This document shows positions 1 to 64,000 of a DNA stretch of 64,000 nucleotides, piece by piece. How positions within the stretch are numbered: the first letter of the stretch is position 1; every line of letters begins with the position of its first letter. Both the position numbers and the translations under genes were made by a program. Location of the stretch: NCBI GenBank assembly GCA_027490725.1, contig JAIXXN010000068.1, forward strand, positions 1 through 64,000, given 5' to 3'. The notes under the pieces were generated by a model. It did not search any database. It was not told where the DNA came from and saw only the letters and a program-made list of their open reading frames with translations. This DNA is from Oxalobacteraceae bacterium. GTDB lineage: Bacteria; Pseudomonadota; Gammaproteobacteria; Burkholderiales; Burkholderiaceae_D.

Positions 1-2701
1 GTAGTTGCGCCAGACCGAATTTGTCGGCGCGGTGCATGATGATGGTGTTGGCGGTCGGGACGTCGATACCGGTCTCGATAATTGTGGTGCACAGCAGGAT
101 GTTGTAGCGCTGTGCCACAAAGTCGCGCATGACTTTTTCCAGATCGCGTTCATGCATCTGGCCGTGCGCGACGGCGATGCGGGCTTCCGGTAGCAGCTCG
201 GTCAGCATCGCCATGCGGTTCTGGATGGTCTCGACTTCGTTATGCAGGAAGTACACCTGACCACCGCGTTTCAGCTCGCGCAAGCAGGCTTCGCGGATGA
301 TCGATTCGCCTTCGCTGCGGACAAAGGTCTTGATGGCCAGCCGCTTCTGCGGCGCCGTGGCGATTACGGAGAAGTCGCGCAGACCTTCCAGTGCCATGCC
401 CAGCGTACGCGGAATCGGCGTCGCCGTCAGGGTCAGTACGTCAACCTCGGCGCGTAAGGACTTCAGTGCTTCTTTCTGGCGTACCCCGAAGCGGTGTTCT
501 TCGTCGATGATGACCAGGCCCAGACGGGTAAATTTCACGTCGTCCGAGAGCAGCTTGTGGGTGCCGATGACAATATCGAGCGTGCCATCGGCCATGCCCT
601 TGATTGCCTGCGTAATTTCCTTGCCGGTGCGGAAGCGCGACATTTCCGCGATCTTCACGGGCCAGTCGGCAAAGCGGTCGGCAAAGGTCTGTGCATGCTG
701 CTCGGCCAGCAGCGTGGTCGGTGCCAGAATCGCTACCTGTTTGCCGCCCATCACGGCGATGAAGGCCGCGCGCAGTGCCACCTCGGTTTTACCGAAGCCC
801 ACGTCACCGCACACCAGCCGGTCCATCGGCTTACCGGAGGTCATATCCTTGATGACGTTGTTGATGGCTTCTTGCTGATCCGGCGTTTCGTCGAAGCCGA
901 AACTGTCGGCAAAGCGCTCGTAATCGTGTGCCGAGTACTCGAACGAATGGCCCTGACGCAAGGCGCGGCGGGCATACAGATTCAGCAGTTCGGCGGCGGT
1001 ATCGCGGACCTGTTCGGCCGCCTTGCGCTTGGCTTTTTCCCACTGGCCGGAGCCGAGCGAGTGCAGCGGTGCGTCGTCCGGCGAGGCACCGGAGTAGCGC
1101 GAGATCACATGCAGCTGCGATACCGGCACATACAGCTTGGTGTCTTTGGCATATTCCAGATGCAGGAACTCGGTCTCGCCTTCGCCCAGATCCATGCTGG
1201 TCAGGCCCATATAGCGCCCGATGCCGTGGTTGATGTGCACTACCGGATCGCCGATCTTCAGTTCCGACAGATCGCGTACCATCGACTCGACCTGGGTCAC
1301 GCCTTCCTGTTTCTTCTTGCCGGCGCGCCGGCCGGAACCGGCATACAGCTCGGTTTCGGTAATGAAGATCAGGTGTTCTGCACCGGTGGACAGCTCGAAA
1401 CCGGCATGCAGTGGCGCTACGCCCAGCATCAGCTTGGCGTCCGAGCTGACGAAGCCCTGGTAGCCTTCCGCAGGCGTGAGCGTCAGCTGGTATTCGTTGA
1501 AATACTGTTGCAGGGTTTCGCGGCGGCCGTTCGATTCCGCGCAGATCATCACGCGTCGGCCAGCTTGTAGCAGATAGGCGCGCAGATTGGTGAGCGGATC
1601 TTCGCTGTGACGGTTGACGGCGATGTTCGGTACTGGCGCCGACAGCTCGGAGGCGCCGGCATCGGCCTCGCGGCCGATTACCAGTCGTCCGTATGGCTTG
1701 GCCAGCGTGAAGAACTGTTCATCGGTGAGGAACAGCGCTTCCGGCGCCAGAATCGGGCGTTCGCGGTCGGCTTTCAGGAAGCGGTAGCGCGAGCCGGTAT
1801 CGGTCCAGAAGCGCAGGATGACGGCATTGATGTCGCCCACCAGTGCCAGCGTTGCGCCTTGCGGCAGATAGTCGAACAGCGTGGCGGTCTGCTCGAAGAA
1901 CAGCGGCAGATAGTATTCGATACCGGCCGAGGCAATACCGGCACTGATATCTTTGTACACCACCGAGCGCGATGGGTCACCCTCGAACTGTTCGCGCCAG
2001 CGGCTACGGAAAGTGGTGCGCGCCGCCTCATCCATCGGGAACTCGCGTCCCGGCAGCAGTCGTACTTCGTTGACCGGATACAGCGAGCGCTGGGTGTCGG
2101 CGTCAAAGGTGCGGATGGTTTCGATGGTGTCGCCAAACAGGTCGAGCCGGTAAGGCAGGGCAGAGCCCATCGGGAACAGATCGATCAGACCACCACGCAC
2201 CGAGTATTCGCCGGGCGACATGACCTGCGTGACGTGGGTGTAGCCGGCCAGCGTCAGCTGGCTTTTCAGGCGTGCTTCGTCGAGCGACTCACCTTTTTTG
2301 AAGAAGAAGGTATAGGCCGCGAGGAAGGAGGGCGGTGCCATGCGTACCAGCGCGGTGGTCGCTGGCACCAGCATCACGTCGCACTGGCCGCTGGTGATTT
2401 CGTGCAGCGTAGCGAGGCGCTCGGACACCAGATCCTGGTGCGGCGAGAAGGCGTCGTAGGGCAGGGTTTCCCAGTCCGGCAACAGGTGGCAGCGCAGGGC
2501 GTCGCCGGCAAACCATGGAATTTCATCGAGCAGGCGCTGGCCATCGCTGGCGCTGGCCACAATCACGGCCAGCATCTGGCCTTGTGCTTTGAGTTCGAGC
2601 GCGGTTTGCGCCAGTGCGTAGGCATCCGACGAACCATGCAGGGCTGGCAGGGCGTAACGGTTGCCGGGTTTTGGGATGGAGTTTTTCAAGACCAGAGACA
2701 C
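1..2701 (-). CDS. mfd: Transcription-repair coupling factor Mfd (partial, C-terminus beyond window)
   Basis: Mfd is the DNA translocase that removes RNA polymerase stalled at lesions and recruits UvrA. About 900 of the usual ~1,150 residues are here, read from the right and leaving at the left edge. An N-terminal UvrB-homology region is followed by the RNA-polymerase-interaction and helicase domains. The Walker A motif GDVGFGKTE lies near residue 625 and the DEEHRFG box near residue 732. A TGA stop lies in frame four codons upstream of the GTG at 2699-2701, so GTG is the earliest possible start; no strong ribosome-binding site is visible. The missing part should be the end of helicase motor 2 and the TRCF C-terminal domain. 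The long plus-strand frames across it are shadows. Confidence 0.95.
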   Translation of the reverse strand, partial: MSLVLKNSIPKPGNRYALPALHGSSDAYALAQTALELKAQGQMLAVIVASASDGQRLLDEIPWFAGDALRCHLLPDWETLPYDAFSPHQDLVSERLATLHEITSGQCDVMLVPATTALVRMAPPSFLAAYTFFFKKGESLDEARLKSQLTLAGYTHVTQVMSPGEYSVRGGLIDLFPMGSALPYRLDLFGDTIETIRTFDADTQRSLYPVNEVRLLPGREFPMDEAARTTFRSRWREQFEGDPSRSVVYKDISAGIASAGIEYYLPLFFEQTATLFDYLPQGATLALVGDINAVILRFWTDTGSRYRFLKADRERPILAPEALFLTDEQFFTLAKPYGRLVIGREADAGASELSAPVPNIAVNRHSEDPLTNLRAYLLQAGRRVMICAESNGRRETLQQYFNEYQLTLTPAEGYQGFVSSDAKLMLGVAPLHAGFELSTGAEHLIFITETELYAGSGRRAGKKKQEGVTQVESMVRDLSELKIGDPVVHINHGIGRYMGLTSMDLGEGETEFLHLEYAKDTKLYVPVSQLHVISRYSGASPDDAPLHSLGSGQWEKAKRKAAEQVRDTAAELLNLYARRALRQGHSFEYSAHDYERFADSFGFDETPDQQEAINNVIKDMTSGKPMDRLVCGDVGFGKTEVALRAAFIAVMGGKQVAILAPTTLLAEQHAQTFADRFADWPVKIAEMSRFRTGKEITQAIKGMADGTLDIVIGTHKLLSDDVKFTRLGLVIIDEEHRFGVRQKEALKSLRAEVDVLTLTATPIPRTLGMALEGLRDFSVIATAPQKRLAIKTFVRSEGESIIREACLRELKRGGQVYFLHNEVETIQNRMAMLTELLPEARIAVAHGQMHERDLEKVMRDFVAQRYNILLCTTIIETGIDVPTANTIIMHRADKFGLAQL

Positions 2702-2791
2702 AACGCAGCTTCACTGTAAAGGCGCATCGCCAGAGTGGCCATGCCGCTGCAGCATTATAGACCAAGCCCCGTTTTGTTGCCCTGTAGAGCT

Positions 2792-2882
2792 ACGCGCTTG
2801 CGCCGCGCGGTTCCGCCACGCGCTTGCGCCGCGCGCTTGCGCCGCGCGCTTGCGCCGCGCGCTTGCGCCGCGCGCTTGCGCC
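2792..2882. repeat. 13-bp tandem repeat, about seven copies, upstream of mfd
   Basis: The unit GCGCGCTTGCGCC occurs four times perfectly (2831-2882). Before it are two copies differing only in the first base (2792-2804, 2818-2830) and one more diverged copy (2805-2817). The array lies in the 223-bp gap between the 3' end of the nucleotidase gene and the mfd start, so it sits where an mfd promoter would be expected. The unit is not a multiple of three and is not within a recognised gene. Confidence 0.85.
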
Positions 2883-2924
2883 ACACCCTGTCCTTGCAAC
2901 GAGTCGCTGGAATCGGGCGTGCCG

Positions 2925-3866
2925 CTAATCTTTTGCCGGTGGCCGGTTCGCCACGCCGAATGGCACATGCACCATCGGGATATTCCCGCCCGCCGATTTC
3001 AGGTGACTGAGCTGGTCGTCAAAGAAGATATGTGGTTTGAAGATGCTCAGGACCCGCGCCTTTTCCATGCCGCCAAGGAAAAACGTCTCGTTGGCGGATA
3101 CGCCCCAGCTTTTCAGGGTGGTAACGACCCGCTCGTGCGAGGGCGCGCTGCGCGCCGTGATGATGGCAATGCGCAGGATCTTGCGGTAGGCGGGATCTCG
3201 GCGCTGGGCGCGTTCTTCCAGCCGCTGCATCAGCGACAGCTTCTGGAACAGGTCGGCCAGCGGCCCCGGTTGATGGGGTGTCGCGACGTGCTCGCGCTCG
3301 TGGGCGTGGAATTCGTCGACGTTGTTATTGCGTTTGAAAACAGTTTCAGACTCGTCGTCAGCGATCACGCCATCGAAGTCGAAAGCCACCCGTAGCTCGT
3401 TATCGTCTTCGTCGTCTTCGGTACGCGAGGGGAGTACCAGCCCGGCCGGATAGTTGGCTGCCAGTGCATTGCGTACATCTTCTTCGTGCGCCGTCAGAAA
3501 TAGCGCGGTGTTAAAGGCCGGTAGATAGGTGTACGGCGATTTGCCGGTAACAAAGCAGGCGCGCGAAATGTCGAGGCCGTAGTGGGCGATGGAATTCATT
3601 ACGCGCAAGCCTGTTTCCGGCGAATTACGGGACAGCAGCACCACTTCAACGGGCGCCGATTCGGCGTAATGCTTGTTAATGCCGAGGAAGCGGCGGATGA
3701 AAGGGAAGGCAACGCCCTTGCTCAGGATTACATTGAGATGCTCTTCCTGATACTTTCGGTAAGCTTCCGCGCCCTGCTCGAGAAAAATCTGGTGCGATTC
3801 GCTGAGGTCAAACAGCGCACTGGAAGCGATGCCGATAACCAGTTTGTGTTCGATGGGATAGGCCAT
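2925..3866 (-). CDS. 5'-nucleotidase (PF06189-type, cytosolic)
   Basis: This 313-residue protein matches from memory the bacterial 5'-nucleotidase family related to eukaryotic cytosolic 5'-nucleotidase I, which dephosphorylates nucleoside monophosphates. Visible features are an N-terminal segment with IGIASSALFDLSES, the acidic motif FDFDGVIADDESE near residue 170, the IITARSAP segment near residue 245 and FFDDQ near residue 287, giving a HAD-like layout. I start at the ATG at 3866 (MAYPIEHK) rather than the upstream frame opening at 3896, because family members begin at this point. There is no signal peptide. It lies downstream of nothing obvious and is transcribed toward mfd. Confidence 0.8.
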   Translation of the reverse strand: MAYPIEHKLVIGIASSALFDLSESHQIFLEQGAEAYRKYQEEHLNVILSKGVAFPFIRRFLGINKHYAESAPVEVVLLSRNSPETGLRVMNSIAHYGLDISRACFVTGKSPYTYLPAFNTALFLTAHEEDVRNALAANYPAGLVLPSRTEDDEDDNELRVAFDFDGVIADDESETVFKRNNNVDEFHAHEREHVATPHQPGPLADLFQKLSLMQRLEERAQRRDPAYRKILRIAIITARSAPSHERVVTTLKSWGVSANETFFLGGMEKARVLSIFKPHIFFDDQLSHLKSAGGNIPMVHVPFGVANRPPAKD

Positions 3867-3906
3867 GTTTGCTCGCTTGGTTGCAATGTTCACCACTTTA
3901 CCGCAT

Positions 3907-3922
3907 TGGCACGGATTCCGCT
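3907..3922 (+). promoter_or_regulatory. Possible sigma-54 -24/-12 promoter before the PEP-CTERM gene
   Basis: TGGCACG is followed at the correct GG-to-GC spacing of 12 bases by a GC, giving the sigma-54 core, but the -12 box reads CCGCT instead of TTGCA. PEP-CTERM genes are often sigma-54 controlled through PrsK/PrsR. A sigma-70-like TATAAT at 4005-4010 without a good -35 is the competing possibility. Confidence 0.3.
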
Positions 3923-4077
3923 GGTTTGCACAACTGGTCTGCTACTGGTAGTTAAATTAAGATAATTTTTATTGTCAGGATGGTTATTTCTATTGTTTTG
4001 GGGATATAATTATTCCAATGCAGTGCAGTTTTGACGGATTTCTCCCGATTTTCAATTTCAAATACCAATTACATACC

Positions 4078-5061
4078 ATGACCACTTCGAATCTGATGAA
4101 ACGTGTTTTGCCTCTGGTGTTGAGCATCGCCGCGATGGGTGCAGCCCACGCCGCCGTTCCAAGTTTTGACCTGGGCGCAGCCAGTGCCTATAGCGCTTAT
4201 ATTTACGGCAATGTGTCCGGCGTAACCGATATCGAAGGTCGCTTTGCCGTTGGCGGTAATCTCAACATCAACGGCGCTTCGGTTGGCTACCGCGCGCCTT
4301 ACGGCACCACGGGGCCTACCCTGGTGGTCGGCGGGGATGTGAAGTTCACCAGCGGCAATCTGTATGGCCCACCCGTGAAAAATGTCGATACCAACCTGAC
4401 CTACGGCCCGATTACCGACTACGTTACCAATCCTTATGGCAAAGGCGTTTACGGCGGAAGCAATACTTCCTCCGGCTATCACAACCTGACGAAGGCTGAT
4501 ATCAGCAAAGTTACCGACTTCGCCGCCACCAAGAGCAGCCTGACGGCGCTGTCGAACACCCTGAGCAAACAGGCCAGCAATGGTACTTCGGTGAACTATG
4601 TCAACAGTGGCATCGAACTGGTGGGTAATGGCGAGTCCGGTGTGCAGATTTTCAATCTGGACACCCATAACCTGACCAATCTGAGTCTGCGTAATGTCGC
4701 CAAAGATGCGGCGGTGCTGATCAATGTCACCGGTTCGGGTGAAGTCAAGTTCGCTGGTGGTCAGGACGGCCAGTTGCAAGCGCTGCGTGGCAATGTGCTG
4801 TTCAACCTGAACGGTGCGACCAGCGTGAATATCGCCACCTTCGCCTGGGGCTCGATCCTGGCGAACGATGCAAATCTGTTCGGCACCGGCCATCTGGAAG
4901 GTACGATTGTTGCCAATTCGATCAGCTCGGCCGTTGAAGTGGGCTGGGAGCCATACAAGGGTTATGTTGCCGCACCTGTACCGGAACCGGAAACCTATGC
5001 CATGCTGCTGGCCGGTCTGGGCCTGGTGGGCGTGATTGCACGGCGTCGTCGCCAGCAGTAA
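4078..5061 (+). CDS. PEP-CTERM sorted protein, choice-of-anchor A type
   Basis: This 327-residue exported protein has an N-terminal signal peptide (basic MTTSNLMKR, hydrophobic core, cleavage near AHA|AVPSF). Its central region carries features of choice-of-anchor A proteins: LGAASAYSAYIYGNVSG near the start, GRFAVGGNLN, and a late WGSILANDA segment. The C-terminus has a PEP-CTERM signal: VPEPETYAML, a hydrophobic helix and terminal RRRR. Exosortase would cleave at the PEP motif and release or anchor the protein at the surface, usually with exopolysaccharide or biofilm matrix. No exosortase gene is in the window. I choose the ATG at 4078 over an upstream ATG at 4018 because only the former puts the signal peptide at the N-terminus. 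Confidence 0.85.
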   Translation: MTTSNLMKRVLPLVLSIAAMGAAHAAVPSFDLGAASAYSAYIYGNVSGVTDIEGRFAVGGNLNINGASVGYRAPYGTTGPTLVVGGDVKFTSGNLYGPPVKNVDTNLTYGPITDYVTNPYGKGVYGGSNTSSGYHNLTKADISKVTDFAATKSSLTALSNTLSKQASNGTSVNYVNSGIELVGNGESGVQIFNLDTHNLTNLSLRNVAKDAAVLINVTGSGEVKFAGGQDGQLQALRGNVLFNLNGATSVNIATFAWGSILANDANLFGTGHLEGTIVANSISSAVEVGWEPYKGYVAAPVPEPETYAMLLAGLGLVGVIARRRRQQ

Positions 5062-5082
5062 TCGCTGCGCACTGGCCTATGG

Positions 5083-5109
5083 AAATAGCTGCTTCGGCAG
5101 CTATTTTTG
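5083..5109 (+). terminator. Rho-independent terminator after the PEP-CTERM gene
   Basis: Ten-base perfect stem AAATAGCTGC / GCAGCTATTT with a TTCG tetraloop, running directly into a T tract. It begins about 20 bases after the stop codon. Confidence 0.85.
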
Positions 5110-5185
5110 TTTCATTTTGACACTTCCTGATTGCTAGGTGACGGTGCCTGAGTTACATTGAGGCATCCTCTAGACGGAATCCAGC

Positions 5186-6319
5186 GTGCTCAACTTCGAC
5201 ACTCTGCTACTGGTTCAGGTATGTACGACGGTGCTGACCACGGCACTGTTGCTGGTAACTGCCTGCTACCGGGATAGTCCGCCCGAGCTGCGCTGGTGGG
5301 CACTCGGCGATCTGGTCATATCCGTCGGTCTGGCATTGACCAATCTCGATCATGTGCCGGTGCTGCTGGCCGCTCTGCTCGGTTACAGCCTGCTGGCGCT
5401 GGGTATTGCGCTGGTGTTGCGGGGTGTGTGCGTGCATTGCGGCGCCTCGCTGAGTAATCTCCATATTCTGTTACTGACCCTGATTGCCCTCGGTGTGAGC
5501 GGCTATTTCACGCTGATCGAGCCCAGTCTGAAAGCGCGGATTGCCTTCGGCGGCCTGTATTTCGGCTTGCTCAACTGGATCTGTGCGTATGCCGTGGCGC
5601 GTTACGGGGGCGAGCGGGGGACAGTGATCACTGCCAGCGGATTCGCCATGCTGGGAACGGCACTACTGGTCAGGGGCATCGGCTTGCTGTTGCAGGCAGG
5701 GCCGCTGGATCTGTCCGGCTCCATGATTCTCGGCATCACCATGCTGACCATTCCACTGGCCCAGATGTGCACGGCCTTTGGTCTGATTCTGATGGTGATG
5801 TGGCGTTATGCCGAGCGCTTGCGCCATTTATCGAGTATCGATGCGCTGACCGGCGCCTTCAATCGCGCGGGCCTGCAGAATCAGGGCGGGCGACTGGCGC
5901 AGCGCTTGCAACGTGCGCGCCGCGAGATGGCGGTGCTGATGATCGACGTAGACCACTTCAAACAGATTAACGATAGTTTCGGCCATGCCGCCGGCGATGA
6001 AGTGCTGCGCTTTCTGACGCGCCTATTGCGCCAGGAATTGCGGCCGATGGATGTGCTGGCGCGGCTGGGTGGCGAAGAATTCGTGCTGGTGCTGGACGGT
6101 ATCGATGCCGCTGATGCCTTGCGGCTGGCCGAACGGCTGCGGGTGCGCATCGCTGCCGAAGCGGTGGCAATCGATGGCGGATCGGTGGCCTATACGGTCA
6201 GCATCGGGGTGGTGACGTCGGCGCAAGCCGGCTATGAGTTGGCGACCCTGATGGTCGAGGGTGACCGCGCCATGTATGCCGCCAAGCAGGCTGGCCGCAA
6301 TCAGGTGCGCGCCGCCTGA
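5186..6319 (+). CDS. Membrane-bound diguanylate cyclase (GGDEF)
   Basis: This 377-residue protein makes cyclic di-GMP from two GTP. Residues 1 to about 205 are strongly hydrophobic with several predicted membrane helices and no recognised sensor family. The GGDEF domain follows, with SIDALTGAFNRAG at its start, DHFKQINDSFGH, and the active-site RLGGEEF loop; GGEEF is an accepted active variant. DVLARLGGEEF lacks the usual RxxD inhibitory site five residues before the loop. The start is GTG at 5186, with the closest reasonable upstream signal GACGGA. It is the last plus-strand gene before the convergent lipase pair. Confidence 0.9.
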   Translation: MLNFDTLLLVQVCTTVLTTALLLVTACYRDSPPELRWWALGDLVISVGLALTNLDHVPVLLAALLGYSLLALGIALVLRGVCVHCGASLSNLHILLLTLIALGVSGYFTLIEPSLKARIAFGGLYFGLLNWICAYAVARYGGERGTVITASGFAMLGTALLVRGIGLLLQAGPLDLSGSMILGITMLTIPLAQMCTAFGLILMVMWRYAERLRHLSSIDALTGAFNRAGLQNQGGRLAQRLQRARREMAVLMIDVDHFKQINDSFGHAAGDEVLRFLTRLLRQELRPMDVLARLGGEEFVLVLDGIDAADALRLAERLRVRIAAEAVAIDGGSVAYTVSIGVVTSAQAGYELATLMVEGDRAMYAAKQAGRNQVRAA

Positions 6320-6342
6320 CAGCCTACTGCTGGCGGCTTGTT

Positions 6343-7296
6343 TCACTGCTCGTAGGCTCCCAGTCGCAGCTGTTCCTCGGCACTGAAGGCTGCAGCGCGT
6401 AATTGCTGCAGCGCGAGCTGCTGCTGGTCGGCGCCATGCTCAGCGTGCTGCAAGCGCTGTAAAAGCTGCTGGCGCTGTGCCAGATAGCTGGCGATACGCT
6501 GCTGCCAGCTGGCTTGCTCGCGATCGAGTTCGGCCAGCCGGGCGGCGGCAGCGGGCGAAAATGCGCTCGCCCGCAGACGGTAAACCTCATTGTCGCCAGC
6601 CCCCTCGGCGCGTGCCTGCGCTACCGCCTGTTCCATGGTTAATACGCGCGCTGGCGCCTCGCGTTCGCTCCGCTGGTCAGGCCTTAGTGCGGCGTCGAGC
6701 GCCTGCCAGCGCTGCTGTCGTTCGGCCTCGCTCAGCGTCTTGTCTGCGCTGAGTGCCATGCGGGCTATCGCATCCTCATCGTAGGCATCACTGGCGCCAA
6801 ACAGTGCCGCAATCTCGGCGTCGCTGAAGTACTGCCGGCGAGTCTGCTGCATGGCCTGCAGGCGCTGGCGTGCACCCTGTAGCGCATCCTTGGCCGCCGG
6901 TAGCATGCGTTCCGTGTCGACCAGTGCACGCTTGTAGTCGAGGTAGGCGTCCAGTAGCCGCTGGGCTTCGCGGGCTGCAGCGCGCGCGAGCCGGCGCTCC
7001 AGTTCGCGGCGGATCTCGGCGCGCAGCGCTTCCAGCGATTGCTCGCCCAGCCCTGCCAGATAGTAGTCGAACAGGTATAGCAGCTCGGGTGTGATGCTCA
7101 GCTGGTCGGCGCTGCTCTGGCCCAGATTTCCGTCCGGGCGGGTACCCGCCATGGACGGCACAAAGGCAAAGTAGTCGGGTGTGCGAGCGGCACCGGGCGC
7201 AGCGCTGGCCGCTGGCTGCTGCCAGCTCCCGTATAGCGCTAGCGCTGCGAGTCCCGCCAGCAGCAGATAGCCCAGTGTTCTGGCTGGTCGTCGCAT
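6343..7296 (-). CDS. Lipase-specific foldase (Lif / lipase chaperone)
   Basis: Lif proteins are inner-membrane-anchored periplasmic chaperones that fold the cognate secreted lipase before type II secretion. This one has an N-terminal membrane helix, an Ala/Pro-rich linker, then the conserved N-terminal foldase motif seen as LFDYYLAGLGEQS near residue 80, and a long helical, Arg/Gln/Ala-rich remainder typical of the headphone-like Lif structure. About 317 residues is normal. An ATG at 7296 with AAAGGG just upstream is preferred to the GTG at 7302. It lies directly behind the lipase gene in the same operon, the standard order. Confidence 0.9.
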   Translation of the reverse strand: MRRPARTLGYLLLAGLAALALYGSWQQPAASAAPGAARTPDYFAFVPSMAGTRPDGNLGQSSADQLSITPELLYLFDYYLAGLGEQSLEALRAEIRRELERRLARAAAREAQRLLDAYLDYKRALVDTERMLPAAKDALQGARQRLQAMQQTRRQYFSDAEIAALFGASDAYDEDAIARMALSADKTLSEAERQQRWQALDAALRPDQRSEREAPARVLTMEQAVAQARAEGAGDNEVYRLRASAFSPAAAARLAELDREQASWQQRIASYLAQRQQLLQRLQHAEHGADQQQLALQQLRAAAFSAEEQLRLGAYEQ

Positions 7297-7305
7297 GGCC
7301 ACCCT

Positions 7306-8226
7306 TTACAGCCCCAGACCTTGCAGGCGATTGGCCTGCTGGCGGAACAGCGTTACCGGATTGGTCTCGAACAGATTGCTGATGCCGACCAGCTGGTTGA
7401 CTTCGTCAAGATGGTTGAGGGCGTAGTCATCGCGGATCACGCGCCCCAGGTGGCTCGAGCAACTGCTGACCAGGCCATCGTTCTTGGCGCCGTCAAAGGC
7501 AATTGCGGTCAGCGCCAGTACCGGGTCGCTGACATCGAGCAGGTTGGTATAGGGCTGCGCGCCACTCCACGAGAAGTAGTACACGCCTTTTACCTGATAG
7601 TCGCCTTCGCCGCAGGCGCTGACAGGCACGCCGGCAGGGTGGCGCTGATTGAAAGCGAGGCTGCCGGCGGTGCTCAGCGAGCTAGCCGCTGCCCGGGAGT
7701 TCTGCGGCAAAGTAGGGCTGCCAGACAGGAAGCTGATCAGGCCCGACACGGCATTCGCCAGACTATATGTCACGTTGGGCACCGCGCCGATCAGCACATC
7801 GGCTACGCGCGAACCCTTATTCACGCCTCCCACGCTACTCACCGAGGCGACCAGATCCGGGCGCACCGAGGCGACGTAGCGTGCAGTCGGAGCGCCATGA
7901 CTGTGGCCGATCAGGTTGACCTTGGCCGCACCGGTAGCGGCCAGAATCTGCTTTACCTGTATCAGCAACTGCTCGCCGCGCACTTCGCTGCTGTTGGCGG
8001 CGGAGACCTGGGTGACGTAGACCTGGGCGCCACCGCTGCGCAGCGCGGCAGCGATGCCGTAGAAATAGTCCACCGGACCGAGCTTGTCGAAACCGAACAG
8101 GCCATGTACCAGTACGATCGGGTATCTGGTTTGGGTGTAGCCCGCGCTGGCGGCGCGCGCCGGGCTGGCGAACAGGCTGCAGGCAATCAGGCCGAACGCC
8201 AGTAGCTGGCAGATGCGTTGTCTCAT
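7306..8226 (-). CDS. Secreted triacylglycerol lipase, family I.1/I.2
   Basis: This 306-residue lipase hydrolyses long-chain triacylglycerols outside the cell. A signal peptide ends near ARA|ASAGY. The oxyanion motif HGLFGFD is at about residue 41, and the nucleophile is Ser109 in GHSHG. The probable acid is Asp250 (KNDGLV) and the histidine His272 (NHLDEVNQ). Cys205 and Cys256 fit the conserved disulfide. All of this matches Lif-dependent Pseudomonas/Burkholderia/Chromobacterium lipases. The foldase gene follows within 10 bases, so the pair is probably co-transcribed and the lipase secreted by a type II system encoded elsewhere. Confidence 0.93.
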   Translation of the reverse strand: MRQRICQLLAFGLIACSLFASPARAASAGYTQTRYPIVLVHGLFGFDKLGPVDYFYGIAAALRSGGAQVYVTQVSAANSSEVRGEQLLIQVKQILAATGAAKVNLIGHSHGAPTARYVASVRPDLVASVSSVGGVNKGSRVADVLIGAVPNVTYSLANAVSGLISFLSGSPTLPQNSRAAASSLSTAGSLAFNQRHPAGVPVSACGEGDYQVKGVYYFSWSGAQPYTNLLDVSDPVLALTAIAFDGAKNDGLVSSCSSHLGRVIRDDYALNHLDEVNQLVGISNLFETNPVTLFRQQANRLQGLGL

Positions 8227-8377
8227 GGTGGTCTCCGTGGATTTTATTGTGGTCCGGCTCAGGTCCGGTGGAGAAAATGTAGCACCGCCGTGATGACCAT
8301 GCAGACCGTCCGCTAGTCCCCGCGAGCCAAACTGGCATGGCCAATGGCGTGGCCATGATTCGGCGTGCAGGCTGCGT

Positions 8378-8383
8378 TATAAT
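8378..8383 (+). promoter_or_regulatory. -10 box of the TetR-family regulator gene
   Basis: A perfect TATAAT stands just upstream of the regulator, with no convincing -35. Transcription would begin near 8390, which excludes the TTG at 8386 as a start and supports TTG 8413. Confidence 0.5.
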
Positions 8384-8412
8384 CGTTGGCAAAAACCCAC
8401 AAAGAGACGACC

Positions 8413-9105
8413 TTGCCAGCTCACTTCGACTTGCAGCAATTTCAGGCGATGACGCCCCTCGATGGCGACAATATCTGGGCCTATCTGCTCGATCATCATG
8501 CCGAGCGGATTACTGTCAAACGGCGCAAGCCGGCGCTGGAGAATATCGAGAAAATCTTCCGGGCCACCTTCAAGCTGGCCAACGAGGTGGGTTTCCGCTC
8601 CATGAATCTGCGCGATCTATGCCGGGAAACGGGTTTGTCGATGGGGGGGCTGTATGGCTACATCAGCAGCAAAGACCAACTGGCGGAAATGATCGAAGAT
8701 GTGGTGCGTCACGCCACCCATGAAGTGCCGCGCCTGTTCTGCCATCTGGAAGATCCGCTGGACCGTATCGAAGCGCTGGTGCGCGCCTCGATCTATGTTT
8801 CGGAAATTCTGCAGCCGTGGTTCTATTTCGTGTTCATGGATTCGCGTGTGCTGCAATCGGCGCAGCGCACCATGGCCAAGGAATCGGAACTGTATGTGCA
8901 GTCGCTGTTCGCCAACATGATTAGCGAATTGCCGCATCGGCCAGCCGGCCAGCCAGAACTGCTGGCGGCGCACATTCTGGCGATGTTCCAGGACTGGTAT
9001 GTGAAGCGCTGGAAGTATCGCGCGGCCGGCATTGGCGCGGACCAGTTTGCCGACAGCGCAGTGCGCATGACACGCGCCTATCTGCGCGCTCAGGGCGCGC
9101 AGTAG
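8413..9105 (+). CDS. TetR/AcrR-family transcriptional regulator
   Basis: This 230-residue one-component regulator has an N-terminal DNA-binding domain at residues ~40-90, including the helix-turn-helix NLRDLCRETGLSMGGLYGYISSK, and a C-terminal ligand-binding/dimer region. Before the usual TetR start it has about 35 extra residues. The start is uncertain: TTG 8413 fits the -10 box at 8378-8383 and has GAGA upstream, TTG 8386 would precede the predicted transcript start, and ATG 8449 is also possible. The ligand is unknown. It is divergent from the lipase operon with about 190 bp between them, so control of the lipase genes is possible but unproved. Confidence 0.85.
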   Translation: MPAHFDLQQFQAMTPLDGDNIWAYLLDHHAERITVKRRKPALENIEKIFRATFKLANEVGFRSMNLRDLCRETGLSMGGLYGYISSKDQLAEMIEDVVRHATHEVPRLFCHLEDPLDRIEALVRASIYVSEILQPWFYFVFMDSRVLQSAQRTMAKESELYVQSLFANMISELPHRPAGQPELLAAHILAMFQDWYVKRWKYRAAGIGADQFADSAVRMTRAYLRAQGAQ

Positions 9106-9107
9106 TC

Positions 9108-11483
9108 CTAGTTGTTAGGCGGCGTAGCCGGCGTCGCGGCAGTTGCCGGAGCTGCCAGGGTCGGCGCCACATTCTCCGCACCCGGTGCCACATAGTCTTC
9201 CATGTCCAGCGAGTGACGTGCCGCGTCACCGGTGAACTCGTCGTACAGCCATTCGCCATTGACCTGCGTGAGCCCAGCCGGTGCCGGACGTTCCTGCGCC
9301 GGACGGTTCTGCAGCGCTACCTTCATGTAATCAATCCAGATCGGCAGGGCCACGGTGGAGCCAAACTCTTTGCCGCCCAGTGATTTGGAATCGTCATACC
9401 CCATCCAGGAGACGGCCACGATGCCGCCGCCATAGCCGGCGAACCAGCCATCCACGGCGTCACTCGAGGTACCGGTCTTGCCTGCCAGATCCGGGCGACC
9501 CAGTTTGGCAACGGCTGCGCCGGTGCCGGTGCGGGTGACCTGGCGCATCAGACTGTCGGCAATGTAGGCGTTACGCGGGTCGAGTACGCGTGCTTCGTCG
9601 GGCAGGGTGGTGCGCGGTTTTGTTTCACTGATGATTTTGCCGTTACCGTCGACGATACGGGCGATCAGATAGGGTTCGACGCGGTAGCCGCCATTCGCAA
9701 ACACCGAATAGGCACCGACCAGCTGGGCCGGCGTGACGGAGCCTGTGCCCAGTGCCAGGGTGAGGTTTTTCGGGTGCTTGGCCAGATCGAAGCCGAATTT
9801 ACCCAGATAGTTGTGGGCAAACGGCACTGTGATGGAGCGCAGGATGCGTACCGAGGCGACGTTTTTCGACTCGGACAGCGCGGTGCGCATGCTAATTGGG
9901 CCGTCGAACTTGCCGTCATCGTTTTTCGGGCTCCAGGCCTCGTTACCCGTTTCGGCACCGCTCAGATCGAGTGGCGAATCGTTGATGATGGTGGACGGAT
10001 TGAAGCCTTTTTCCAGTGCCGCCGAATACACGAAGGGCTTGATTGAGGAGCCGGGCTGGCGCCAGGCCTGCGTGACGTGGTTGAATTTTTGCAGATTGTA
10101 GTCAAAGCCGCCCACCAGTGCGTGGTAGCCGCCGGTGACCGAATCGATCGACACAAAAGCGGCTGCCACTTGCGGAACCTGGGTGATGCTCCAGCTGGAT
10201 TTGTCCTGCATGATGCGGATCACGGCACCGGGACGCAGGCGCACACTGTCTTTGGCTTTGTCGCTCAGAGCATTCGTGACCAGGCGTAAGCCGTCGCCCG
10301 TGATGGTGATTTCTTCACCTGACGGATTCTGTACCTTGACCGCTTTCGGGCTGGCGTCCAGCACCACGGCTGCGATCAGACGGTCGCTGCTTGGCCGGCG
10401 CTGCAGCGCTTCTTCGATGGCGTCATCGCGCTCTTCTTCGCTGGCTGGCAGATTGATGAAGGCTTCCGGACCACGGTAGCCGTGGCGCTGGTCGTAATTG
10501 AGTACGTTGCGACGCACCGACTCGTAAGCGGCGATCTGGTCGGCTTTGAGAATGGTGGTGTAGACGCTGATGCCCTTGGTGTAGGACTCTTCCTTGAACT
10601 GGGCATACACGACCTGCCGCGCCAGTTCGGCCACGTATTCGGCGTGCGTTTCGAACTCTTGACCGCGATGGCTGACGTGCAGGGTCTGGCGCAAGGCCTT
10701 CTGGTACTGTTCTTCGGTGATGTAATCCAGGTCGCGCATGGATTTGAGTACCACGTGCTGACGCTGTTTGGCGCGCTTCGGATTCACGGCCGGATTATGC
10801 CGTGCCGGGTTCTGTGGCAGGCCAGCCAGCATGGCCATTTCGGCGATGTTCAGATCCTTCAGCGACTTGCCGAAATAGGTCTGCGCCGCGCTGGCGAAGC
10901 CGAACGAGCGCTGGCCGAGGTAGATCTGGTTCATATACAGCTCCAGAATCTGGTCCTTACTCAGTGCCGCTTCGATTTTGAAGGCCAGCATGACTTCATT
11001 GAGTTTGCGGCCGTAGAATTTTTCGCGGGTCAGGAAGAAATTACGCGCCACCTGCATGGTGATGGTCGAACCGCCCTGACGCATGGCGCCGCCCAGATTG
11101 GCGCGCGCAGCACCGAGCGCGCGCACCCAGTCGATACCTTTGTGTTCGTAGAAGCGCTTGTCCTCGATGGCCAGCACGGATTTCTTCATCATCTCCGGCA
11201 CGTCTTTGATGGCGATGAAATCGCGGTGTTCTTCGCCGAATTCACCGATCAGGGCATTGTCTGCGGTGTACACGCGCAGCGGGATTTTCGGGCGGTAGTC
11301 GGTCACCGCATCGAGCGACGGCAGGTTGGGGGCGACTACCAGCAGCAGATAGGCGATCAGCAGAGCGCCGGCAATCAGGCCGGCAACGCCGATGGCGATG
11401 AAGCCGCGAATAGCATTGCGGCGGGTCAGCCACTGGGAAAAATCGATGGAAGAAGTAGTCAAGGCAGGCACTCTCGGAGACAT
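9108..11483 (-). CDS. mrcA: Penicillin-binding protein 1A (bifunctional transglycosylase/transpeptidase)
   Basis: This 791-residue class A PBP polymerises and cross-links peptidoglycan in the periplasm. It has one N-terminal membrane helix (residues ~27-51). The GT51 transglycosylase domain contains the catalytic EDKRFYEHKGID motif (Glu107) and RQGGSTITMQ. An OB-like insert precedes the transpeptidase domain, which shows PGSSIKPF (SxxK), SESKN (SxN) and KTGTSS (KTG). A Pro/Ala/Thr-rich tail ends the protein. Length and order are normal for PBP1A. It converges with the TetR gene, ending three bases from it. Confidence 0.94.
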   Translation of the reverse strand: MSPRVPALTTSSIDFSQWLTRRNAIRGFIAIGVAGLIAGALLIAYLLLVVAPNLPSLDAVTDYRPKIPLRVYTADNALIGEFGEEHRDFIAIKDVPEMMKKSVLAIEDKRFYEHKGIDWVRALGAARANLGGAMRQGGSTITMQVARNFFLTREKFYGRKLNEVMLAFKIEAALSKDQILELYMNQIYLGQRSFGFASAAQTYFGKSLKDLNIAEMAMLAGLPQNPARHNPAVNPKRAKQRQHVVLKSMRDLDYITEEQYQKALRQTLHVSHRGQEFETHAEYVAELARQVVYAQFKEESYTKGISVYTTILKADQIAAYESVRRNVLNYDQRHGYRGPEAFINLPASEEERDDAIEEALQRRPSSDRLIAAVVLDASPKAVKVQNPSGEEITITGDGLRLVTNALSDKAKDSVRLRPGAVIRIMQDKSSWSITQVPQVAAAFVSIDSVTGGYHALVGGFDYNLQKFNHVTQAWRQPGSSIKPFVYSAALEKGFNPSTIINDSPLDLSGAETGNEAWSPKNDDGKFDGPISMRTALSESKNVASVRILRSITVPFAHNYLGKFGFDLAKHPKNLTLALGTGSVTPAQLVGAYSVFANGGYRVEPYLIARIVDGNGKIISETKPRTTLPDEARVLDPRNAYIADSLMRQVTRTGTGAAVAKLGRPDLAGKTGTSSDAVDGWFAGYGGGIVAVSWMGYDDSKSLGGKEFGSTVALPIWIDYMKVALQNRPAQERPAPAGLTQVNGEWLYDEFTGDAARHSLDMEDYVAPGAENVAPTLAAPATAATPATPPNN

Positions 11484-11645
11484 CGGTAGGCGCGATTATA
11501 GACTATCGCGATTATCCTCCCGGTTTGTCGTCGCTCTCGGGAGAAAGTAGCGATTTTTGCAAATTCGGGAGCTGCGGTCTATGATGAGAGCAAGATTGAT
11601 CCTAACGTAGCGTTATCCGGGCTGAAACGTATCATCGGGGAAGAC

Positions 11646-13181
11646 ATGGCGGAGCCGCAGCACACACTGGAATGTGATTTACTGATCGTTGGCGGCGGTA
11701 TCAACGGCGCCGGTATCGCCCGTGATGCAGCGGGCCGCGGTCTGTCGGTGGTGCTGTGCGAGAAGGATGATCTGGCAGCGCACACCTCGTCGGCGTCGAC
11801 CAAGCTGATACACGGCGGCTTGCGCTATCTCGAATATTACGAGTTCAATCTGGTGCGTAAGGCGCTGATCGAGCGGGAAGTGTTGCTGCGCGCTGCGCCG
11901 CATATTATGTGGCCGCTGCGCTTCGTGATGCCGCATGCGCAGGGCCAGCGCCCGGCATGGATGATACGTGCCGGATTAAAACTATACGATCTGCTGGCGA
12001 AACGGGAACTGCTGCCGGCATCGGCGGCGCTCAATCTGCGCTGTCATCCAGCCGGCCAGCCTTTGAAACCCGAGTTCCGTAAAGGCTTTATCTATTCCGA
12101 CGGCTGGGTCGACGATGCCCGTCTGGTGGTGCTGAACGTCATGGATGCTGAAGAAAAAGGCGCCATCATTCTGACCCAGACGCTGTGCAGCAGTCTGCAG
12201 CGCAGCGCTTCCGGCTGGCAGGCCGCGTTGCATAAACAGGGGTGTGGCGATATCCGTGTCACGGCGCGCTGCGTGGTCAATGCGGCGGGTCCGTGGACCG
12301 CACAACTTCTGCATGCCGCCGTGCCGAAGCAGGAGCCCGGCCATTTACGCCTGATTAAAGGCAGTCATATCATCGTGCGGCGCATCTTCGAGCACGAGAA
12401 TGCCTATATATTCCAGAACGGCGACGGCCGGATTGTGTTCGCCATCCCCTACGAGCGTGATTTCACATTGATCGGTACCACCGATCTCGAATATCACGGC
12501 GATGCTGGTCAGGTGGCCATTAGCGACGACGAAATCGCCTATCTGTGCCAGCTTGCCAGCCAGTATTTCATTGCGCCGGTCACGCCCGCTGACGTGGTGG
12601 CGACCTACTCGGGCGTGCGCCCGCTGGTCGACGATGGCGCCGACCCGAAAGCGGTGACGCGCGACTACCGGCTGGAAGTCGATCACGATGGTGCACCGCT
12701 GCTGAGCGTATTTGGCGGCAAAATTACCACCTTCCGCAAGCTGGCCGAAGATGCGGTTGATCTGGTGGCGAAAGCGCTGGGTAACCGCCACGGGGCGTGG
12801 ACCCGCGACGCCTGCCTGCCCGGCGGCGATCTGTTTGGCGCCAAGCCGCAAAACCGCTCAGTGCTGGAGTTTGATAGCTGGGTGCGCACGGTGCAGAATC
12901 AGTATGCCTGGTTACCGGCCTTGCTGGTGGCGCGTTATGCACGTGCTTATGGTACCCGTGTGCATACGCTGCTAGCGCAGAAAACCGCGCTCGAGGAAAT
13001 GGGCGAACAGATTGTGCCCGGCCTGTACATGGCGGAGGTAGAGTATTTGCGCCGTTACGAGTGGGCGCGGACCGCGCAGGATATTCTGTGGCGACGCTCC
13101 AAACTGGGGCTGCATCTGCCGCCGGAAGCAGCCACCCGTTTACAGGGCTGGCTGAATGCCCATCCGGTTCAGTGCAAATAG
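11646..13181 (+). CDS. glpD: Aerobic glycerol-3-phosphate dehydrogenase
   Basis: GlpD is a membrane-associated flavoenzyme that oxidises sn-glycerol-3-phosphate to dihydroxyacetone phosphate and passes electrons to ubiquinone. The FAD-binding motif GGGINGAGIARDAAGRG is at residues ~17-33, followed by STKLIHGGLRYLE, the catalytic-domain YSGVRPLVDDG segment and GGKITTFRKLAE. The 511 residues are the usual length. No glpK or glpF is adjacent here. A strong terminator follows immediately, shared with the convergent POT transporter gene. Confidence 0.95.
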   Translation: MAEPQHTLECDLLIVGGGINGAGIARDAAGRGLSVVLCEKDDLAAHTSSASTKLIHGGLRYLEYYEFNLVRKALIEREVLLRAAPHIMWPLRFVMPHAQGQRPAWMIRAGLKLYDLLAKRELLPASAALNLRCHPAGQPLKPEFRKGFIYSDGWVDDARLVVLNVMDAEEKGAIILTQTLCSSLQRSASGWQAALHKQGCGDIRVTARCVVNAAGPWTAQLLHAAVPKQEPGHLRLIKGSHIIVRRIFEHENAYIFQNGDGRIVFAIPYERDFTLIGTTDLEYHGDAGQVAISDDEIAYLCQLASQYFIAPVTPADVVATYSGVRPLVDDGADPKAVTRDYRLEVDHDGAPLLSVFGGKITTFRKLAEDAVDLVAKALGNRHGAWTRDACLPGGDLFGAKPQNRSVLEFDSWVRTVQNQYAWLPALLVARYARAYGTRVHTLLAQKTALEEMGEQIVPGLYMAEVEYLRRYEWARTAQDILWRRSKLGLHLPPEAATRLQGWLNAHPVQCK

Positions 13182-13217
13182 AAACGGCGCCTATCCCTGG
13201 GGATAGGCGCCGTTTTC
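13182..13217. terminator. Bidirectional terminator between glpD and the POT transporter
   Basis: A 16-base perfect stem (13182-13197 with 13200-13215) with a two-base apex is flanked by A and T runs, so it can stop transcripts from both convergent genes. Confidence 0.85.
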
Positions 13218-13233
13218 ATTGAGGCGAGTGCGC

Positions 13234-14733
13234 TTACTTCACGCCGTGCATCAGTTTCTGGATCAGTGGTGCGATCAGGAACAGCAGTACGCCGCCAGCC
13301 ATCAGCGAGTAGAAGCCGAAGGTGTAGCCGCTCAGTGCCGACACCACCGACATACCGGCTTCGCCACTAACGTGCGAAGCGAAGATGCCGGACAGGTTGT
13401 TACCGATGCCGGTGGACAGGAACCAGCCACCCATGCCCAGACCGACCAGACGGGTAGGTGCCAGTTTGGTGACCATCGACAGGCCGATCGGCGACAGGCA
13501 CAGCTCACCGATTGATTGCAGCACGTAGACCATGAACAGGGTCCAGAACGGAATCTTGTTATCGATGTTGACCAGCATCGACAGGGCATACATCAACAGG
13601 CCGAAGGCGGCACCGTTGAACAGCAGGCCGAGACCGAATTTACGCGGGATCGAAGGATTGGCGCTACGCATAGCCACCCAGATGAAGGCGATGACGGGTG
13701 CGAAGGCGATGATGGCCAGCGAGTTCACGGTCTGGAACCACGCAACCGGGAAGGTCCAGTTGAACATCGAGCGATCAACGATCTTATCGGCCAGGAAGGT
13801 GAACGAGCTACCAGCCTGTTCGAAGAACATCCAGAACATGATGTTGAAGAAGAAAATCAGCAGCATGGCGATGACTTTGTCGCGTGCCACTTTACCGTTA
13901 CGGATACCTTCGATCAGCAGCATCACCGACAGCAGAATGAACAGCCCGGACAGCACGATCTGCAGGTTGTTGGCGCCAGCGGCCAGCAGCATGTAGACCA
14001 GCGGGATCACGCACAGCGAACCCAGCACCACGTAAGCGAGACGCTTAGGGTCGGCGTTGCTCTCGTCCGGTGCGCCGATGCCTTTCAGCTGGGCGCGGCC
14101 GATGTAGAACCATACCAGACTAATCAGCATGCCAACGCCGGCGGCCATGAATACGACTTTATAAGCCGGCATGCCGTTGGTGCCGAAGATGGCCGATGCC
14201 AGCCACTCGGTCAGTACCGGTGCGACCAGCGCGCCGGAGTTAATGCCCATGTAGAAAATGGTGAAGCCGGAATCGCGGCGTGGGTCGGCACTGCCATACA
14301 GCTTGCCGACCATGGTCGAAATGTTCGGTTTGAACATGCCGTTACCGACGATGATGGTGGCCAGGCCGAATTTGAACACGGTCTGGTCCGGGAAGGCGAT
14401 CATGAACAGACCGGCCGCCATGAAGGTGGCACCCACCAGAATCGAGCGTTGATAGCCTAGTACGCGGTCTGCGACGTAGCCGCCGAACAGCGCTGCGGCA
14501 TACACCAGCGCCAGATACGAGCCGTAGACAAGATTGGCAGCAGATTCGCCAGTCGAGTCGCCGCTGTAGAACTGGGCGACGACGTAGAGCACCAGTGCCC
14601 AGCGTATGCCGTAGAACGCGAAACGCTCCCAGAACTCGGTCATGAATAACATCCAGAGCGGAGCAGGGTGACCCATGATCTGCTTGAATTCGGGAATCTT
14701 CGCTTCCGTATTGATGGTGGTAGCACCGCTCAT
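13234..14733 (-). CDS. Proton-dependent oligopeptide transporter (POT/PTR family)
   Basis: This 499-residue inner-membrane symporter imports di- and tripeptides with protons. The POT signature is visible near the N-terminus as TEFWERFAFYGIRW, matching the ExxERFxYY motif used in proton coupling; here the second tyrosine position is Gly. About 14 hydrophobic segments span the protein, and FYMGINSGALVAP matches the second POT signature. It resembles DtpA/DtpB-type transporters, but substrate range cannot be read. It stands alone and ends against the shared terminator. Confidence 0.9.
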   Translation of the reverse strand: MSGATTINTEAKIPEFKQIMGHPAPLWMLFMTEFWERFAFYGIRWALVLYVVAQFYSGDSTGESAANLVYGSYLALVYAAALFGGYVADRVLGYQRSILVGATFMAAGLFMIAFPDQTVFKFGLATIIVGNGMFKPNISTMVGKLYGSADPRRDSGFTIFYMGINSGALVAPVLTEWLASAIFGTNGMPAYKVVFMAAGVGMLISLVWFYIGRAQLKGIGAPDESNADPKRLAYVVLGSLCVIPLVYMLLAAGANNLQIVLSGLFILLSVMLLIEGIRNGKVARDKVIAMLLIFFFNIMFWMFFEQAGSSFTFLADKIVDRSMFNWTFPVAWFQTVNSLAIIAFAPVIAFIWVAMRSANPSIPRKFGLGLLFNGAAFGLLMYALSMLVNIDNKIPFWTLFMVYVLQSIGELCLSPIGLSMVTKLAPTRLVGLGMGGWFLSTGIGNNLSGIFASHVSGEAGMSVVSALSGYTFGFYSLMAGGVLLFLIAPLIQKLMHGVK

Positions 14734-14991
14734 GCGGCTTCTCCTATTTTTTATGATCGAAAAAAAGTGTCTCGGACTTCCTCGTGGGGAGCCAAATTGG
14801 GCGCCATTTTAATCTACAAATCGCCTGTCCCGAACATTTTGATGCACTGTTCGAAAACTTGTGGCATTTGTGCTATGAAATCGAGGATAGCGGGTATGCG
14901 TAAAGTCAGCCCCGCAAACGCGCCGTTTGTCGTATATTGAGGGCGCAGGCAGTCACGCCGTGCATCGAATTTGAATAAGGATTTCTGCATC

Positions 14992-16362
14992 ATGGAACAT
15001 GACGTTGTCGATACCCTGATTTCGCCCGAAGGACATCTGGAGGTCCTGTCGAAGGCGGAGGTGGCCAAACTGCTCGATACCAGCCAGGGTGGCCTGTATA
15101 ACACTTTACGCCGCTGCGCACTGGCCGTGCTCAATTGCGGCAGCACCATCGACGATGGCAAGGAACTGCTGGAACGTTACGAGTCGTTCGATATCAGCAT
15201 CGTACAGCGCGAGCGCGGTATCAAGCTCGATATCAAGGGGGCACCCGCAATCGCCTTCGTTGACGGCAAAATGATTAAGGGCATCCACGAGCACCTGTTT
15301 GCCGTGCTGCGCGATATTATCTTTGTCAGTAACGAGATTAGCGATAACCCTAAATTCGATATCGGCAGCACGGAAGGCATTACCGACGCAGTGTTCCATA
15401 TTCTGCGTAACGCCGATGTGCTGAAACCGATGCTGAACCCGAAACTGGTGGTGTGCTGGGGAGGCCACTCGATCAATCGCGCCGAATATACCTATTCCAA
15501 GGAAGTCGGTTACCAGATGGGGCTGCGCGATCTGGATATCTGCACCGGCTGCGGTCCGGGTGCCATGAAAGGCCCGATGAAAGGCGCCACCATCGGCCAC
15601 GCCAAACAGCGTCTGAGTACCGGGCGCTATCTGGGGATTACCGAGCCGGGGATTATTGCGGCGGAGTCGCCTAATCCTATCGTCAACGAACTGGTGATCA
15701 TGCCCGATATCGAAAAGCGTCTGGAAGCGTTTGTGCGCACCGGTCACGGTATCGTGGTGTTCCCCGGTGGCGCCGGCACCGCCGAGGAAATCCTGTACAT
15801 CCTCGGCATCCTGCTGCATCCGGATAATGCCGGGGTGCCGTACCCGCTGATCTTCACGGGGCCGGAAACCTCGCGCGAGTACTTCGTGCAGATTAACCAG
15901 TTCATTCACGATACGCTGGGTCCTGAGGCGCAGCAGCGCTACAAGATCATCATCGATGATCCGGAGTTGGTGGCGCGCGAAATGCAGAACGGTATTCGCG
16001 AAGTGCGCGAATACCGCAAGCAGCGTAGTGACGCCTATTACTATAACTGGGGTCTGAAAATCGATCCGGAGTTCCAGCGTCCGTTCGCACCGACCCACGA
16101 GAATATGCGCAATCTGAGTCTGCACAAGCAGCAGCCGGTGCACCTGCTGGCGGCTCATTTACGGCGCGCTTTCTCTGGCGTGGTGGCCGGGAACGTCAAG
16201 GAGGAGGGTATCCGGGCGATCGAGAAGTATGGCCACTTCGAAATCCATGGCGACCGTGACATCATGGGGCCGATGGATGCACTGCTGGCGTCGTTCGTGT
16301 TACAGCATCGGATGAAGCTTGCCGGCAAGCACTACACGCCGTGCTACCGCGTGATCCAGTAA
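14992..16362 (+). CDS. ppnN: Pyrimidine/purine nucleotide 5'-monophosphate nucleosidase
   Basis: PpnN (formerly YgdH) cleaves nucleoside monophosphates to base and ribose-5-phosphate and in E. coli responds to (p)ppGpp. The central domain has the LOG-type nucleotide-binding motif GCGPGAMKGPMKGA and VVFPGGAGTAEE. N- and C-terminal extensions match the long PpnN form rather than short LOG proteins; 456 residues is normal. I start at ATG 14992 because AAGGAT lies at the right distance; a TTG at 14971 opens the same frame. Confidence 0.92.
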   Translation: MEHDVVDTLISPEGHLEVLSKAEVAKLLDTSQGGLYNTLRRCALAVLNCGSTIDDGKELLERYESFDISIVQRERGIKLDIKGAPAIAFVDGKMIKGIHEHLFAVLRDIIFVSNEISDNPKFDIGSTEGITDAVFHILRNADVLKPMLNPKLVVCWGGHSINRAEYTYSKEVGYQMGLRDLDICTGCGPGAMKGPMKGATIGHAKQRLSTGRYLGITEPGIIAAESPNPIVNELVIMPDIEKRLEAFVRTGHGIVVFPGGAGTAEEILYILGILLHPDNAGVPYPLIFTGPETSREYFVQINQFIHDTLGPEAQQRYKIIIDDPELVAREMQNGIREVREYRKQRSDAYYYNWGLKIDPEFQRPFAPTHENMRNLSLHKQQPVHLLAAHLRRAFSGVVAGNVKEEGIRAIEKYGHFEIHGDRDIMGPMDALLASFVLQHRMKLAGKHYTPCYRVIQ

Positions 16363-16384
16363 ATCGCCGGCAACCCTTCGCTAC

Positions 16385-16426
16385 AAAAAAAAGCCCCGCA
16401 GGTGTCACACCGCGGGGCTTTTTTTC
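16385..16426 (+). terminator. Rho-independent terminator between ppnN and lysS
   Basis: A run of A, GCCCCGC, a 12-base loop, GCGGGGC and a run of T. The symmetric A/T tails suggest it acts on both convergent genes. Confidence 0.85.
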
Positions 16427-16472
16427 TATCAGCCGACCGGATCGGCTGATGCGGTCGGCGGACTGTGGCGAT

Positions 16473-17999
16473 TTATTCTTCGCGGCGCAGGTGCGGGAAC
16501 AGCAACACGTCACGGATGTTCGGCGAGTCGGTGATGATCATCATCAGACGGTCGATACCGATACCGCAACCACCGGCTGGTGGCATGCCGTATTCCAGCG
16601 CGCGGATGTAGTCCGCATCGTAGAACATGGCTTCTTCGTCGCCGGCATCCTTGGCAGCGACTTGCGCCAGGAAACGTGCCGACTGGTCTTCAGCGTCGTT
16701 CAGCTCGGAGAAGCCGTTGGCGATCTCGCGACCCACCATGAACAGTTCGAAGCGTTCGGTGATGCCAGCCTGCGTATCGGACGCGCGTGCCAGTGGCGAA
16801 ACTTCGGCCGGGTAGTCGATGATGAAGGTCGGTTCCCACAGCTGGGCTTCAGCGGTTTCCTCGAACAGCGCCAGTTGCAGCGCGCCCAGACCGGAGGTGG
16901 CGAACGGCTTGACGCCGAATTTTGCCAGTTCGGTTTTCAGGAATTCCATGTCGGTCAGCTGCTCGGGGGTGTAGCCCGGTGCGTATTTGTTGATGGCGTC
17001 GACGATGGTCAGGCGCTGGAATGGCTTGGCCAGATCCAGCTCGCGACCGCCGTAGGTCAGGGTTGCGGTGCCGTGTGCATCAATCGCCGCCTGACGGATG
17101 ATCTCTTCGGTGAAGGTCATGATCCATTTGTAGTCGGTGTAGGCCGCGTAGAATTCCATCATGGTGAATTCTGGATTGTGACGGATCGACACGCCTTCGT
17201 TACGGAAGTTGCGGTTGATTTCGAACACGCGGTCAAAGCCGCCTACCACCAGGCGCTTCAGATACAGTTCCGGAGCGATACGCAGGAACATCTGCATGTC
17301 CAGCGCATTGTGGTGGGTGATGAAAGGCTTGGCTGCGGCGCCACCTGGAATGGTGTGCAGCATCGGCGTTTCCACTTCCATGAAGGCGTTCTTCTCCATG
17401 AAGCGACGCATCGACGAGATCGCGGCGGTACGGGCCTTGAAGGTGCGGCGCGTTTCTTCGTTCATGATCAGGTCAACATAGCGCTGACGGTATTTGGTTT
17501 CCTGATCGGCTAGACCGTGGAACTTGTCCGGCAGCGGACGCAGCGACTTGGTGATCAGACGCAGCGAGTCTACCTTGATGGTCAGTTCGTCGGTCTTGGT
17601 TTTGAACAGGGTGCCGGTCACGCCCAGAATGTCACCCAGATCGTAGTGGTGCAACGCGGCCATGGCGGCTTCGCCGGTCAGGTCCAGCGTGGCATAAATC
17701 TGGATGCGGCCATCGGCACGGGCGCCCGAGGAGTCCTGCAGGGTGGCGAAAGCAGCTTTTTTACCGGCTTCACGTTTCAGCATCATGCGGCCAGCCAGTA
17801 CTACGCTGACCGGGTTCGCTTCCAGTTCCTCACGGGTCTTCTCGCCGTACTGCGCGTGCAGTTCGGCTGCCTTGTGTTCCGGCTTGAAGTCGTTCGGGAA
17901 GGCTACGCCTTGTTCGCGGATAGCCGCCAGCTTGGCGCGGCGCTCGGCGATGATCTTGTTTTCGTCATGCGCTGGGTGTTCGTGATGATCCGTAGTCAT
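16473..17999 (-). CDS. lysS: Lysyl-tRNA synthetase, class II
   Basis: This 508-residue enzyme charges tRNA-Lys. The N-terminal OB-fold anticodon-binding domain (about residues 65-160, with [15 protein letters not shown]) precedes the class II core: motif 1 around the [16 protein letters not shown] segment, motif 2 near [20 protein letters not shown], and motif 3 near [11 protein letters not shown]. It lies downstream of prfB and a HAD phosphatase in the same direction, two bases after the latter, keeping the prfB-lysS linkage known from E. coli. Confidence 0.97.
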
Positions 18000-18001
18000 G
18001 G

Positions 18002-18706
18002 TCAGTTCTTTGGTTGAGATGATGAGGGGAGAGTGGCGGCGAACAGCGTCTCGACATCGAGTTCGCTGAAGTCGCTCGCCATGGCAATGATGTTATCGAA
18101 ACCGGCAAAAGCTTCGGCGGGCAAAGTGGTGGTCAGCACCACCGCGCGCATACCGGCGCGGCGTGCCGCTTCCACGCCCAGCGGTGCGTCTTCGAAGACG
18201 ATGCTGTGGGACGGCTGCACGCCGCTGCGTTCGGCGGCCAGCAGGAATACGTCCGGATTGGGCTTGCCGCGGGCCGCGTCGGCGGCACCGGCGATGGCAT
18301 CGAACTGCTTGCGCAGGTCCAGTCCATCGAGCGTAAACGCGATGTTGTCGTTCGGCGCGGCGGTGGCCACTGCCAGTTTCACGCCCGCGCTTCTGGCGCT
18401 GGCCATGAATTGTTCCAGACCGGCGACCGGCGCCAGATGGGGCGCATACAGCTCGCGGTACAGCGCTTCCTTTTCCTGATCGAGCATGGCGCTTTCTTCC
18501 TTGCTCAGATGGTCGCCCAGATAGGCAGCCATGATCTCGTGACCCTGACGGCCAGCGGTGGCGCGAAAAAACGCCTCCGGTTCGAGATCGTGACCCCGGC
18601 GCGCAAAGAAGGCCAGCCACGATTGCATGTGGTAGGCCATATTGTCGACCAGCGTGCCGTCCATATCGAAGATGAAAGCGCGCGGCAGGTTTGCCCCTGT
18701 GTGCAT
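18002..18706 (-). CDS. HAD-superfamily phosphatase, beta-phosphoglucomutase-like
   Basis: This 234-residue HAD hydrolase has motif [11 protein letters not shown] with both catalytic aspartates, an alpha-helical cap domain (residues ~20-85), motif II around VATAAPND, a lysine in GKPNPD and motif IV in VFEDAPLG. The cap position fits the subfamily that includes sugar-phosphate phosphatases and beta-phosphoglucomutase; the substrate cannot be inferred. Its start overlaps the prfB stop by one base (TGATG), and it ends two bases before lysS, so the three genes form one transcription unit with likely translational coupling. Confidence 0.88.
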
Positions 18707-19810
18707 CAGACGCCCTGTTTCAGCGAAGCGGAAATGAAGTCGTCCAGATCGCCGTCCAGTACACCTTTGGTGTTACCGGTTTCGAAGCTGGTGCGCAGAT
18801 CCTTGATGCGCGACTGGTCCAGCACGTAGGAGCGGATCTGGTGACCCCAGCCCACGTCGGTCTTGGAGTCTTCCAGTTTCTGCTGCTCGCTCATACGCTT
18901 GCGCAGTTCCAGTTCGTACAGCTTGGCCTTCAGCATTTCCATCGCTTCGGCCTTGTTGCGGTGCTGCGAACGGTCGTTCTGGCACTGCACGACGATGCCC
19001 GTCGGGCCGTGCGTCAGACGCACTGCGGAGTCGGTTTTATTGATGTGCTGACCACCGGCGCCGGACGCACGGTAGGTATCGATACGCAGGTCGGCCGGAT
19101 TGACTTCGATATCGATCGAATCATCCACTTCCGGATACACGAACAGCGACGTAAACGAGGTATGGCGACCATTCGCCGAGTCGAATGGCGACTTGCGTAC
19201 CAGACGGTGTACACCGGTTTCGGTGCGCAGGAAGCCATAGGCGTAATCGCCTTCAACTTTGATGGTGGCGGTCTTGATGCCGGCTACCTCGCCGTCCGAC
19301 TGCTCCATTACTTCGACTTTGAAGCCTTTACGTTCCGCATAGCGCAGGTACTGGCGCAGCAGCATCGAGGCCCAGTCCTGGGCTTCCGTACCACCGGCGC
19401 CGGCCTGGATGTCGATGAAGCAGTTGTTCGGATCCATAGGATTGTTGAACATGCGGCGGAATTCCATGCCTTCGACGACTTTGCGGACTTCTTCCGCATC
19501 GACGATCAGCGCTTCGAGCGTATCGTCGTCGCCTTCTTCCTTGGCCATGGCGAACAAATCACCCATGTCCTGCAGGTCGGTATGGGCTTTGGTCAGTGCA
19601 AAAACCACTGTTTCCAGGGATTTCTTTTCCTTGCCGAGGTCCTGAGCTTTTTTCGGCTCATTCCAGACGGTCGGGTCTTCCAGTTCTTCGTTTACCTGTT
19701 CGAGTTTCTCTGACTTGACATCGAAGTCAAAGATACCTCCGAAGTTCGGCTTCGCGCGTGGTCAGATCGGCGAGCAGGGCGGAGAGGGAGTTGATGCGTT
19801 CGGCTTCCAT
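18706..19810 (-). CDS. prfB: Peptide chain release factor 2, with programmed +1 frameshift
   Basis: RF2 terminates translation at UGA and UAA. The gene is in two frames: codons 1-27 read from ATG 19810, an in-frame TGA stands at codon 28 (19729-19727), and a +1 slip on CTT continues from 19728 to 18706, giving about 367 residues. The downstream part has the SPF-type region ([11 protein letters not shown]) and the catalytic [15 protein letters not shown] loop. The slip site is preceded by GGAGG at the usual distance. This is the classic autoregulatory arrangement: low RF2 allows the shift. It should be annotated as one joined CDS, not as a 300-residue protein starting internally. Confidence 0.96.
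19726..19732 (-). other. prfB programmed +1 frameshift site (CTT TGA C)
   Basis: On the minus strand the order is GGAGG, TAT, CTT, TGA, C: an internal Shine-Dalgarno-like element, the slippery CTT and the UGA stop recognised by RF2 itself. Confidence 0.95.
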
Positions 19811-20001
19811 GTTTTCTTCTTTTCTATGGCTGAAATCAAACCTTAGATTATACCCGAGCCACGCCATGGTCTTGTAGCTAAATGGCATGAGCAGCCCCGT
19901 AAAGCAGCGCGGGAGCGGCTAGTTGGATGGGTAATGCTGCCATTTTTGCCATAAAACGGGTAGAATCGACCTCTGGCAAAAACAATTCTCTTTTCAAAAC
20001 C

Positions 20002-22053
20002 ATGCGTCTTGCGTTTCACCGCAACGCCCCGCTCAGGGCAGCGTTGCTGTCCTTGTCTCTGCCTGCGGCGCTGTCGGTGCTCATGACGGCCTGCGTCAGT
20101 GTGCCGCATGAGGCGGCACCGCCGACCGGTAGCCGTGCCACGCTGGCCGTGCTGGAGACGACCGATCTGCATGCCAATCTGCTCGGTTACGACTACTACA
20201 AACTTAAGGCCGATCCCACCATCGGTCTGGAACGTACCGCCACCCTGATCGCGCGCGCGCGTAGCGAATTTCCCAATCACCTGCTGTTCGATAATGGCGA
20301 TGCTATTCAGGGCACCGCGCTGGCCGATTATCAGGCGCTGATTGCACCGGTGCCGTGCGAGCAGCCGCTGGCCATCTATAAAGCCATGAATCGGCTGGGC
20401 TTTGATGGTGCTGGAGTGGGTAATCATGAATTCAATTACGGACTGGCTTATCTGAATCAGGTGACGGGCAGCCAGTTCAGCGTGGACGGTGTGGCCGACG
20501 CCGCGCCGCGTTGCGCTGGTCCGGCCTTCCCGTTGGTGCTGGCCAATATCTACAGCAGCCGTACCCGCGCGCCGCTATTCCAGCCTTACCGCATCCTCAC
20601 GCGCCAGATTCGTGCGCGTGGCCCGGACGGCGCGCCGCTCATCGCGACACTGCGGGTCGGCATCATCGGTTTTACTCCGCCAGCGGTGCTGCAATGGGAT
20701 CAGCGTGCGCTGCAAGGCAAGGTCTACGCCGAAGGCATCCGCGAAACAGCGCTCAAATATGTGCCGCAGATGCGCGCGCAAGGTGCCGATCTGGTGGTGG
20801 CGCTGTCGCATGGCGGTCTGGATGGTGCGCCCTATACGGCGGCCATGGAAGACGCCAATTACTATCTCGCTCAGGTGCCCGGTGTCGATGTGCTGCTGAT
20901 GGGGCACTCGCACCAGAACTTCCCGCAGGCGGCCAGCAGCTTGCCGGCCTTTAATTTACCCGGCGTGGATAAGCAGCGCGGTACGGTGCATGGCGTGCCG
21001 GCAGTGATGGCCGGGCTGTGGGGCAAGGAACTGGGCGTGGTGGCACTGCGGCTGCGTTATGACGGCAGACAGTGGCAGGTGGAGCGCGAGGCCAGCACGG
21101 TGGAAGTGCGCTCGACACGCCAGCCCGACCGCACGCTGGTGCCAGCCGACCCGGCACTGGCGCCGCTGATAGCGGCCGAGCATGAAGCGACCATCCGTTA
21201 TGTGCAGTCGCCGGTGGGCAGCAGTGACTTCCGCATGAGTAGTTATTTTGCCGATGTGGGCGATAGCAGCGCGCTCGCCGTGGTGAATCAGGCGCAAGCG
21301 GCTTATGTGCGACGCTATGTCGAACGCAGTGCACCGCAGTGGGCAAACCTGCCAGTGCTGTCGATGGCGTCGCCCTTCAAGACTGGTGTGGCGGGGGCCG
21401 CCGACTATACCGATGTACTGCCCGGAGCGCTGGCACTGAACCACGTGGCAGACCTGTATCTGTATCCGAATACCCTGCAGGTGGTGCAGCTCGATGGAGC
21501 GCAATTGCTGGCGTGGCTGGAAAAATCCGCCGCGCGCTTCCGGCGCATCGATCCGGCCAGTGCAGCCCCGCAGGAGCTGGTCAATCCGGCCGTGGCGGGC
21601 TTCGATTTCGATATGCTGACCGATCCAGCGGTGCAGTACGAGATCGACGTCAGCCAGCCGGTGGGTCAGCGCATCAGGAATCTGCAGTATCGCGGCGCGG
21701 CGCTGGCACTCGGCCAGCAATTCCTGATCGCGACGAATAATTACCGGGCCAGTGGTGGCGGGGCGTTTCCGGCGCTCGATGGTCGCCATACCGTGTTCGC
21801 TGCACCGGACGCCAGTCGCGATGTACTGATTTCCTATATCCGTGAACAGCGTAATCTGAGCCGCGCAGAACATGGCGCGCAGCGCAGCTGGCGCTTCACA
21901 CCGCTCAAGACTCGCGCGCCCGTGGTCTTCCATTCCGCGCCCCAGTTGCAGGAGCTGGCCGAACATGCCGGTCTGCGCGGCATCCGTCAGCTGCAGGCCG
22001 ACGACGGTGGCGGCAAGGGTCTTGCCCTGTATTCGATTGATCTGTCCCTATGA
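20002..22053 (+). CDS. cpdB: 2',3'-cyclic-nucleotide 2'-phosphodiesterase/3'-nucleotidase (CpdB-like lipoprotein)
   Basis: This 683-residue protein is a calcineurin-type metallophosphoesterase with a C-terminal 5'-nucleotidase domain, acting outside the cytoplasm on 2',3'-cyclic nucleotides and 3'-nucleotides for salvage. Metal-binding motifs are TTDLHANLLGYDYYK near residue 53, DNGDAIQGT, GNHEFNYG, and the histidines in LSHGGLDG and MGHSHQNFP. YKGVD-type substrate residues are not clearly seen. The N-terminus has a lipobox (LMTAC), so it is probably a lipoprotein, unlike soluble E. coli CpdB. Start ATG 20002 places the signal peptide correctly; the frame itself opens at 19927. It overlaps the next gene by four bases. 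Confidence 0.88.
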   Translation: MRLAFHRNAPLRAALLSLSLPAALSVLMTACVSVPHEAAPPTGSRATLAVLETTDLHANLLGYDYYKLKADPTIGLERTATLIARARSEFPNHLLFDNGDAIQGTALADYQALIAPVPCEQPLAIYKAMNRLGFDGAGVGNHEFNYGLAYLNQVTGSQFSVDGVADAAPRCAGPAFPLVLANIYSSRTRAPLFQPYRILTRQIRARGPDGAPLIATLRVGIIGFTPPAVLQWDQRALQGKVYAEGIRETALKYVPQMRAQGADLVVALSHGGLDGAPYTAAMEDANYYLAQVPGVDVLLMGHSHQNFPQAASSLPAFNLPGVDKQRGTVHGVPAVMAGLWGKELGVVALRLRYDGRQWQVEREASTVEVRSTRQPDRTLVPADPALAPLIAAEHEATIRYVQSPVGSSDFRMSSYFADVGDSSALAVVNQAQAAYVRRYVERSAPQWANLPVLSMASPFKTGVAGAADYTDVLPGALALNHVADLYLYPNTLQVVQLDGAQLLAWLEKSAARFRRIDPASAAPQELVNPAVAGFDFDMLTDPAVQYEIDVSQPVGQRIRNLQYRGAALALGQQFLIATNNYRASGGGAFPALDGRHTVFAAPDASRDVLISYIREQRNLSRAEHGAQRSWRFTPLKTRAPVVFHSAPQLQELAEHAGLRGIRQLQADDGGGKGLALYSIDLSL

Positions 22054-22598
22054 AGAAGCTGCGTCTCCCTGGTGCGCCTGCTGTGTGCGTGGCGTTGTTG
22101 TTGAGTTTGTCGTCCGGTGTGGCGCTGGGGAGGGCTGCGCCGGCCGGATCGCTCGAACAGGCTCGCCTGTATCTTCGAGGCAATTCCCAGCTGGCGGCCA
22201 ATCTACCCAAAGCGTTTGCCTTGTTCAACAGCGCCGCCAGAGCCGGTGATCCGCAAGCCGCTTACTATCTGGGCATGATGTACCGGAATGGTATGGCCGT
22301 GGCGGTGGATGCCAAAGCGGCCGCGCACTGGTTGACCTTTGCCGCCAACCGGCAGATGCCAGCCGCCATGTTCGCACTGGCGAATCTGTATCTGCACGGC
22401 GAAGGCGTGCGGCGTGATGATCTGGCGGCGCGCCGCTGGATCGAAAAGGCCGCCGATCTGGAATATCCCGACGCGGTGATGGCGATGGCGATCGGCCTGC
22501 GCGATGGATCGATGGGTTTCGAGCGTAACGAAGCGCTGTCCGAAACCCAGATGCGCTTTGCCCAGCGGGCGCTGGAGCGTCGCCAGTCCGAGCATTAA
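22050..22598 (+). CDS. Exported Sel1-repeat protein
   Basis: This 182-residue protein has a signal peptide (to about residue 29) and two to three Sel1/TPR-like repeats: AFALFNSAARAGDPQAAYYL, then AAAHWLTFAANRQMPAAMFAL and AARRWIEKAADLEYPDAVMAM. Such repeats form alpha-solenoids that bind other proteins. Its ATG overlaps the stop of the phosphodiesterase gene (ATGA), so the two are translationally coupled and probably act in the same compartment. No enzymatic motif is seen. Confidence 0.85.
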   Translation: MKKLRLPGAPAVCVALLLSLSSGVALGRAAPAGSLEQARLYLRGNSQLAANLPKAFALFNSAARAGDPQAAYYLGMMYRNGMAVAVDAKAAAHWLTFAANRQMPAAMFALANLYLHGEGVRRDDLAARRWIEKAADLEYPDAVMAMAIGLRDGSMGFERNEALSETQMRFAQRALERRQSEH

Positions 22599-22827
22599 GC
22601 GGGCTCATCTGCACCTGCCGAGCGCCCGTAATGGCGCGCTGCGCGCACAAAAAAATCCTTACATAAAACTTACGTGCGGCACCTGCTTGCATGTGCTGCG
22701 ATGCCGCACATGTATCTGTTGCTGCTACCCGCTAAGCCACCTACAATGCAGCATCGATGGGGCATAGCACTAGCCGGATTTCCAGCGTAGACGACATTAT
22801 AAAAACGTTGTAAACAGGAGATGACAG

Positions 22828-23985
22828 ATGACTTTCAAGTTGAAGATGCTGGTAGCAGGTATTGCACTTGGTTTCTCGGCTGGCGCTATGGCGGCAGACC
22901 CTATCAAGATCGGTGTGGCCGGTCCGTTCACCGGCGGTTCAGCGCCGATGGGTGTGTCGATGCGCGACGGCGTCAAGCTGGCCGTGGCGGAGATTAACGC
23001 CAAAGGCGGCCTGCTGGGTCGCCAGATCCAGCTGATCGAACGCGACGACGAAGCCAAGAACGAACGCGGTGTGCAGATCGCGCAGGAACTGATCAACAAG
23101 GAACGCGTGGTAGCCACGGTGGGCTATATCAACACCGGCGTGGCACTGGCTTCGCAGCGTTTCTATCAGGATGCCAAGATCCCCGTGATGAATAATGTGG
23201 CCACCGGCTCCATCGTCACCAAACAGTTTGCCGATCAGCCGGAGAACTACATCTTCCGCAATTCTGCGAACGACACCATCCAGTCGCACATGATCGTTCA
23301 GGAAGCCATCGATAATCGCAAATTCAAGAAAGTCGCGATTCTGGCCGACTCCACCAACTACGGCCAGCTCGGTCGCGAGGATCTGGAGAAGGCACTCGAC
23401 AAAAAAGGCCTGAAAGCGGTCGCGGTTGAGAAATACAATCTGAAGGACGTCGATATGACTGCCCAGTTGCTGAAGGCCAAGCAGGCCGGCGCCGAAGTGG
23501 TGCTGACCTATGGTATCGGCCCGGAACTGGCGCAGATCGCCAACGGCATGGAAAAACTGGGCTGGAAAGTACCGCTGATCGGTAGCTGGACGCTGTCGAT
23601 GGCGAACTTCATCGATAATGCCGGTAAGAACGGTAACGGTACCCGTATGCCGCAGACCTTTATTCAGGAACCGAATACTCCCAAGCGTAAAGCCTTTATC
23701 GAGGCCTATGTGAAGGCCTACCATCCGCCAGCAGACCGTATGCCTTCGCCAGTGTCGGCGGCACAGGGCTATGATTCAATCTATCTGCTGGCCGCGGCCA
23801 TCAAACAGGCCGGTTCCACCGAAGGGCCGAAAGTCAAGGCCGCGCTGGAAAATCTCAACGAGAAAATCGACGGGGTAGTGACCTCGTACAACAAACCGTT
23901 CAGCAAGGATAACCACGAAGCGATTACCGCCGAAATCACCATGTTTGGCGAAGTCAAAGACGGTAAAGTGGTACAGGCCAAGTAA
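22828..23985 (+). CDS. livK: Branched-chain amino acid ABC transporter, periplasmic binding protein
   Basis: This 385-residue type I periplasmic binding protein has a signal peptide ending near AMA|ADPIKIGVAGPFTGG. The Leu/Ile/Val-binding family signature follows (MRDGVKLAVAEINAKGGLLGRQI). It captures branched-chain amino acids and delivers them to LivHMGF. AGGAG precedes ATG 22828 at good distance. It heads a five-function operon, livK-livH-livMG-livF. A stem-loop after it may keep its expression above that of the membrane genes. Confidence 0.93.
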   Translation: MTFKLKMLVAGIALGFSAGAMAADPIKIGVAGPFTGGSAPMGVSMRDGVKLAVAEINAKGGLLGRQIQLIERDDEAKNERGVQIAQELINKERVVATVGYINTGVALASQRFYQDAKIPVMNNVATGSIVTKQFADQPENYIFRNSANDTIQSHMIVQEAIDNRKFKKVAILADSTNYGQLGREDLEKALDKKGLKAVAVEKYNLKDVDMTAQLLKAKQAGAEVVLTYGIGPELAQIANGMEKLGWKVPLIGSWTLSMANFIDNAGKNGNGTRMPQTFIQEPNTPKRKAFIEAYVKAYHPPADRMPSPVSAAQGYDSIYLLAAAIKQAGSTEGPKVKAALENLNEKIDGVVTSYNKPFSKDNHEAITAEITMFGEVKDGKVVQAK

Positions 23986-24004
23986 GCCGCACTATGCTGG
24001 TAGT

Positions 24005-24038
24005 GGCCAGTCTTGATCCGTCAAGTCTGGCCTTTTTC
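24005..24038 (+). terminator. Intra-operon stem-loop after livK (attenuator-like)
   Basis: GGCCAGTCTTGA pairs with TCAAGTCTGGCC, with one T-T mismatch, and TTTTT follows. It lies between livK and livH, the place where partial terminators commonly adjust binding protein to permease ratios. Confidence 0.65.
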
Positions 24039-24064
24039 TTATCATCCTTACGGTGGTGATTCAA

Positions 24065-24955
24065 ATGGAAATTCTGCTGCAACTGGCTTTCAGTGGCATT
24101 GCGCTCGGCATGATCTATGCGGTGATCGCATTTGGCTACCAGCTCACCTTCGCCACGTCCGGCACTCTGAATTTTGGTCAGGGTGAATCGCTGATGCTGG
24201 GCGCACTGGTCGGACTGAGTCTGGTCGGGAATATACATGGCGGCCCTTATGTCAGCTATCTGCTGATGATTCCGCTGGTGATCGTGTTCGGCGCCCTGCA
24301 GGGGATGTTTGTCGAATGGATCGGTGTGCGTCCCGCGATCAAGATTAAATCCGAGTTTGGCTGGATTATGTCGACCATCGCACTGGCCATCATTTTCAAA
24401 AACGTCGCTGAAAATATCTGGGGCAAGGATGATCTGACCTTCCCGATGCCGCTCAGCTCCGCACCCATCGAGATCTTCGGCGCCAATGTACAGCCGATGC
24501 AGATCGCGGTGATCGTCGGCGCGCTGGCCATCATGGCGGCAGTCGAAATCTTCAACCGTAAATCCATCTACGGCAAGGCCGTGGTGGCCACCGCGAATGA
24601 CCGCGATGCGGCCGGTCTGATGGGGATTAATACCAGCATGGTGATTACCTTCTCGTATGCGCTGTCCTCGGCCACGGCAGCTTTTGCCGGGGTGCTGGTA
24701 GCGCCACTGACCCTGACCGGCGCCACCATGGGCGCGTCACTGGGCCTGAAGGCGTTCGCGGTGGCGATTATCGGCGGGCTGACCTCCGGGGTCGGTGCCA
24801 TTGTCGGTGGTCTGATACTGGGCGTGGCGGAAACCATGACCGGCTATTACATCTCCACCGGCTACAAGGAAGTGCCGGGCTTGCTGTTGCTGTTGCTGGT
24901 ACTGGCGATCAAGCCGTCCGGCCTGTTCGGCAAAGCCGCCATCAAGAAGGTCTGA
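24065..24955 (+). CDS. livH: Branched-chain amino acid ABC transporter, permease LivH
   Basis: This 296-residue inner-membrane permease has about eight hydrophobic helices. Family features include GMIYAVIAFGYQLTF near the start, TLNFGQGE, and AVAIIGGLTSGVGAIVGGL with GVAETM near the end, the cytoplasmic loop that meets the ATPases. I start at ATG 24065, 6-8 bases after GGTGG; a GTG twelve bases earlier opens the frame. It works with LivM, LivG and LivF to import Leu, Ile and Val. Confidence 0.92.
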   Translation: MEILLQLAFSGIALGMIYAVIAFGYQLTFATSGTLNFGQGESLMLGALVGLSLVGNIHGGPYVSYLLMIPLVIVFGALQGMFVEWIGVRPAIKIKSEFGWIMSTIALAIIFKNVAENIWGKDDLTFPMPLSSAPIEIFGANVQPMQIAVIVGALAIMAAVEIFNRKSIYGKAVVATANDRDAAGLMGINTSMVITFSYALSSATAAFAGVLVAPLTLTGATMGASLGLKAFAVAIIGGLTSGVGAIVGGLILGVAETMTGYYISTGYKEVPGLLLLLLVLAIKPSGLFGKAAIKKV

Positions 24956-24970
24956 GAAAAGGTTGGAGCC

Positions 24971-26920
24971 ATGAATAAAAAGCTACTCGCAGCGAGCATC
25001 CTCGGACTGGCGGTACTGATCCTGTATCCGGTACTGATTCCTAATCCTTACTATATCCATCTATTTGAAACGATTCTGATCTACGCAATACTATTATTCG
25101 GCCTCGATATCGTGGTCGGCTATACGGGCCAGGTTTCGCTGGGACACGCAGGTCTGTTCGGCATCGGTTCCTATGCCACCGGGGTGATGGTGTTCAAACT
25201 CGGAGCACCGTTCTGGCTGGCGATTCCGGTGAGTATCGCCAGTGCCGCCGTGTTCGGGGCCATACTGGCGCTGCCAGCGCTGCGGGTGACCGGTCCGTAT
25301 CTGGCGATGGTGACGCTGGCTTTCGGGACCATCATCCAGATTCTGATCAACGAGATGACCTTCCTTACCGAAGGGCCGATGGGACTGAAAATTGCCAAAC
25401 CCGTGATCCTCGGGCAGAAGCTCAACGAAGTCAGATACTACTATATGGTGGCGGCGCTGATGGTGCTGTCGCTGATCATCGTGCACCGGGTACTCAAGTC
25501 CAATCTCGGACGCGCCTTCGAAGCACTGCGCGATAGTCCGATTGCCTCCGATTGTATGGGCGTTTCGGTGTATCGCTACAAGGTGTACGCCTTTATTATC
25601 AGCGCCGGTTTCGCCGGTCTGGCGGGTAGTCTATACGCCTATTCGGAAGAGTACATCTCGCCGAATACCTATAACTTCGAGCTGACCATCCTGTTCCTGC
25701 TGGCGGTGATCATGGGCGGGCGTAAAACCCGTTCCGGTTCGCTGATTGGCGCGCTGATCGTGGTGATGTTACCCAGCCTGCTGGCCGATATCGAATTGTT
25801 CCGCCAGATCGCCGTTGCGGCGGCAGTGCTGGGCGTGATCGGTTCGGCGTTCATGCTGGCCAAGGGACGCTCCACCGTGCGCGGGGTGCTGGTGCCACTG
25901 GTAGCGACCATCGGCATGGCCGCCACGTCGTACAAACTGGAGAACATCGTTGACTGGCGCCTGACCATCTTCGGTCTGATGACGCTGTTCGTGGTGTACT
26001 ACCTGCAGGATGGTATCGTCGGCTTCCTGCAATCGCTGCTGGGACGTGGCGTGCAGCATGCGCGCGGTGTTGCTGCCAGTGGCGTGGCGCCGTTCGACCA
26101 TGCTCAGGGTGGCAGCCGCGGCAGTACGCTGCTACAGGTGGACCAGATCCTGATGCAGTTCGGTGGCCTGAAGGCGCTGAACCAGGTTGACCTGAACGTG
26201 GTGCAAGGTTCGGTACATGGCCTGATCGGGCCGAATGGCTCGGGCAAGAGCACCATGATGAATGTACTGACGGGGATTTATAAGCCGACTGCCGGCAAAG
26301 TGCTGTTTGCCGGTGCGCTGATTTCCGGCCGTACCCCGTCCGAAATTGCACTGGGTGGCGTAGCGCGTACCTTCCAGAACGTGCAGCTGTTTGGCGAAAT
26401 GACGGCAACAGAAAACGTGCTGGTAGGGCTGCACAACACCTTCAAGTCGAATGTGCTGGATGTGATGCTGCAGACGCCGCGCTACAAGGCCGAGGAAAAA
26501 GCTGCGCGTGAGCGCGCTGCCAGCATTCTCGAGTTTGTGGGGCTGGCCGATCTGGCCAATGAAGAGGCGCGCAATCTCCCGTATGGCAAACAGCGTCTGC
26601 TCGAAATCGGCCGGGCGCTGGGTCTCAGTCCACGCCTGCTGCTGCTCGATGAACCAGCGGCCGGTCTGACGGCGCCCGATATCAAGGACCTGATGGCGAT
26701 TATCCGCAAGATTCGCGACCATGGCATCACCATCATCCTGATCGAACACCATATGGATGTGGTGATGGCGCTGTCCGATACGGTGACGGTGCTGGACTTT
26801 GGCCAGAAAATTGCGGAAGGGGTGCCCAGCGCCGTGCAGAATGATGCCAAGGTGATCGAGGCTTATCTCGGTGGCAGCGGCGAAGAACACGGCGGTACCA
26901 AGGCGCCAGCGGCGCAGTAA
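24971..26920 (+). CDS. livM: LivM-LivG fusion: permease plus ATP-binding protein
   Basis: This 649-residue protein joins two subunits that are separate in E. coli. Residues 1 to about 350 are the LivM permease (GYTGQVSLGHAGLFGIGSYA, LPALRVTGPYLAMVTLAFGT, VIMGGRKTRSGSLIGAL). After a linker, residues ~375-640 form the LivG ATPase with Walker A GPNGSGKST, the ABC signature as NLPYGKQRLLEIGRAL and Walker B LLLLDEPAAGL. The fusion is continuous without a stop and both halves look complete. It lies between livH and livF in the operon. Confidence 0.93.
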   Translation: MNKKLLAASILGLAVLILYPVLIPNPYYIHLFETILIYAILLFGLDIVVGYTGQVSLGHAGLFGIGSYATGVMVFKLGAPFWLAIPVSIASAAVFGAILALPALRVTGPYLAMVTLAFGTIIQILINEMTFLTEGPMGLKIAKPVILGQKLNEVRYYYMVAALMVLSLIIVHRVLKSNLGRAFEALRDSPIASDCMGVSVYRYKVYAFIISAGFAGLAGSLYAYSEEYISPNTYNFELTILFLLAVIMGGRKTRSGSLIGALIVVMLPSLLADIELFRQIAVAAAVLGVIGSAFMLAKGRSTVRGVLVPLVATIGMAATSYKLENIVDWRLTIFGLMTLFVVYYLQDGIVGFLQSLLGRGVQHARGVAASGVAPFDHAQGGSRGSTLLQVDQILMQFGGLKALNQVDLNVVQGSVHGLIGPNGSGKSTMMNVLTGIYKPTAGKVLFAGALISGRTPSEIALGGVARTFQNVQLFGEMTATENVLVGLHNTFKSNVLDVMLQTPRYKAEEKAARERAASILEFVGLADLANEEARNLPYGKQRLLEIGRALGLSPRLLLLDEPAAGLTAPDIKDLMAIIRKIRDHGITIILIEHHMDVVMALSDTVTVLDFGQKIAEGVPSAVQNDAKVIEAYLGGSGEEHGGTKAPAAQ

Positions 26921-26952
26921 TTCCCCATTCCCGCTTCAGACAAGGATAGCCC

Positions 26953-27675
26953 ATGCTTTCGATCTCCAATCTGCAGGCCGCCTACGGCAAAGTCGAGGTG
27001 CTGCACGGTATTTCACTGGAAGTCCCCAAGGGTAAGCTGGTGACCCTGATCGGCTCCAATGGTGCCGGTAAAACTACTACCATGCGTGCCATTTCCGGCA
27101 TGCTGAAACCGAAAGGCGGCAAGGTGACGCTGGCCGGTAAGGACATCACCGGCATCGATTCGCACCGCATCGCGCGTGCCGGATTAGCCCATTCGCCGGA
27201 AGGCCGGCGCGTATTCGCGTCCATGTCGGTGCGCGACAATCTGCTGCTCGGGGCGTTTCCGCGGTTTATCCGCGCCCGCCCGAAAGGCGACATTGCGCAT
27301 GATCTGGAAAAGGCGCTGGAACTGTTCCCCCGCCTGAAGGAGCGTCAGACCCAGCTAGCCGGTACGCTGTCCGGTGGCGAGCAGCAGATGCTGGCCATGG
27401 CGCGCGCCGTGATGCTCAATCCGGAAGTGATATTGCTCGATGAACCGTCGATGGGACTGGCGCCGATTCTGGTGGAAGAAGTGTTCCGGATTATCCAGCG
27501 CCTCAAATCGGAAGGCGTGACCATGTTGCTGGTCGAGCAGTTTGCGGCAGCGGCGCTGAATGTTGCCGATTATGGCTATGTGCTGGAGAATGGTACGATC
27601 TCCGTACATGGCCCCGCGGAGAGCCTGAAAACAGATCCCAAGGTGATTGCGGCCTACCTTGGCGGAGGACATTAG
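26953..27675 (+). CDS. livF: Branched-chain amino acid ABC transporter, ATPase LivF
   Basis: This 240-residue ABC ATPase has Walker A GSNGAGKTT, signature LSGGEQQMLAMARA, Walker B VILLDEPSMGL and the switch histidine replaced by Glu/Gln in LLVEQFA, which is normal for LivF. It pairs with the LivG half of the preceding protein to energise amino-acid import. It is the last gene of the liv operon. Confidence 0.95.
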   Translation: MLSISNLQAAYGKVEVLHGISLEVPKGKLVTLIGSNGAGKTTTMRAISGMLKPKGGKVTLAGKDITGIDSHRIARAGLAHSPEGRRVFASMSVRDNLLLGAFPRFIRARPKGDIAHDLEKALELFPRLKERQTQLAGTLSGGEQQMLAMARAVMLNPEVILLDEPSMGLAPILVEEVFRIIQRLKSEGVTMLLVEQFAAAALNVADYGYVLENGTISVHGPAESLKTDPKVIAAYLGGGH

Positions 27676-27837
27676 ATAGTGTCCTCCGTTACAAATTCCT
27701 TGGATAAATGCGGCGACTAAGGCCGCAATCCGGCGTCACCAATGCGCGCAAGGCTCCGGCCTTGCTGTGCTTTGTTCCTTGGCTTGCAACGCTCTCGCCA
27801 AATTTATCATCAACGAATTTACAACGCAGGACACTTT

Positions 27838-28293
27838 ATGAGTTTGCAATCGGTACGTGATTATTTCGTTGCTCGCGACCTGCAACTGCCGATTATCGAA
27901 ACTGCTGCCAGTACCGCTACGGTGGCCATGGCAGCCGAGGCGCACGGGGTGGAGCCGGGGCGGATCGCCAAAACGCTGGCATTCCGGCTGGGAGAGGGCA
28001 GGGTGATTCTGCTGGTTGCCAGTGGCGTAGCGCGTATCGATAATCGCAAGTTCAAGGACGCTTTTGGCAAAGGCAAGATGCTGGCGCCAGATGATGTGGC
28101 CGAGGTGACCGGACATCCGGTGGGCGGTGTCTGTCCGTTCGGACTGGCGCAGGAGCTGCCCGTGTATCTCGATCATTCGTTGAATAATTATGACGAAGTG
28201 CTGCCAGCTGCGGGTTCCACCAATAGCGCAGTGCGGATTACCCCGGCCCTGATGGCTACCGTAACGGGTGGCCAGTGGGTGGATGTATGCTGA
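27838..28293 (+). CDS. YbaK/EbsC-family (aminoacyl-tRNA deacylase-like) protein
   Basis: This 151-residue protein has the YbaK/ProX fold: an early segment MAAEAHGVEPGRIAKTLAFR with the key lysine, GRVILLVASGVARIDNRKFK, then GHPVGGVCPFGL, and a C-terminal AAGSTNSAVRITP. These proteins hydrolyse mischarged aminoacyl-tRNA, or remain uncharacterised for the short YbaK branch. ATG 27838 has AGGA eight bases upstream and is preferred to the frame opening at 27742. Its end overlaps the next gene by seven bases. Confidence 0.88.
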   Translation: MSLQSVRDYFVARDLQLPIIETAASTATVAMAAEAHGVEPGRIAKTLAFRLGEGRVILLVASGVARIDNRKFKDAFGKGKMLAPDDVAEVTGHPVGGVCPFGLAQELPVYLDHSLNNYDEVLPAAGSTNSAVRITPALMATVTGGQWVDVC

Positions 28294-30371
28294 AGCTCCG
28301 CTGGACTGATCTGGCCGCACGCTCGCGCATTGTCGCTGCGGCCGCATTGTCGCTGCCGATGTTGCTGGCGCTACCGTCGGCACAAGCCGCCGTCGAACGC
28401 ATCGAGATCCGCGAGCGGGTACCGTTCGCACCGGGCGTGACGTTCGGGGAGGTAGGCGCTTACGAGAAAATCCGTGGCGTGGCCTATTTTGCGCTCGATC
28501 CGCTCGATCGTGCCAACGCTGCCATTGTCGATCTGGCGCTGGCCCGGCGTGACGAACGTGGCCGCGTGCTGTTTTCCAGTGAGTTTGTGCTGCTGCGTCC
28601 CGTGCACGGCAAGCCCACCACGCTGATTTACGATGTAAATAATCGCGGTGGCATCGCCATGCTGGGGCAGATCAATGGCCGCAGTCCGGCCAATAACGAC
28701 CCGAGCACTGCGCAGGATGCTGGTGATGGTTTCCTGATGCGCCACGGTTTCAGCCTGCTGTTTTCGGCCTGGACCTGGGACGTGGCACCGGGTGCGCCGG
28801 GTGCCCGGCCGCTGGTGTTCGCGCCGCCGGTGCTCAAGGGGGTGCGCGGCAAGGTGAATAATGAATTCACCGTCAATGCCGTGAGCGAGATTGCCGGGTA
28901 TGCAGGCATGCGCGGCCTGACCTATGAACCGGCCACGCCCAACGACCCGCATGCCCAGCTCACAGAACGGACGCGCCCGGAAGCGCCACGCCGCCCGATT
29001 GCGCGCAATCGCTGGCAGTTTGTGGCACCCGCCGAGGCGGGCGGGCCGGGCCGCATCCGGCTCGACGAAGGCTTCCAGCCCGGCGTGATTTATGAACTGA
29101 GCTATGTGGCGCGTGACCCGTATGTGGCCGGTGCCGGCATGGCGGGCATCCGCGATCTGCTGTCCTATCTGCGCAGCACCCCGCTGGCCGGTAGCGCGCC
29201 GCCAAAAAATGTGCTGATGTTCGGTATCAGCCAGTCCGGCCGGCTGATCGGGCGCATGCTGCATGATGGCCTGAATCTCGATGAAAGCGGCGCGCTGGTG
29301 TTCGACGGTGCGTATCTGCACGTGCCGGGGGCAGGTGGTTCGGCGGGCTTTAATAGCCGCTTTGTACAACCGACCCGTCATCCGTCGATGCTCGAAGAAC
29401 ACGATTATCCGGCCGATGCCTTCCCGTTCACGGCTGCTCCCAGCCGCGATCCGGTGACTGGGAAAACCGCCTCGACGCTGGACCGGGCGCGTGACCGGCA
29501 GGGACGCTTGCCCAAGCTATTCATCGCCAACACCTCGACCGAATTCTGGAATCGCGGTGCTTCGCTGATTGCCACCACGCCCGATGGGCTGCGTGACGTA
29601 GCGGCACCGGAAAATGTGCGCCTGTACGGTTTCATGGGCGCCCAGCATTATGTGGGGCGTTCGCGCACCCGTGCACCATTTACAGCCTGCGTGTCGACCA
29701 GCGACCACTATCTGCCGATGCGTGCGCTGGTGCTGGCGCTGGACGACTGGACCAGCAACGGCAAGGCGCCGCCTGCCAGCGCCTATCCGCAACTGGCGGA
29801 CCACACGCTGACCACGGTGGCCGACTACCGGGCCGTGTTCCCCGCGGGTCTGGGAATTAGTCCGCCGCAGCAGAACCTTCGCGAACCGCGCCTGAACTTT
29901 GGCTGGCGTTACGCCCGCTTCGGCATTGCCGACCGGGTGCCGCCCAAACAGGGTGAGGCCTATCAGACGCTGGTGCCACTGCCCGATGCCGATGGCAATG
30001 ATCAGGGCGGCGTGCGACTGGTCGAACTGCAGGCCCCACTGGGCACCCACACCGGCTGGAATCTGCGTGCAGCGCAGACCGGCTTTGGCTGGGCCACCTC
30101 GCGCTTCGACGGCAGCTTTGTGCCGTTTGCCCGCACAGAAGCGGAACGACTGGCGGCTGGTGATCCGCGTCCTAGTCTGGCCGAACGCTATCCGACACGC
30201 GACGATTTCGTCGCCGCCGTTGACAAGGCGGCGCGGCGGCAGATGGCTGCGGGTCTGCTGCTGGAAGAAGATTTAGCGCGCACCATGAGCGGAAATCTGG
30301 GCTTGTACGACCGCATCATGGCGCGTGATCCGGCCGACCCGGGCTGCAGTTATCTGTATCCGGCGCCGTGA
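28287..30371 (+). CDS. Large exported alpha/beta-hydrolase domain protein (PF20091-like)
   Basis: This protein of about 694 residues has a signal peptide (cleavage near AQA|AVERIEI). Its body resembles the uncharacterised alpha/beta hydrolase domain-containing family: FAPGVTFGEVGAYEKIRGVAYFA, YDVNNRGG, and a nucleophile elbow at FGISQSGRL, with Ser as the likely catalytic residue. Substrate is unknown; an esterase role is inference. ATG 28287 overlaps the YbaK stop and is preceded by GGTGG, suggesting coupling; a GTG at 28275 is the alternative. The long minus-strand frames across it are shadows. Confidence 0.82.
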   Translation: MLKLRWTDLAARSRIVAAAALSLPMLLALPSAQAAVERIEIRERVPFAPGVTFGEVGAYEKIRGVAYFALDPLDRANAAIVDLALARRDERGRVLFSSEFVLLRPVHGKPTTLIYDVNNRGGIAMLGQINGRSPANNDPSTAQDAGDGFLMRHGFSLLFSAWTWDVAPGAPGARPLVFAPPVLKGVRGKVNNEFTVNAVSEIAGYAGMRGLTYEPATPNDPHAQLTERTRPEAPRRPIARNRWQFVAPAEAGGPGRIRLDEGFQPGVIYELSYVARDPYVAGAGMAGIRDLLSYLRSTPLAGSAPPKNVLMFGISQSGRLIGRMLHDGLNLDESGALVFDGAYLHVPGAGGSAGFNSRFVQPTRHPSMLEEHDYPADAFPFTAAPSRDPVTGKTASTLDRARDRQGRLPKLFIANTSTEFWNRGASLIATTPDGLRDVAAPENVRLYGFMGAQHYVGRSRTRAPFTACVSTSDHYLPMRALVLALDDWTSNGKAPPASAYPQLADHTLTTVADYRAVFPAGLGISPPQQNLREPRLNFGWRYARFGIADRVPPKQGEAYQTLVPLPDADGNDQGGVRLVELQAPLGTHTGWNLRAAQTGFGWATSRFDGSFVPFARTEAERLAAGDPRPSLAERYPTRDDFVAAVDKAARRQMAAGLLLEEDLARTMSGNLGLYDRIMARDPADPGCSYLYPAP

Positions 30372-30461
30372 ACCATCTATCCCGGCATATAGCGGCACTG
30401 GCTTAGGCGAGGTATGCTGCTAGTTTGCGCAGTGCGCGCACGCTATCTTCCATGACCCGCT

Positions 30462-31838
30462 ATGAGTACACCTGCTAAAACACTGTTGATCCGCAATGCC
30501 CGCGTCGTCGTCACGATGGACGAGCAGAGGCGCGAGCTCGCCGATGGCGCCGTGTTTATTCGCGGCCATGTGATCGAGCAGGTCGGCTATAGCGCCGATC
30601 TGCCGCAGCAGGCCGACGAGGTGATCGATGCGCGTCAGCATGTGGTGCTGCCCGGTCTGATCAACACACACCACCATATGTACCAGAGTCTGACGCGCGC
30701 TGTTCCTGCAGCGCAGAACGGCGAGCTGTTTCACTGGTTGAATAATCTGTACCCTGTGTGGGCCAATCTGACGCCGGAAATGGTCAAAGTGTCGACCCTG
30801 ACGGCTATGGCCGAACTGATACTGTCCGGCTGCACAACCAGCAGCGACCACCTGTACATTTACCCGAATGGCTGCAAACTCGATGACAGCATCGAAGCGG
30901 CCAGCGAGATCGGCATGCGCTTCCATGCAGCCCGTGGCGCGATGAGCGTAGGCCAGTCACAGGGTGGCCTGCCACCGGACCGGGTGGTTGAAAGCGAAGC
31001 GGCGATTCTGCAGGATACCCAGCGTCTGATCGAGCGCTATCACGACGCCAGCCGGCATGCCATGCAGCGCATCGTGGTCGCACCGTGTTCGCCGTTCTCG
31101 GTGTCGCGCGATCTGATGAAGGAGGCTGCAACGCTGGCGCGCAGCTATCAGGTGTCGCTGCATACCCATCTGGCGGAAAACGCCAATGATATCGCCTACA
31201 GCCGCGAGAAGTTCAACATGACGCCAGCCGAATACGCGGAAGACTGCGGCTGGGTGGGGCACGATGTCTGGCATGCCCACTGCGTGCAGCTCGATGATGA
31301 GGGCCAGTATCTGTTCGCCCGCACCGGTACCGGCGTGGCGCATTGCCCGTGCTCGAATATGCGTCTTGCCTCCGGCATTGCGCCGATCCGCAAGATGCTC
31401 GATCGTGGCGTGAACGTGGGGCTGGGCGTGGATGGCAGCGCCTCCAACGACGCTGGCCACATGCTGGGCGAGGTGCGTCAGGCCATGCTGTTACAGCGGG
31501 TCGGTTTCGGGCCTGACGCCATGACGGCACGTCAGGCGCTGGAACTGGCGACGCTCGGTAGCGCGAAAGTGCTGAACCGTGACGACATCGGCGCCTTAAA
31601 GCCGGGCATGTCGGCTGATCTGGTGCTGTTCCGCCTTGATGGCATCGCTACTGCGGGAGCATTGCATGATCCGGTGGCGGCGCTGGTCTTCTGCATGCCG
31701 CCGGCGGTCGATTACAGCATCATCCACGGCAAGCTGGTGGTGCGGCAAGGCCAGCTGGCCAGCGTTGACTTGCCGGTGCTGGTCGAGCGCCACAACCGTC
31801 TGGCGTTACAACTGGCACAGGCTGCGCTATCGGCCTAG
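30462..31838 (+). CDS. 8-oxoguanine deaminase (amidohydrolase family)
   Basis: This 458-residue metal-dependent deaminase converts 8-oxoguanine to uric acid and ammonia, clearing an oxidised base. Metal ligands are seen in INTHHHMYQSLTR (residues ~66-78), the LHTHLAEN histidine, the VWHAHCVQLDD histidine and the GLGVDGSASND aspartate. The NGELFHWLNNLYPVW segment is typical of the 8-oxoguanine branch of the ATZ/TRZ enzymes. Confusion with other ATZ/TRZ deaminases (guanine, S-adenosylhomocysteine, triazine) is possible. It converges with, and overlaps by four bases, a DUF2288 gene. Confidence 0.85.
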   Translation: MSTPAKTLLIRNARVVVTMDEQRRELADGAVFIRGHVIEQVGYSADLPQQADEVIDARQHVVLPGLINTHHHMYQSLTRAVPAAQNGELFHWLNNLYPVWANLTPEMVKVSTLTAMAELILSGCTTSSDHLYIYPNGCKLDDSIEAASEIGMRFHAARGAMSVGQSQGGLPPDRVVESEAAILQDTQRLIERYHDASRHAMQRIVVAPCSPFSVSRDLMKEAATLARSYQVSLHTHLAENANDIAYSREKFNMTPAEYAEDCGWVGHDVWHAHCVQLDDEGQYLFARTGTGVAHCPCSNMRLASGIAPIRKMLDRGVNVGLGVDGSASNDAGHMLGEVRQAMLLQRVGFGPDAMTARQALELATLGSAKVLNRDDIGALKPGMSADLVLFRLDGIATAGALHDPVAALVFCMPPAVDYSIIHGKLVVRQGQLASVDLPVLVERHNRLALQLAQAALSA

Positions 31839-32164
31839 TGCAGGCTGGCCGCGACGGCTTTCTGCTGCTGCACCAGAATAAATGGACTGACCACGCAAGC
31901 CCACAGTTCGGCATTGCTTTCCAGCCAGCGCTGGGCCTGCTCGTCGCTGACCTTGGCGAGCAAGCCGGCTTCCATCCACTTGCCGATATTGGCTTTGTCG
32001 TCGTGCGAGATGCGCACCGCTACATCGACCAGATCGAGCGAGTCGGCGAGCCACACCACATTGCCCTGTGCGAAATGCTTAAGCAGTTCGGTCCAGGGCA
32101 GGCGCGCCGTCTCACGGTTTACTTTGAGGCGCAGATCGGTATCGTTTTCGGGTTTGGTTTGCAT
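31835..32164 (-). CDS. DUF2288 family protein
   Basis: This 109-residue protein fits the DUF2288 family from memory: the core is LPWTELLKHFAQGNVVWLADSLDLVDVAV, with a conserved central DKANIGKWMEAGLL and a C-terminal WACVVSPFILVQ. No function is known. It follows the RES-Xre toxin-antitoxin genes by three bases on the same strand but is a widespread stand-alone gene, so it need not belong to that system. Confidence 0.75.
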   Translation of the reverse strand: MQTKPENDTDLRLKVNRETARLPWTELLKHFAQGNVVWLADSLDLVDVAVRISHDDKANIGKWMEAGLLAKVSDEQAQRWLESNAELWACVVSPFILVQQQKAVAASLH

Positions 32165-32167
32165 GAT

Positions 32168-32857
32168 TCAGACTGTTTCAATGGTCGGGACAGGACTACC
32201 TTGCCATGTTAACCGATAGCTGGCGCCTTTGCGAACATTGCCCACCAGCGCAGGGCGGAAGCAGGCCAGATTGGTGCCGCCCGCATGCCGCACGCTGGGG
32301 TAGATCACTCCCAGCGCACCGCTGTCGAGCAGCTGTTCGGCCAGCGTTTGCGAGGCGATGTAGCTGTCGGGCTGAAGGCAGGCGGCAAACTGTTCGCTGG
32401 CGCGCAGGTCGTAAAAGCTGGCGGTGAAGTCGGCCAGCATGGCCTGGTACTGTACGCTGTCATCGTAGCGGCCGATTTCGGCGTACTCGACTGCCTTGTG
32501 AAAGCTGATCTCGGCGAGCGCGGTCTGGGTATCAAAAGCGCAATACCAGGCGCCGCGCTGGCCGTTATTAAAGCGGCTGCCCTCGGGACGGGGATAGGTG
32601 TAGGCAGCGTTGATGATACGGAAATGCGGCACGCCGAACACCAGTTCATCGGTAGTGATGCCGGCGGCAGCGCCGTGCTGGGCGCGTAGCCGGGCGTTGC
32701 TGGCGTTATCGAGTTCGAACAGGTCGTGCAAGTCCTGATCCGTGTCGGCCAGTGGCGCCAGCACGGAATCTTCCGTGTCGGCGAAGCGCGAGGGCAGCAG
32801 GCGGCAGGTGTCGAACTGGCGTAAGGTGGTCAGGGGCGGGAGTTGCTGCAATGGCAC
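32168..32857 (-). CDS. RES-domain toxin of a RES-Xre toxin-antitoxin pair
   Basis: This 229-residue protein has a RES domain. In known members (for example MbcT) this domain degrades NAD+ and stops growth. The conserved Arg, Glu and Ser positions appear to be represented by FNNGQRGAWYCAF, ALAEISFHK, and a C-terminal segment GALGVIYPSVRHAGGTNLACF. It starts with GTG at 32857, touching the antitoxin stop codon (TAAGTG), so its translation depends on the antitoxin gene. Confidence 0.85.
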   Translation of the reverse strand: MPLQQLPPLTTLRQFDTCRLLPSRFADTEDSVLAPLADTDQDLHDLFELDNASNARLRAQHGAAAGITTDELVFGVPHFRIINAAYTYPRPEGSRFNNGQRGAWYCAFDTQTALAEISFHKAVEYAEIGRYDDSVQYQAMLADFTASFYDLRASEQFAACLQPDSYIASQTLAEQLLDSGALGVIYPSVRHAGGTNLACFRPALVGNVRKGASYRLTWQGSPVPTIETV

Positions 32858-33295
32858 TTACAGCCCTCCGCGCCGTGCATCGAGCAATTGGCGCACAATC
32901 TGCATGGCCGGCAGGCCGCCACTGAGCAGATAGACCAGCGGACTACGGCCACCGAACAACAGATTGCTGTTCGGTAAACTGACCCATTCATCGGCCAGTT
33001 GATCGCCATATAGGATATGCAGGGCCTTGTAGATGCCCAGCAAGTAGGAAATCCGCGTGATGCAATCGACTTCGAGGGTGCGGTCCGGCTTTTTTTTCCA
33101 CTCGTAGTAGGCGCTGTTGGAAATTCCGCCCAGCAGTTCGCGGGCATCTTCATCGCGCAGCTTCCACGCGGCGATCAGCTTGAAAAAACCCTTTAGGGCA
33201 GCGCGCGACAGGCGCTCCCGTTCGGCCTTGGCGTTCAGGTCGACCAGGATCGTGGGTTCGAAGCGGCTGCGTGGGTAAGCGTAAGTCAGATGCAT
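32858..33295 (-). CDS. Xre/MbcA/ParS-type antitoxin
   Basis: This 145-residue antitoxin combines an Xre-like helix-turn-helix (roughly residues 45-95, LRDEDARELLGGISNSAYYEWKK) with a C-terminal toxin-binding domain (LADEWVSLPNSNLLFGG then MQIVRQLLDARRGG), the DUF2384 type that caps RES toxins. GGAGG is five bases before the ATG. The gene precedes the toxin, as in other RES-Xre loci. It probably represses its own promoter through the palindrome at 33311-33326. Confidence 0.87.
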   Translation of the reverse strand: MHLTYAYPRSRFEPTILVDLNAKAERERLSRAALKGFFKLIAAWKLRDEDARELLGGISNSAYYEWKKKPDRTLEVDCITRISYLLGIYKALHILYGDQLADEWVSLPNSNLLFGGRSPLVYLLSGGLPAMQIVRQLLDARRGGL

Positions 33296-33310
33296 AAATC
33301 CTCCGTCTTT

Positions 33311-33326
33311 GGAGTATTTATACTCC
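33311..33326. promoter_or_regulatory. Palindromic operator upstream of the RES-Xre operon
   Basis: A perfect 7-bp inverted repeat GGAGTAT-TT-ATACTCC lies 16 bases before the antitoxin start and contains a TATAAA-like -10 on the minus strand, a typical autoregulation site. Confidence 0.6.
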
Positions 33327-33356
33327 TTTTCCGGATTTTCGGCAATCGCTTAGCCT

Positions 33357-35051
33357 TTACGCAGCTTCCGCATGTTCGACCAGCAACTGCACTTTGGTCA
33401 CGCCATTGTATTCATTCGCATCGAGGCGGAATGCCACTTTGGCACGCTGGCCCAGCGACTCGGTATGGCCGAACCAGATCGCGTCATAGCGCGCGCCATT
33501 CTTTTCCAGCAACAGCTTTAAATGGCGCTCTTTGAGGATGCGCTGGCTCACCACCCGGAACTCGTCGCAGAACAGGGGCGGTGCAAAGCCCTGGCCCCAC
33601 ACTTGCCCATCCATGAGGGCGATGAAGTCGGTGCTGAAATAGGCATCTTCCAGTGGCCCATCGGTCTCGATGACGCGTTCCAGTTGCTGGCTGGTCAGCC
33701 AGCTACGCCCGACTTCCTCAAAGGCGGCGGCAAATGCATCAAAGGCGTCGGCACGCAGGGTCAGGCCGGCAGCCATGGCGTGACCGCCGAATTTGTCGAT
33801 CAGGGTAGGCGCTTTTTTGGAAACCAGATCGAGTGCGTCGCGCAGGTGGAAGCCGGGAATCGAACGCCCTGAACCTTTAATCCAGCCATCGGCGCCGGGG
33901 GCGAAGGTAATCGTCGGGCGGAAGAATTTTTCTTTCAGGCGCGAGGCGACGATGCCGATCACGCCCTGATGCCAGTCCGGATCGAACACGCAGATGGTGC
34001 TGCTCTGGGCCGGCTCGAAGCTGTCCAGATGCAGCAGGGCGGCATCCTGCATGGTCGCTTCGATTTCGCGGCGTTGCAGGTTGATGTCATTGAGTTGCTG
34101 GGCCAGTTCCCAGGCGCGTCCCTCATCGTCGGTAATCAGACATTCGATGCCGAGCGACATATCTTCCAGACGTCCCGCGGCATTCAGACGCGGCCCCAGC
34201 GCAAAGCCCAGATCGAAGGGCGTGGCGCTGCGCGGATTGCGTCCCGCCACGCGGAATAGCGCAGCAACGCCGGCATGCATGCGTCCGGCACGCATGCGTT
34301 TCAGACCCTGCGCCACCAGAATCCGGTTATTGCTATCGAGGCGTACCACGTCGGCCACCGTGCCCAGTGCCACCAGATCGAGCAGGTGATCGAGTTTGGG
34401 CTGGCTCTGGGCGTCGAATACGCCACGCCGGCGCAGCTCGGCGCGCAGGGCTAGCAGGACATAGAACACCACGCCGACACCGGCCAGATGCTTGCTGGGG
34501 AAGCCGCAGCCGGGCTGGTTGGGATTGACGATCACGCTGGCGGCTGGCAGCTCGTCGCCGGGCAGGTGGTGATCGGTGACCACCACGGCGATGCCGCGCC
34601 GGTTGGCTTCCGCCACGCCGCTGATGCTGGCGATGCCGTTATCGACGGTAATGATGATATCCGGCTGCTTCTGCTCGGCGGTCAGGGCGACGATCTCGGG
34701 CGTCAGTCCGTAGCCATATTCGAATCGATTCGGCACGATGAAATCAAGGTTGGCGCCCATGGCCCGCAAACCGCGCAGGGCGACGGCGCAGGCAGTGGCG
34801 CCATCACAATCGTAATCGGCCACGATCACCATCCGTGCCGCCCTGGCAATGGCATCGGCCAGAAACACCGCGGCAGCGTCGATGTGCAACAGGCCGCTGG
34901 GCGGTGTCATGGCGGCCAGTTCGCTGGACAGTTCCTGCGGGTCGCTCAGGCCACGTGCGGCATACAGCCGTGCCAGTACCGGGTGGACGCCACTCTGGCG
35001 CAGCATTTCTGCCGCGCGCAGCGGGCAGGGGCGGGTAGCGATACGGGTCAT
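33357..35051 (-). CDS. recJ: Single-stranded-DNA-specific exonuclease RecJ
   Basis: This 564-residue 5'-3' exonuclease acts in recombination and mismatch repair. DHH-family motifs are clear: VIVADYDCDGATACAVALRG, IITVDNGIAS, and VVTDHHLPGDELPAA, followed by GCGFPSKHLAGVGVVFYVL. The DHHA1 domain has GVIGIVASRLKEKF and a GGHAMAAGLTL motif. The C-terminal OB fold completes the normal length. Its start lies two bases from the upstream unknown gene, so they are co-transcribed. Confidence 0.95.
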   Translation of the reverse strand: MTRIATRPCPLRAAEMLRQSGVHPVLARLYAARGLSDPQELSSELAAMTPPSGLLHIDAAAVFLADAIARAARMVIVADYDCDGATACAVALRGLRAMGANLDFIVPNRFEYGYGLTPEIVALTAEQKQPDIIITVDNGIASISGVAEANRRGIAVVVTDHHLPGDELPAASVIVNPNQPGCGFPSKHLAGVGVVFYVLLALRAELRRRGVFDAQSQPKLDHLLDLVALGTVADVVRLDSNNRILVAQGLKRMRAGRMHAGVAALFRVAGRNPRSATPFDLGFALGPRLNAAGRLEDMSLGIECLITDDEGRAWELAQQLNDINLQRREIEATMQDAALLHLDSFEPAQSSTICVFDPDWHQGVIGIVASRLKEKFFRPTITFAPGADGWIKGSGRSIPGFHLRDALDLVSKKAPTLIDKFGGHAMAAGLTLRADAFDAFAAAFEEVGRSWLTSQQLERVIETDGPLEDAYFSTDFIALMDGQVWGQGFAPPLFCDEFRVVSQRILKERHLKLLLEKNGARYDAIWFGHTESLGQRAKVAFRLDANEYNGVTKVQLLVEHAEAA

Positions 35052-35052
35052 G

Positions 35053-36090
35053 TCAGCCTTGCTTCAACAGTGCGTTCAGGGTGCGCTTGCGCCAGAATTT
35101 GCGCAGTGAGATGCGCTTGCTGGTGGTGCTGAGTAGGCGATCGCGGTCGCTCAGCACCAGCTCGAGCTGGTCGATGCGGCCAGTGCGCAAGCCTTGCAGT
35201 AATGGCGCTAGCCATTGCTGCTCAATGGTATGCAGGCGATCGATCCAGACCGACCAGTCGCCCGCCTGCGCTGGCTGGATCAGGTCCGGCACGATCAGTG
35301 GCCGTGGCGCGGCCAGTAATTGCTGGGCGTCGGGCTGGCGCCAGCCCGGCTCGGTGAGTGCTTGCAGCCAGTCCGGGCCGCCGGCCACGGCCAGTGGCGG
35401 CAAGCTCTGTGGCAGGGCGCTGGCGCCCGCCCATAGCCAGCAGGCATTGATCACCGGCGCGCCGCGCGCTTCCCGCGCCTGATTGACGGGGTGCTCGTGC
35501 CAGGCCATCTGCACTTCGTTCTGCAGCCTGCGGCAGGCGCGCGCCGCATCGCCTTCCGGCATCCAGTCGCTGACATTCTGGGTGACCGCCGCATCGGGAC
35601 TGGCGGTATCCAGACTGGCCCACGCGTCGGCGCGCCAGAACCACAGATCCGCGCTGGCATACAGCAGTTCGCCGCCCAGTTGTTCGAAGCTGGGACGGGC
35701 GGCATCGAACAGCGCCCGCGATTCCTGCTCGCTGAGCGTCAGCGTGCGGGCATCGGCCAGCAGCAGATGGGTGCGCGCCAGTTGCAGATGGCTGGGCTGG
35801 ACGATGAACCAGTGACCCTGCCGGGCCGCGAGCGCGAGATTGCAACCCTGCATGGCGGCAGTCGCCAGTGGTACGCCGCCAGTATGGTCTGCAGCGGCGA
35901 GTTGCAGCGTCTGCGCCAGCCATGCTTCGTGGGGCAAGACCCGGCTCGGGCTTTCAAAAAGGGTGTATTGCAAACGTTTGTGGTGTGACAACAACGTGGC
36001 CAATGCCGGGGTGTCGAGCACGCGGATCAGGTCGCCTGCTAGCTCTGCGGGCGGTAAGGCGAAGGGGAGGACGACGGTTAGCTGGTTCAT
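35053..36090 (-). CDS. Conserved hypothetical protein upstream of recJ
   Basis: This protein of about 345 residues, rich in Leu, Ala and Trp, has no motif I recognise. It has no signal peptide and no membrane helix. Phrases such as DAARACRRLQNEVQMAWHEHPVN and INACWLWAGAS suggest a soluble enzyme or binding protein. It is probably co-transcribed with recJ (two-base gap), a linkage I recall in other betaproteobacteria. I place the start at ATG 36090 (MNQLTVVLP); ATG 36108 is the other candidate. Confidence 0.75.
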   Translation of the reverse strand: MNQLTVVLPFALPPAELAGDLIRVLDTPALATLLSHHKRLQYTLFESPSRVLPHEAWLAQTLQLAAADHTGGVPLATAAMQGCNLALAARQGHWFIVQPSHLQLARTHLLLADARTLTLSEQESRALFDAARPSFEQLGGELLYASADLWFWRADAWASLDTASPDAAVTQNVSDWMPEGDAARACRRLQNEVQMAWHEHPVNQAREARGAPVINACWLWAGASALPQSLPPLAVAGGPDWLQALTEPGWRQPDAQQLLAAPRPLIVPDLIQPAQAGDWSVWIDRLHTIEQQWLAPLLQGLRTGRIDQLELVLSDRDRLLSTTSKRISLRKFWRKRTLNALLKQG

Positions 36091-36180
36091 ACCGACATTG
36101 TAGGGCATCGCACAATAACGCGGAATGTTGCTTCTGAGAACATAGAAATGTTATAAAGAATCTTTCTTTAATTAAAATTC

Positions 36181-36208
36181 ATTGCATCTGAATAAATTTT
36201 GCTATAAT
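36181..36208 (+). promoter_or_regulatory. Candidate sigma-70 promoter for the SdrD-B repeat protein
   Basis: ATTGCA (or TTGCAT) and a perfect TATAAT at 36203-36208, 15-16 bases apart, in a strongly AT-rich stretch that contrasts with its neighbours. It would leave a leader of about 180 nt before the big gene, containing the short ORF at 36353. Confidence 0.5.
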
Positions 36209-36352
36209 TGCGACAACACAAATGTTTTTAAGGCATGACTTTAACCCAGTCAGCGCTTGATGCAAGTCACACCGGCCACTGATGACCCAGCCCCGTCACC
36301 AGCCTTACCGGCAAGTTCAATACATTTAAGAACAACTTTTTAAGACAAAAAA

Positions 36353-36400
36353 ATGACGAATTCCACTTTCAGCGGTAAGACGGTCGAGGTGCTGGTATGA
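36353..36400 (+). CDS. 15-codon ORF overlapping the start of the repeat protein
   Basis: ATG at 36353 begins a 15-residue peptide (MTNSTFSGKTVEVLV) whose TGA stop overlaps the ATG of the 2,066-residue gene (ATGA). The upstream ORF contains that gene's ribosome-binding site (GAGGTG). This geometry allows translational coupling. Whether the peptide is made is unknown; no strong ribosome-binding site precedes it, only an A-rich stretch with AAGAC. Confidence 0.35.
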   Translation: MTNSTFSGKTVEVLV

Positions 36401-39400
36401 GTAATCCCATCGTAAGAACCAGTGTTAACGTTTATGAAGATACGCAGAATACGTTTGAAATTCGCGATCTGCTGACTAAGGCCGGGTTTGATAGCAGCGC
36501 CAGCATTCACGTGAGCAGCATTCGCGTCACGCTACCGGACGGCAAAGTTACCACCATCAACAGCGATCTGTTCGGTATGGCCGATCAGGACACCATTTAT
36601 GTTCGCCCGGGTTTGTGGGCCAAGGACTGGTATGGCAAATTTACGACTGTAGAGGTGGTAGTTGACGATGGTAATGGTGGCGCTGGCGTTAATCTGAACC
36701 TGACAGTCAATGTCGATCCGGTCAATGATGCGCCGGTTGCTGCGGACAAGGTATTCGATCTGACCAATGGCGCTGCAGTGGTGCTGGCACGCGGTGACTT
36801 CGGCTTTGTTGACCCAGTCGAGAAAGACGCTTTTAAATCCGTCATCATTACCAAGCTGCCAAGTGCTGGTGAACTCTTGCTCAATGGTGTGGCGGTGACC
36901 GTCGATAGCGAAATATCGGTTGCCGATATCGACGCCGGTCATCTGACGTTCGTGCCGAGCCAGACCGAGGCCGGTAGTTTTAACGTTGACTTCAAGGTGC
37001 GCGATACCGGTGGCACTGTCGGTACGGGTGCCGCTGATACCAGTCTGGTCGCAAATCATCTGACCTTCAATGTGCCGCCGGCACATCTGGGCGATTTCGT
37101 CTGGGAAGATAGCAATGGCAACGGGGTACAGGATAGCGGCGAAGCCGGCCTGGCCGAGGTTGTCGTGCAACTCAAAGATGGCGCTGGCAAAGTGGTCGCA
37201 TCGACGACGACCGACGCGAGCGGCAAATATCACTTCGACGTCAATCCCGGCACCTATTCGGTGACCGTGCAGGCGCCGAACGGCTATGTTGCTACCACCA
37301 AGGCTCAGGGCGGCAATGACGCGCTCGATAGTGACATCGATGCGCAAGGTAATAGCGCTGCGATCACGCTGGCGCCGGGTGAAACCAGCAACAAGGCCGA
37401 TGCGGGTCTGTTCCGTCCAGTATCGCTGGGCAGCACCGTCTGGTACGACAGCAACCGTGATGGCATCCAGAACAATGGCGAAGCAGGCGCCGCTGGTGTG
37501 AAAGTCACCTTGCTCGACGCCAACGGCCAAACCACCGGCATTACCGCGACGACCGATGCGAACGGCCACTACCAGTTCAGTGGTCTGAAGCCAGGGAGCT
37601 ACAGCGTGCAGTTCGACAAGACCGCGCTGCCGGACTATCTGTTCACGGCACAGGGGCAGGGCAGCGATGCCGCCAAGGATTCCGACGTTGACGGGAATGG
37701 TCTGACCGCGCAAGTGACCCTCAACTCGGGTGACGCGGCCCAGCACCTCGACGCGGGTCTGGTGGTTCGTCAGGCGATCGTGGGCGACCGCGTGTGGGAA
37801 GATACCAACGGCAACGGCGTGCAGGATGGCGGCGAGCAGGGCGTGGACGGCGTGGTTGTCACGCTGAAAGACGCTAACGGTAAGGCCGTTAATACTGTCA
37901 CCACCCATGACGGTGGCCAGTACAGCTTCACGGTCGATCCGGGCGATTACACCGTCTCGGTGGCTCCGCCAAGTGGCTATGTCTTCACCGCCGCTGGCAA
38001 GGCAGGTGGTGCCATCAATAGTGATGTCAACGCCAGCGGCAATGCCAGCGTTTCGCTCGGCGCCGGTGAGGTCAATCTGGAAGTTGATGCCGGTATCTAT
38101 CGTCCAGCTTCGCTCAGCGAAATCGTGTGGATCGACACCAACCGTGATGGTCGTCTGAACAATGGCGAAATTGGTGCCGCCGGCATCAAAGTGACGCTGC
38201 TGGATGCCAGCGGTAATCCGGTGGCAGGCGCTTCGGCTGTCACTGACGCCAATGGTCACTATGAATTCAATGGCCTGGCACCCGGTGTGTACAGCGTGCA
38301 GTTCGATAAGACCACCTTGCCGGTTGGCTATAACTTCACTTCAGCAACCCAGGGCGCACCAGGCAGCGGTGGCTCCGATGCCGACACCGGTAGCGGAAAA
38401 ACCGGTCAGCTTACCCTGAACTCGGGCGACAATCTGACTGTGCGTGCCGGTCTGACCATCCAGCAGGCGACGCTGGGCGACCGCGTATGGGAAGATGCCA
38501 ATGGTAATGGCGTGCAGGATAGCGGCGAAGCCGGCCTGGATGGCGTGAGCGTGGAACTGAAAGATAGTCTGGGCAACACCGTTGCTTCGACCGTCAGCCA
38601 CGATGGTGGCCAGTACAGCTTTACCGTCGATCCGGGTACCTACTCGATCGCCGTGACGGCACCGACCGGCTACGGCATCACTGCCCAGACCCAGGGGAGC
38701 AACACCGCAGCCGACAGCGACATCAATGCTGCAGGTAAAAGCGGCAATGTGACGCTGGCCGCCGGTCAGTCGAACACGACGCTCGACGCTGGTCTGTATA
38801 AATTTGCCGAACTCGGCAACGTGGTCTGGAACGATGCCAACCGTAATGGCGTGCAGGATGCCGGCGAGACTGGCCGTGCCGATGTCAAGGTAACGCTGCT
38901 CGACGCAAGCGGCAAGGCGGTCGCCACGACCACCACCGACGTTGACGGTCATTACCTGTTTAACAATCTGAAACCGGGCACCTACAGCGTGCAGTTCGAT
39001 AAAGCCACGCTGGGCACTGGTTATGTGTTCACCGCCGCCCACACCGGCACCGACGGCAGCGTTGATTCCGATGCCGATCTGAGCACCGGCGTGACGCAGC
39101 AAGTCACCCTCGCCTCCGGCAGCGCCAACCACAGCCTCGATGCGGGCGTGGTTGCTCTGCAAGCCACCATTGGTGACCGTGTCTGGGAAGACAAGAACGG
39201 TAACGGCGTGCAGGATAGCGGCGAAGCGGGTCTGGTTGGCGTCAAGGTTGACCTGAAGGATGACCAGGGCAACCTCGTCAAGACCACCACCACCGGCGCC
39301 GATGGTAAGTACAGCTTTACCGTCGATGCTGGTAAATATGCGATTTCGGTCACGGCTCCGGTCGGTATGACAGCCAGCGCGGCCCATGCCGGCAGCAATG

Positions 39401-42400
39401 GCGCAGTCGATAGCGATATCGATGCCAACGGTCAGGGCGAGCTGATCACTGTAGCGCCGGGTCAAACCAATGTCGACGTCGATGCCGGCTTCTACAAAGG
39501 TGCTACCCTGGGCGATCGCGTCTGGCTCGACACCAATCGCAACGGTCTGCAAGATAGCGCCGAAGTGGGTGTGGAAGGTGTGAAAGTGATTCTGCTGGAT
39601 CAGGCTGGCAATCCGACCGGCGCGACGGCAACCACCGATGCCAACGGTAGCTACAGCTTCACCAATCTGAAGCCCGGCACTTACAGCGTGCAGTTCGACA
39701 AAGCCAGTCTGCCGACCAATTACATCTTCACGGCGGCCGATCAGGGCAGCAGCGACCTGAAGGATTCCGATGCCAACACCACCACCGGTAAGACCGCACA
39801 GGTGACGTTGACCTCGGGTCAGGTCTATAGCGATCTGGATGCCGGCGTCATGGCCATCCAGGCCAAACTGGGCGATACCGTATGGGAAGACAAGAATGGT
39901 AATGGCGTACAGGACAGCGGCGAGAGCGGCCTGTGCGGCGTAACCGTGCAACTCAAAGACGCCACCGGTAAAGTGGTTGCGACCACCAGCACCGATGCGG
40001 CCGGTCGCTACAGCTTCACCGCTGATCCGGGTAGTTACACGGTTTCCGTGACGGCGCCGAGTGGCTATAGCTTCACCACCAAGGATGCTGGCACGGACGA
40101 TGCCAAAGACAGCGATTTCGCTAGCAACGGTGTCAGCAATGTCGTCAAACTGGCCGCTGGTGAAGTCAATACCACCGTCGATGCCGGTCTGTATAAGGGG
40201 GCATCGCTGGGCAATCAGGTTTGGCTGGACAGCAATAAGAACGGTCTGCAGGATTGCGACGAATGCGGTGTGGCTGGCGTGAAAGTCATTCTGCTGGATG
40301 CTGATGGTAAGCAGGTTGGCAATGCTGTGACCACCGACTCCTATGGTAACTATCTGTTCAGCAACCTCAAGCCGGGCACTTACACCGTCCAGTTCGACAA
40401 GAGCAGCCTGCCAGAAGGTATGACCTTCACCAAGGCCAATCAGGGCTCGGACGACAGCATCGATTCGGACGTGAGCGCTAGCGGTCTGTCCCACAGCGTG
40501 ACGCTGACCTCCGGTCAGGTCAACAAGAGCATCGATGCCGGTGTAGTGGCGGCAGCCACCATTGGTGACAAGGTCTGGATCGATAAGAACGGTAACGGTT
40601 TGCAGGATGATGGCAGCGACAGCGGTAAATCTGGTGTGGTGGTCGAACTGCGCGATGCCAGCGGTAGCGTGGTAAAAACCACCACCACCGATAGCAACGG
40701 CAACTACAAGTTCGCGGTGGAAGCGGGTACCTATTCGGTCAGCGTGAAAGCGCCAACCGGCTACACCCTGACTAGCGCAGGCGTGGGCAGCGACCGTGCG
40801 CTCGATAGCGATGCGGATGCCAGCGGCAAGCTTGGTACCGTCTCGGTTGTCGCTGGTCAGAACGTCACCAATCTGGATGCTGGTCTGTATCAGAAAGCCA
40901 GCGTTGGCGACAAAGTCTGGTACGACACCAACGGTGACGGTATCCAGCAATCGTCGGAGTCGGGCGCCAGCAATGTAACCGTCTCGCTGCTAAACGAAAA
41001 AGGTGTGGTGGTCGCAACTGATGTGACCGATGCCAGCGGCGCCTATCTGTTCTCGGATCTGGGCCCGGGTAAATACTCGGTGAAATTTACCGCGCCAAGT
41101 GGCTATATGTTCACCAAGCAGGATCAGGGTAGCAGCGATAGTACTGACTCGGATGCGGCCGCGAATGGTCTGACCTCGCAGTTCAGCGTGGTATCCGGTG
41201 GCAAGGATCTGACCCGTGAAGCGGGTCTGGTCAAAGCGGGCAGCATCGGCAACCTGGTCTGGGAAGATAGCAACTACAACGGCGTTCAGGACAGCGGCGA
41301 AGCTGGTCTGGATGGCGTGACAGTCAAACTGTACGATGCGAATAACGTGCTGAAAGCCAGCACCGTCACCCATGACGGCGGTCAGTACCAGTTCACCGGT
41401 CTGGCAGCGGGTAGCTATCAGGTGGAAGTGACCAACAAGTCCGGTTACTACTTCACCAAGACGGGCGCCGGCACCACCAGCACCAATTCGGACATTACTA
41501 TCGTCAGTGGCAGCACCGGCCGGACCGACAGCATCGTGCTGGCCGCCGGTCAGGATGTCAGTTACAAGGATGCCGGCGTGTACCGTAAAGCCAGTATCGG
41601 TGACAAGGTCTGGCGCGATGCCAACCACAATGGCGTGCAGGATAGCGGTGAAGAGGGCATTGGCGGTATCAGCGTTGGGCTGTTCGATGCGGTGACCAAG
41701 AAACAGCTGGGTTCGACCATCAAGACCGATGCTAACGGCAATTACAAGTTTGTCGATCTGACTCCAGGTAGTTACTACCTGGTGTTCGACAAGACCAATG
41801 TGACGGTCAGCTTTGCTTCCGATCATGGTACTTACAACATGAGCAACTGGAAGTGGGGCGTGAAGAACTCCGGCACCAATGATGCGGTTGATTCGGATGT
41901 GACGGGCGATGCCAAAGATCTGAGCAACGTCACCCGTACCGATACCATCACGCTGACTTCGGGTAAAAACGATATGAGCTGGGATGCCAGCATCACCCCG
42001 ATCGCGATCGATCTGAACGGTGACGGTATCCAGACCATCGCGCGTGAAGCCATGACCGGTAGTTTCGACCTGCTGGGCACGGGTAAAGCCATTCAGACCG
42101 GCTGGTTGTCGGGCAGCGACGGCTTCCTGGCCATCGATGCTAACGGCAATGGCAGCATTGACGACATCAGCGAACTGTTTGGCGGTGTCAGCAAAGGCTC
42201 CGGTTTCGCCAAACTGGCAACCTATGACAGCAACCACGATGGCGTGGTCGATGCCAAGGATGCCCAGTTTGCCAGCCTGCTGGTCTGGCAGGACGCCAAC
42301 AGCAACGGCAAGACCGATGCGGGCGAATTACTGTCGCTGGAACAGGCCGGCGTCGTCAGCCTCAAGGTCAGCTACGTCGAACTGCCATTCGTGGATGCCA

Positions 42401-42597
42401 ACAATAACCTGCATCTGGAACGCAGCAGCGTGGTGATGAGCAACGGCCAGACGGCCGACATGACCGACGTCTACTTCAACGTGGCCCGCGAAGATGCGCA
42501 AGCGGCGGGCCTGGTAGCGCCGACCATTGCTGACCTGATTGGCGACGCAAGCTTCGCCACGCTGGTCGGTCAGTGCCAGATTCCTGCACAAGCTTAA
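36397..42597 (+). CDS. Giant SdrD-B-repeat surface protein
   Basis: This 2,066-residue protein has four parts. Residues ~1-110 are a beta-rich unit ending in the cadherin-like VNDAPV motif. Residues ~115-225 form another Ig/cadherin-like module. From ~230 to ~1865 there are 14 SdrD-B (Cna-B-like) repeats, each opening with a form of LGDRVWEDxNGNGVQDSGEAG, a calcium-binding-type loop. The C-terminal ~200 residues carry four DxNGDG-like loops. There is no N-terminal signal peptide, no LPxTG, no PEP-CTERM and no RTX nonapeptide, so a C-terminal type I secretion signal is the best guess. GAGGTG precedes the ATG. A role as adhesin or stalk is inferred from family. The only cysteines are three in repeats 9-10 and one near the C-terminus. 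Confidence 0.85.
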   Translation: MSNPIVRTSVNVYEDTQNTFEIRDLLTKAGFDSSASIHVSSIRVTLPDGKVTTINSDLFGMADQDTIYVRPGLWAKDWYGKFTTVEVVVDDGNGGAGVNLNLTVNVDPVNDAPVAADKVFDLTNGAAVVLARGDFGFVDPVEKDAFKSVIITKLPSAGELLLNGVAVTVDSEISVADIDAGHLTFVPSQTEAGSFNVDFKVRDTGGTVGTGAADTSLVANHLTFNVPPAHLGDFVWEDSNGNGVQDSGEAGLAEVVVQLKDGAGKVVASTTTDASGKYHFDVNPGTYSVTVQAPNGYVATTKAQGGNDALDSDIDAQGNSAAITLAPGETSNKADAGLFRPVSLGSTVWYDSNRDGIQNNGEAGAAGVKVTLLDANGQTTGITATTDANGHYQFSGLKPGSYSVQFDKTALPDYLFTAQGQGSDAAKDSDVDGNGLTAQVTLNSGDAAQHLDAGLVVRQAIVGDRVWEDTNGNGVQDGGEQGVDGVVVTLKDANGKAVNTVTTHDGGQYSFTVDPGDYTVSVAPPSGYVFTAAGKAGGAINSDVNASGNASVSLGAGEVNLEVDAGIYRPASLSEIVWIDTNRDGRLNNGEIGAAGIKVTLLDASGNPVAGASAVTDANGHYEFNGLAPGVYSVQFDKTTLPVGYNFTSATQGAPGSGGSDADTGSGKTGQLTLNSGDNLTVRAGLTIQQATLGDRVWEDANGNGVQDSGEAGLDGVSVELKDSLGNTVASTVSHDGGQYSFTVDPGTYSIAVTAPTGYGITAQTQGSNTAADSDINAAGKSGNVTLAAGQSNTTLDAGLYKFAELGNVVWNDANRNGVQDAGETGRADVKVTLLDASGKAVATTTTDVDGHYLFNNLKPGTYSVQFDKATLGTGYVFTAAHTGTDGSVDSDADLSTGVTQQVTLASGSANHSLDAGVVALQATIGDRVWEDKNGNGVQDSGEAGLVGVKVDLKDDQGNLVKTTTTGADGKYSFTVDAGKYAISVTAPVGMTASAAHAGSNGAVDSDIDANGQGELITVAPGQTNVDVDAGFYKGATLGDRVWLDTNRNGLQDSAEVGVEGVKVILLDQAGNPTGATATTDANGSYSFTNLKPGTYSVQFDKASLPTNYIFTAADQGSSDLKDSDANTTTGKTAQVTLTSGQVYSDLDAGVMAIQAKLGDTVWEDKNGNGVQDSGESGLCGVTVQLKDATGKVVATTSTDAAGRYSFTADPGSYTVSVTAPSGYSFTTKDAGTDDAKDSDFASNGVSNVVKLAAGEVNTTVDAGLYKGASLGNQVWLDSNKNGLQDCDECGVAGVKVILLDADGKQVGNAVTTDSYGNYLFSNLKPGTYTVQFDKSSLPEGMTFTKANQGSDDSIDSDVSASGLSHSVTLTSGQVNKSIDAGVVAAATIGDKVWIDKNGNGLQDDGSDSGKSGVVVELRDASGSVVKTTTTDSNGNYKFAVEAGTYSVSVKAPTGYTLTSAGVGSDRALDSDADASGKLGTVSVVAGQNVTNLDAGLYQKASVGDKVWYDTNGDGIQQSSESGASNVTVSLLNEKGVVVATDVTDASGAYLFSDLGPGKYSVKFTAPSGYMFTKQDQGSSDSTDSDAAANGLTSQFSVVSGGKDLTREAGLVKAGSIGNLVWEDSNYNGVQDSGEAGLDGVTVKLYDANNVLKASTVTHDGGQYQFTGLAAGSYQVEVTNKSGYYFTKTGAGTTSTNSDITIVSGSTGRTDSIVLAAGQDVSYKDAGVYRKASIGDKVWRDANHNGVQDSGEEGIGGISVGLFDAVTKKQLGSTIKTDANGNYKFVDLTPGSYYLVFDKTNVTVSFASDHGTYNMSNWKWGVKNSGTNDAVDSDVTGDAKDLSNVTRTDTITLTSGKNDMSWDASITPIAIDLNGDGIQTIAREAMTGSFDLLGTGKAIQTGWLSGSDGFLAIDANGNGSIDDISELFGGVSKGSGFAKLATYDSNHDGVVDAKDAQFASLLVWQDANSNGKTDAGELLSLEQAGVVSLKVSYVELPFVDANNNLHLERSSVVMSNGQTADMTDVYFNVAREDAQAAGLVAPTIADLIGDASFATLVGQCQIPAQA
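37084..41990 (+). repeat. Fourteen coding repeats of ~345 bp in an alternating A-B pattern
   Basis: Repeats begin near 37084, 37426, 37768, 38113, 38467, 38812, 39160, 39508, 39859, 40204, 40552, 40900, 41242 and 41596. Odd repeats (A) carry a VxLKD...YSFTVDPGTYSVSVTAPSGY core; even repeats (B) carry VKVTLLDASG...LKPGTYSVQFDK. The true period is therefore an A-B pair of about 690 bp, pointing to growth by duplication of pairs. Confidence 0.85.
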
Positions 42598-42639
42598 GAA
42601 ATTTTGTTAAAATATCCTTTAGACAAGAAAGATTACATT

Positions 42640-43341
42640 ATGAAAACTACCTTCAACAAAGTAATGCAAGCCGCCGTAGCCGCAACCGTTCTGACTTTTG
42701 CTGGCGCCAGCCACGCTGCAGATACCTTTAGCCTGGCAAATACCTCGAGCAGCGAGATCTACGTCAACTCGGCCACCAGCGGTTTCTTTAAAGATGTCAG
42801 CATCGATGACAACACCCTGCAGATCAGCGTCTCGGTCTTCGAGATGGTCAATACCGGCAAGACCTCGGAGCGTTACTATGCTTACTGCATCGCCCCGATG
42901 ATCGATTTCTCGAGTAAGGCTACTTACACTGCCACGTATAACTTCACGCCATCGGACGACGTACGCAAGCTCTACGAGTCGTCCTTCGCTGCGACTGCCG
43001 GTAACACCGACAAACAGCTGGCATTCCAGCTGGCACTGTGGGAACTGCAGAATGATGACAAGAATCTGACCTCTGGTAACCAGTACTTCGCGCTGCATGA
43101 TGCCGCGAATCCGCAGATCGATATGGCTGCCGATATGCTGGCCGCTGCGGCTTCGTATCAGCTGGGTACCAACCACTACAACTATGTCACTTTGGAAGGT
43201 TCCTTCAATGGCAAGCAATCCCAGCAGCTGCTGGGCGTGTCCGCCGTACCGGAAGCCGACACCTGGGCCATGATGGCACTGGGTCTGGGCCTGCTGGGTG
43301 TGGTTGGCCGTCGCAAGCCAAAGAACGAAAAATTCGCTTAA
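42640..43341 (+). CDS. PEP-CTERM protein with thioester-domain motifs
   Basis: This 233-residue exported protein has a signal peptide (cleavage near SHA|ADTFS) and a C-terminal PEP-CTERM signal (VPEADTW, hydrophobic helix, GRRKPK). The domain between carries YCI (Cys83) and, 47 residues later, QLALW (Gln130). These match the Cys and Gln motifs of Gram-positive thioester adhesin domains, in which the two side chains form an internal thioester that bonds covalently to a surface. Start ATG 42640 puts the signal peptide first; the frame opens at 42604. It lies 42 bases after the repeat protein and may be in the same transcript, with a strong terminator behind it. Confidence 0.8.
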   Translation: MKTTFNKVMQAAVAATVLTFAGASHAADTFSLANTSSSEIYVNSATSGFFKDVSIDDNTLQISVSVFEMVNTGKTSERYYAYCIAPMIDFSSKATYTATYNFTPSDDVRKLYESSFAATAGNTDKQLAFQLALWELQNDDKNLTSGNQYFALHDAANPQIDMAADMLAAAASYQLGTNHYNYVTLEGSFNGKQSQQLLGVSAVPEADTWAMMALGLGLLGVVGRRKPKNEKFA

Positions 43342-43361
43342 TTCCCTAGGGAATAGCGTCC

Positions 43362-43401
43362 ACCGCGCCGTCGCAGAGCTTCTGCACGGCGCGGTTTTTT
43401 T
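43362..43401 (+). terminator. Rho-independent terminator ending the surface-protein unit
   Basis: ACCGCGCCGT pairs with ACGGCGCGGT across a 14-base loop, followed by seven T. It lies 20 bases after the PEP-CTERM stop codon. Confidence 0.9.
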
Positions 43402-43485
43402 ATGGGCGCACGCCAAGCTGTGCCCGCATGAGTGCCAAGTTATGGCACACTGCGGGCTCACCAATGTCTAGCTTCACCGGAGCCC

Positions 43486-44751
43486 ATGAGTCTTATGCAG
43501 AATTTGCCCTTTGAATGGCTGGTCGGCCTGCGCTATACGCGTGCTGGCAAGCGCAGCGGGCGTAATAGTTTTATCTCGTTTATTTCCCTGATTTCCATGG
43601 CGGGTATCGGCCTCGGAGTGGCCGCACTGATCGTGGTGCTGTCGGTCATGAACGGTTTCCAGAAAGAAGTTACCGACCGCATGCTGTCCGTACTGGCCCA
43701 CGTCGAAGTGTTCGACGCCCGTGGCAGCATGCCGGACTGGCATGCCGCCGCCGCCGAAGCACGCCGTAACCCCGAGGTGATCGGTGCCGCACCGTTTGCC
43801 GAAACCCAGGGCATGCTGGTGCGCGACGACGTGCTGCGCCCCTCGATTATCCGCGGCGTCCTGCCCGAGCAGGAGCCGAACGTGTCCGACGTGGCGAAAC
43901 AGACCCGGCGCGGCAGTTTCAATGCGCTGCAGCCGGGTAGTTACAACATCGTGCTGGGGATCGAACTGGCGCGGGCCCTGCGCGTCAATCTGGGCGAGAA
44001 GGTCACACTGGCGCTGGCGCAGGGACAGCCGACACCGGCCGGGGTATTGCCGCGGGTGCGCTCGTTCACGGTGGTGGGGATTTTCGAAGCCGGGCATAAC
44101 GAGTTCGACTCGGCACTGGCCTTTGTCCACCTGACCGATGCCGAAAAGCTGTTGCGCCTCGATGCGCCGGCCGGCCTGCGTTTGCGTCTGAGCGATATGC
44201 ACCGTGCCCCGCAAGTAGCCCAGGCACTCAAAAACAGCATGTCCGGTGACCTGATCATGCGTGACTGGTCCAAGCTCAATGCCAACTGGTTCGCTGCCGT
44301 ACAGACGGAAAAGCGCATGATGTTCATCATCCTGACGCTGATCATCGCCGTGGCAGCCTTCAATCTGGTGTCGACACTGGTGATGACGGTGACAGAAAAG
44401 CAGGCCGATATCGCCATCCTGCGCACGCTGGGGGCTTCGCCCCGGTCGATCATGAAGATTTTCATGATACAGGGCGCGCTGGTCGGCATTCTCGGCACGG
44501 CGATCGGCATCGGTCTAGGCGTGCTGGTGGCCCTGAATATCGACGTGATCGTACCGTTTATCGAACATCTCCTGGGAGTGCAGTTCTTGTCGAAGGATAT
44601 TTATTACATCAGTACCGTGCCATCCGATCTGCGCTGGCCTGACGTCTTCAAGATTGGCGGCGTCGCCGTCGTGCTGGCCTTTGTGGCAACCCTGTACCCG
44701 AGCTGGTGGGCAGCCCGCGTAAAACCTGCGGAGGCACTGCGCTATGAGTAA
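43486..44751 (+). CDS. lolC: Lipoprotein-releasing system permease, LolC/LolE family
   Basis: This permease of about 421 residues extracts outer-membrane lipoproteins from the inner membrane and passes them to LolA. It has an N-terminal membrane helix ([24 protein letters not shown]), a large periplasmic domain (residues ~50-265) and three C-terminal helices with the MacB/FtsX-type segment. [19 protein letters not shown] is a Lol signature. Only one permease gene is present beside lolD, so it may form a homodimer (LolF-like) unless a partner lies elsewhere. ATG 43486 has GGAG upstream. The gene overlaps lolD by eight bases. Confidence 0.9.
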
Positions 44752-45439
44752 TCAGGAAGCATTAGTACTGTCGTGCCGCAATCTGGGTAAGACCTTCACT
44801 CAGGGCAACTATTCCGTGCAGGTGCTGAACGGCATCGATATCGATGTGCGGCGTGGCGAGCGGGTGGCGATTGTGGGTGCCTCCGGTTCCGGCAAATCGA
44901 CCCTGCTGCATCTGCTGGGCGGGCTCGATACGCCGACGCGCGGCAGTGTCACCCTGCAGGGCAAGGATTTTGCCAGCCTGAGCGAGAATGTACGCGGCAA
45001 CTTGCGCAATGCGGCGCTGGGTTTCGTGTATCAGTTCCACCACCTGCTGCCGGAATTCAGCGCACTCGACAATGTCGCGATGCCGCTGATGATACGCCGC
45101 ATGCCACGCGCCGATGCACTGTCGGCGGCGCAGCAGTTGCTGGCGCGGGTGAATCTGGCCAAGCGCGTCAGCCATGTACCGGGCGAATTGTCCGGAGGCG
45201 AGCGGCAGCGTGTGGCGCTGGCGCGGGCACTGGTCACCCAGCCAGCCTGCGTGCTGGCGGACGAACCAACTGGTAATCTCGACACCGCGACCGCCCAGCA
45301 GATATTCGATCTGATGCTGGAACTCTCGCGCACACTGGGCACCGCCTTCGTGATCGTCACCCACGATATGGAACTTGCGCGCCGTTGCGACCGTGTGCTG
45401 CGCCTGACCGAACACGGTTTGCAGCCCGCCGAGGCCTAG
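44744..45439 (+). CDS. lolD: Lipoprotein-releasing system ATPase LolD
   Basis: This 231-residue ABC ATPase has Walker [10 protein letters not shown], the [21 protein letters not shown] segment typical of LolD, signature [16 protein letters not shown], Walker [11 protein letters not shown] and the switch histidine in VIVTHDMEL. It powers lipoprotein release with LolC. It overlaps lolC at its start and is followed four bases later by tatD. Confidence 0.95.
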
Positions 45440-45443
45440 ACCA

Positions 45444-46235
45444 ATGTGGGTCGATACGCACTGCCATCTGGATGCCCACGAATTCGCCGGCGACGGCGTA
45501 GGGCAGGCGGCGCTGGCCCGGCAACAGGGCGTGGCGATGATCGTGATCCCGGCCGTGGAGGCGGCCAATTTCGGTACGGTCGCCACGCTGGCTGCCAGTA
45601 TTCCCAACGGCCGTTATGCGCTGGGCATTCATCCCATCTATGTACCTCACGCCAGCGAAGCGGATCTGGTCGTGCTGCGCGAGCGCGTGGCCACTGCCAT
45701 GGCCGATCGCCGTCTGGTGGCGCTGGGCGAGATCGGACTGGATTTCTTCCTGCCCATGCTGAGCGAAGCAGTGATGCGCGAGAAACAGATTTTCTTTCTA
45801 CGCGAGCAGCTTAAAATTGCCCGCGACTTCGATTTGCCGGTGCTGTTGCACGTCCGTCGCTCGCAGGATGTGGTGCTGAAGCATGTGCGCCAGATCCGTC
45901 CGGCCGGCGGCATTGCGCATGCCTTCAATGGCAGTATGCAGCAGGCACAGGCCTATATTGACGCCGGCTTCAAACTGGGCTTCGGCGGTGCCATGACCTA
46001 TACCCGCGCCTTGCAGATCCGCCGTCTGGCCGTTGATCTGCCGCTGTCGGCCATCGTGCTGGAGACCGATGCGCCCGATATCGCACCGAGCTGGATCCAT
46101 CCGGGCCGCAACAGTCCGGATCAACTGGCCCGTATCGGCGCCGAGCTGGCACAACTACGTGGCCTGACGCCCGAAGTAGTGGCGCAGGCCACCAGCGCGA
46201 ATGCCCTTGCGGTACTGCCGCGACTGGCTATTTGA
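45444..46235 (+). CDS. tatD: TatD-family metal-dependent hydrolase
   Basis: This 263-residue TIM-barrel hydrolase has metal ligands in VDTHCHLDAHEF (start), GEIGLDFF, LLHVRRSQDVV, GIAHAFNG and LETDAPDIAP. TatD proteins show DNase activity linked to repair; this shorter type is close to YcfH/YjjV. It is in the lolC-lolD-tatD unit by its four-base spacing. About 300 bp without a recognisable gene follow before comEC. Confidence 0.9.
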   Translation: MWVDTHCHLDAHEFAGDGVGQAALARQQGVAMIVIPAVEAANFGTVATLAASIPNGRYALGIHPIYVPHASEADLVVLRERVATAMADRRLVALGEIGLDFFLPMLSEAVMREKQIFFLREQLKIARDFDLPVLLHVRRSQDVVLKHVRQIRPAGGIAHAFNGSMQQAQAYIDAGFKLGFGGAMTYTRALQIRRLAVDLPLSAIVLETDAPDIAPSWIHPGRNSPDQLARIGAELAQLRGLTPEVVAQATSANALAVLPRLAI

Positions 46236-46536
46236 TCCAGTTCAAGCATGCTGGAAGTCCTGATCAGCAGGCGATAAAGGCAGCGGAGCGCGGCGCATAA
46301 TCGGCCTATCTATTCAGATGCCGACCTGGAGTTGCCGCCATGAAGCTGGTCCTTGCGCTGTGCCCTTGCACCGTTTCGGTAATACCGCTTAGGTCTGCCT
46401 GCGCGCTAAGCCATCAGGCCCGCGATATGCCAGAGCGTCGCTCAGCTTTCATCAGCGCTACCATCGCCGCCGCCAGCAGTACGGAAACTCGGGCGCTGCG
46501 GGCTAGCAAGCTCACCCCGCAATAGCGCGTGTCCGG

Positions 46537-47331
46537 ATGCGCCGTGTCAGCCTCGGCTTTGTGGCCGGCGTGGTCCTGCTGCAGCAACAGGCGCTGCTGC
46601 CGGACTGGCAGCAGCTGCTACCCATACTCTTGCTTCTACTAGCGTTTCTGTCGGTGTTGGTGGCACTGGGGCAGATGTTGCTGCGCCGCTCAGCTTCCAG
46701 CGCCTTCACCGCAGGCCGCCTGAACACGCGCTGGCGGGCATTTGCCGGATCATTGCTGCTGGTCGGTGGCGCCGCTCTGGTCGGCTTCTGCTGGGCGGCC
46801 TTGCTGGCCCAGATGGCCTTAGGCAGCGAATTGCACCGGTTCGATGAGGGACGCACCTTGCAGGTTGTCGGCCTGGTCGAGAGCCTGCCTAGTCAGTCGG
46901 AGCAGGGAGTGCGTTTCAATTTCCGCATCGAACAGGTTCTGGCTGGTACGCTCCAGCCGGTGCCGCAGCACCTTGCGCTGGGCTGGTACAGCAATCCGGG
47001 CAAGCCCGCGCAAGCGTCCACCTTAATTCAGCCTGGGCAGCGCTGGCGCCTGAGTCTGCGCTTGCAGCGCCCGCATGGCAACGCCAATCCCTACGGTTTC
47101 GACTACGAGGTATGGCTGCTCGAGCAGGGCATCCGGGCCACCGGCTATGTGTACAATGCCGGTGACAACCAGCTGCTCGCGCCGTTTGTGTCCTGCTTCG
47201 CCTGCGTGATCGAAGCGGCGCGTGCTAGCTTGCGCCTGCGTATTCAGACGCTGCTGGCAGGGCGTCGCTACGCGGGCGTGATCGTCGCGCTGGTGCTGGG
47301 CGATCAGCGTGGCATCAGTCATGGGAGGTGA
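46537..47331 (+). pseudogene. comEC: comEC 5' fragment, interrupted by the Tn7-like element
   Basis: ComEC is the inner-membrane channel for DNA uptake in natural transformation, usually about 750-850 residues. Here about 264 codons remain: N-terminal membrane helices, then the DUF4131 OB-like domain (residues ~95-215, TLQVVGLVESLP, NPYGFDYEVWLLEQGIRATGYV), up to the start of the competence domain at LVLGDQRGIS. At 47329 the frame enters transposon sequence, whose first three bases TGA are its stop. The 3' part should be found beyond the right end of the element, outside this window. Natural competence is probably lost, unless a second copy exists. Confidence 0.9.
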
Positions 47332-47452
47332 CATTTAAGTCGGTAACTCGATTCTCCTATGAGGAAGCCATCTTCACTCTTCTCACTTTACATTCAAGTC
47401 GGTAAATGGCTATGTCTTGTCAAAGCAGCGCTTTACATTTGAGTCGGTAACT
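47329..47452 (+). repeat. Left-end TnsB binding sites, three 20-bp repeats
   Basis: The sites are 47329-47348, 47388-47407 and 47433-47452, agreeing on T(T/G)ACATTyrAGTCGGTAA(C/A)T. They are spread over 124 bp with centre distances of 59 and 45 bp, like the dispersed sites of the Tn7 left end rather than the packed right end. The outermost copy starts TGACATT and abuts the comEC break. The five bases before it, 47324-47328 (GGAGG), would be the target duplication. Confidence 0.9.
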
Positions 47453-47822
47453 GGTCACTCCCAACTTGAAAATCTATATCACCGCTCGCCTCGTCCCGGC
47501 GCAGGACTTACGCAAATTTCCTATGGAGTACGACCTGTATAGCTTATGGCTCAGAAGAAGGCCACCGCACGCGCGCTTGTAGCATCCGGTTAATGCTTAA
47601 GCCGGTAGTGGCATTTTCAATTGGCTTAAGAGTCCCGGTAGGGCTAGGGCAGAATCGCATGCTCCTAAGCGGAAAAATCTGCGGAAAAAACACTGGCGCT
47701 GGCACGTCAGCCGACAATGAAAGACGCTTTGCGAATGCTGCCTTGTTCACAGATTGGGTTGACGAACACCTCATCAGTCCGGTGTAGTCACAGTTGCACC
47801 GCAATTTCCGGTCGCCGCAGCT
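47453..47822. other. Gene-poor stretch inside the transposon left end
   Basis: No gene I can support is seen. It contains an 8-bp inverted repeat CTTAAGCC (47596-47603) / GGCTTAAG (47623-47630) and short open frames with no ribosome-binding site or recognisable product. Confidence 0.5.
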
Positions 47823-48854
47823 TCACTCGCTGAGTGTCGGCTCAACATCAGCGACTTTCATCGTGGTTGCCCCTCTGCTCTCTTCGATGAAGAGCAGGAT
47901 TTCTTCGAGGACACCATGTTTCGTTAGGGCTCGGTGCAAAGCTATGACCATGTCTATTGAGACGCCGCTGTGCGCCACATTTTTCCAAGCAGTTTCCTGG
48001 GCAAGTTTTCCTAGAATCGTGTCCAGCCGAGCGCGCGATGCTGGACTGGCTAACAGTGTGCTGCCTGTGTCGAATAGCTTGTAGATGTGTTCCCATTCCG
48101 CATCGGTCAATCTTGTGCTGCCGTTATCATGCCGCGCCACTTCGCATCCATGGCCTCGAAACTTTTGCATAACGAACCTAGCTGTAGCGGGTACCCCAGC
48201 GATAGGCGTCTCCTGGGGAGTTAGACTCATCAACCGGCATCTTGTTACGAAAAAGCTGTCGCGCATTGGCATACCTGTGACTTCAACGTAAGCGGTGGCC
48301 TTTGGTAGCGTAATGTCCAAGCGACCTTGCAAGCCAAATCGGTGAATGCTTCCCGCCATTTGGTGCGCTGTAGGGTACGCGAGCATCCACGAGAGTCTTT
48401 GGTCAACGGCCTCCCTAGCTCGCTGGTCTACCGGCTGTGCTCTACCGATGACCAGGCGCAACGCGGGAGGTGTGCTGTCAAAATCCAGGTAGCATATTCG
48501 CTCCAGTGCCTGAGGACGGAACATTTCAGCGAGTAAGTGTCGGGATGGTCCGAAGAAGGTGCGCATCAATGCTAACGCTGGAACGAGGTAGTCCCGACCC
48601 TTGATAGTCCACTTGTAGAGACTGTGCTTCGACCAAAGCTCATTCGGAATTGCTAGCAGTTGGCCCATGTCTTCGGGGAATTCGCTAGTGGATGAACCTT
48701 CGTCCAATTGAATGCGTATTGTGTGCTGCTCTTTATCGATGCGAGAGAGCCCACGGTCGTGCAGCCGGGCCAGGTCCAACAGCGTAGATTCTCCGTTGCC
48801 ATCTTCAATAGTAGCTGTGCCACCGAACAAATCCACGCTTGTTGCCCACTCCAT
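47823..48854 (-). CDS. Transposon protein of unknown function, in the position of tnsE
   Basis: This 343-residue soluble protein has no motif I recognise with confidence. GGAGG stands four bases before the ATG. It lies after tniQ on the same strand, just inside the left end, where Tn7 carries tnsE, the selector for replicating DNA in conjugal plasmids. A middle part rich in beta-strand-forming residues (ITLPKATAYVEVTGMPMRDSFF) precedes a helical C-terminal part (residues ~235-335, EWEHIYKLFDTGSTLL, VIALHRALTKHGVLEEILLF). It could be a TnsE-like target selector, a regulator or cargo. The 163-bp gap to tniQ suggests its own promoter. Confidence 0.75.
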   Translation of the reverse strand: MEWATSVDLFGGTATIEDGNGESTLLDLARLHDRGLSRIDKEQHTIRIQLDEGSSTSEFPEDMGQLLAIPNELWSKHSLYKWTIKGRDYLVPALALMRTFFGPSRHLLAEMFRPQALERICYLDFDSTPPALRLVIGRAQPVDQRAREAVDQRLSWMLAYPTAHQMAGSIHRFGLQGRLDITLPKATAYVEVTGMPMRDSFFVTRCRLMSLTPQETPIAGVPATARFVMQKFRGHGCEVARHDNGSTRLTDAEWEHIYKLFDTGSTLLASPASRARLDTILGKLAQETAWKNVAHSGVSIDMVIALHRALTKHGVLEEILLFIEESRGATTMKVADVEPTLSE

Positions 48855-48871
48855 GTTGCCTCCATGCTGAC

Positions 48872-48886
48872 TAAGTTATGCTAACT
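48872..48886. promoter_or_regulatory. Inverted repeat upstream of the tnsE-position gene
   Basis: AAGTTA-TGC-TAACTT, a perfect 6-bp inverted repeat 18 bases before the start codon, fits a repressor site. Confidence 0.4.
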
Positions 48887-49017
48887 TGAAATATCTAGAA
48901 TCCAGATTCTCAGCTCTTTCGTGGTGTAGCTCCACACATCGACGGAACATCTGTCCTGGTCGTTCGTACGTTTAGAGGGTGCCCGCCGGCGCCACGTGAC
49001 CAGGTGAGAGGAAAAGG

Positions 49018-50223
49018 CTAAGTCTTTTGCACATCCTTTTTTGGTTTTAATCCGAATTTTGTCGGGAAGCGCTCGCGCCAGATGGCTCTGCCGCCTAACT
49101 GTCGCACTGCTAGTTCGCTGCGTTTGAACTCGGCCAGGAATTGCTCGGTGAGTGGAAAAAATTTACGATGGTGGCGGTAGCTTTGCCATGCGCGGGCTTT
49201 CGTCATCATTTCCTTGACTGTACATCGCTCTCCCATCAAATCGAGTTTGAGCGCGATATCGCACAGCGCTTCGACAATCTGTTGGTCCAAGACGGAGAAC
49301 TCCGGTAGCCGCGGACCTGGCCTTTGGTACAGCTCAAGCTTACAGATTTTCACCGTCGACCCATGGTGAAGGAACGTGCGCATCATTATGTGCTTCGGCG
49401 CCGCGAATTGCAGGGATACGTTGTGACGCAACATCAACGCTGGCCATTGGCGCTTTGGCAATCCTCTCACAAGGCAACCGGCATTTCGCAGGTATTGCTC
49501 GCCAAAAAATCTCGAGAGCTCGTTGGAGAATACGGCCGTCGCTAAATCAGTCGTTGTTAGCCCAAATCCTTTTTTCCATGCATCCGCCCGGTAGTCGTAT
49601 GACGATTTAAGGATATGTCCACGTCCAGTTAGGGCGGCATGTGATAGGTTGGCGACGCACATTAGTGCATCATCGGCGACCGGGGCGAGTTCATGGAATC
49701 CCGACGATGGCAGTGCGAGATGGTCTCTAATTCGCACCTTTCCACTTAGGGGTATGTTTGTCGCGATGACCCGGCACCGATGCACAGAGCAGGTCAGAAC
49801 TCCAGGTAAGTGATGCAGGCGGTGCCAATAGGCTTCGCCATAAACTTGCAAATCCGACGATACGCACAGGGGACAAAAGCGGCGTTCCATAACTCCATGG
49901 GTTACGACTTTCGTGATAGAGCCGATGCTAGAGCGCATAGAAGCGCTTGAGATGAATTTTTCACGGAGCCTCATCTGCTGTTCAGGCGGCATGAACGCGA
50001 CGCAGTAGGGAAAAATTGTGTGCGCAGATAAGTACACCTCCGGGTCAAGGCCCATCGCGGCCGCTATACGAGTTACGTTTTGACCTAGCAGGAGCGAGAT
50101 ACTTTTCTTACGGACTCCAAGCGTATTTTTGAGCAAGGTCTCCAGTGGAACGCCCATGCGCGCGCTAGCTCTCGCCCATACGCTTCCGGCGAGTTCATCT
50201 GGATAAGGTTTCGGCAGCTGCAT
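49018..50223 (-). CDS. tniQ: TniQ/TnsD-family target-site selector
   Basis: TniQ-family proteins link TnsC to a chosen DNA site; in Tn7, TnsD binds the 3' end of glmS. This protein has 401 residues (Tn7 TnsD has about 508). The N-terminal TniQ domain shows the zinc-binding set Cys117, Cys120, Cys145 and His148 in CPLC...GEAYWHRLHHLPGVLTC. The C-terminal ~230 residues would bind DNA and define the site, here presumably comEC coding sequence. It follows tnsC by four bases. TnsD rather than short CRISPR-type TniQ is favoured by the extra C-terminal domain and the absence of Cas genes. Confidence 0.92.
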   Translation of the reverse strand: MQLPKPYPDELAGSVWARASARMGVPLETLLKNTLGVRKKSISLLLGQNVTRIAAAMGLDPEVYLSAHTIFPYCVAFMPPEQQMRLREKFISSASMRSSIGSITKVVTHGVMERRFCPLCVSSDLQVYGEAYWHRLHHLPGVLTCSVHRCRVIATNIPLSGKVRIRDHLALPSSGFHELAPVADDALMCVANLSHAALTGRGHILKSSYDYRADAWKKGFGLTTTDLATAVFSNELSRFFGEQYLRNAGCLVRGLPKRQWPALMLRHNVSLQFAAPKHIMMRTFLHHGSTVKICKLELYQRPGPRLPEFSVLDQQIVEALCDIALKLDLMGERCTVKEMMTKARAWQSYRHHRKFFPLTEQFLAEFKRSELAVRQLGGRAIWRERFPTKFGLKPKKDVQKT

Positions 50224-50227
50224 GCGC

Positions 50228-51871
50228 TTAGATTTCCACGAGTGAATGGAGCGGTAGAAGCATACCCAGCTCCTTCAATTGGGCTACGACTGGCGTGTTG
50301 GCTGAGCCAGCCAGCGCCGTCGCCCGTCGATAGTCCATCGGACGGCTTTCGAAGTCGAGCGCTAACGCTTCTGGGTCTGGGGCTACTGTCCGCGCTTTGC
50401 GAAGAGTCTTCACTGGTGCCATACGCTTGATTGCAGTTTGAACACCTTGTGCCAATGTGGTCGTGCTTTCGCTTTCGGAGATGTCGATTGCTGCCGACAC
50501 AGCTTCTTCTTCGCCGAAGCCGGCAGCTACAAGTGCAGTCGCAAGTTGAGGTGCGAACTCCTTATCTTGCGATTTGATGGCGTACGCTTTGGCCAGTGCG
50601 ACGTCGGCCTGCCGTGCATAGGTATTGAGCATTTCACTGACGCTTGAGGGCGCGATATCTTCGAAATGCATCAGTGCGCCGAGGTCATTTGTACGCAGTG
50701 CGTCAATCATCGGATGTAGGAGGAGCATCTCCTTCTCATAGACATACGCAAGGAGACGGGCAGTTATAGTCTCGCTACCATCAAGAATGGCCTTAGCTTG
50801 AGCGGAGGCGAAGAGTTTAATGGCCAAGTCGATGATGCCTTGGCTACAGTGATACATCGTTGCGGCTAGCTGGGCATCGAGTTTGACTGGATTCTTCGTC
50901 CACTGAAAAGTCCAAAGAACTCTCAGGAACTGGCTCCATTCACCGACCTCGCCCTCAGCGACAGTCTCGGGCAGCCTGTTCCATTCAGAGATGCCATGGC
51001 CGCTAGCTCGCCTGGACTTGCGGAAGTCCAGACTAAAAACCTGCGCGGCTTTATTGGTGCCGATGAAAAGTAGGGGGACGCCAAGGTCGTTGCAGGCGGA
51101 GACCAGTTCGGTCATCACTGTCTGAGACGACTTCTTTGAATTGGTCAGATTTTGTATCTCGTCGGCTATCAGGAATCCGACGCAATGCGCATTTAGGACA
51201 CGCGCTACGCTGCGCATAAGTGTATCGGCACCAGCTCTGCCGCGTTGGGTGTAAGTGTCGTAGTAGTTCGCGCCCGGGATAAGTTGGTCGAGTTGGTGCA
51301 AGATACCTGCAGCTAGTCCTTTAATACTTGACCCGTCGCTCGGCATCTCGACGTGCAAACGAGTGACTTGATAAAGATTGAATTTCTGGTGATAGATAAC
51401 TTTTGGAATCTTCGAGAAGAACCTCTTTACCACTGAGGTCTTGCCCATTCCGGACACGCCCATGAGCAGTGATGACAACTGTGGCGTTGCCCCTGCAGCT
51501 GTTGGAAGATAAGAGGCACTCCCATTGACTAGAGGATAGTCAGCTCGAAATTTGCTCGCGTGGCCCGGCGTGAATGGAACGCGCCCAACATAGCCGTTAC
51601 GCAGCATTGAATCAAGCGACCGGGCGAGTTCAACATGGCGAGCGAAGGGCACCATGAAGTTGCTTAAGGTACCGAGCATTTGAATTCGCTCATGCGTGTT
51701 CCATTCGCGCTGGCCTACATCAAAAGCAGGGCGCAGCATTAGCGCGTCCCTGAGTTCGTCATCCGAGAACGATTGAGGCAGTGCCTCGATGAGCGGGTTG
51801 CCCTGGAAGTGCGGCAGTCGCTGAGGTGTATACTGGACGTTAGCCAGATTGATGTCTTCGAGTTGGTACAT
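50228..51871 (-). CDS. tnsC: TnsC AAA+ ATPase, transposition regulator
   Basis: TnsC is the ATP-dependent match-maker between target selector and transposase. In this 547-residue protein, Walker A is GVSGMGKTS (residues 138-146) and Walker B is FLIADEIQN (Asp237, Glu238), followed by LLFIGTNKA (sensor 1) at about residue 278. The N-terminal ~130 residues carry DNA/TnsD-contact regions and the C-terminal ~150 residues the TnsAB-contact region, by analogy with Tn7. The start lies one base after the tnsB stop on the minus strand. Confidence 0.95.
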   Translation of the reverse strand: MYQLEDINLANVQYTPQRLPHFQGNPLIEALPQSFSDDELRDALMLRPAFDVGQREWNTHERIQMLGTLSNFMVPFARHVELARSLDSMLRNGYVGRVPFTPGHASKFRADYPLVNGSASYLPTAAGATPQLSSLLMGVSGMGKTSVVKRFFSKIPKVIYHQKFNLYQVTRLHVEMPSDGSSIKGLAAGILHQLDQLIPGANYYDTYTQRGRAGADTLMRSVARVLNAHCVGFLIADEIQNLTNSKKSSQTVMTELVSACNDLGVPLLFIGTNKAAQVFSLDFRKSRRASGHGISEWNRLPETVAEGEVGEWSQFLRVLWTFQWTKNPVKLDAQLAATMYHCSQGIIDLAIKLFASAQAKAILDGSETITARLLAYVYEKEMLLLHPMIDALRTNDLGALMHFEDIAPSSVSEMLNTYARQADVALAKAYAIKSQDKEFAPQLATALVAAGFGEEEAVSAAIDISESESTTTLAQGVQTAIKRMAPVKTLRKARTVAPDPEALALDFESRPMDYRRATALAGSANTPVVAQLKELGMLLPLHSLVEI

Positions 51872-51872
51872 G

Positions 51873-54005
51873 TCACCCTTTCATCATGCTTTCCTGAGCT
51901 CTACGTACCATTTCTTCAATGCTGGAGCGCGGCTTCGGAGCTGGAGTCGATGCGTCAGGTTCTGCTGCCTTGACGGAGGTTGCTGGGGCCTTAATTGGAA
52001 ATGGAACTACATTATCGCCTTGCGAGTCGGTCGTCCGCACCGGGGTCGAGGGAGTGAGTGCGTTACGCTCCGCGGTCAGCTCTTTCGCACGTACTCCTTT
52101 AATGGAGGCTTTGCGCGACGTACGAGATTTCTTGACTCCAGCTTCCGTTAGGCGCTTCTTTGCATTGTCCTGAATTTCTTTGACGGTTAAGTTGTAGTCG
52201 ACCTGCACTTGGTCGCGTACGTGCTGAATGTCGTGCTTCATTGACTTTTCGACTGCTTGGAGCGTAAGCACTTCCGCCAGTGAAAGACCTCTGAAGCGCT
52301 CGCTTGCGCTGGTGAGATTGCATTCGAAAACCAGCCCTTTGTTATCTGGGTGGTGCATGTGAATAGTGTCGACCAGGCGTGAGTCGAAGGTCACTTTTAC
52401 TGGTATAGCCCCCTTGCTTCCGGCCTTAACGAACAAGCCGAGTGCGATGGCGTCTCTACACGCGTAGTAGCACCCCCTGAACGATAGTCCTGTTTGGGTA
52501 ATTGTCCCCGTTTCAGTCGGGAGCAACGACATGCGGACGAACTCCTCGGTATACCTGCTTGCGATGCCCGAGCGATTTGCTATATCGTGGTTCCATATAT
52601 TGATTGGGGTGGGCATCATCCCCGTGGCCAACTCGCCGGGACCCCACGCATAATTTTTCATAGGTGTACGGTTGTGCGCGATGATTAGGTTGAGGAAGAT
52701 TGCGATGAACTCCTTCAGCGTCAGGCAAGCCTCTCGCTCCGCAACTCCGTTGTTATTCCTTCGCTGCTTCGCATCCTCTGGGACAACAAAACCGTAAACT
52801 CCTCCTTGTAGCTTCTGCCGTAGAAATTTAAAACGCGATTCGACGATTGGCTTCCAGTCGGCGCGCAATGCCGGAGGGTTGGCAACGGTGACCGCCATAT
52901 TTTCTGCCAGGCGATTGCTCGCATATGTGAAACCCTCGCCGTGGTCGAACAGCATTTGGCTTGGGAACACTTCGTGCGCCGGCCAGTCGGTCGCTTCGTA
53001 CTTGACTCCATAGGTTTCGCAGAGCACCTGCTTGTCTTGCGCGATGGAGAACGCGGCCTGCATGGCGCAAACCCAACTGGCGTTTTCAAAACCGGCATAG
53101 AACCCCACAATCAGGCGAGAACGTCTGTCCACGATGAAGTAGATGGTCGGTTTTCCCACGATAAGAGACCGGTCAGATTCGGACACCAGCAGGACATCGC
53201 CGACAGTTGCATCACATTCGTAGTAATGAGCTACGCCAACGCAGTCGTCCATCACGGAGCCCAGCACGGCTCGGTGGTCACGGTTAAAGTTCGCGCTGCC
53301 TTTGCGATTTCGAAGCTGCGTCTCCAACGAATAATGCTTATGCAGGAAGTGCCTCAGCTGTCTGATGGTTGGGCGTTCACCAAATGCAAACAGAGTCGAG
53401 CTATCGGTGCTTTCTGCGTGATTGAAGTGCTTCTCAACCATGTTGATGTACACAACTTCGATGGTTGACCGTCTGTCTTTAAAGTACGCTTCTATGGCTT
53501 CCCTAAAATACCCATGGTCTCGCTCTGTCAATTGGTAAATGCCGTAGGAAGTCTTTCGCCCACGTCCTTCCGTGAGCGAGCTTTTTTTGCCGCATCTATT
53601 GAATTTCGCGAGTAGTCCGCTAGGAACCTGTCCGCCTACCCAGAAGCGTCGCAGATTCTTGTAAATTGCCTTACGTGAATATCCCGTGGATACGGAGCGA
53701 GCTGCAATCAGCTTGCTTCGAATCGACGCATTAAAGATGTCGGGAACTTGGTTCGGAAGTTCGCCAATTATGGCCATCGCTCTGGCCTGCGAAAGGAGCA
53801 TTGCCTCGGTTGGTGGCCGCTCGACTTGGGGCGTTTGAGTTGGAGTCGCCGGCTCGAGTGCCACGAGCATTTTGGGGCTTACCGAAACGGGGAACCCTTT
53901 TTCGGCGTCCATGGCAATCGCCCATGCCACTTGTGCGACCGCGTCTGAGTAAAGCAAACGATAACGTTCGTCTTCATGCATAAAAATGTCGTTGCGAAAG
54001 AGCAT
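51873..54005 (-). CDS. tnsB: TnsB transposase (DDE, Mu/retroviral integrase type)
   Basis: This 710-residue protein binds the end repeats and joins the 3' ends to target DNA. The catalytic triad is visible: Asp in YECDAT (~264), Asp in LFDHGEG (~353) and Glu in PIVESRF (~388). The last two are 34 residues apart, as in Tn7 TnsB. N-terminal helix-turn-helix domains for end binding and a C-terminal Ser/Pro/Lys-rich tail for TnsC contact are present. It overlaps tnsA by one base. Confidence 0.96.
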   Translation of the reverse strand: MLFRNDIFMHEDERYRLLYSDAVAQVAWAIAMDAEKGFPVSVSPKMLVALEPATPTQTPQVERPPTEAMLLSQARAMAIIGELPNQVPDIFNASIRSKLIAARSVSTGYSRKAIYKNLRRFWVGGQVPSGLLAKFNRCGKKSSLTEGRGRKTSYGIYQLTERDHGYFREAIEAYFKDRRSTIEVVYINMVEKHFNHAESTDSSTLFAFGERPTIRQLRHFLHKHYSLETQLRNRKGSANFNRDHRAVLGSVMDDCVGVAHYYECDATVGDVLLVSESDRSLIVGKPTIYFIVDRRSRLIVGFYAGFENASWVCAMQAAFSIAQDKQVLCETYGVKYEATDWPAHEVFPSQMLFDHGEGFTYASNRLAENMAVTVANPPALRADWKPIVESRFKFLRQKLQGGVYGFVVPEDAKQRRNNNGVAEREACLTLKEFIAIFLNLIIAHNRTPMKNYAWGPGELATGMMPTPINIWNHDIANRSGIASRYTEEFVRMSLLPTETGTITQTGLSFRGCYYACRDAIALGLFVKAGSKGAIPVKVTFDSRLVDTIHMHHPDNKGLVFECNLTSASERFRGLSLAEVLTLQAVEKSMKHDIQHVRDQVQVDYNLTVKEIQDNAKKRLTEAGVKKSRTSRKASIKGVRAKELTAERNALTPSTPVRTTDSQGDNVVPFPIKAPATSVKAAEPDASTPAPKPRSSIEEMVRRAQESMMKG

Positions 54006-54856
54006 CAGGCAACTCCTCGGATGGCGGTGATATAGGTGGAAGAGGGCAGGGTGAATTGCGATATCTTTGAATCCTGGATGGTACGTGCACTAAAGTCCGG
54101 CTCGATGATTCGCTTGAACATGAGCTGACGGCCTGCGGTCATCGCGGTTCCAGGTTCCAGCCCAGCGGATGCGTCAAGCTCCACACAGAATTTGGAGAGG
54201 GTAATGGACGGCGCCGCTCTTGAAAATTCTCTTAGGAAGTGCTTCTCGGTCTCATCCCAGTAGCCCTCGTAGGGCGTGACTTCGGCAGTATCGACGTTGG
54301 CTCGTCGTATCCATTCCAGCTTATTAATTAAGTCTCGCGGCAGCGTAGTGTTCAAAACGATGTGGTGAGGGCTGCCCATTAATGCGAGCGTTTCGCGGTG
54401 AATCTCAAGTTTGGCAAGCGTCCTCGCCTCTTTTTCCAAGTCCGAAGCGGACTTGGTGTCAAAGCCGATGTATCGCTTTTCGCCATTAACGAGCTTAGTG
54501 ACCATGAAGTCTACGGTCATCACAACTGGCACGTGGGTGACCGGATAGGTCGGGTGCGTAATACTCAGCATCCTGGCTACTTCTTGTGTGAGCTCACGGT
54601 CTAGCGGGAATTGCTCCCGGATGTCGAGCACCGATTTGTCGCGTTCAAGGCACAAGAAGAAGTGATACTCGACGTCGGAGAAGAACTCGTGGACGCGGCC
54701 AGTTTTCGAGCTGATGCCTGTGCTGCGACACCGCCCAGCGCTGCTGAAGCTCAGCCTGTTAAGCCAAGGGATGTAGTTCGTCCCGTGACCTTCGCCACGC
54801 TTCGCATCCTTGAATTCTTGGATTTTGCCTTCTGTCCATTTAGTACGTCCTGCCAT
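54005..54856 (-). CDS. tnsA: TnsA endonuclease
   Basis: TnsA cleaves the 5' ends of the element so that it leaves as an excised fragment. This 283-residue protein has the restriction-enzyme-like core: Glu63 in SDVEYHFF, Asp116 in TVDFMV and Lys135 in FDTKSAS, corresponding to Tn7 E63, D114 and K132. GAGGAG lies before the ATG. With this gene intact the element should move by cut and paste, not by co-integrate formation. Confidence 0.95.
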   Translation of the reverse strand: MAGRTKWTEGKIQEFKDAKRGEGHGTNYIPWLNRLSFSSAGRCRSTGISSKTGRVHEFFSDVEYHFFLCLERDKSVLDIREQFPLDRELTQEVARMLSITHPTYPVTHVPVVMTVDFMVTKLVNGEKRYIGFDTKSASDLEKEARTLAKLEIHRETLALMGSPHHIVLNTTLPRDLINKLEWIRRANVDTAEVTPYEGYWDETEKHFLREFSRAAPSITLSKFCVELDASAGLEPGTAMTAGRQLMFKRIIEPDFSARTIQDSKISQFTLPSSTYITAIRGVA

Positions 54857-54876
54857 CGAAACTATCTCCTCAATAC

Positions 54877-54896
54877 TCGCTAAATTGTTCGCTAAA
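54877..54896. repeat. Direct repeat in front of tnsA
   Basis: TCGCTAAA occurs at 54877-54884 and 54889-54896, 12 bp apart, in an AT-rich gap just before tnsA. It may be an operator; no experimental analogue is known to me. Confidence 0.35.
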
Positions 54897-54916
54897 ATTC
54901 AGAAATCGGAATTGGT

Positions 54917-55348
54917 CTAGTGCAGCAAGGGATAAATGGCCGTTAGGCGCACGGGGCTGCTGTCAGCGGTCTGCACGGCTTCGTCGAAAGCCCGAGGGAA
55001 GCTGAATGGGGTTTCTTCGTGACTGCACGGGCAATCATGCTGACTCAGCTGAAAGGTCCGACTACGGAGTCGGACGGACTTCCCTTTCCGTGCGTCCGCA
55101 GATAGTGCCGGGACAATGCGTACCGCTTTTCGAGTAGCGGAATGCAGCTCGACGATTTGCGTGCGGTGCCCTGCGGCGAGTCGGAATTCATTGGGCCACA
55201 GCGTGGCGGCTACTGCGCACGAGAGATAAGTTGGCGCGCTAAGGCGCAGCTTGCAGTCGTACTTGGACGGCGAAGCTATTGCGTGACGAGGTAAACGAAC
55301 GACAACGTATGTTGGCTTTTGCGTTGGTGTAGATTGCGGACGTGACAA
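54917..55348 (-). CDS. Unknown small protein heading the tns operon
   Basis: This 143-residue basic protein starts with TTG at 55348, eight bases after a strong GAGGAG. It lies 60 bases before tnsA on the same strand. Many Arg, Ser and Thr residues and a Cys-Pro-Cys-Ser-His cluster near residue 107 are visible; no domain is recognised. The promoter at 55521-55549 would transcribe it with tnsABC-tniQ. It could be a regulator or accessory of transposition. A chance ORF is possible, but the ribosome-binding site and promoter argue against that. Confidence 0.55.
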   Translation of the reverse strand: MSRPQSTPTQKPTYVVVRLPRHAIASPSKYDCKLRLSAPTYLSCAVAATLWPNEFRLAAGHRTQIVELHSATRKAVRIVPALSADARKGKSVRLRSRTFQLSQHDCPCSHEETPFSFPRAFDEAVQTADSSPVRLTAIYPLLH

Positions 55349-55520
55349 GACGAATCTCCTCTTTGAGGGTTGATTCGTCCGGTTTCGAAAGCTAGCTTCT
55401 CGGGTTCAGTTGCGAGAAACTCGGTGGGGACGGTGAACACACGAATGAAATTACTTGCTTTTTTCCCATGCCAAGACTTCTGGTTGAACGGGAGGCGGCC
55501 GCCACTTCGTGTGCCTTAGT

Positions 55521-55549
55521 ATAATAACATAAAATTTACCCTGTGGCAA
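55521..55549 (-). promoter_or_regulatory. Sigma-70 promoter for the tns operon
   Basis: On the minus strand TTGCCA (55549-55544) and TATTAT (55526-55521) are separated by exactly 17 bases in an AT-rich patch. The transcript would begin near 55514, with a leader of about 165 nt. The rest of the non-coding stretch 55550-55883 holds no gene I can support. Confidence 0.6.
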
Positions 55550-55883
55550 TATAATCACGTCCCTGTGAGCCCTTGGGGGGGAGGGTGTAAAGAGTTTCGA
55601 TTTATGCCAACTAAACCCAGTGATATCTACATGCTTAAAACCCGCGCACGATAGCTTCGCAGAGCGCTAGCAGGGCGGTCACCGACACACCGCAAAGTAG
55701 TCGCCTTAACCCGGATATGCAGTTTTACCCCGCAGGACACGAGTTCATTGCGTGCACTGAGGGGGCCACGATGCGCATCGTCCGTCCGTTCGCTGTGCCG
55801 TCGGACTCATTGATTAGGGCCTGTGGAAGAATTCGTTGCTGGGTTGCTATACCTAGGAGGCCACTCTTTATAGGAACCTCAAC

Positions 55884-56096
55884 ATGTCCCCAATGTTAGC
55901 CGCTTTGCTTTTTACCGTTTTCGTCGAACTCCTCGTTCTATGCATCGTTGTCATTCGCTGCCCGCCTGGCCGGGGCAGGCCTTCTTCACTTCCGGATTCG
56001 ATGGAGCTCTTGAGGCGGGCGCATGACGACAAGGACCGAAAGAAACGTCGAGCAGAGCACGCGAAACATTATGGGAAGCCTGAGCGAGTTGGTTGA
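55884..56096 (+). CDS. Small single-pass membrane protein (cargo)
   Basis: This 70-residue protein has one hydrophobic helix (residues ~4-26) followed by a highly charged, Lys/Arg/Asp-rich tail (HDDKDRKKRRAEH). TAGGAACC stands upstream of the ATG, and a terminator follows 36 bases after the stop. No family is recognised. It is the first plus-strand cargo gene to the right of the tns operon. Confidence 0.5.
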   Translation: MSPMLAALLFTVFVELLVLCIVVIRCPPGRGRPSSLPDSMELLRRAHDDKDRKKRRAEHAKHYGKPERVG

Positions 56097-56132
56097 AAAT
56101 TGACAGCAATTAAAACCTTCATTTATTCGAAC

Positions 56133-56161
56133 CCCTTGAGCTTTGCTCGAGGGTTTTTTTT
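56133..56161 (+). terminator. Terminator after the small membrane protein gene
   Basis: A nine-base stem CCCTTGAGC/GCTCGAGGG with one G-T pair and a three-base loop, followed by eight T. Confidence 0.8.
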
Positions 56162-56262
56162 CGAGCAATTCAAGGCATCGGCAGGTCCGCTCGCGGGCAG
56201 ACTTCAAGGCAAGCGCGACAAGCGGCGACTGAAAAGATTCAATTAGCTTCTTTGCTACATGC

Positions 56263-56268
56263 TATAAT
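56263..56268 (+). promoter_or_regulatory. Extended -10 promoter of the cargo diguanylate cyclase
   Basis: TATAAT preceded by TGC gives an extended -10 element (TGnTATAAT); the -35 is poor. It lies 33 bases before the start codon. Confidence 0.5.
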
Positions 56269-56300
56269 TTCTTTAAGGAAACTTTAGTGAGCTGCGATAT

Positions 56301-57401
56301 ATGTTGTCCAGGATGATTGAACTGGTTGAGCCCGCCCAATTTTTTGGGGTACGAGGTCTCATAACCGAGCGCGGTCAAGCCACCGCGCGCCTTTGTTGGA
56401 CAGCGACTCTAGCCGTTTTCCTCATCGTCACCTTTCCGCGATTTGGGCACTATCCCGAGTATCCCGTTGCTTTGGCGATGCTCGCTGTCCAAGGCATCTT
56501 TGCAATCCTCTTTCTGTACCTAGTCGTCAAAAAAATTGCGGACGGTTCGTCGCGCCTGGTCTGTTCTGTGGCGTTCGACCAGGTTTGTCTAGGCACAATG
56601 CTTTTTCTTACAGGTGAAATTACAGCACCTTTCGTGTTGGTAACTCTCTTGCAGACGTTTGGCAGCGGGCTTCGTTATGGACGGAAGTACGCACTTTTGT
56701 CCTCGGCCATCGGTTCTCTTAGCGTAGTATTACTCATCGCATATTCGCGATATTGGATGCAGCATGCCGACCTCGCTAGTGGAATAGCGGCAGCCGTAAT
56801 TTTCATTCCGTTCTATGTCTTCCGCTTATCGGACGAGCTTGCTTTTTCGACGCGTATCGATGGTATGACGAAGCTGTGGAACCGATTAGCATTTGACGAA
56901 TCTTTGAATGCTCTCTGCCTCGGCACTACCAAACTCAGCACGTCCGGCGCCGTGGTGCTACTCGATTTGGACGGGTTCAAAACAATCAATGACAAGCAAG
57001 GTCATCCTACGGGCGATAAGGTACTTCAATGGGCTGCTTACGCCCTTAGCGCCGAGCTGAGCTCCTTTGGCACTGTCGCGCGAATCGGAGGAGACGAATT
57101 TGGAGTTGTTGTCAATGAGCTGAAAAGTGCTGATGCGCTCGAAGCTGCCCTACGTCGGTTCTTAGCCAGAGCCGTCGAAGCGGGGGGGGACTTCGGAAGT
57201 CCACTTAGCGCCAGTATCGGTGTCTATTATTTCAATGCCGGGACAGCACCTACCCGAAATTTTTTATATAAGGCGGCCGACTCGTTGATGTACCTGTCCA
57301 AGGTAATGGGCAAGGGCCAGTTTCAGACCTCAACGGGCAGGACCTTCTCGAAAGAAGGAGCCGTAATTATGGACTCGGACTTTTCGACGGCTCCGGCGTA
57401 A
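56301..57401 (+). CDS. Cargo diguanylate cyclase with RpfC-like membrane sensor
   Basis: In this 366-residue protein, residues ~25-190 form about five membrane helices with the segment FGSGLRYGRKYALLSS and a following YWMQH. This recalls the N-terminal sensor of RpfC-type receptors for diffusible signal factor, though that likeness is from memory. The GGDEF domain (residues ~195-350) has DGMTKLWNRLAF, LLDLDGFKTINDKQGH and the active loop RIGGDEF, so cyclic-di-GMP synthesis is expected. No RxxD inhibitory site precedes the loop. It is the best-defined cargo gene and has its own promoter. Confidence 0.88.
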   Translation: MLSRMIELVEPAQFFGVRGLITERGQATARLCWTATLAVFLIVTFPRFGHYPEYPVALAMLAVQGIFAILFLYLVVKKIADGSSRLVCSVAFDQVCLGTMLFLTGEITAPFVLVTLLQTFGSGLRYGRKYALLSSAIGSLSVVLLIAYSRYWMQHADLASGIAAAVIFIPFYVFRLSDELAFSTRIDGMTKLWNRLAFDESLNALCLGTTKLSTSGAVVLLDLDGFKTINDKQGHPTGDKVLQWAAYALSAELSSFGTVARIGGDEFGVVVNELKSADALEAALRRFLARAVEAGGDFGSPLSASIGVYYFNAGTAPTRNFLYKAADSLMYLSKVMGKGQFQTSTGRTFSKEGAVIMDSDFSTAPA

Positions 57402-58215
57402 AAATATGAGGGGCTGGCGATGGAACGCGCGCATCGGAGTCATATTGGTTCCTGCAAGGCGTTACGTCGCCCCAGGTGGTCGCTGAAAGCCACCTGTACC
57501 CGAACTTGAGCCCAAGGCAGCTAAGCTCGCAGAAAGCTCGCAGAGTCAAGCATGGGGCCGCGATATCGTAGAAATCGCTGCAGCTTACTTACGTGAGAGC
57601 CACTGCCTGGAGTGCGGCATTGAGCAAGTTCCGACTTGAATTCCCCGACCGTCTCGCGTCGCGTCTTTGACCTGTAGCTCAGCAAGTTCTGCAAAGAGGA
57701 CGAACGGCGAACTGTCGAAGCGTGCACAGGAAGATGGGCACCTAAAAGTCGCCATCGCGACCGTACACGCGCAGAGCCGGTGGACCTATGGTCTAGCCGC
57801 AATTGACGCCGCAGGGCTTCCTGGCAGGCGGTGACTGCATTGTCCAGCTGCGTCGCGAGCTGGGGCTGCACTGCAGCCGGAAATGAAAATCCCTAGCCAC
57901 CGGCAACTCGAATCATGACCTACCACTGGCCAACCCTTTCAAACCAGACATTTGCGCCGCTGTGCTCGACGTAGCAGGGGTGGCTTAGCTATGTCGACAT
58001 CAGTGAGGAATCGCTTACCAGGCAGCGTATGGGACGTGCTCACCTTCCAAATTATCAGCACGCAGGCCCTGACGGCAACGGCGCTGTGGGGCAGTGCGCA
58101 ACAAACGCCCCGCGCCGGACCAAATGGATTTTGCTAGAAGGACTAGCTTGGCGGTGCCGAGTTACGGCTAGAGCGTGGTCTTGAATCCCAGTGAACTCAT
58201 CAGCGCAATAAAGGG
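57402..58215. other. 814-bp stretch without a supportable gene
   Basis: Short open frames exist on both strands, but none has a ribosome-binding site and recognisable product together. Composition differs little from the cargo genes around it, so it may hold decayed genes. Confidence 0.5.
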
Positions 58216-58443
58216 CTATCGCGTCAGAAGCACATGTACATCGACGTGAAGCGCGTTCGCGAGTTTGCGCAAGCTATCGATAGATACGTTCTTCAATTCG
58301 CGCTCGATTTGGCTCACGTACGTGCGATGGACGCCGGCCAGGGTGGCCAGGTCCTCTTGCGATATCCCCATGAGCGCTCGATGAGCTCTAAGGTTTTGCG
58401 CAACTATGGCGCGCAGTTCTGTTTCGGGAGTTGGTTTAAACAT
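58216..58443 (-). CDS. XRE-family helix-turn-helix regulator
   Basis: This 75-residue protein has a complete Xre/Cro helix-turn-helix: LRAHRALMGISQEDLATLAGVHRTYVSQIER with a following LKNVSIDSLRKLANALHVDVHVLL. I take ATG 58443 (MFKPTPETEL). The same frame continues upstream to 58719 through a region whose codons give AVD-x-K pentapeptide repeats, so a longer 131-167 residue form is possible. It is divergent from the gene at 58679 and probably controls it or itself. Confidence 0.8.
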   Translation of the reverse strand: MFKPTPETELRAIVAQNLRAHRALMGISQEDLATLAGVHRTYVSQIERELKNVSIDSLRKLANALHVDVHVLLTR

Positions 58444-58447
58444 ATAC

Positions 58448-58537
58448 CCTACAGCCTCGCCCAGAGAGTCTTTGATGTCTACAGCCCATGAATCCACAGC
58501 CTTTGAATCTACAGCCTTTACATCTACAGCCGTTGGA
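58448..58537. repeat. 15-bp repeats upstream of the XRE gene
   Basis: Four consecutive 15-bp units of the form TCTACAGCCTTTGAA occupy 58478-58537, and a further CTACAGCC at 58449 keeps the same 15-bp phase. They start five bases before the XRE ATG on its upstream side. Either they are operator iterons for the regulator or, since 15 is a multiple of three, a pentapeptide-repeat linker. Confidence 0.7.
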
Positions 58538-58678
58538 GCTATGATGGCTGGCAGTTTGCACGCCACCACAGCGAAAATTTCGCGTGCGGTTTTGGTATCG
58601 ACAACTAGCATCGGTTTGTATAGCACCAGAATAGCCCAAAACTTTGATGCCAACGACCATCTCTTTTGAGCCGACAAT

Positions 58679-59347
58679 ATGCCTTCACCTACTTTCCTTT
58701 CTTCATATAGCCTGTTCAAATCTGCGCTTCAGACTTTTCGTGATATGCCCGAGGATGCGAAGTCAGCACTTAGTGAGCGAGACGTCATGTGCGCGTTCAA
58801 ATGTGCGACTCAGGGACTGCCGCCACACGACGAGAAGAAGTTCCTCGAGTACGCGCAAGGGCTACTTCGGCTACCGGGAACACTTCACGAGGCGGCATCG
58901 CGGCGGCGCATGGTCGAATGGAAGGCGAACCTTGCAATTGCGAAGGGCGGTGAAAATCTCATCGAGGACGGTAGCATAATTTTCATCGATGAATTTTTAC
59001 GGCGCGCTGGACTTAGCGAGGACGCGTTTGCGCAAAAACTGAAAGACCGCAAAATCTTCAAAATGCCTAGTCGCGTCCAGTTCGTCTGGGCAAAGACGTA
59101 CGTTCCCGCTTTCTTTGCCGATACCAAACTTGACCTCTCCGCACTTGAGAGGGCATCGCAAGCACTGCGCGCGTGCAATGGAATAGAGAAGTATCGTTTT
59201 TTTACCAGTGCGGTGAGTACGCTTGGAAATCAGACTCCCCTTGATGTCATCGCAGCAGGAGGAATTGAAAGAGTTCTGGATGAAGTTAAGCTATTTCGGC
59301 GGGCGCTACGGGGCTTGCCTCGGATGGCGGTTACCAGACTTGAGTAA
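58679..59347 (+). CDS. ParS/MbcA-like (DUF2384-type) protein
   Basis: This 222-residue protein has an N-terminal unknown part, a middle helix-turn-helix-like segment (FLRRAGLSEDAFAQKLKDRKIFKM then a PAFF motif), and a C-terminal LGNQTPLDVIAAGGIERVLDEV resembling the DUF2384 toxin-binding region of Xre/MbcA/ParS antitoxins. Such proteins cap RES toxins or act as plasmid regulators. No RES toxin is adjacent, so the partner is unknown. It starts divergently from the XRE gene and its 5' end overlaps the longest possible XRE frame. Confidence 0.65.
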   Translation: MPSPTFLSSYSLFKSALQTFRDMPEDAKSALSERDVMCAFKCATQGLPPHDEKKFLEYAQGLLRLPGTLHEAASRRRMVEWKANLAIAKGGENLIEDGSIIFIDEFLRRAGLSEDAFAQKLKDRKIFKMPSRVQFVWAKTYVPAFFADTKLDLSALERASQALRACNGIEKYRFFTSAVSTLGNQTPLDVIAAGGIERVLDEVKLFRRALRGLPRMAVTRLE

Positions 59348-59500
59348 TGGCCTAGAGTTTGGATTGTAGGTGTGGCATAACGTCAAGCGCCCAATCCCGG
59401 AAAGTGCTTCGCGATTGGGCAATGATGAGCTTGCTTGGTCGACCTGGTCAAAAATCCAAAATGCGAGCTATTTGGCGTTACCTGCTGCGAGGCGCAATTG

Positions 59501-59704
59501 ATGACTGACAGCGAAGACGTGACCCAATGGCCGCTCATGGTCTGCTACTGCGATTTTGACGAACTATGCAGCATCACCACAGCGTTGCGTTTGCCACAGA
59601 GGAAGACACCGTCGCGTTGGCCAAGGGCATTGCCTTTGAAATGTCGGGCTCGTGTTGCGTTACCAGGGGGTCCAAATGCAACAGATGCGCGACGGTGAAA
59701 ACGT
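59501..59704 (+). pseudogene. Broken duplicate of the 5' end of the HAD_SAK gene
   Basis: ATG 59501, with GAGG upstream, encodes MTDSEDVTQWPLMVCYCDFDE, aligning residue by residue with MRDGENVGQEALWVCYCDFDG of the next gene. After about 21 codons the likeness ends and the frame continues into unrelated sequence to a stop. A different frame from 59566 gives a clean short peptide (FATEEDTVALAKGIAFEM), suggesting a frameshift in an originally longer gene. Confidence 0.55.
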
Positions 59705-60218
59705 AGGTCAAGAGGCGCTCTGGGTCTGCTACTGTGATTTCGACGGTGTCACCCATGATGATGCCGTGTACTCGTCGCGGCAAGGTGAGATACACATGCG
59801 CACGCCAGGACGTACCCTCTTCGAGTGGTTACCCCTTCTGGAAGACTTGCTCGACCCACACCCGGACGTGAAAATCGTGCTGAGCACGTCATGGGTGAGA
59901 TTCAAAGGCTTTGAATTTGCGAAAAGCCGGCTAACTGCGGGGTTACAGTCAAGGGTTATCGGTGCAACCTTTGACAATAGGGAGACCCAAAAATTCGACT
60001 TCGACGGCATGTCACGGGGTCTGCAAGTATGTGCTGATGTAGGGCGCCGACGACCGACGCGCTGGTTTGCGATTGACAATGATGACCAAGGCTGGCCGGC
60101 TTGGTGCCGAGACCATCTCATCAAAACAGACGACCGCCTCGGGCTGAGTGAGCCAGCGGTGCAAGACCAAATCCGCAAAATGCTAGCAACCTTTAACGTC
60201 CGGTCACGGGATAGTTAG
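59685..60218 (+). CDS. HAD_SAK_2-like protein (HAD domain of Swiss Army Knife RNA repair type)
   Basis: This 177-residue HAD-fold protein has motif I as CDFDGVTHDD, motif II as VLSTSWVRF, and motif IV as FAIDNDDQGWP, with a conserved C-terminal IKTDDRLGLS. This layout matches the HAD domain that occurs alone or in RNA-repair proteins (PF18143), as I recall it. The second motif I residue is Asp (DFDG), so phosphatase or kinase-phosphatase chemistry remains possible. ATG 59685 aligns with the start of the broken duplicate upstream. Substrate is unknown; such genes are common on mobile elements. Confidence 0.72.
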   Translation: MRDGENVGQEALWVCYCDFDGVTHDDAVYSSRQGEIHMRTPGRTLFEWLPLLEDLLDPHPDVKIVLSTSWVRFKGFEFAKSRLTAGLQSRVIGATFDNRETQKFDFDGMSRGLQVCADVGRRRPTRWFAIDNDDQGWPAWCRDHLIKTDDRLGLSEPAVQDQIRKMLATFNVRSRDS

Positions 60219-60322
60219 TTCAACCTCAGCAAACAACCAGAAAGCTGACGCGCTGCCTGCGCCTTAGGCTGGCGTCGCCGACGCAGCCTTGGTCCATCAA
60301 ATTTACCATCCGAAAGGCTCCC

Positions 60323-60650
60323 ATGTCGACAAAGCGAAAATCTAAGTTGCAGGATGTTCTTGGTGGCCATTCTGCCGATGAGGTCGCCGCAGCGCGCAGA
60401 GGACGTCAACGTCGCTGCTATTCTGCGTCGGGCCCGAACGAGACCGATGGAGTCGGACGCCAACCCGGACTTGGCTCGCCAGAGTGCCGAGTTTATGACC
60501 AATATGCGATTAGGTTCCGAGCGCGCCCTGGCGCGGCGCATTCAAAGCAAGGCGTTAGTCTCGAAAAACGGGCTCATAGCGATGCTTGGAGGCAGACGGC
60601 GCTGGGTAAGCGAGGCATTAAGGGCAGGGCGCCTGTGCCGGTGGCCGCGC
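60323..60650 (+). pseudogene. Frameshifted small helix-turn-helix protein gene
   Basis: ATG 60323 opens MSTKRKSKLQDVLGGHSADEV, then the coherent product moves to another frame near 60390 (EDVNVAAILRR...LARQSAEFMTNMR...LVSKNGLIAMLGG) and ends in WVSEALRAGRL. The end resembles the DNA-binding segment of the ParS-like family. The gene then runs into IS21 sequence. It is probably disrupted by one frameshift and by the IS junction. Confidence 0.5.
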
Positions 60651-60652
60651 GC

Positions 60653-60995
60653 ATGCCACCGGCGCACCGCGAGGCGGCCGGCTGGAACGCGCAGACATTG
60701 ATGGCACGAACCGAGGCTGCGGGGCATTGCTGCGTGGTGCTGGGGACGGCTGACAGGCAGCATCTGTGACAGGCGTTCCGCAGTTGCCTGGGCGTGCTGT
60801 CCCTGGGACAGAAGTACGATATCGACCAGCTGGAAGCGGCCTGCGCGCGCGGCCCTCAAGCACAGCGCCGTCGGCTGTAACAGCGCGTAGGCCATCCTAA
60901 ATTGCGGCCTCGACCTGCCGCAGCAAGACGCGCAGCGCACGCGCGGCCTGCACGAGCGCGAGAACCTGCGCGGCGCGGCCTATTACCAATCGAGC
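60653..60995 (+). pseudogene. IS21-family istA, C-terminal relic
   Basis: Fragments in shifted frames match IstA transposase: MPPAHREAAGWNAQTL, then QAFRSCLGVLSLGQKYDIDQ with LEAACAR, and the IstA end RENLRGAAYYQ. Several stops and frame changes lie between them. No istB follows. It marks an old insertion of an IS21 element into the cargo. Confidence 0.7.
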
Positions 60996-61050
60996 AGGTT
61001 CACTAAAACGACAATGACATAAGCGTCCGTTCAGGAATAATATTGCCAAT

Positions 61051-61070
61051 GTGCACTATTTGGTGCACAG
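61051..61070. promoter_or_regulatory. Inverted repeat before the zinc-ribbon gene
   Basis: TGTGCAC-TATTTG-GTGCACA, a perfect 7-bp inverted repeat, 31 bases before the start codon, fits a repressor or activator site. Confidence 0.4.
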
Positions 61071-61100
61071 TAGGGCATGTTTATGGCCTAGGGAAAACGA

Positions 61101-62063
61101 ATGCCGTTTATAGCTTTCAACGAGTTTAACCAAGAGGTAACTGCTTCGCAGTGCCATGATGAATACATCAGTAACGGAACAATATTTGAGAAATTTCGAT
61201 GTGCCTTCTGTGAGGCTCGTTATCACTCGAGAAATATTTACAAGGATGCCTTGTTAGGCAAGGCGCCGCACTTTTACCTTGCCAAAGGAGTGCGTCATAT
61301 TGGATTGTGTGATGGTGAGCCTATAGTGGCAGTGTCCCCGGCGGCGGCCAAGGAGCCTATCAAGACGGTCACTAAGCGAGAATTCGACTTTCCTGAGAAG
61401 TTGACCGCTAGACCCAAGCCGCGTGTTATTGGCGTGCTGCCTGGAGAGGGTACCTTGCCACCAGACGAGCATGAGATTCGCAAACGCAGACGCCGTGCAG
61501 GCGAAGAACATGGCGCCTCCTCTTTTACGACAAGTCTGCTACAAAATATCGTTGAATCAAAGAATAAACTCATTTCTTGGTGTTACGAAGAGGCTAAGCG
61601 AAAAAAGCTAGCTGTAGGCGCGCGAAACCAGCTTATCAAGGAAACTGCGGAAAGCTATCCTTTGCAGCTCTTTGACCAACAAAACCTCACCTACAACTCG
61701 GCTTTTGGCCGGGCTGATTATGCATGGCGTGATGGAAGCAGTCGAATATTCCATGCCAAGAACGGGACAGTGACACTGACCGATGGTGGCTTTGCCATTC
61801 GCTCTGAACCAGAGGTTCAAGCCGCCGCAATCGAAGAAGCGGCGCCGAGACGAACTGCGGAAGTTCACTATCGTCCCCCCTCCACTGACTTGATAGGAGA
61901 GATACCACGCTCTCATGTGCGTCTGTTGGAGGAATTGAAGTCTGCGGCAGAGGCTGGCACTGCACTTCAATGGTACGTCTACGGTGGAATGAAATTTATG
62001 AATGAAATCAATGTGATTTCATTGGCTAACCTGGACCACCTGTTCTTCAGGAAGGAGCGCTAG
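61101..62063 (+). CDS. Unknown protein with CoiA-like zinc ribbon
   Basis: This 320-residue protein has near its N-terminus a set of metal ligands: FRCAFCEARYHSRN, APHFYLAKGVRHIGLC. This resembles the cysteine/histidine cluster before the nuclease domain in CoiA-like proteins. No nuclease motif is visible in the rest, which has a basic linker (RKRRRRAGEE near residue 130), an alpha/beta middle and a C-terminal ELKSAAEAGTALQWYVYGG. AGGG precedes ATG 61101. Its last 45 bases overlap the end of a convergent gene. A DNA- or RNA-related defence role is possible but unproved. Confidence 0.7.
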   Translation: MPFIAFNEFNQEVTASQCHDEYISNGTIFEKFRCAFCEARYHSRNIYKDALLGKAPHFYLAKGVRHIGLCDGEPIVAVSPAAAKEPIKTVTKREFDFPEKLTARPKPRVIGVLPGEGTLPPDEHEIRKRRRRAGEEHGASSFTTSLLQNIVESKNKLISWCYEEAKRKKLAVGARNQLIKETAESYPLQLFDQQNLTYNSAFGRADYAWRDGSSRIFHAKNGTVTLTDGGFAIRSEPEVQAAAIEEAAPRRTAEVHYRPPSTDLIGEIPRSHVRLLEELKSAAEAGTALQWYVYGGMKFMNEINVISLANLDHLFFRKER

Positions 62064-62621
62064 GCCAAGACTAGATATTGCCTCTAAAATCAAGTCGATG
62101 GCTGGGACGTACGCTTCGCCCCGCCAAGTGAATTCGTTAACAGAAAACGATGGTATGTGAAATTCACCTGCTAAGTTTTCTGTGGATGTAACGTTGACGG
62201 TCGCGGTCCCTCCGTTCTTGGTGCCAGTTTGGAGAACATGAAAGCCTAGGCCGGAGTCCCAAAAAGAAACACAGGAGTGCCTCGGAATATGCTGGCGTAG
62301 TACAAGGTCCTCGAGCCACAGAGCTACGTCCTTCTGCGTTGGACGGACATCTGGCATCAGGTCGGTCGCAACTGATGGTTTGGCTGCAATGAGTCCCCAC
62401 CTATCGCTACCATAGTATTTGATACAAAATGATGCGACGTCGACCTCCCACGACTCTGCATCCGAGACCACAATGACATCGGTACTGACGAATCGAAAAA
62501 TGTCGCCAGGTGCTTGTGGAGAACCATCAAAACAAATTGTCGTTATGGCTTCTTGCCGATTTAGCGGCATGGACTCAAGTTCTCGCTGAGTGCCATAAAT
62601 GTCTTCCAAGAAGTGCTTCAT
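62019..62621 (-). CDS. Unknown protein convergent with the zinc-ribbon gene
   Basis: This 200-residue soluble acidic protein begins MKHFLEDIYGTQRELES. It has many Trp, Asp and Val residues and SFWDSGLGFHVLQTGTKNGG near residue 120; no family is recognised. It overlaps the 3' end of the preceding gene by 45 bases on the opposite strand. Composition is cargo-like. It is bounded on its upstream side by an IS21 relic. Confidence 0.6.
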   Translation of the reverse strand: MKHFLEDIYGTQRELESMPLNRQEAITTICFDGSPQAPGDIFRFVSTDVIVVSDAESWEVDVASFCIKYYGSDRWGLIAAKPSVATDLMPDVRPTQKDVALWLEDLVLRQHIPRHSCVSFWDSGLGFHVLQTGTKNGGTATVNVTSTENLAGEFHIPSFSVNEFTWRGEAYVPAIDLILEAISSLGLALLPEEQVVQVSQ

Positions 62622-62684
62622 GTTGGTTACTGTCCGAGAGATATAATCCAGGTATAGCGACCATCTTCAAATCCCAACATCTGT

Positions 62685-62912
62685 ACTATAGCCGTTCGGC
62701 TGCTCGGGCTTGTACTCCTGCCACAGCATTTCCAGCGTCACGCCTTTGCGGCGCAGTTCATTGCGCATGGTCTGCTAGACCGGCGCCGGGCGCTGCGCCG
62801 ATGATGGTTCGCTGGGCGGAAACAGCAACCTTTCTAGGGACGCGTCGTCGCAGTCGGCTGGCAACGGCGCCGTCAGCCCGGCTAGCTTGGCGCGGGCCAC
62901 GTAATTGGAAGA
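62685..62912 (-). pseudogene. IS21-family istA, N-terminal-region relic
   Basis: On the minus strand the frame gives YVARAKLAGLTAPLP, DCDDASLERLLFPP, then a stop, then MRNELRRKGVTLEMLWQEY with PEQPNGYS: the early part of IstA transposase. It points in the opposite direction to the C-terminal relic at 60653, so the two are not halves of one simply interrupted copy. Confidence 0.7.
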
Positions 62913-63374
62913 AGTTGGCACCGCAGCTTGCCCTCAATGAAGTACGTCTTCGAGGCGTCGCAGCTCTGCCAAAGATTGAGAGCACAACAAATGGAGGTGC
63001 GGACGTATCGAAGCGCACGCTAAGAAGCATGTGGCAAGCCGCGATGGCAAGCGTGAAACGCAAGCGGCGCGACCGCGAGGCAGACGATGACGCCGTTAGA
63101 TTCGCGCGAGGCAACGCTGGTAATTCCCTTCAAGCGGTCGGTCGGGCCGGTTTGCAACGGGTTGATGGAGCGGAAGCGTTCGCCAGATGTGGTTTAGCGT
63201 AGACCAGGTCTGCTATGCCATGTAGACCAGGCTGGGAAGTCATTCTGCCCCCTTGATTTTTCCGTTATCCGGCCGTGAAAAAATATTTTCAAAGAATATA
63301 ACGAGATGCAAACCTAGGTGCCTATACCGTAGGTGGACGCATCCGGCGTTCATAACACTTGCCTAGGACAAATT

Positions 63375-63776
63375 ATGCTGCCATACCCTCATGTAGTGGA
63401 ACTTGTTAAGTTCGAAACCGAATTCAACGCCGCCGTCGAAAACCGCCTTGCTGCGAGAGAAGCTGCGAACTTAGCCGATTTCCGCTTTCACGCGACGCTA
63501 AAGGTAGGTGAGCACGCCATCAATCTGCAGGACGCATTGAAACGAAATAGGTTTTTTGAGGATGCAGAGTTGTATGCTCCTGTCCATCGCATGTTGATGA
63601 AGACGCAGCGAGAGGCTCAGGACGCGCACAGCAATGCTCAGGCAGTCTATGAGCTTGCCCACAAGACTGCCAAGGTCTGTTTTTCCGCGCTCCAAGAAGC
63701 GCGGAAATCCGCGGGTCTGAGTGCTCTGGGAAATGAAGCGGGGGTAACCGAGGAAATTATGTCGAAAAATATTTAG
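63375..63776 (+). CDS. Small helical protein of unknown function
   Basis: This 133-residue protein begins MLPYPHVVELVKFETEFNAA and is rich in Ala, Glu and Lys, predicted to be mostly helix (ENRLAAREAANLADFRF, RMLMKTQREAQDAHSNAQAV). AGGA lies eight bases before ATG 63375. A stem-loop follows 15 bases after the stop. No family is recognised. Confidence 0.65.
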   Translation: MLPYPHVVELVKFETEFNAAVENRLAAREAANLADFRFHATLKVGEHAINLQDALKRNRFFEDAELYAPVHRMLMKTQREAQDAHSNAQAVYELAHKTAKVCFSALQEARKSAGLSALGNEAGVTEEIMSKNI

Positions 63777-63790
63777 ACAATTATTTTGAT

Positions 63791-63817
63791 GAGGGGCGTG
63801 CTTGTAGCATGCCCCTC
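63791..63817 (+). terminator. Stem-loop after the small helical protein gene
   Basis: GAGGGGCGTGC pairs with GCATGCCCCTC, with one G-T pair, around a five-base loop. The T tract is weak, so it may be terminator or protective hairpin. Confidence 0.55.
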
Positions 63818-63871
63818 ATTGCATAAACGGGCCGTTCCGCTCCTTCAGACATCTGTAGCCTCCAGCGCCGA

Positions 63872-64000
63872 GAATCAACGCTCGAAAACGCGATGTCGCA
63901 GTGCGAGGCCTTCGGCCTGCTGCCAGCGGAGGCAGCGGCGAAGTTGTTGCCGTCATTGAGGTAGCAAACACTTTGGCGGGAACACTTCGCCCACGCCTGC
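63872..64000 (+). pseudogene. hipA-like kinase, C-terminal relic
   Basis: Reading with two frame changes gives ESTLENAMSQCEAFGLLPAEA, then VIEVANT, then WREHFAHAC, the typical C-terminal end of HipA-family Ser/Thr kinase toxins. No upstream HipA domains or HipB are found in the window, so only a decayed tail is present. It may continue beyond the window. Confidence 0.5.

Follow-up and report, generated by a model that had tools for sequence, protein, structure and literature searches.

The analysed window, a stretch of 64,000 nucleotides (positions 1 to 64,000 of contig JAIXXN010000068.1, assembly GCA_027490725.1) from an Oxalobacteraceae bacterium, contained an ORF encoding a 233-aa protein with a C-terminal PEP-CTERM tail. 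The ORF was preceded by a gene for a large SdrD-B repeat protein and followed by a strong intrinsic terminator. The coordinates of the features are collected in Table 1.

Table 1. Features of the thioester domain (TED) locus and of the Tn7-like genes in the same window
Feature	Position (nt)	Strand	Basis
SdrD-B fibre gene, repeat protein of 2066 aa with 14 SdrD_B stretches	36397..42597	+	Pfam
TED PEP-CTERM gene, product of 233 aa	42640..43341	+	ORF list and translation
Sec-type signal peptide, residues 1-26	42640..42717	+	assigned by eye
Predicted thioester domain (TED), residues 27-202	42718..43245	+	AlphaFold model, fold matches, Pfam TED match below the cut-off (residues 81-168)
Cys83, putative thioester Cys closing the predicted strand 78-83	42886..42888	+	alignments, model, alignment to the SaTIE chain
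Gln130 (QxALW motif), predicted helix 123-137; structural, unlikely bond partner	43027..43029	+	alignments, model, published TEDs
Gln195, putative thioester Gln within the predicted strand 192-202	43222..43224	+	alignments, model, fold matches
PEP-CTERM sorting tail, residues 202-226	43243..43317	+	PF07589 above cut-off
Strong intrinsic terminator 3' of the TED gene	43362..43401	+	RNA fold -29.8 kcal/mol, z -5.2
TniQ-like gene	49018-50223	-	Tn7-like set
TniB-like gene	50228-51871	-	Tn7-like set
TnsA-like gene	54005-54856	-	Tn7-like set

The original prediction had described the ORF as a PEP-CTERM protein with YC at residue 83 and QxALW at Gln130. This description was confirmed by the translation and by Pfam, and both motifs were found, the sequence around the second one being FQLALW. 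The tail scored 30.9 bits against a Pfam cut-off of 20.7, and one exosortase match was recorded in the genome (C67:29731-30501), hence the protein was assigned to the exosortase substrates. The same genome encoded 49 PEP-CTERM tails (E<=0.01). Cys83 was the only Cys of the protein, and Gln195 was located 9 residues ahead of the PEP motif. The predicted TED took up nearly the whole mature protein, with almost no spacer ahead of the tail.

The protein was also compared with named PEP-CTERM families. The FxDxF PEP-CTERM model NF038126 matched residues 90-226 with 54.9 bits (cut-off 50). No match at E<=0.01 was left after removal of the tail, so the score leaned on the tail, and the name FxDxF describes a motif, not a mechanism. 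Likewise, no NCBIfam match at E<=0.01 was obtained for 21 tail-less members of the protein family. A PEP-CTERM tail was shared with the flocculation protein PepA (NF033554), although the score of the protein, 32.5 bits, fell short of the cut-off of 80. PepA was above its cut-off in 12 of 61 genomes, and seven of the twelve loci (L029-L040) were read in frame (L031, L032, L033, L034, L036, L037 and L039). None of the seven had the set of Cys, QxALW and late Gln, and two were without any Cys. A link to PepA was rejected on these grounds.

Other genes of the window were noted in passing. A second PEP-CTERM protein was encoded at 4018-5061 and carried an ice-binding-like adhesive domain (pAdhesive_15). 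A set of minus-strand genes for Tn7-like transposition adjoined a 264-aa ORF with DUF4131 only (46537-47331 and 47823-54856), and a 710-aa ORF between the Tn7-like genes gave no Pfam match at E<=0.001. In three relatives (L009, L013 and L018) ORFs of 813-835 aa stood in place of the 264-aa ORF. The Tn7-like genes were likely inserted into the DUF4131 gene.

Predicted fold and sequence profiles

The protein was aligned with ten homologues from named Oxalobacteraceae genomes, and an AlphaFold model of it was predicted. The mean pLDDT was moderate (70.4) and the pTM was 0.70, the confidence being lowest at the two ends, signal peptide and tail. Several strands were predicted first, followed by the strand 78-83 with Cys83 at its end, the strand 95-100, the helices 106-119, 123-137 and 158-172, and finally the strands 180-189 and 192-202. 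In a Foldseek search with this model, rows 1-10 were all chains of TED proteins (E values from 3.5e-4 to 0.016, best probability 1.00). VIA gave Z scores of 8.4-11.5 for ten PDB entries of TED proteins, with an rmsd of 3.4-4.2 over 136-156 aligned residues, and the next row had a Z of 2.9.

A second model, that of the homologue L013, which naturally lacks Gln130, reached a pLDDT of 86.9. The ten best VIA entries had Z scores of 9.3-10.8 and the next row 3.9; nine of them were TED, TIE or Cpa entries, and the remaining one was the streptococcal adhesin FNE, the title of which names no TED. Here VIA re-aligned the 683 chains that Foldseek itself had returned and ranked the TED entries first. In the Foldseek output for this model, no TED was present among the 50 matches listed, and no match was found at E<=0.001.

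The predicted fold matched that of the solved TEDs of PF08341 (CpTIE-TED 5A0G, SaTIE-TED 6FX6, BaTIE 6FWV, PnTIE 5A0N and Cpa 2XID). A strand bearing the Cys, three helices and a final hairpin bearing the Gln were common to both, as were the YC motif, the QxxPhiW helix, the late Gln and the single Cys. Unlike the solved TEDs, the protein ended in a PEP-CTERM tail instead of LPXTG, belonged to a Gram-negative host and consisted of little more than the domain in its mature form. According to excerpts of PMC6194298, Class I TEDs are marked by helix alpha0 and Class II TEDs by a beta-sandwich insert. Neither element was seen in the secondary structure of the model.

The sequence profiles pointed in the same direction at lower scores. 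Pfam TED (PF08341) matched residues 81-168, beginning 2 residues ahead of Cys83. The E value was 0.0043, and the score of 17.9 bits fell short of the cut-off, which is 22. Removal of the signal peptide and tail raised the score to 18.7 bits, still below the cut-off. Among 21 diverse members of the family, 18 were matched at E<=1, the best at 1.4e-5. When the PDB sequences were searched with the family profile (E<=10), the only match was SaTIE-TED at E 0.47, and the single sequence of the protein gave no match there. In the 74 genomes of the genus, PF08341 was matched at E<=1 in 16, the own genome included, and above the cut-off in 8, again counting the own genome. All eight were relatives of the protein, while three of the weakest among the 16 (L062-L064, E 0.2-0.55) looked unrelated. 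Thus, the assumption of a thioester domain fold with a PEP-CTERM tail was supported by the structure prediction, Foldseek and VIA, with PF08341 remaining below its cut-off, and the reading of the protein as a signal peptide, a predicted TED fold and a PEP-CTERM tail held.

The cysteine and its predicted glutamine partner

Excerpts of PMC4450167 and PMC6194298 describe the TED thioester as a bond between the Cys of [YFL]C and a Gln that a late strand contributes within a weak PhiQzPhiPhi motif. The Gln of the TQxxPhiW motif is located on helix alpha2 in the solved TEDs, where it hydrogen-bonds the backbone of the Cys; it is reported there as not essential for the thioester and not the bond partner. 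In the model, YC83 was placed on the predicted strand 78-83 and Q195 on the predicted last strand 192-202. FQLALW was on the predicted second helix 123-137, with Phe replacing Thr. The weak PhiQzPhiPhi motif was recognized only in part, as Ser rather than a hydrophobic residue precedes Q195.

Conservation was followed in several alignments. When the protein was aligned with ten homologues of 33-65% identity from other members of the Oxalobacteraceae, C83, F129, A132 and W134 were invariant, so the motifs noticed originally were not due to chance. With 17 members aligned over the domain alone, the invariant columns were C83, L111, F129, A132, W134 and Q195; in the 21-member set A3, where the mean column identity was 28%, they were C83, F129, A132, W134 and Q195. 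The A3 profile was then applied to the retrieved loci and gave 116 domain rows that comprised 62 distinct strings, near-identical sequences of one genus being counted separately. C83, Q130, W134 and Q195 were all present in 58 of the 62, and F129, A132 and W134 in every one. Both C83 and Q195 were kept in 61 domains, lost together in the 62nd and counted among the six most conserved positions, their conservation being somewhat favoured by source profiles that had been built from members with Cys and Gln.

The single domain without the pair was L087, a paralogue from the same genome (contig 9: 6735-7205), in which Cys was replaced by Ser and Gln195 by Ala, with Q130 and W134 retained. Out of four relatives with which it was compared, L074 came closest (75% identity). 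L087 had no SdrD-B gene upstream and would represent a natural inactive control for the predicted thioester residues.

The original prediction had paired Cys83 with Gln130. A thioester between these two residues was considered extremely improbable, even though Gln130 was kept in 59 of the 62 domains. In the other three it was Ala, with Cys and Gln195 retained, and it was also present in the paralogue that lacks the Cys. Together with the published role of the TQxxPhiW Gln, the three domains led to rejection of the Cys83-Gln130 pair. Gln130 corresponds to that helix Gln, and the equally conserved Gln195 had been overlooked. A large distance between Cys83 and Gln130, which had been named as the result that would speak against the thioester, concerned the wrong residue, since Gln130 is not the bond partner. 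Gln195 is most likely the partner of Cys83 in the predicted thioester.

The position of Gln195 was compared with the solved structures by the end points of the VIA alignments. Residue 203 of the model fell on 275 of 5a0g chain B, 204 on 276 of 5a0d and 203 on 255 of 5a0n. Assuming that the last 7-9 aligned residues were ungapped, Q195 would correspond to residues 267, 267 and 247, respectively, and the thioester glutamines given in PMC4450167 are Gln267 for CpTIE and Gln247 for PnTIE. Gln188 of the L013 model fell on the same CpTIE and PnTIE numbers. For SfbI (5a0l), residue 262 was obtained by this register versus the published 261. The Cys was located through the alignment of the profile with the PDB sequence of SaTIE (E 0.47), in which Cys83 was on position 47 of the chain. 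The SaTIE construct comprises 249 residues and starts at Gln254 (PMC6194298); the chain has 253 residues, and position 47 would therefore be the published Cys296. By the same offset, the end points on 6fx6 for both models put the late Gln on position 218, equal to the published Gln467, all of these registers being inferences from end points and numbering rather than from a residue-level structural alignment.

It was also considered that the single Cys might have another role in the envelope, such as an intermolecular disulfide or the binding of a metal or cofactor, as a lone exported Cys is able to form intermolecular disulfides. Exactly one Cys was found in 61 of the 62 matched domains and none in the paralogue, so that a disulfide within the domain is excluded. 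The Cys was conserved, and lost, jointly with a Gln, and only TED proteins stood far above the other rows in the fold matches. Such a role was judged very unlikely.

An alternative that seemed unlikely rather than negligible was that the TED fold is real in an ordinary envelope or matrix protein, Cys and Gln being kept for packing with no relevant thioester. The paralogue L087, in which the signature is otherwise intact although Cys and Gln are gone, is consistent with a domain that can persist without the chemistry. Against packing, however, Cys83 and Gln195 belonged to the best conserved positions and were invariant at a mean column identity as low as that of set A3, the only loss removed both residues at once, and the corresponding residues form the bond in Gram-positive TEDs, as described in parts of PMC4450167.

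The SdrD-B gene pair and its distribution

The start codon of the TED gene was 42 nt past the stop codon of the SdrD-B ORF. A pattern scan listed no terminator in this gap, though the same scan also missed the terminator at the 3' end of the TED gene, and a promoter scan of 36000-44000 found 4 promoters versus 4.1 expected, so that these promoters were left out of account. No signal peptide was seen by eye in the SdrD-B protein, and no PEP-CTERM tail was among the Pfam matches listed for it. The PF17210 repeats of this neighbour were a likeness to staphylococcal SdrD and SdrC, but the NCBIfam SdrD and SdrC models matched it far below their cut-offs. In contrast to the staphylococcal proteins, its C-terminal region (DLNGDGI...) resembled that of many large proteins of the bacterial family. 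This region (41956-42594) was found at up to 53% identity in many large ORFs of the family and is possibly a shared secretion module.

The neighbouring SdrD-B gene proved to be a conserved partner. In each of the named relatives L009-L018, ten in total, it preceded the TED gene at a distance of 29-86 nt. An SdrD-B tail gene, defined as lying on the same strand less than 500 nt ahead with the C-terminal region at >=65% identity, was just upstream of 53 of the 62 distinct domains. It was absent ahead of nine domains, eight of them distant types and the ninth the paralogue devoid of Cys. In the reverse direction, 24 of the 245 family genomes carried the C-terminal region (>=65% identity), at 25 places in all, and a TED gene lay behind 21 of these 25 tail genes. 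In three cases from one genus (L116, L119 and L120) another gene was downstream, and at L121 no TED was found in the 1.4 kb behind the tail gene. Hence, neither part was obligatory, as four of the 25 SdrD-B tail genes were TED-less and 31 of the 74 genus genomes gave no match to the TED protein at all.

Profile A2, by which those 31 genomes were negative, matched the other 43 at E<=1e-6; in the family, it matched 21 of 245 genomes at E<=0.001, and these fell into 5 of the 44 genera. In the phylum-wide samples, profile A3 matched 7 of 398 genomes at E<=0.001, the own genome included, one of them weakly (G470, E 4.4e-4). PF08341 at E<=0.01 matched 5 of the 398, also including the own genome, and one of these (G550/L091) looked unlike a TED. 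A protein of the L060 type was present in 5 of the 398. These samples show that the protein type is uncommon outside its home family. Some distant members (L092 and L094-L096) ended in VPLPA- or VPVPA-type tails, a kind named VPLPA-CTERM.

The TIE proteins of Gram-positive bacteria combine a TED, a stalk of isopeptide or ester type and a sortase anchor in a single polypeptide. The 233-aa protein did not have this composition, and the likeness was the association of a TED with a long stalk of Ig-like repeats. Unlike in TIE proteins, head and stalk are encoded by two adjacent genes here; the stalk belongs to the SdrD_B type, and no sorting signal was seen in it. Single-chain arrangements were recorded as well. 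In another family of the phylum, SdrD_B, Big_9 and TED were found in one chain (L171 3427-6258, minus strand) that ran off the contig end, with five SdrD_B stretches and a TED of 22.5 bits against the cut-off of 22. Within the same class as the window, a single chain (L170 1772-7750, minus strand) joined a TED of 50.3 bits to DUF11 repeats and also had an isopeptide-type domain and a hydrophobic stretch at the C-terminus. Judged by its sequence, L170 appears to be a TIE-like adhesin outside Gram-positives. This is in line with the occurrence of DUF11 in Gram-negative adhesins described in parts of a 2025 survey of isopeptide domains (PMC12617251). TED and stalk thus occur fused as well as split.

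Parts of a 2015 survey (PMC4450167) place putative TEDs exclusively in Gram-positive bacteria. In the open-licence literature of PubMed Central, no exosortase-tailed TED was among the matches listed.

Proposed mode of action

Given the computed fold, the joint conservation of Cys and Gln, the sorting tail and the pairing of the two genes, we consider it probable that the protein is a TED with a Cys83-Gln195 thioester, which would fix a target covalently while being presented by the exosortase system and working together with the SdrD-B fibre. After Sec export and folding of the TED, Cys83 at the end of its strand and Gln195 on the last strand would form the thioester spontaneously with loss of ammonia. 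Processing of the tail by exosortase would then hold the TED at the cell envelope or at its polysaccharide. On meeting the right amine or hydroxyl, the thioester would transfer Gln195 onto the target, resulting in a covalent link. With the giant SdrD-B fibre encoded upstream, which the TED would have to meet, the pair may be a counterpart of the Gram-positive TIE adhesin in which head and stalk are divided between two genes. The TED itself cannot reach far, because the sorting tail follows almost directly after the domain.

It was also conceivable, though we regard it as doubtful, that the exosortase-processed TED acts as a chemical clamp. Its thioester would capture the SdrD-B fibre, secreted separately, or the exopolysaccharide, and a fibre in which no anchor is visible would be fastened to the cell. 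If this were true, the TED would serve self-assembly, not host binding, and would be of a type without the marks of either described class.

Returning to the preferred reading of covalent target capture, a TED carried by the exosortase system would show that thioester chemistry operates also at a two-membrane envelope. It would supply a testable mechanism for a member of the PEP-CTERM proteins, many of which have no known function, and it would offer a natural system in which a reactive head and a long fibre are separate proteins.
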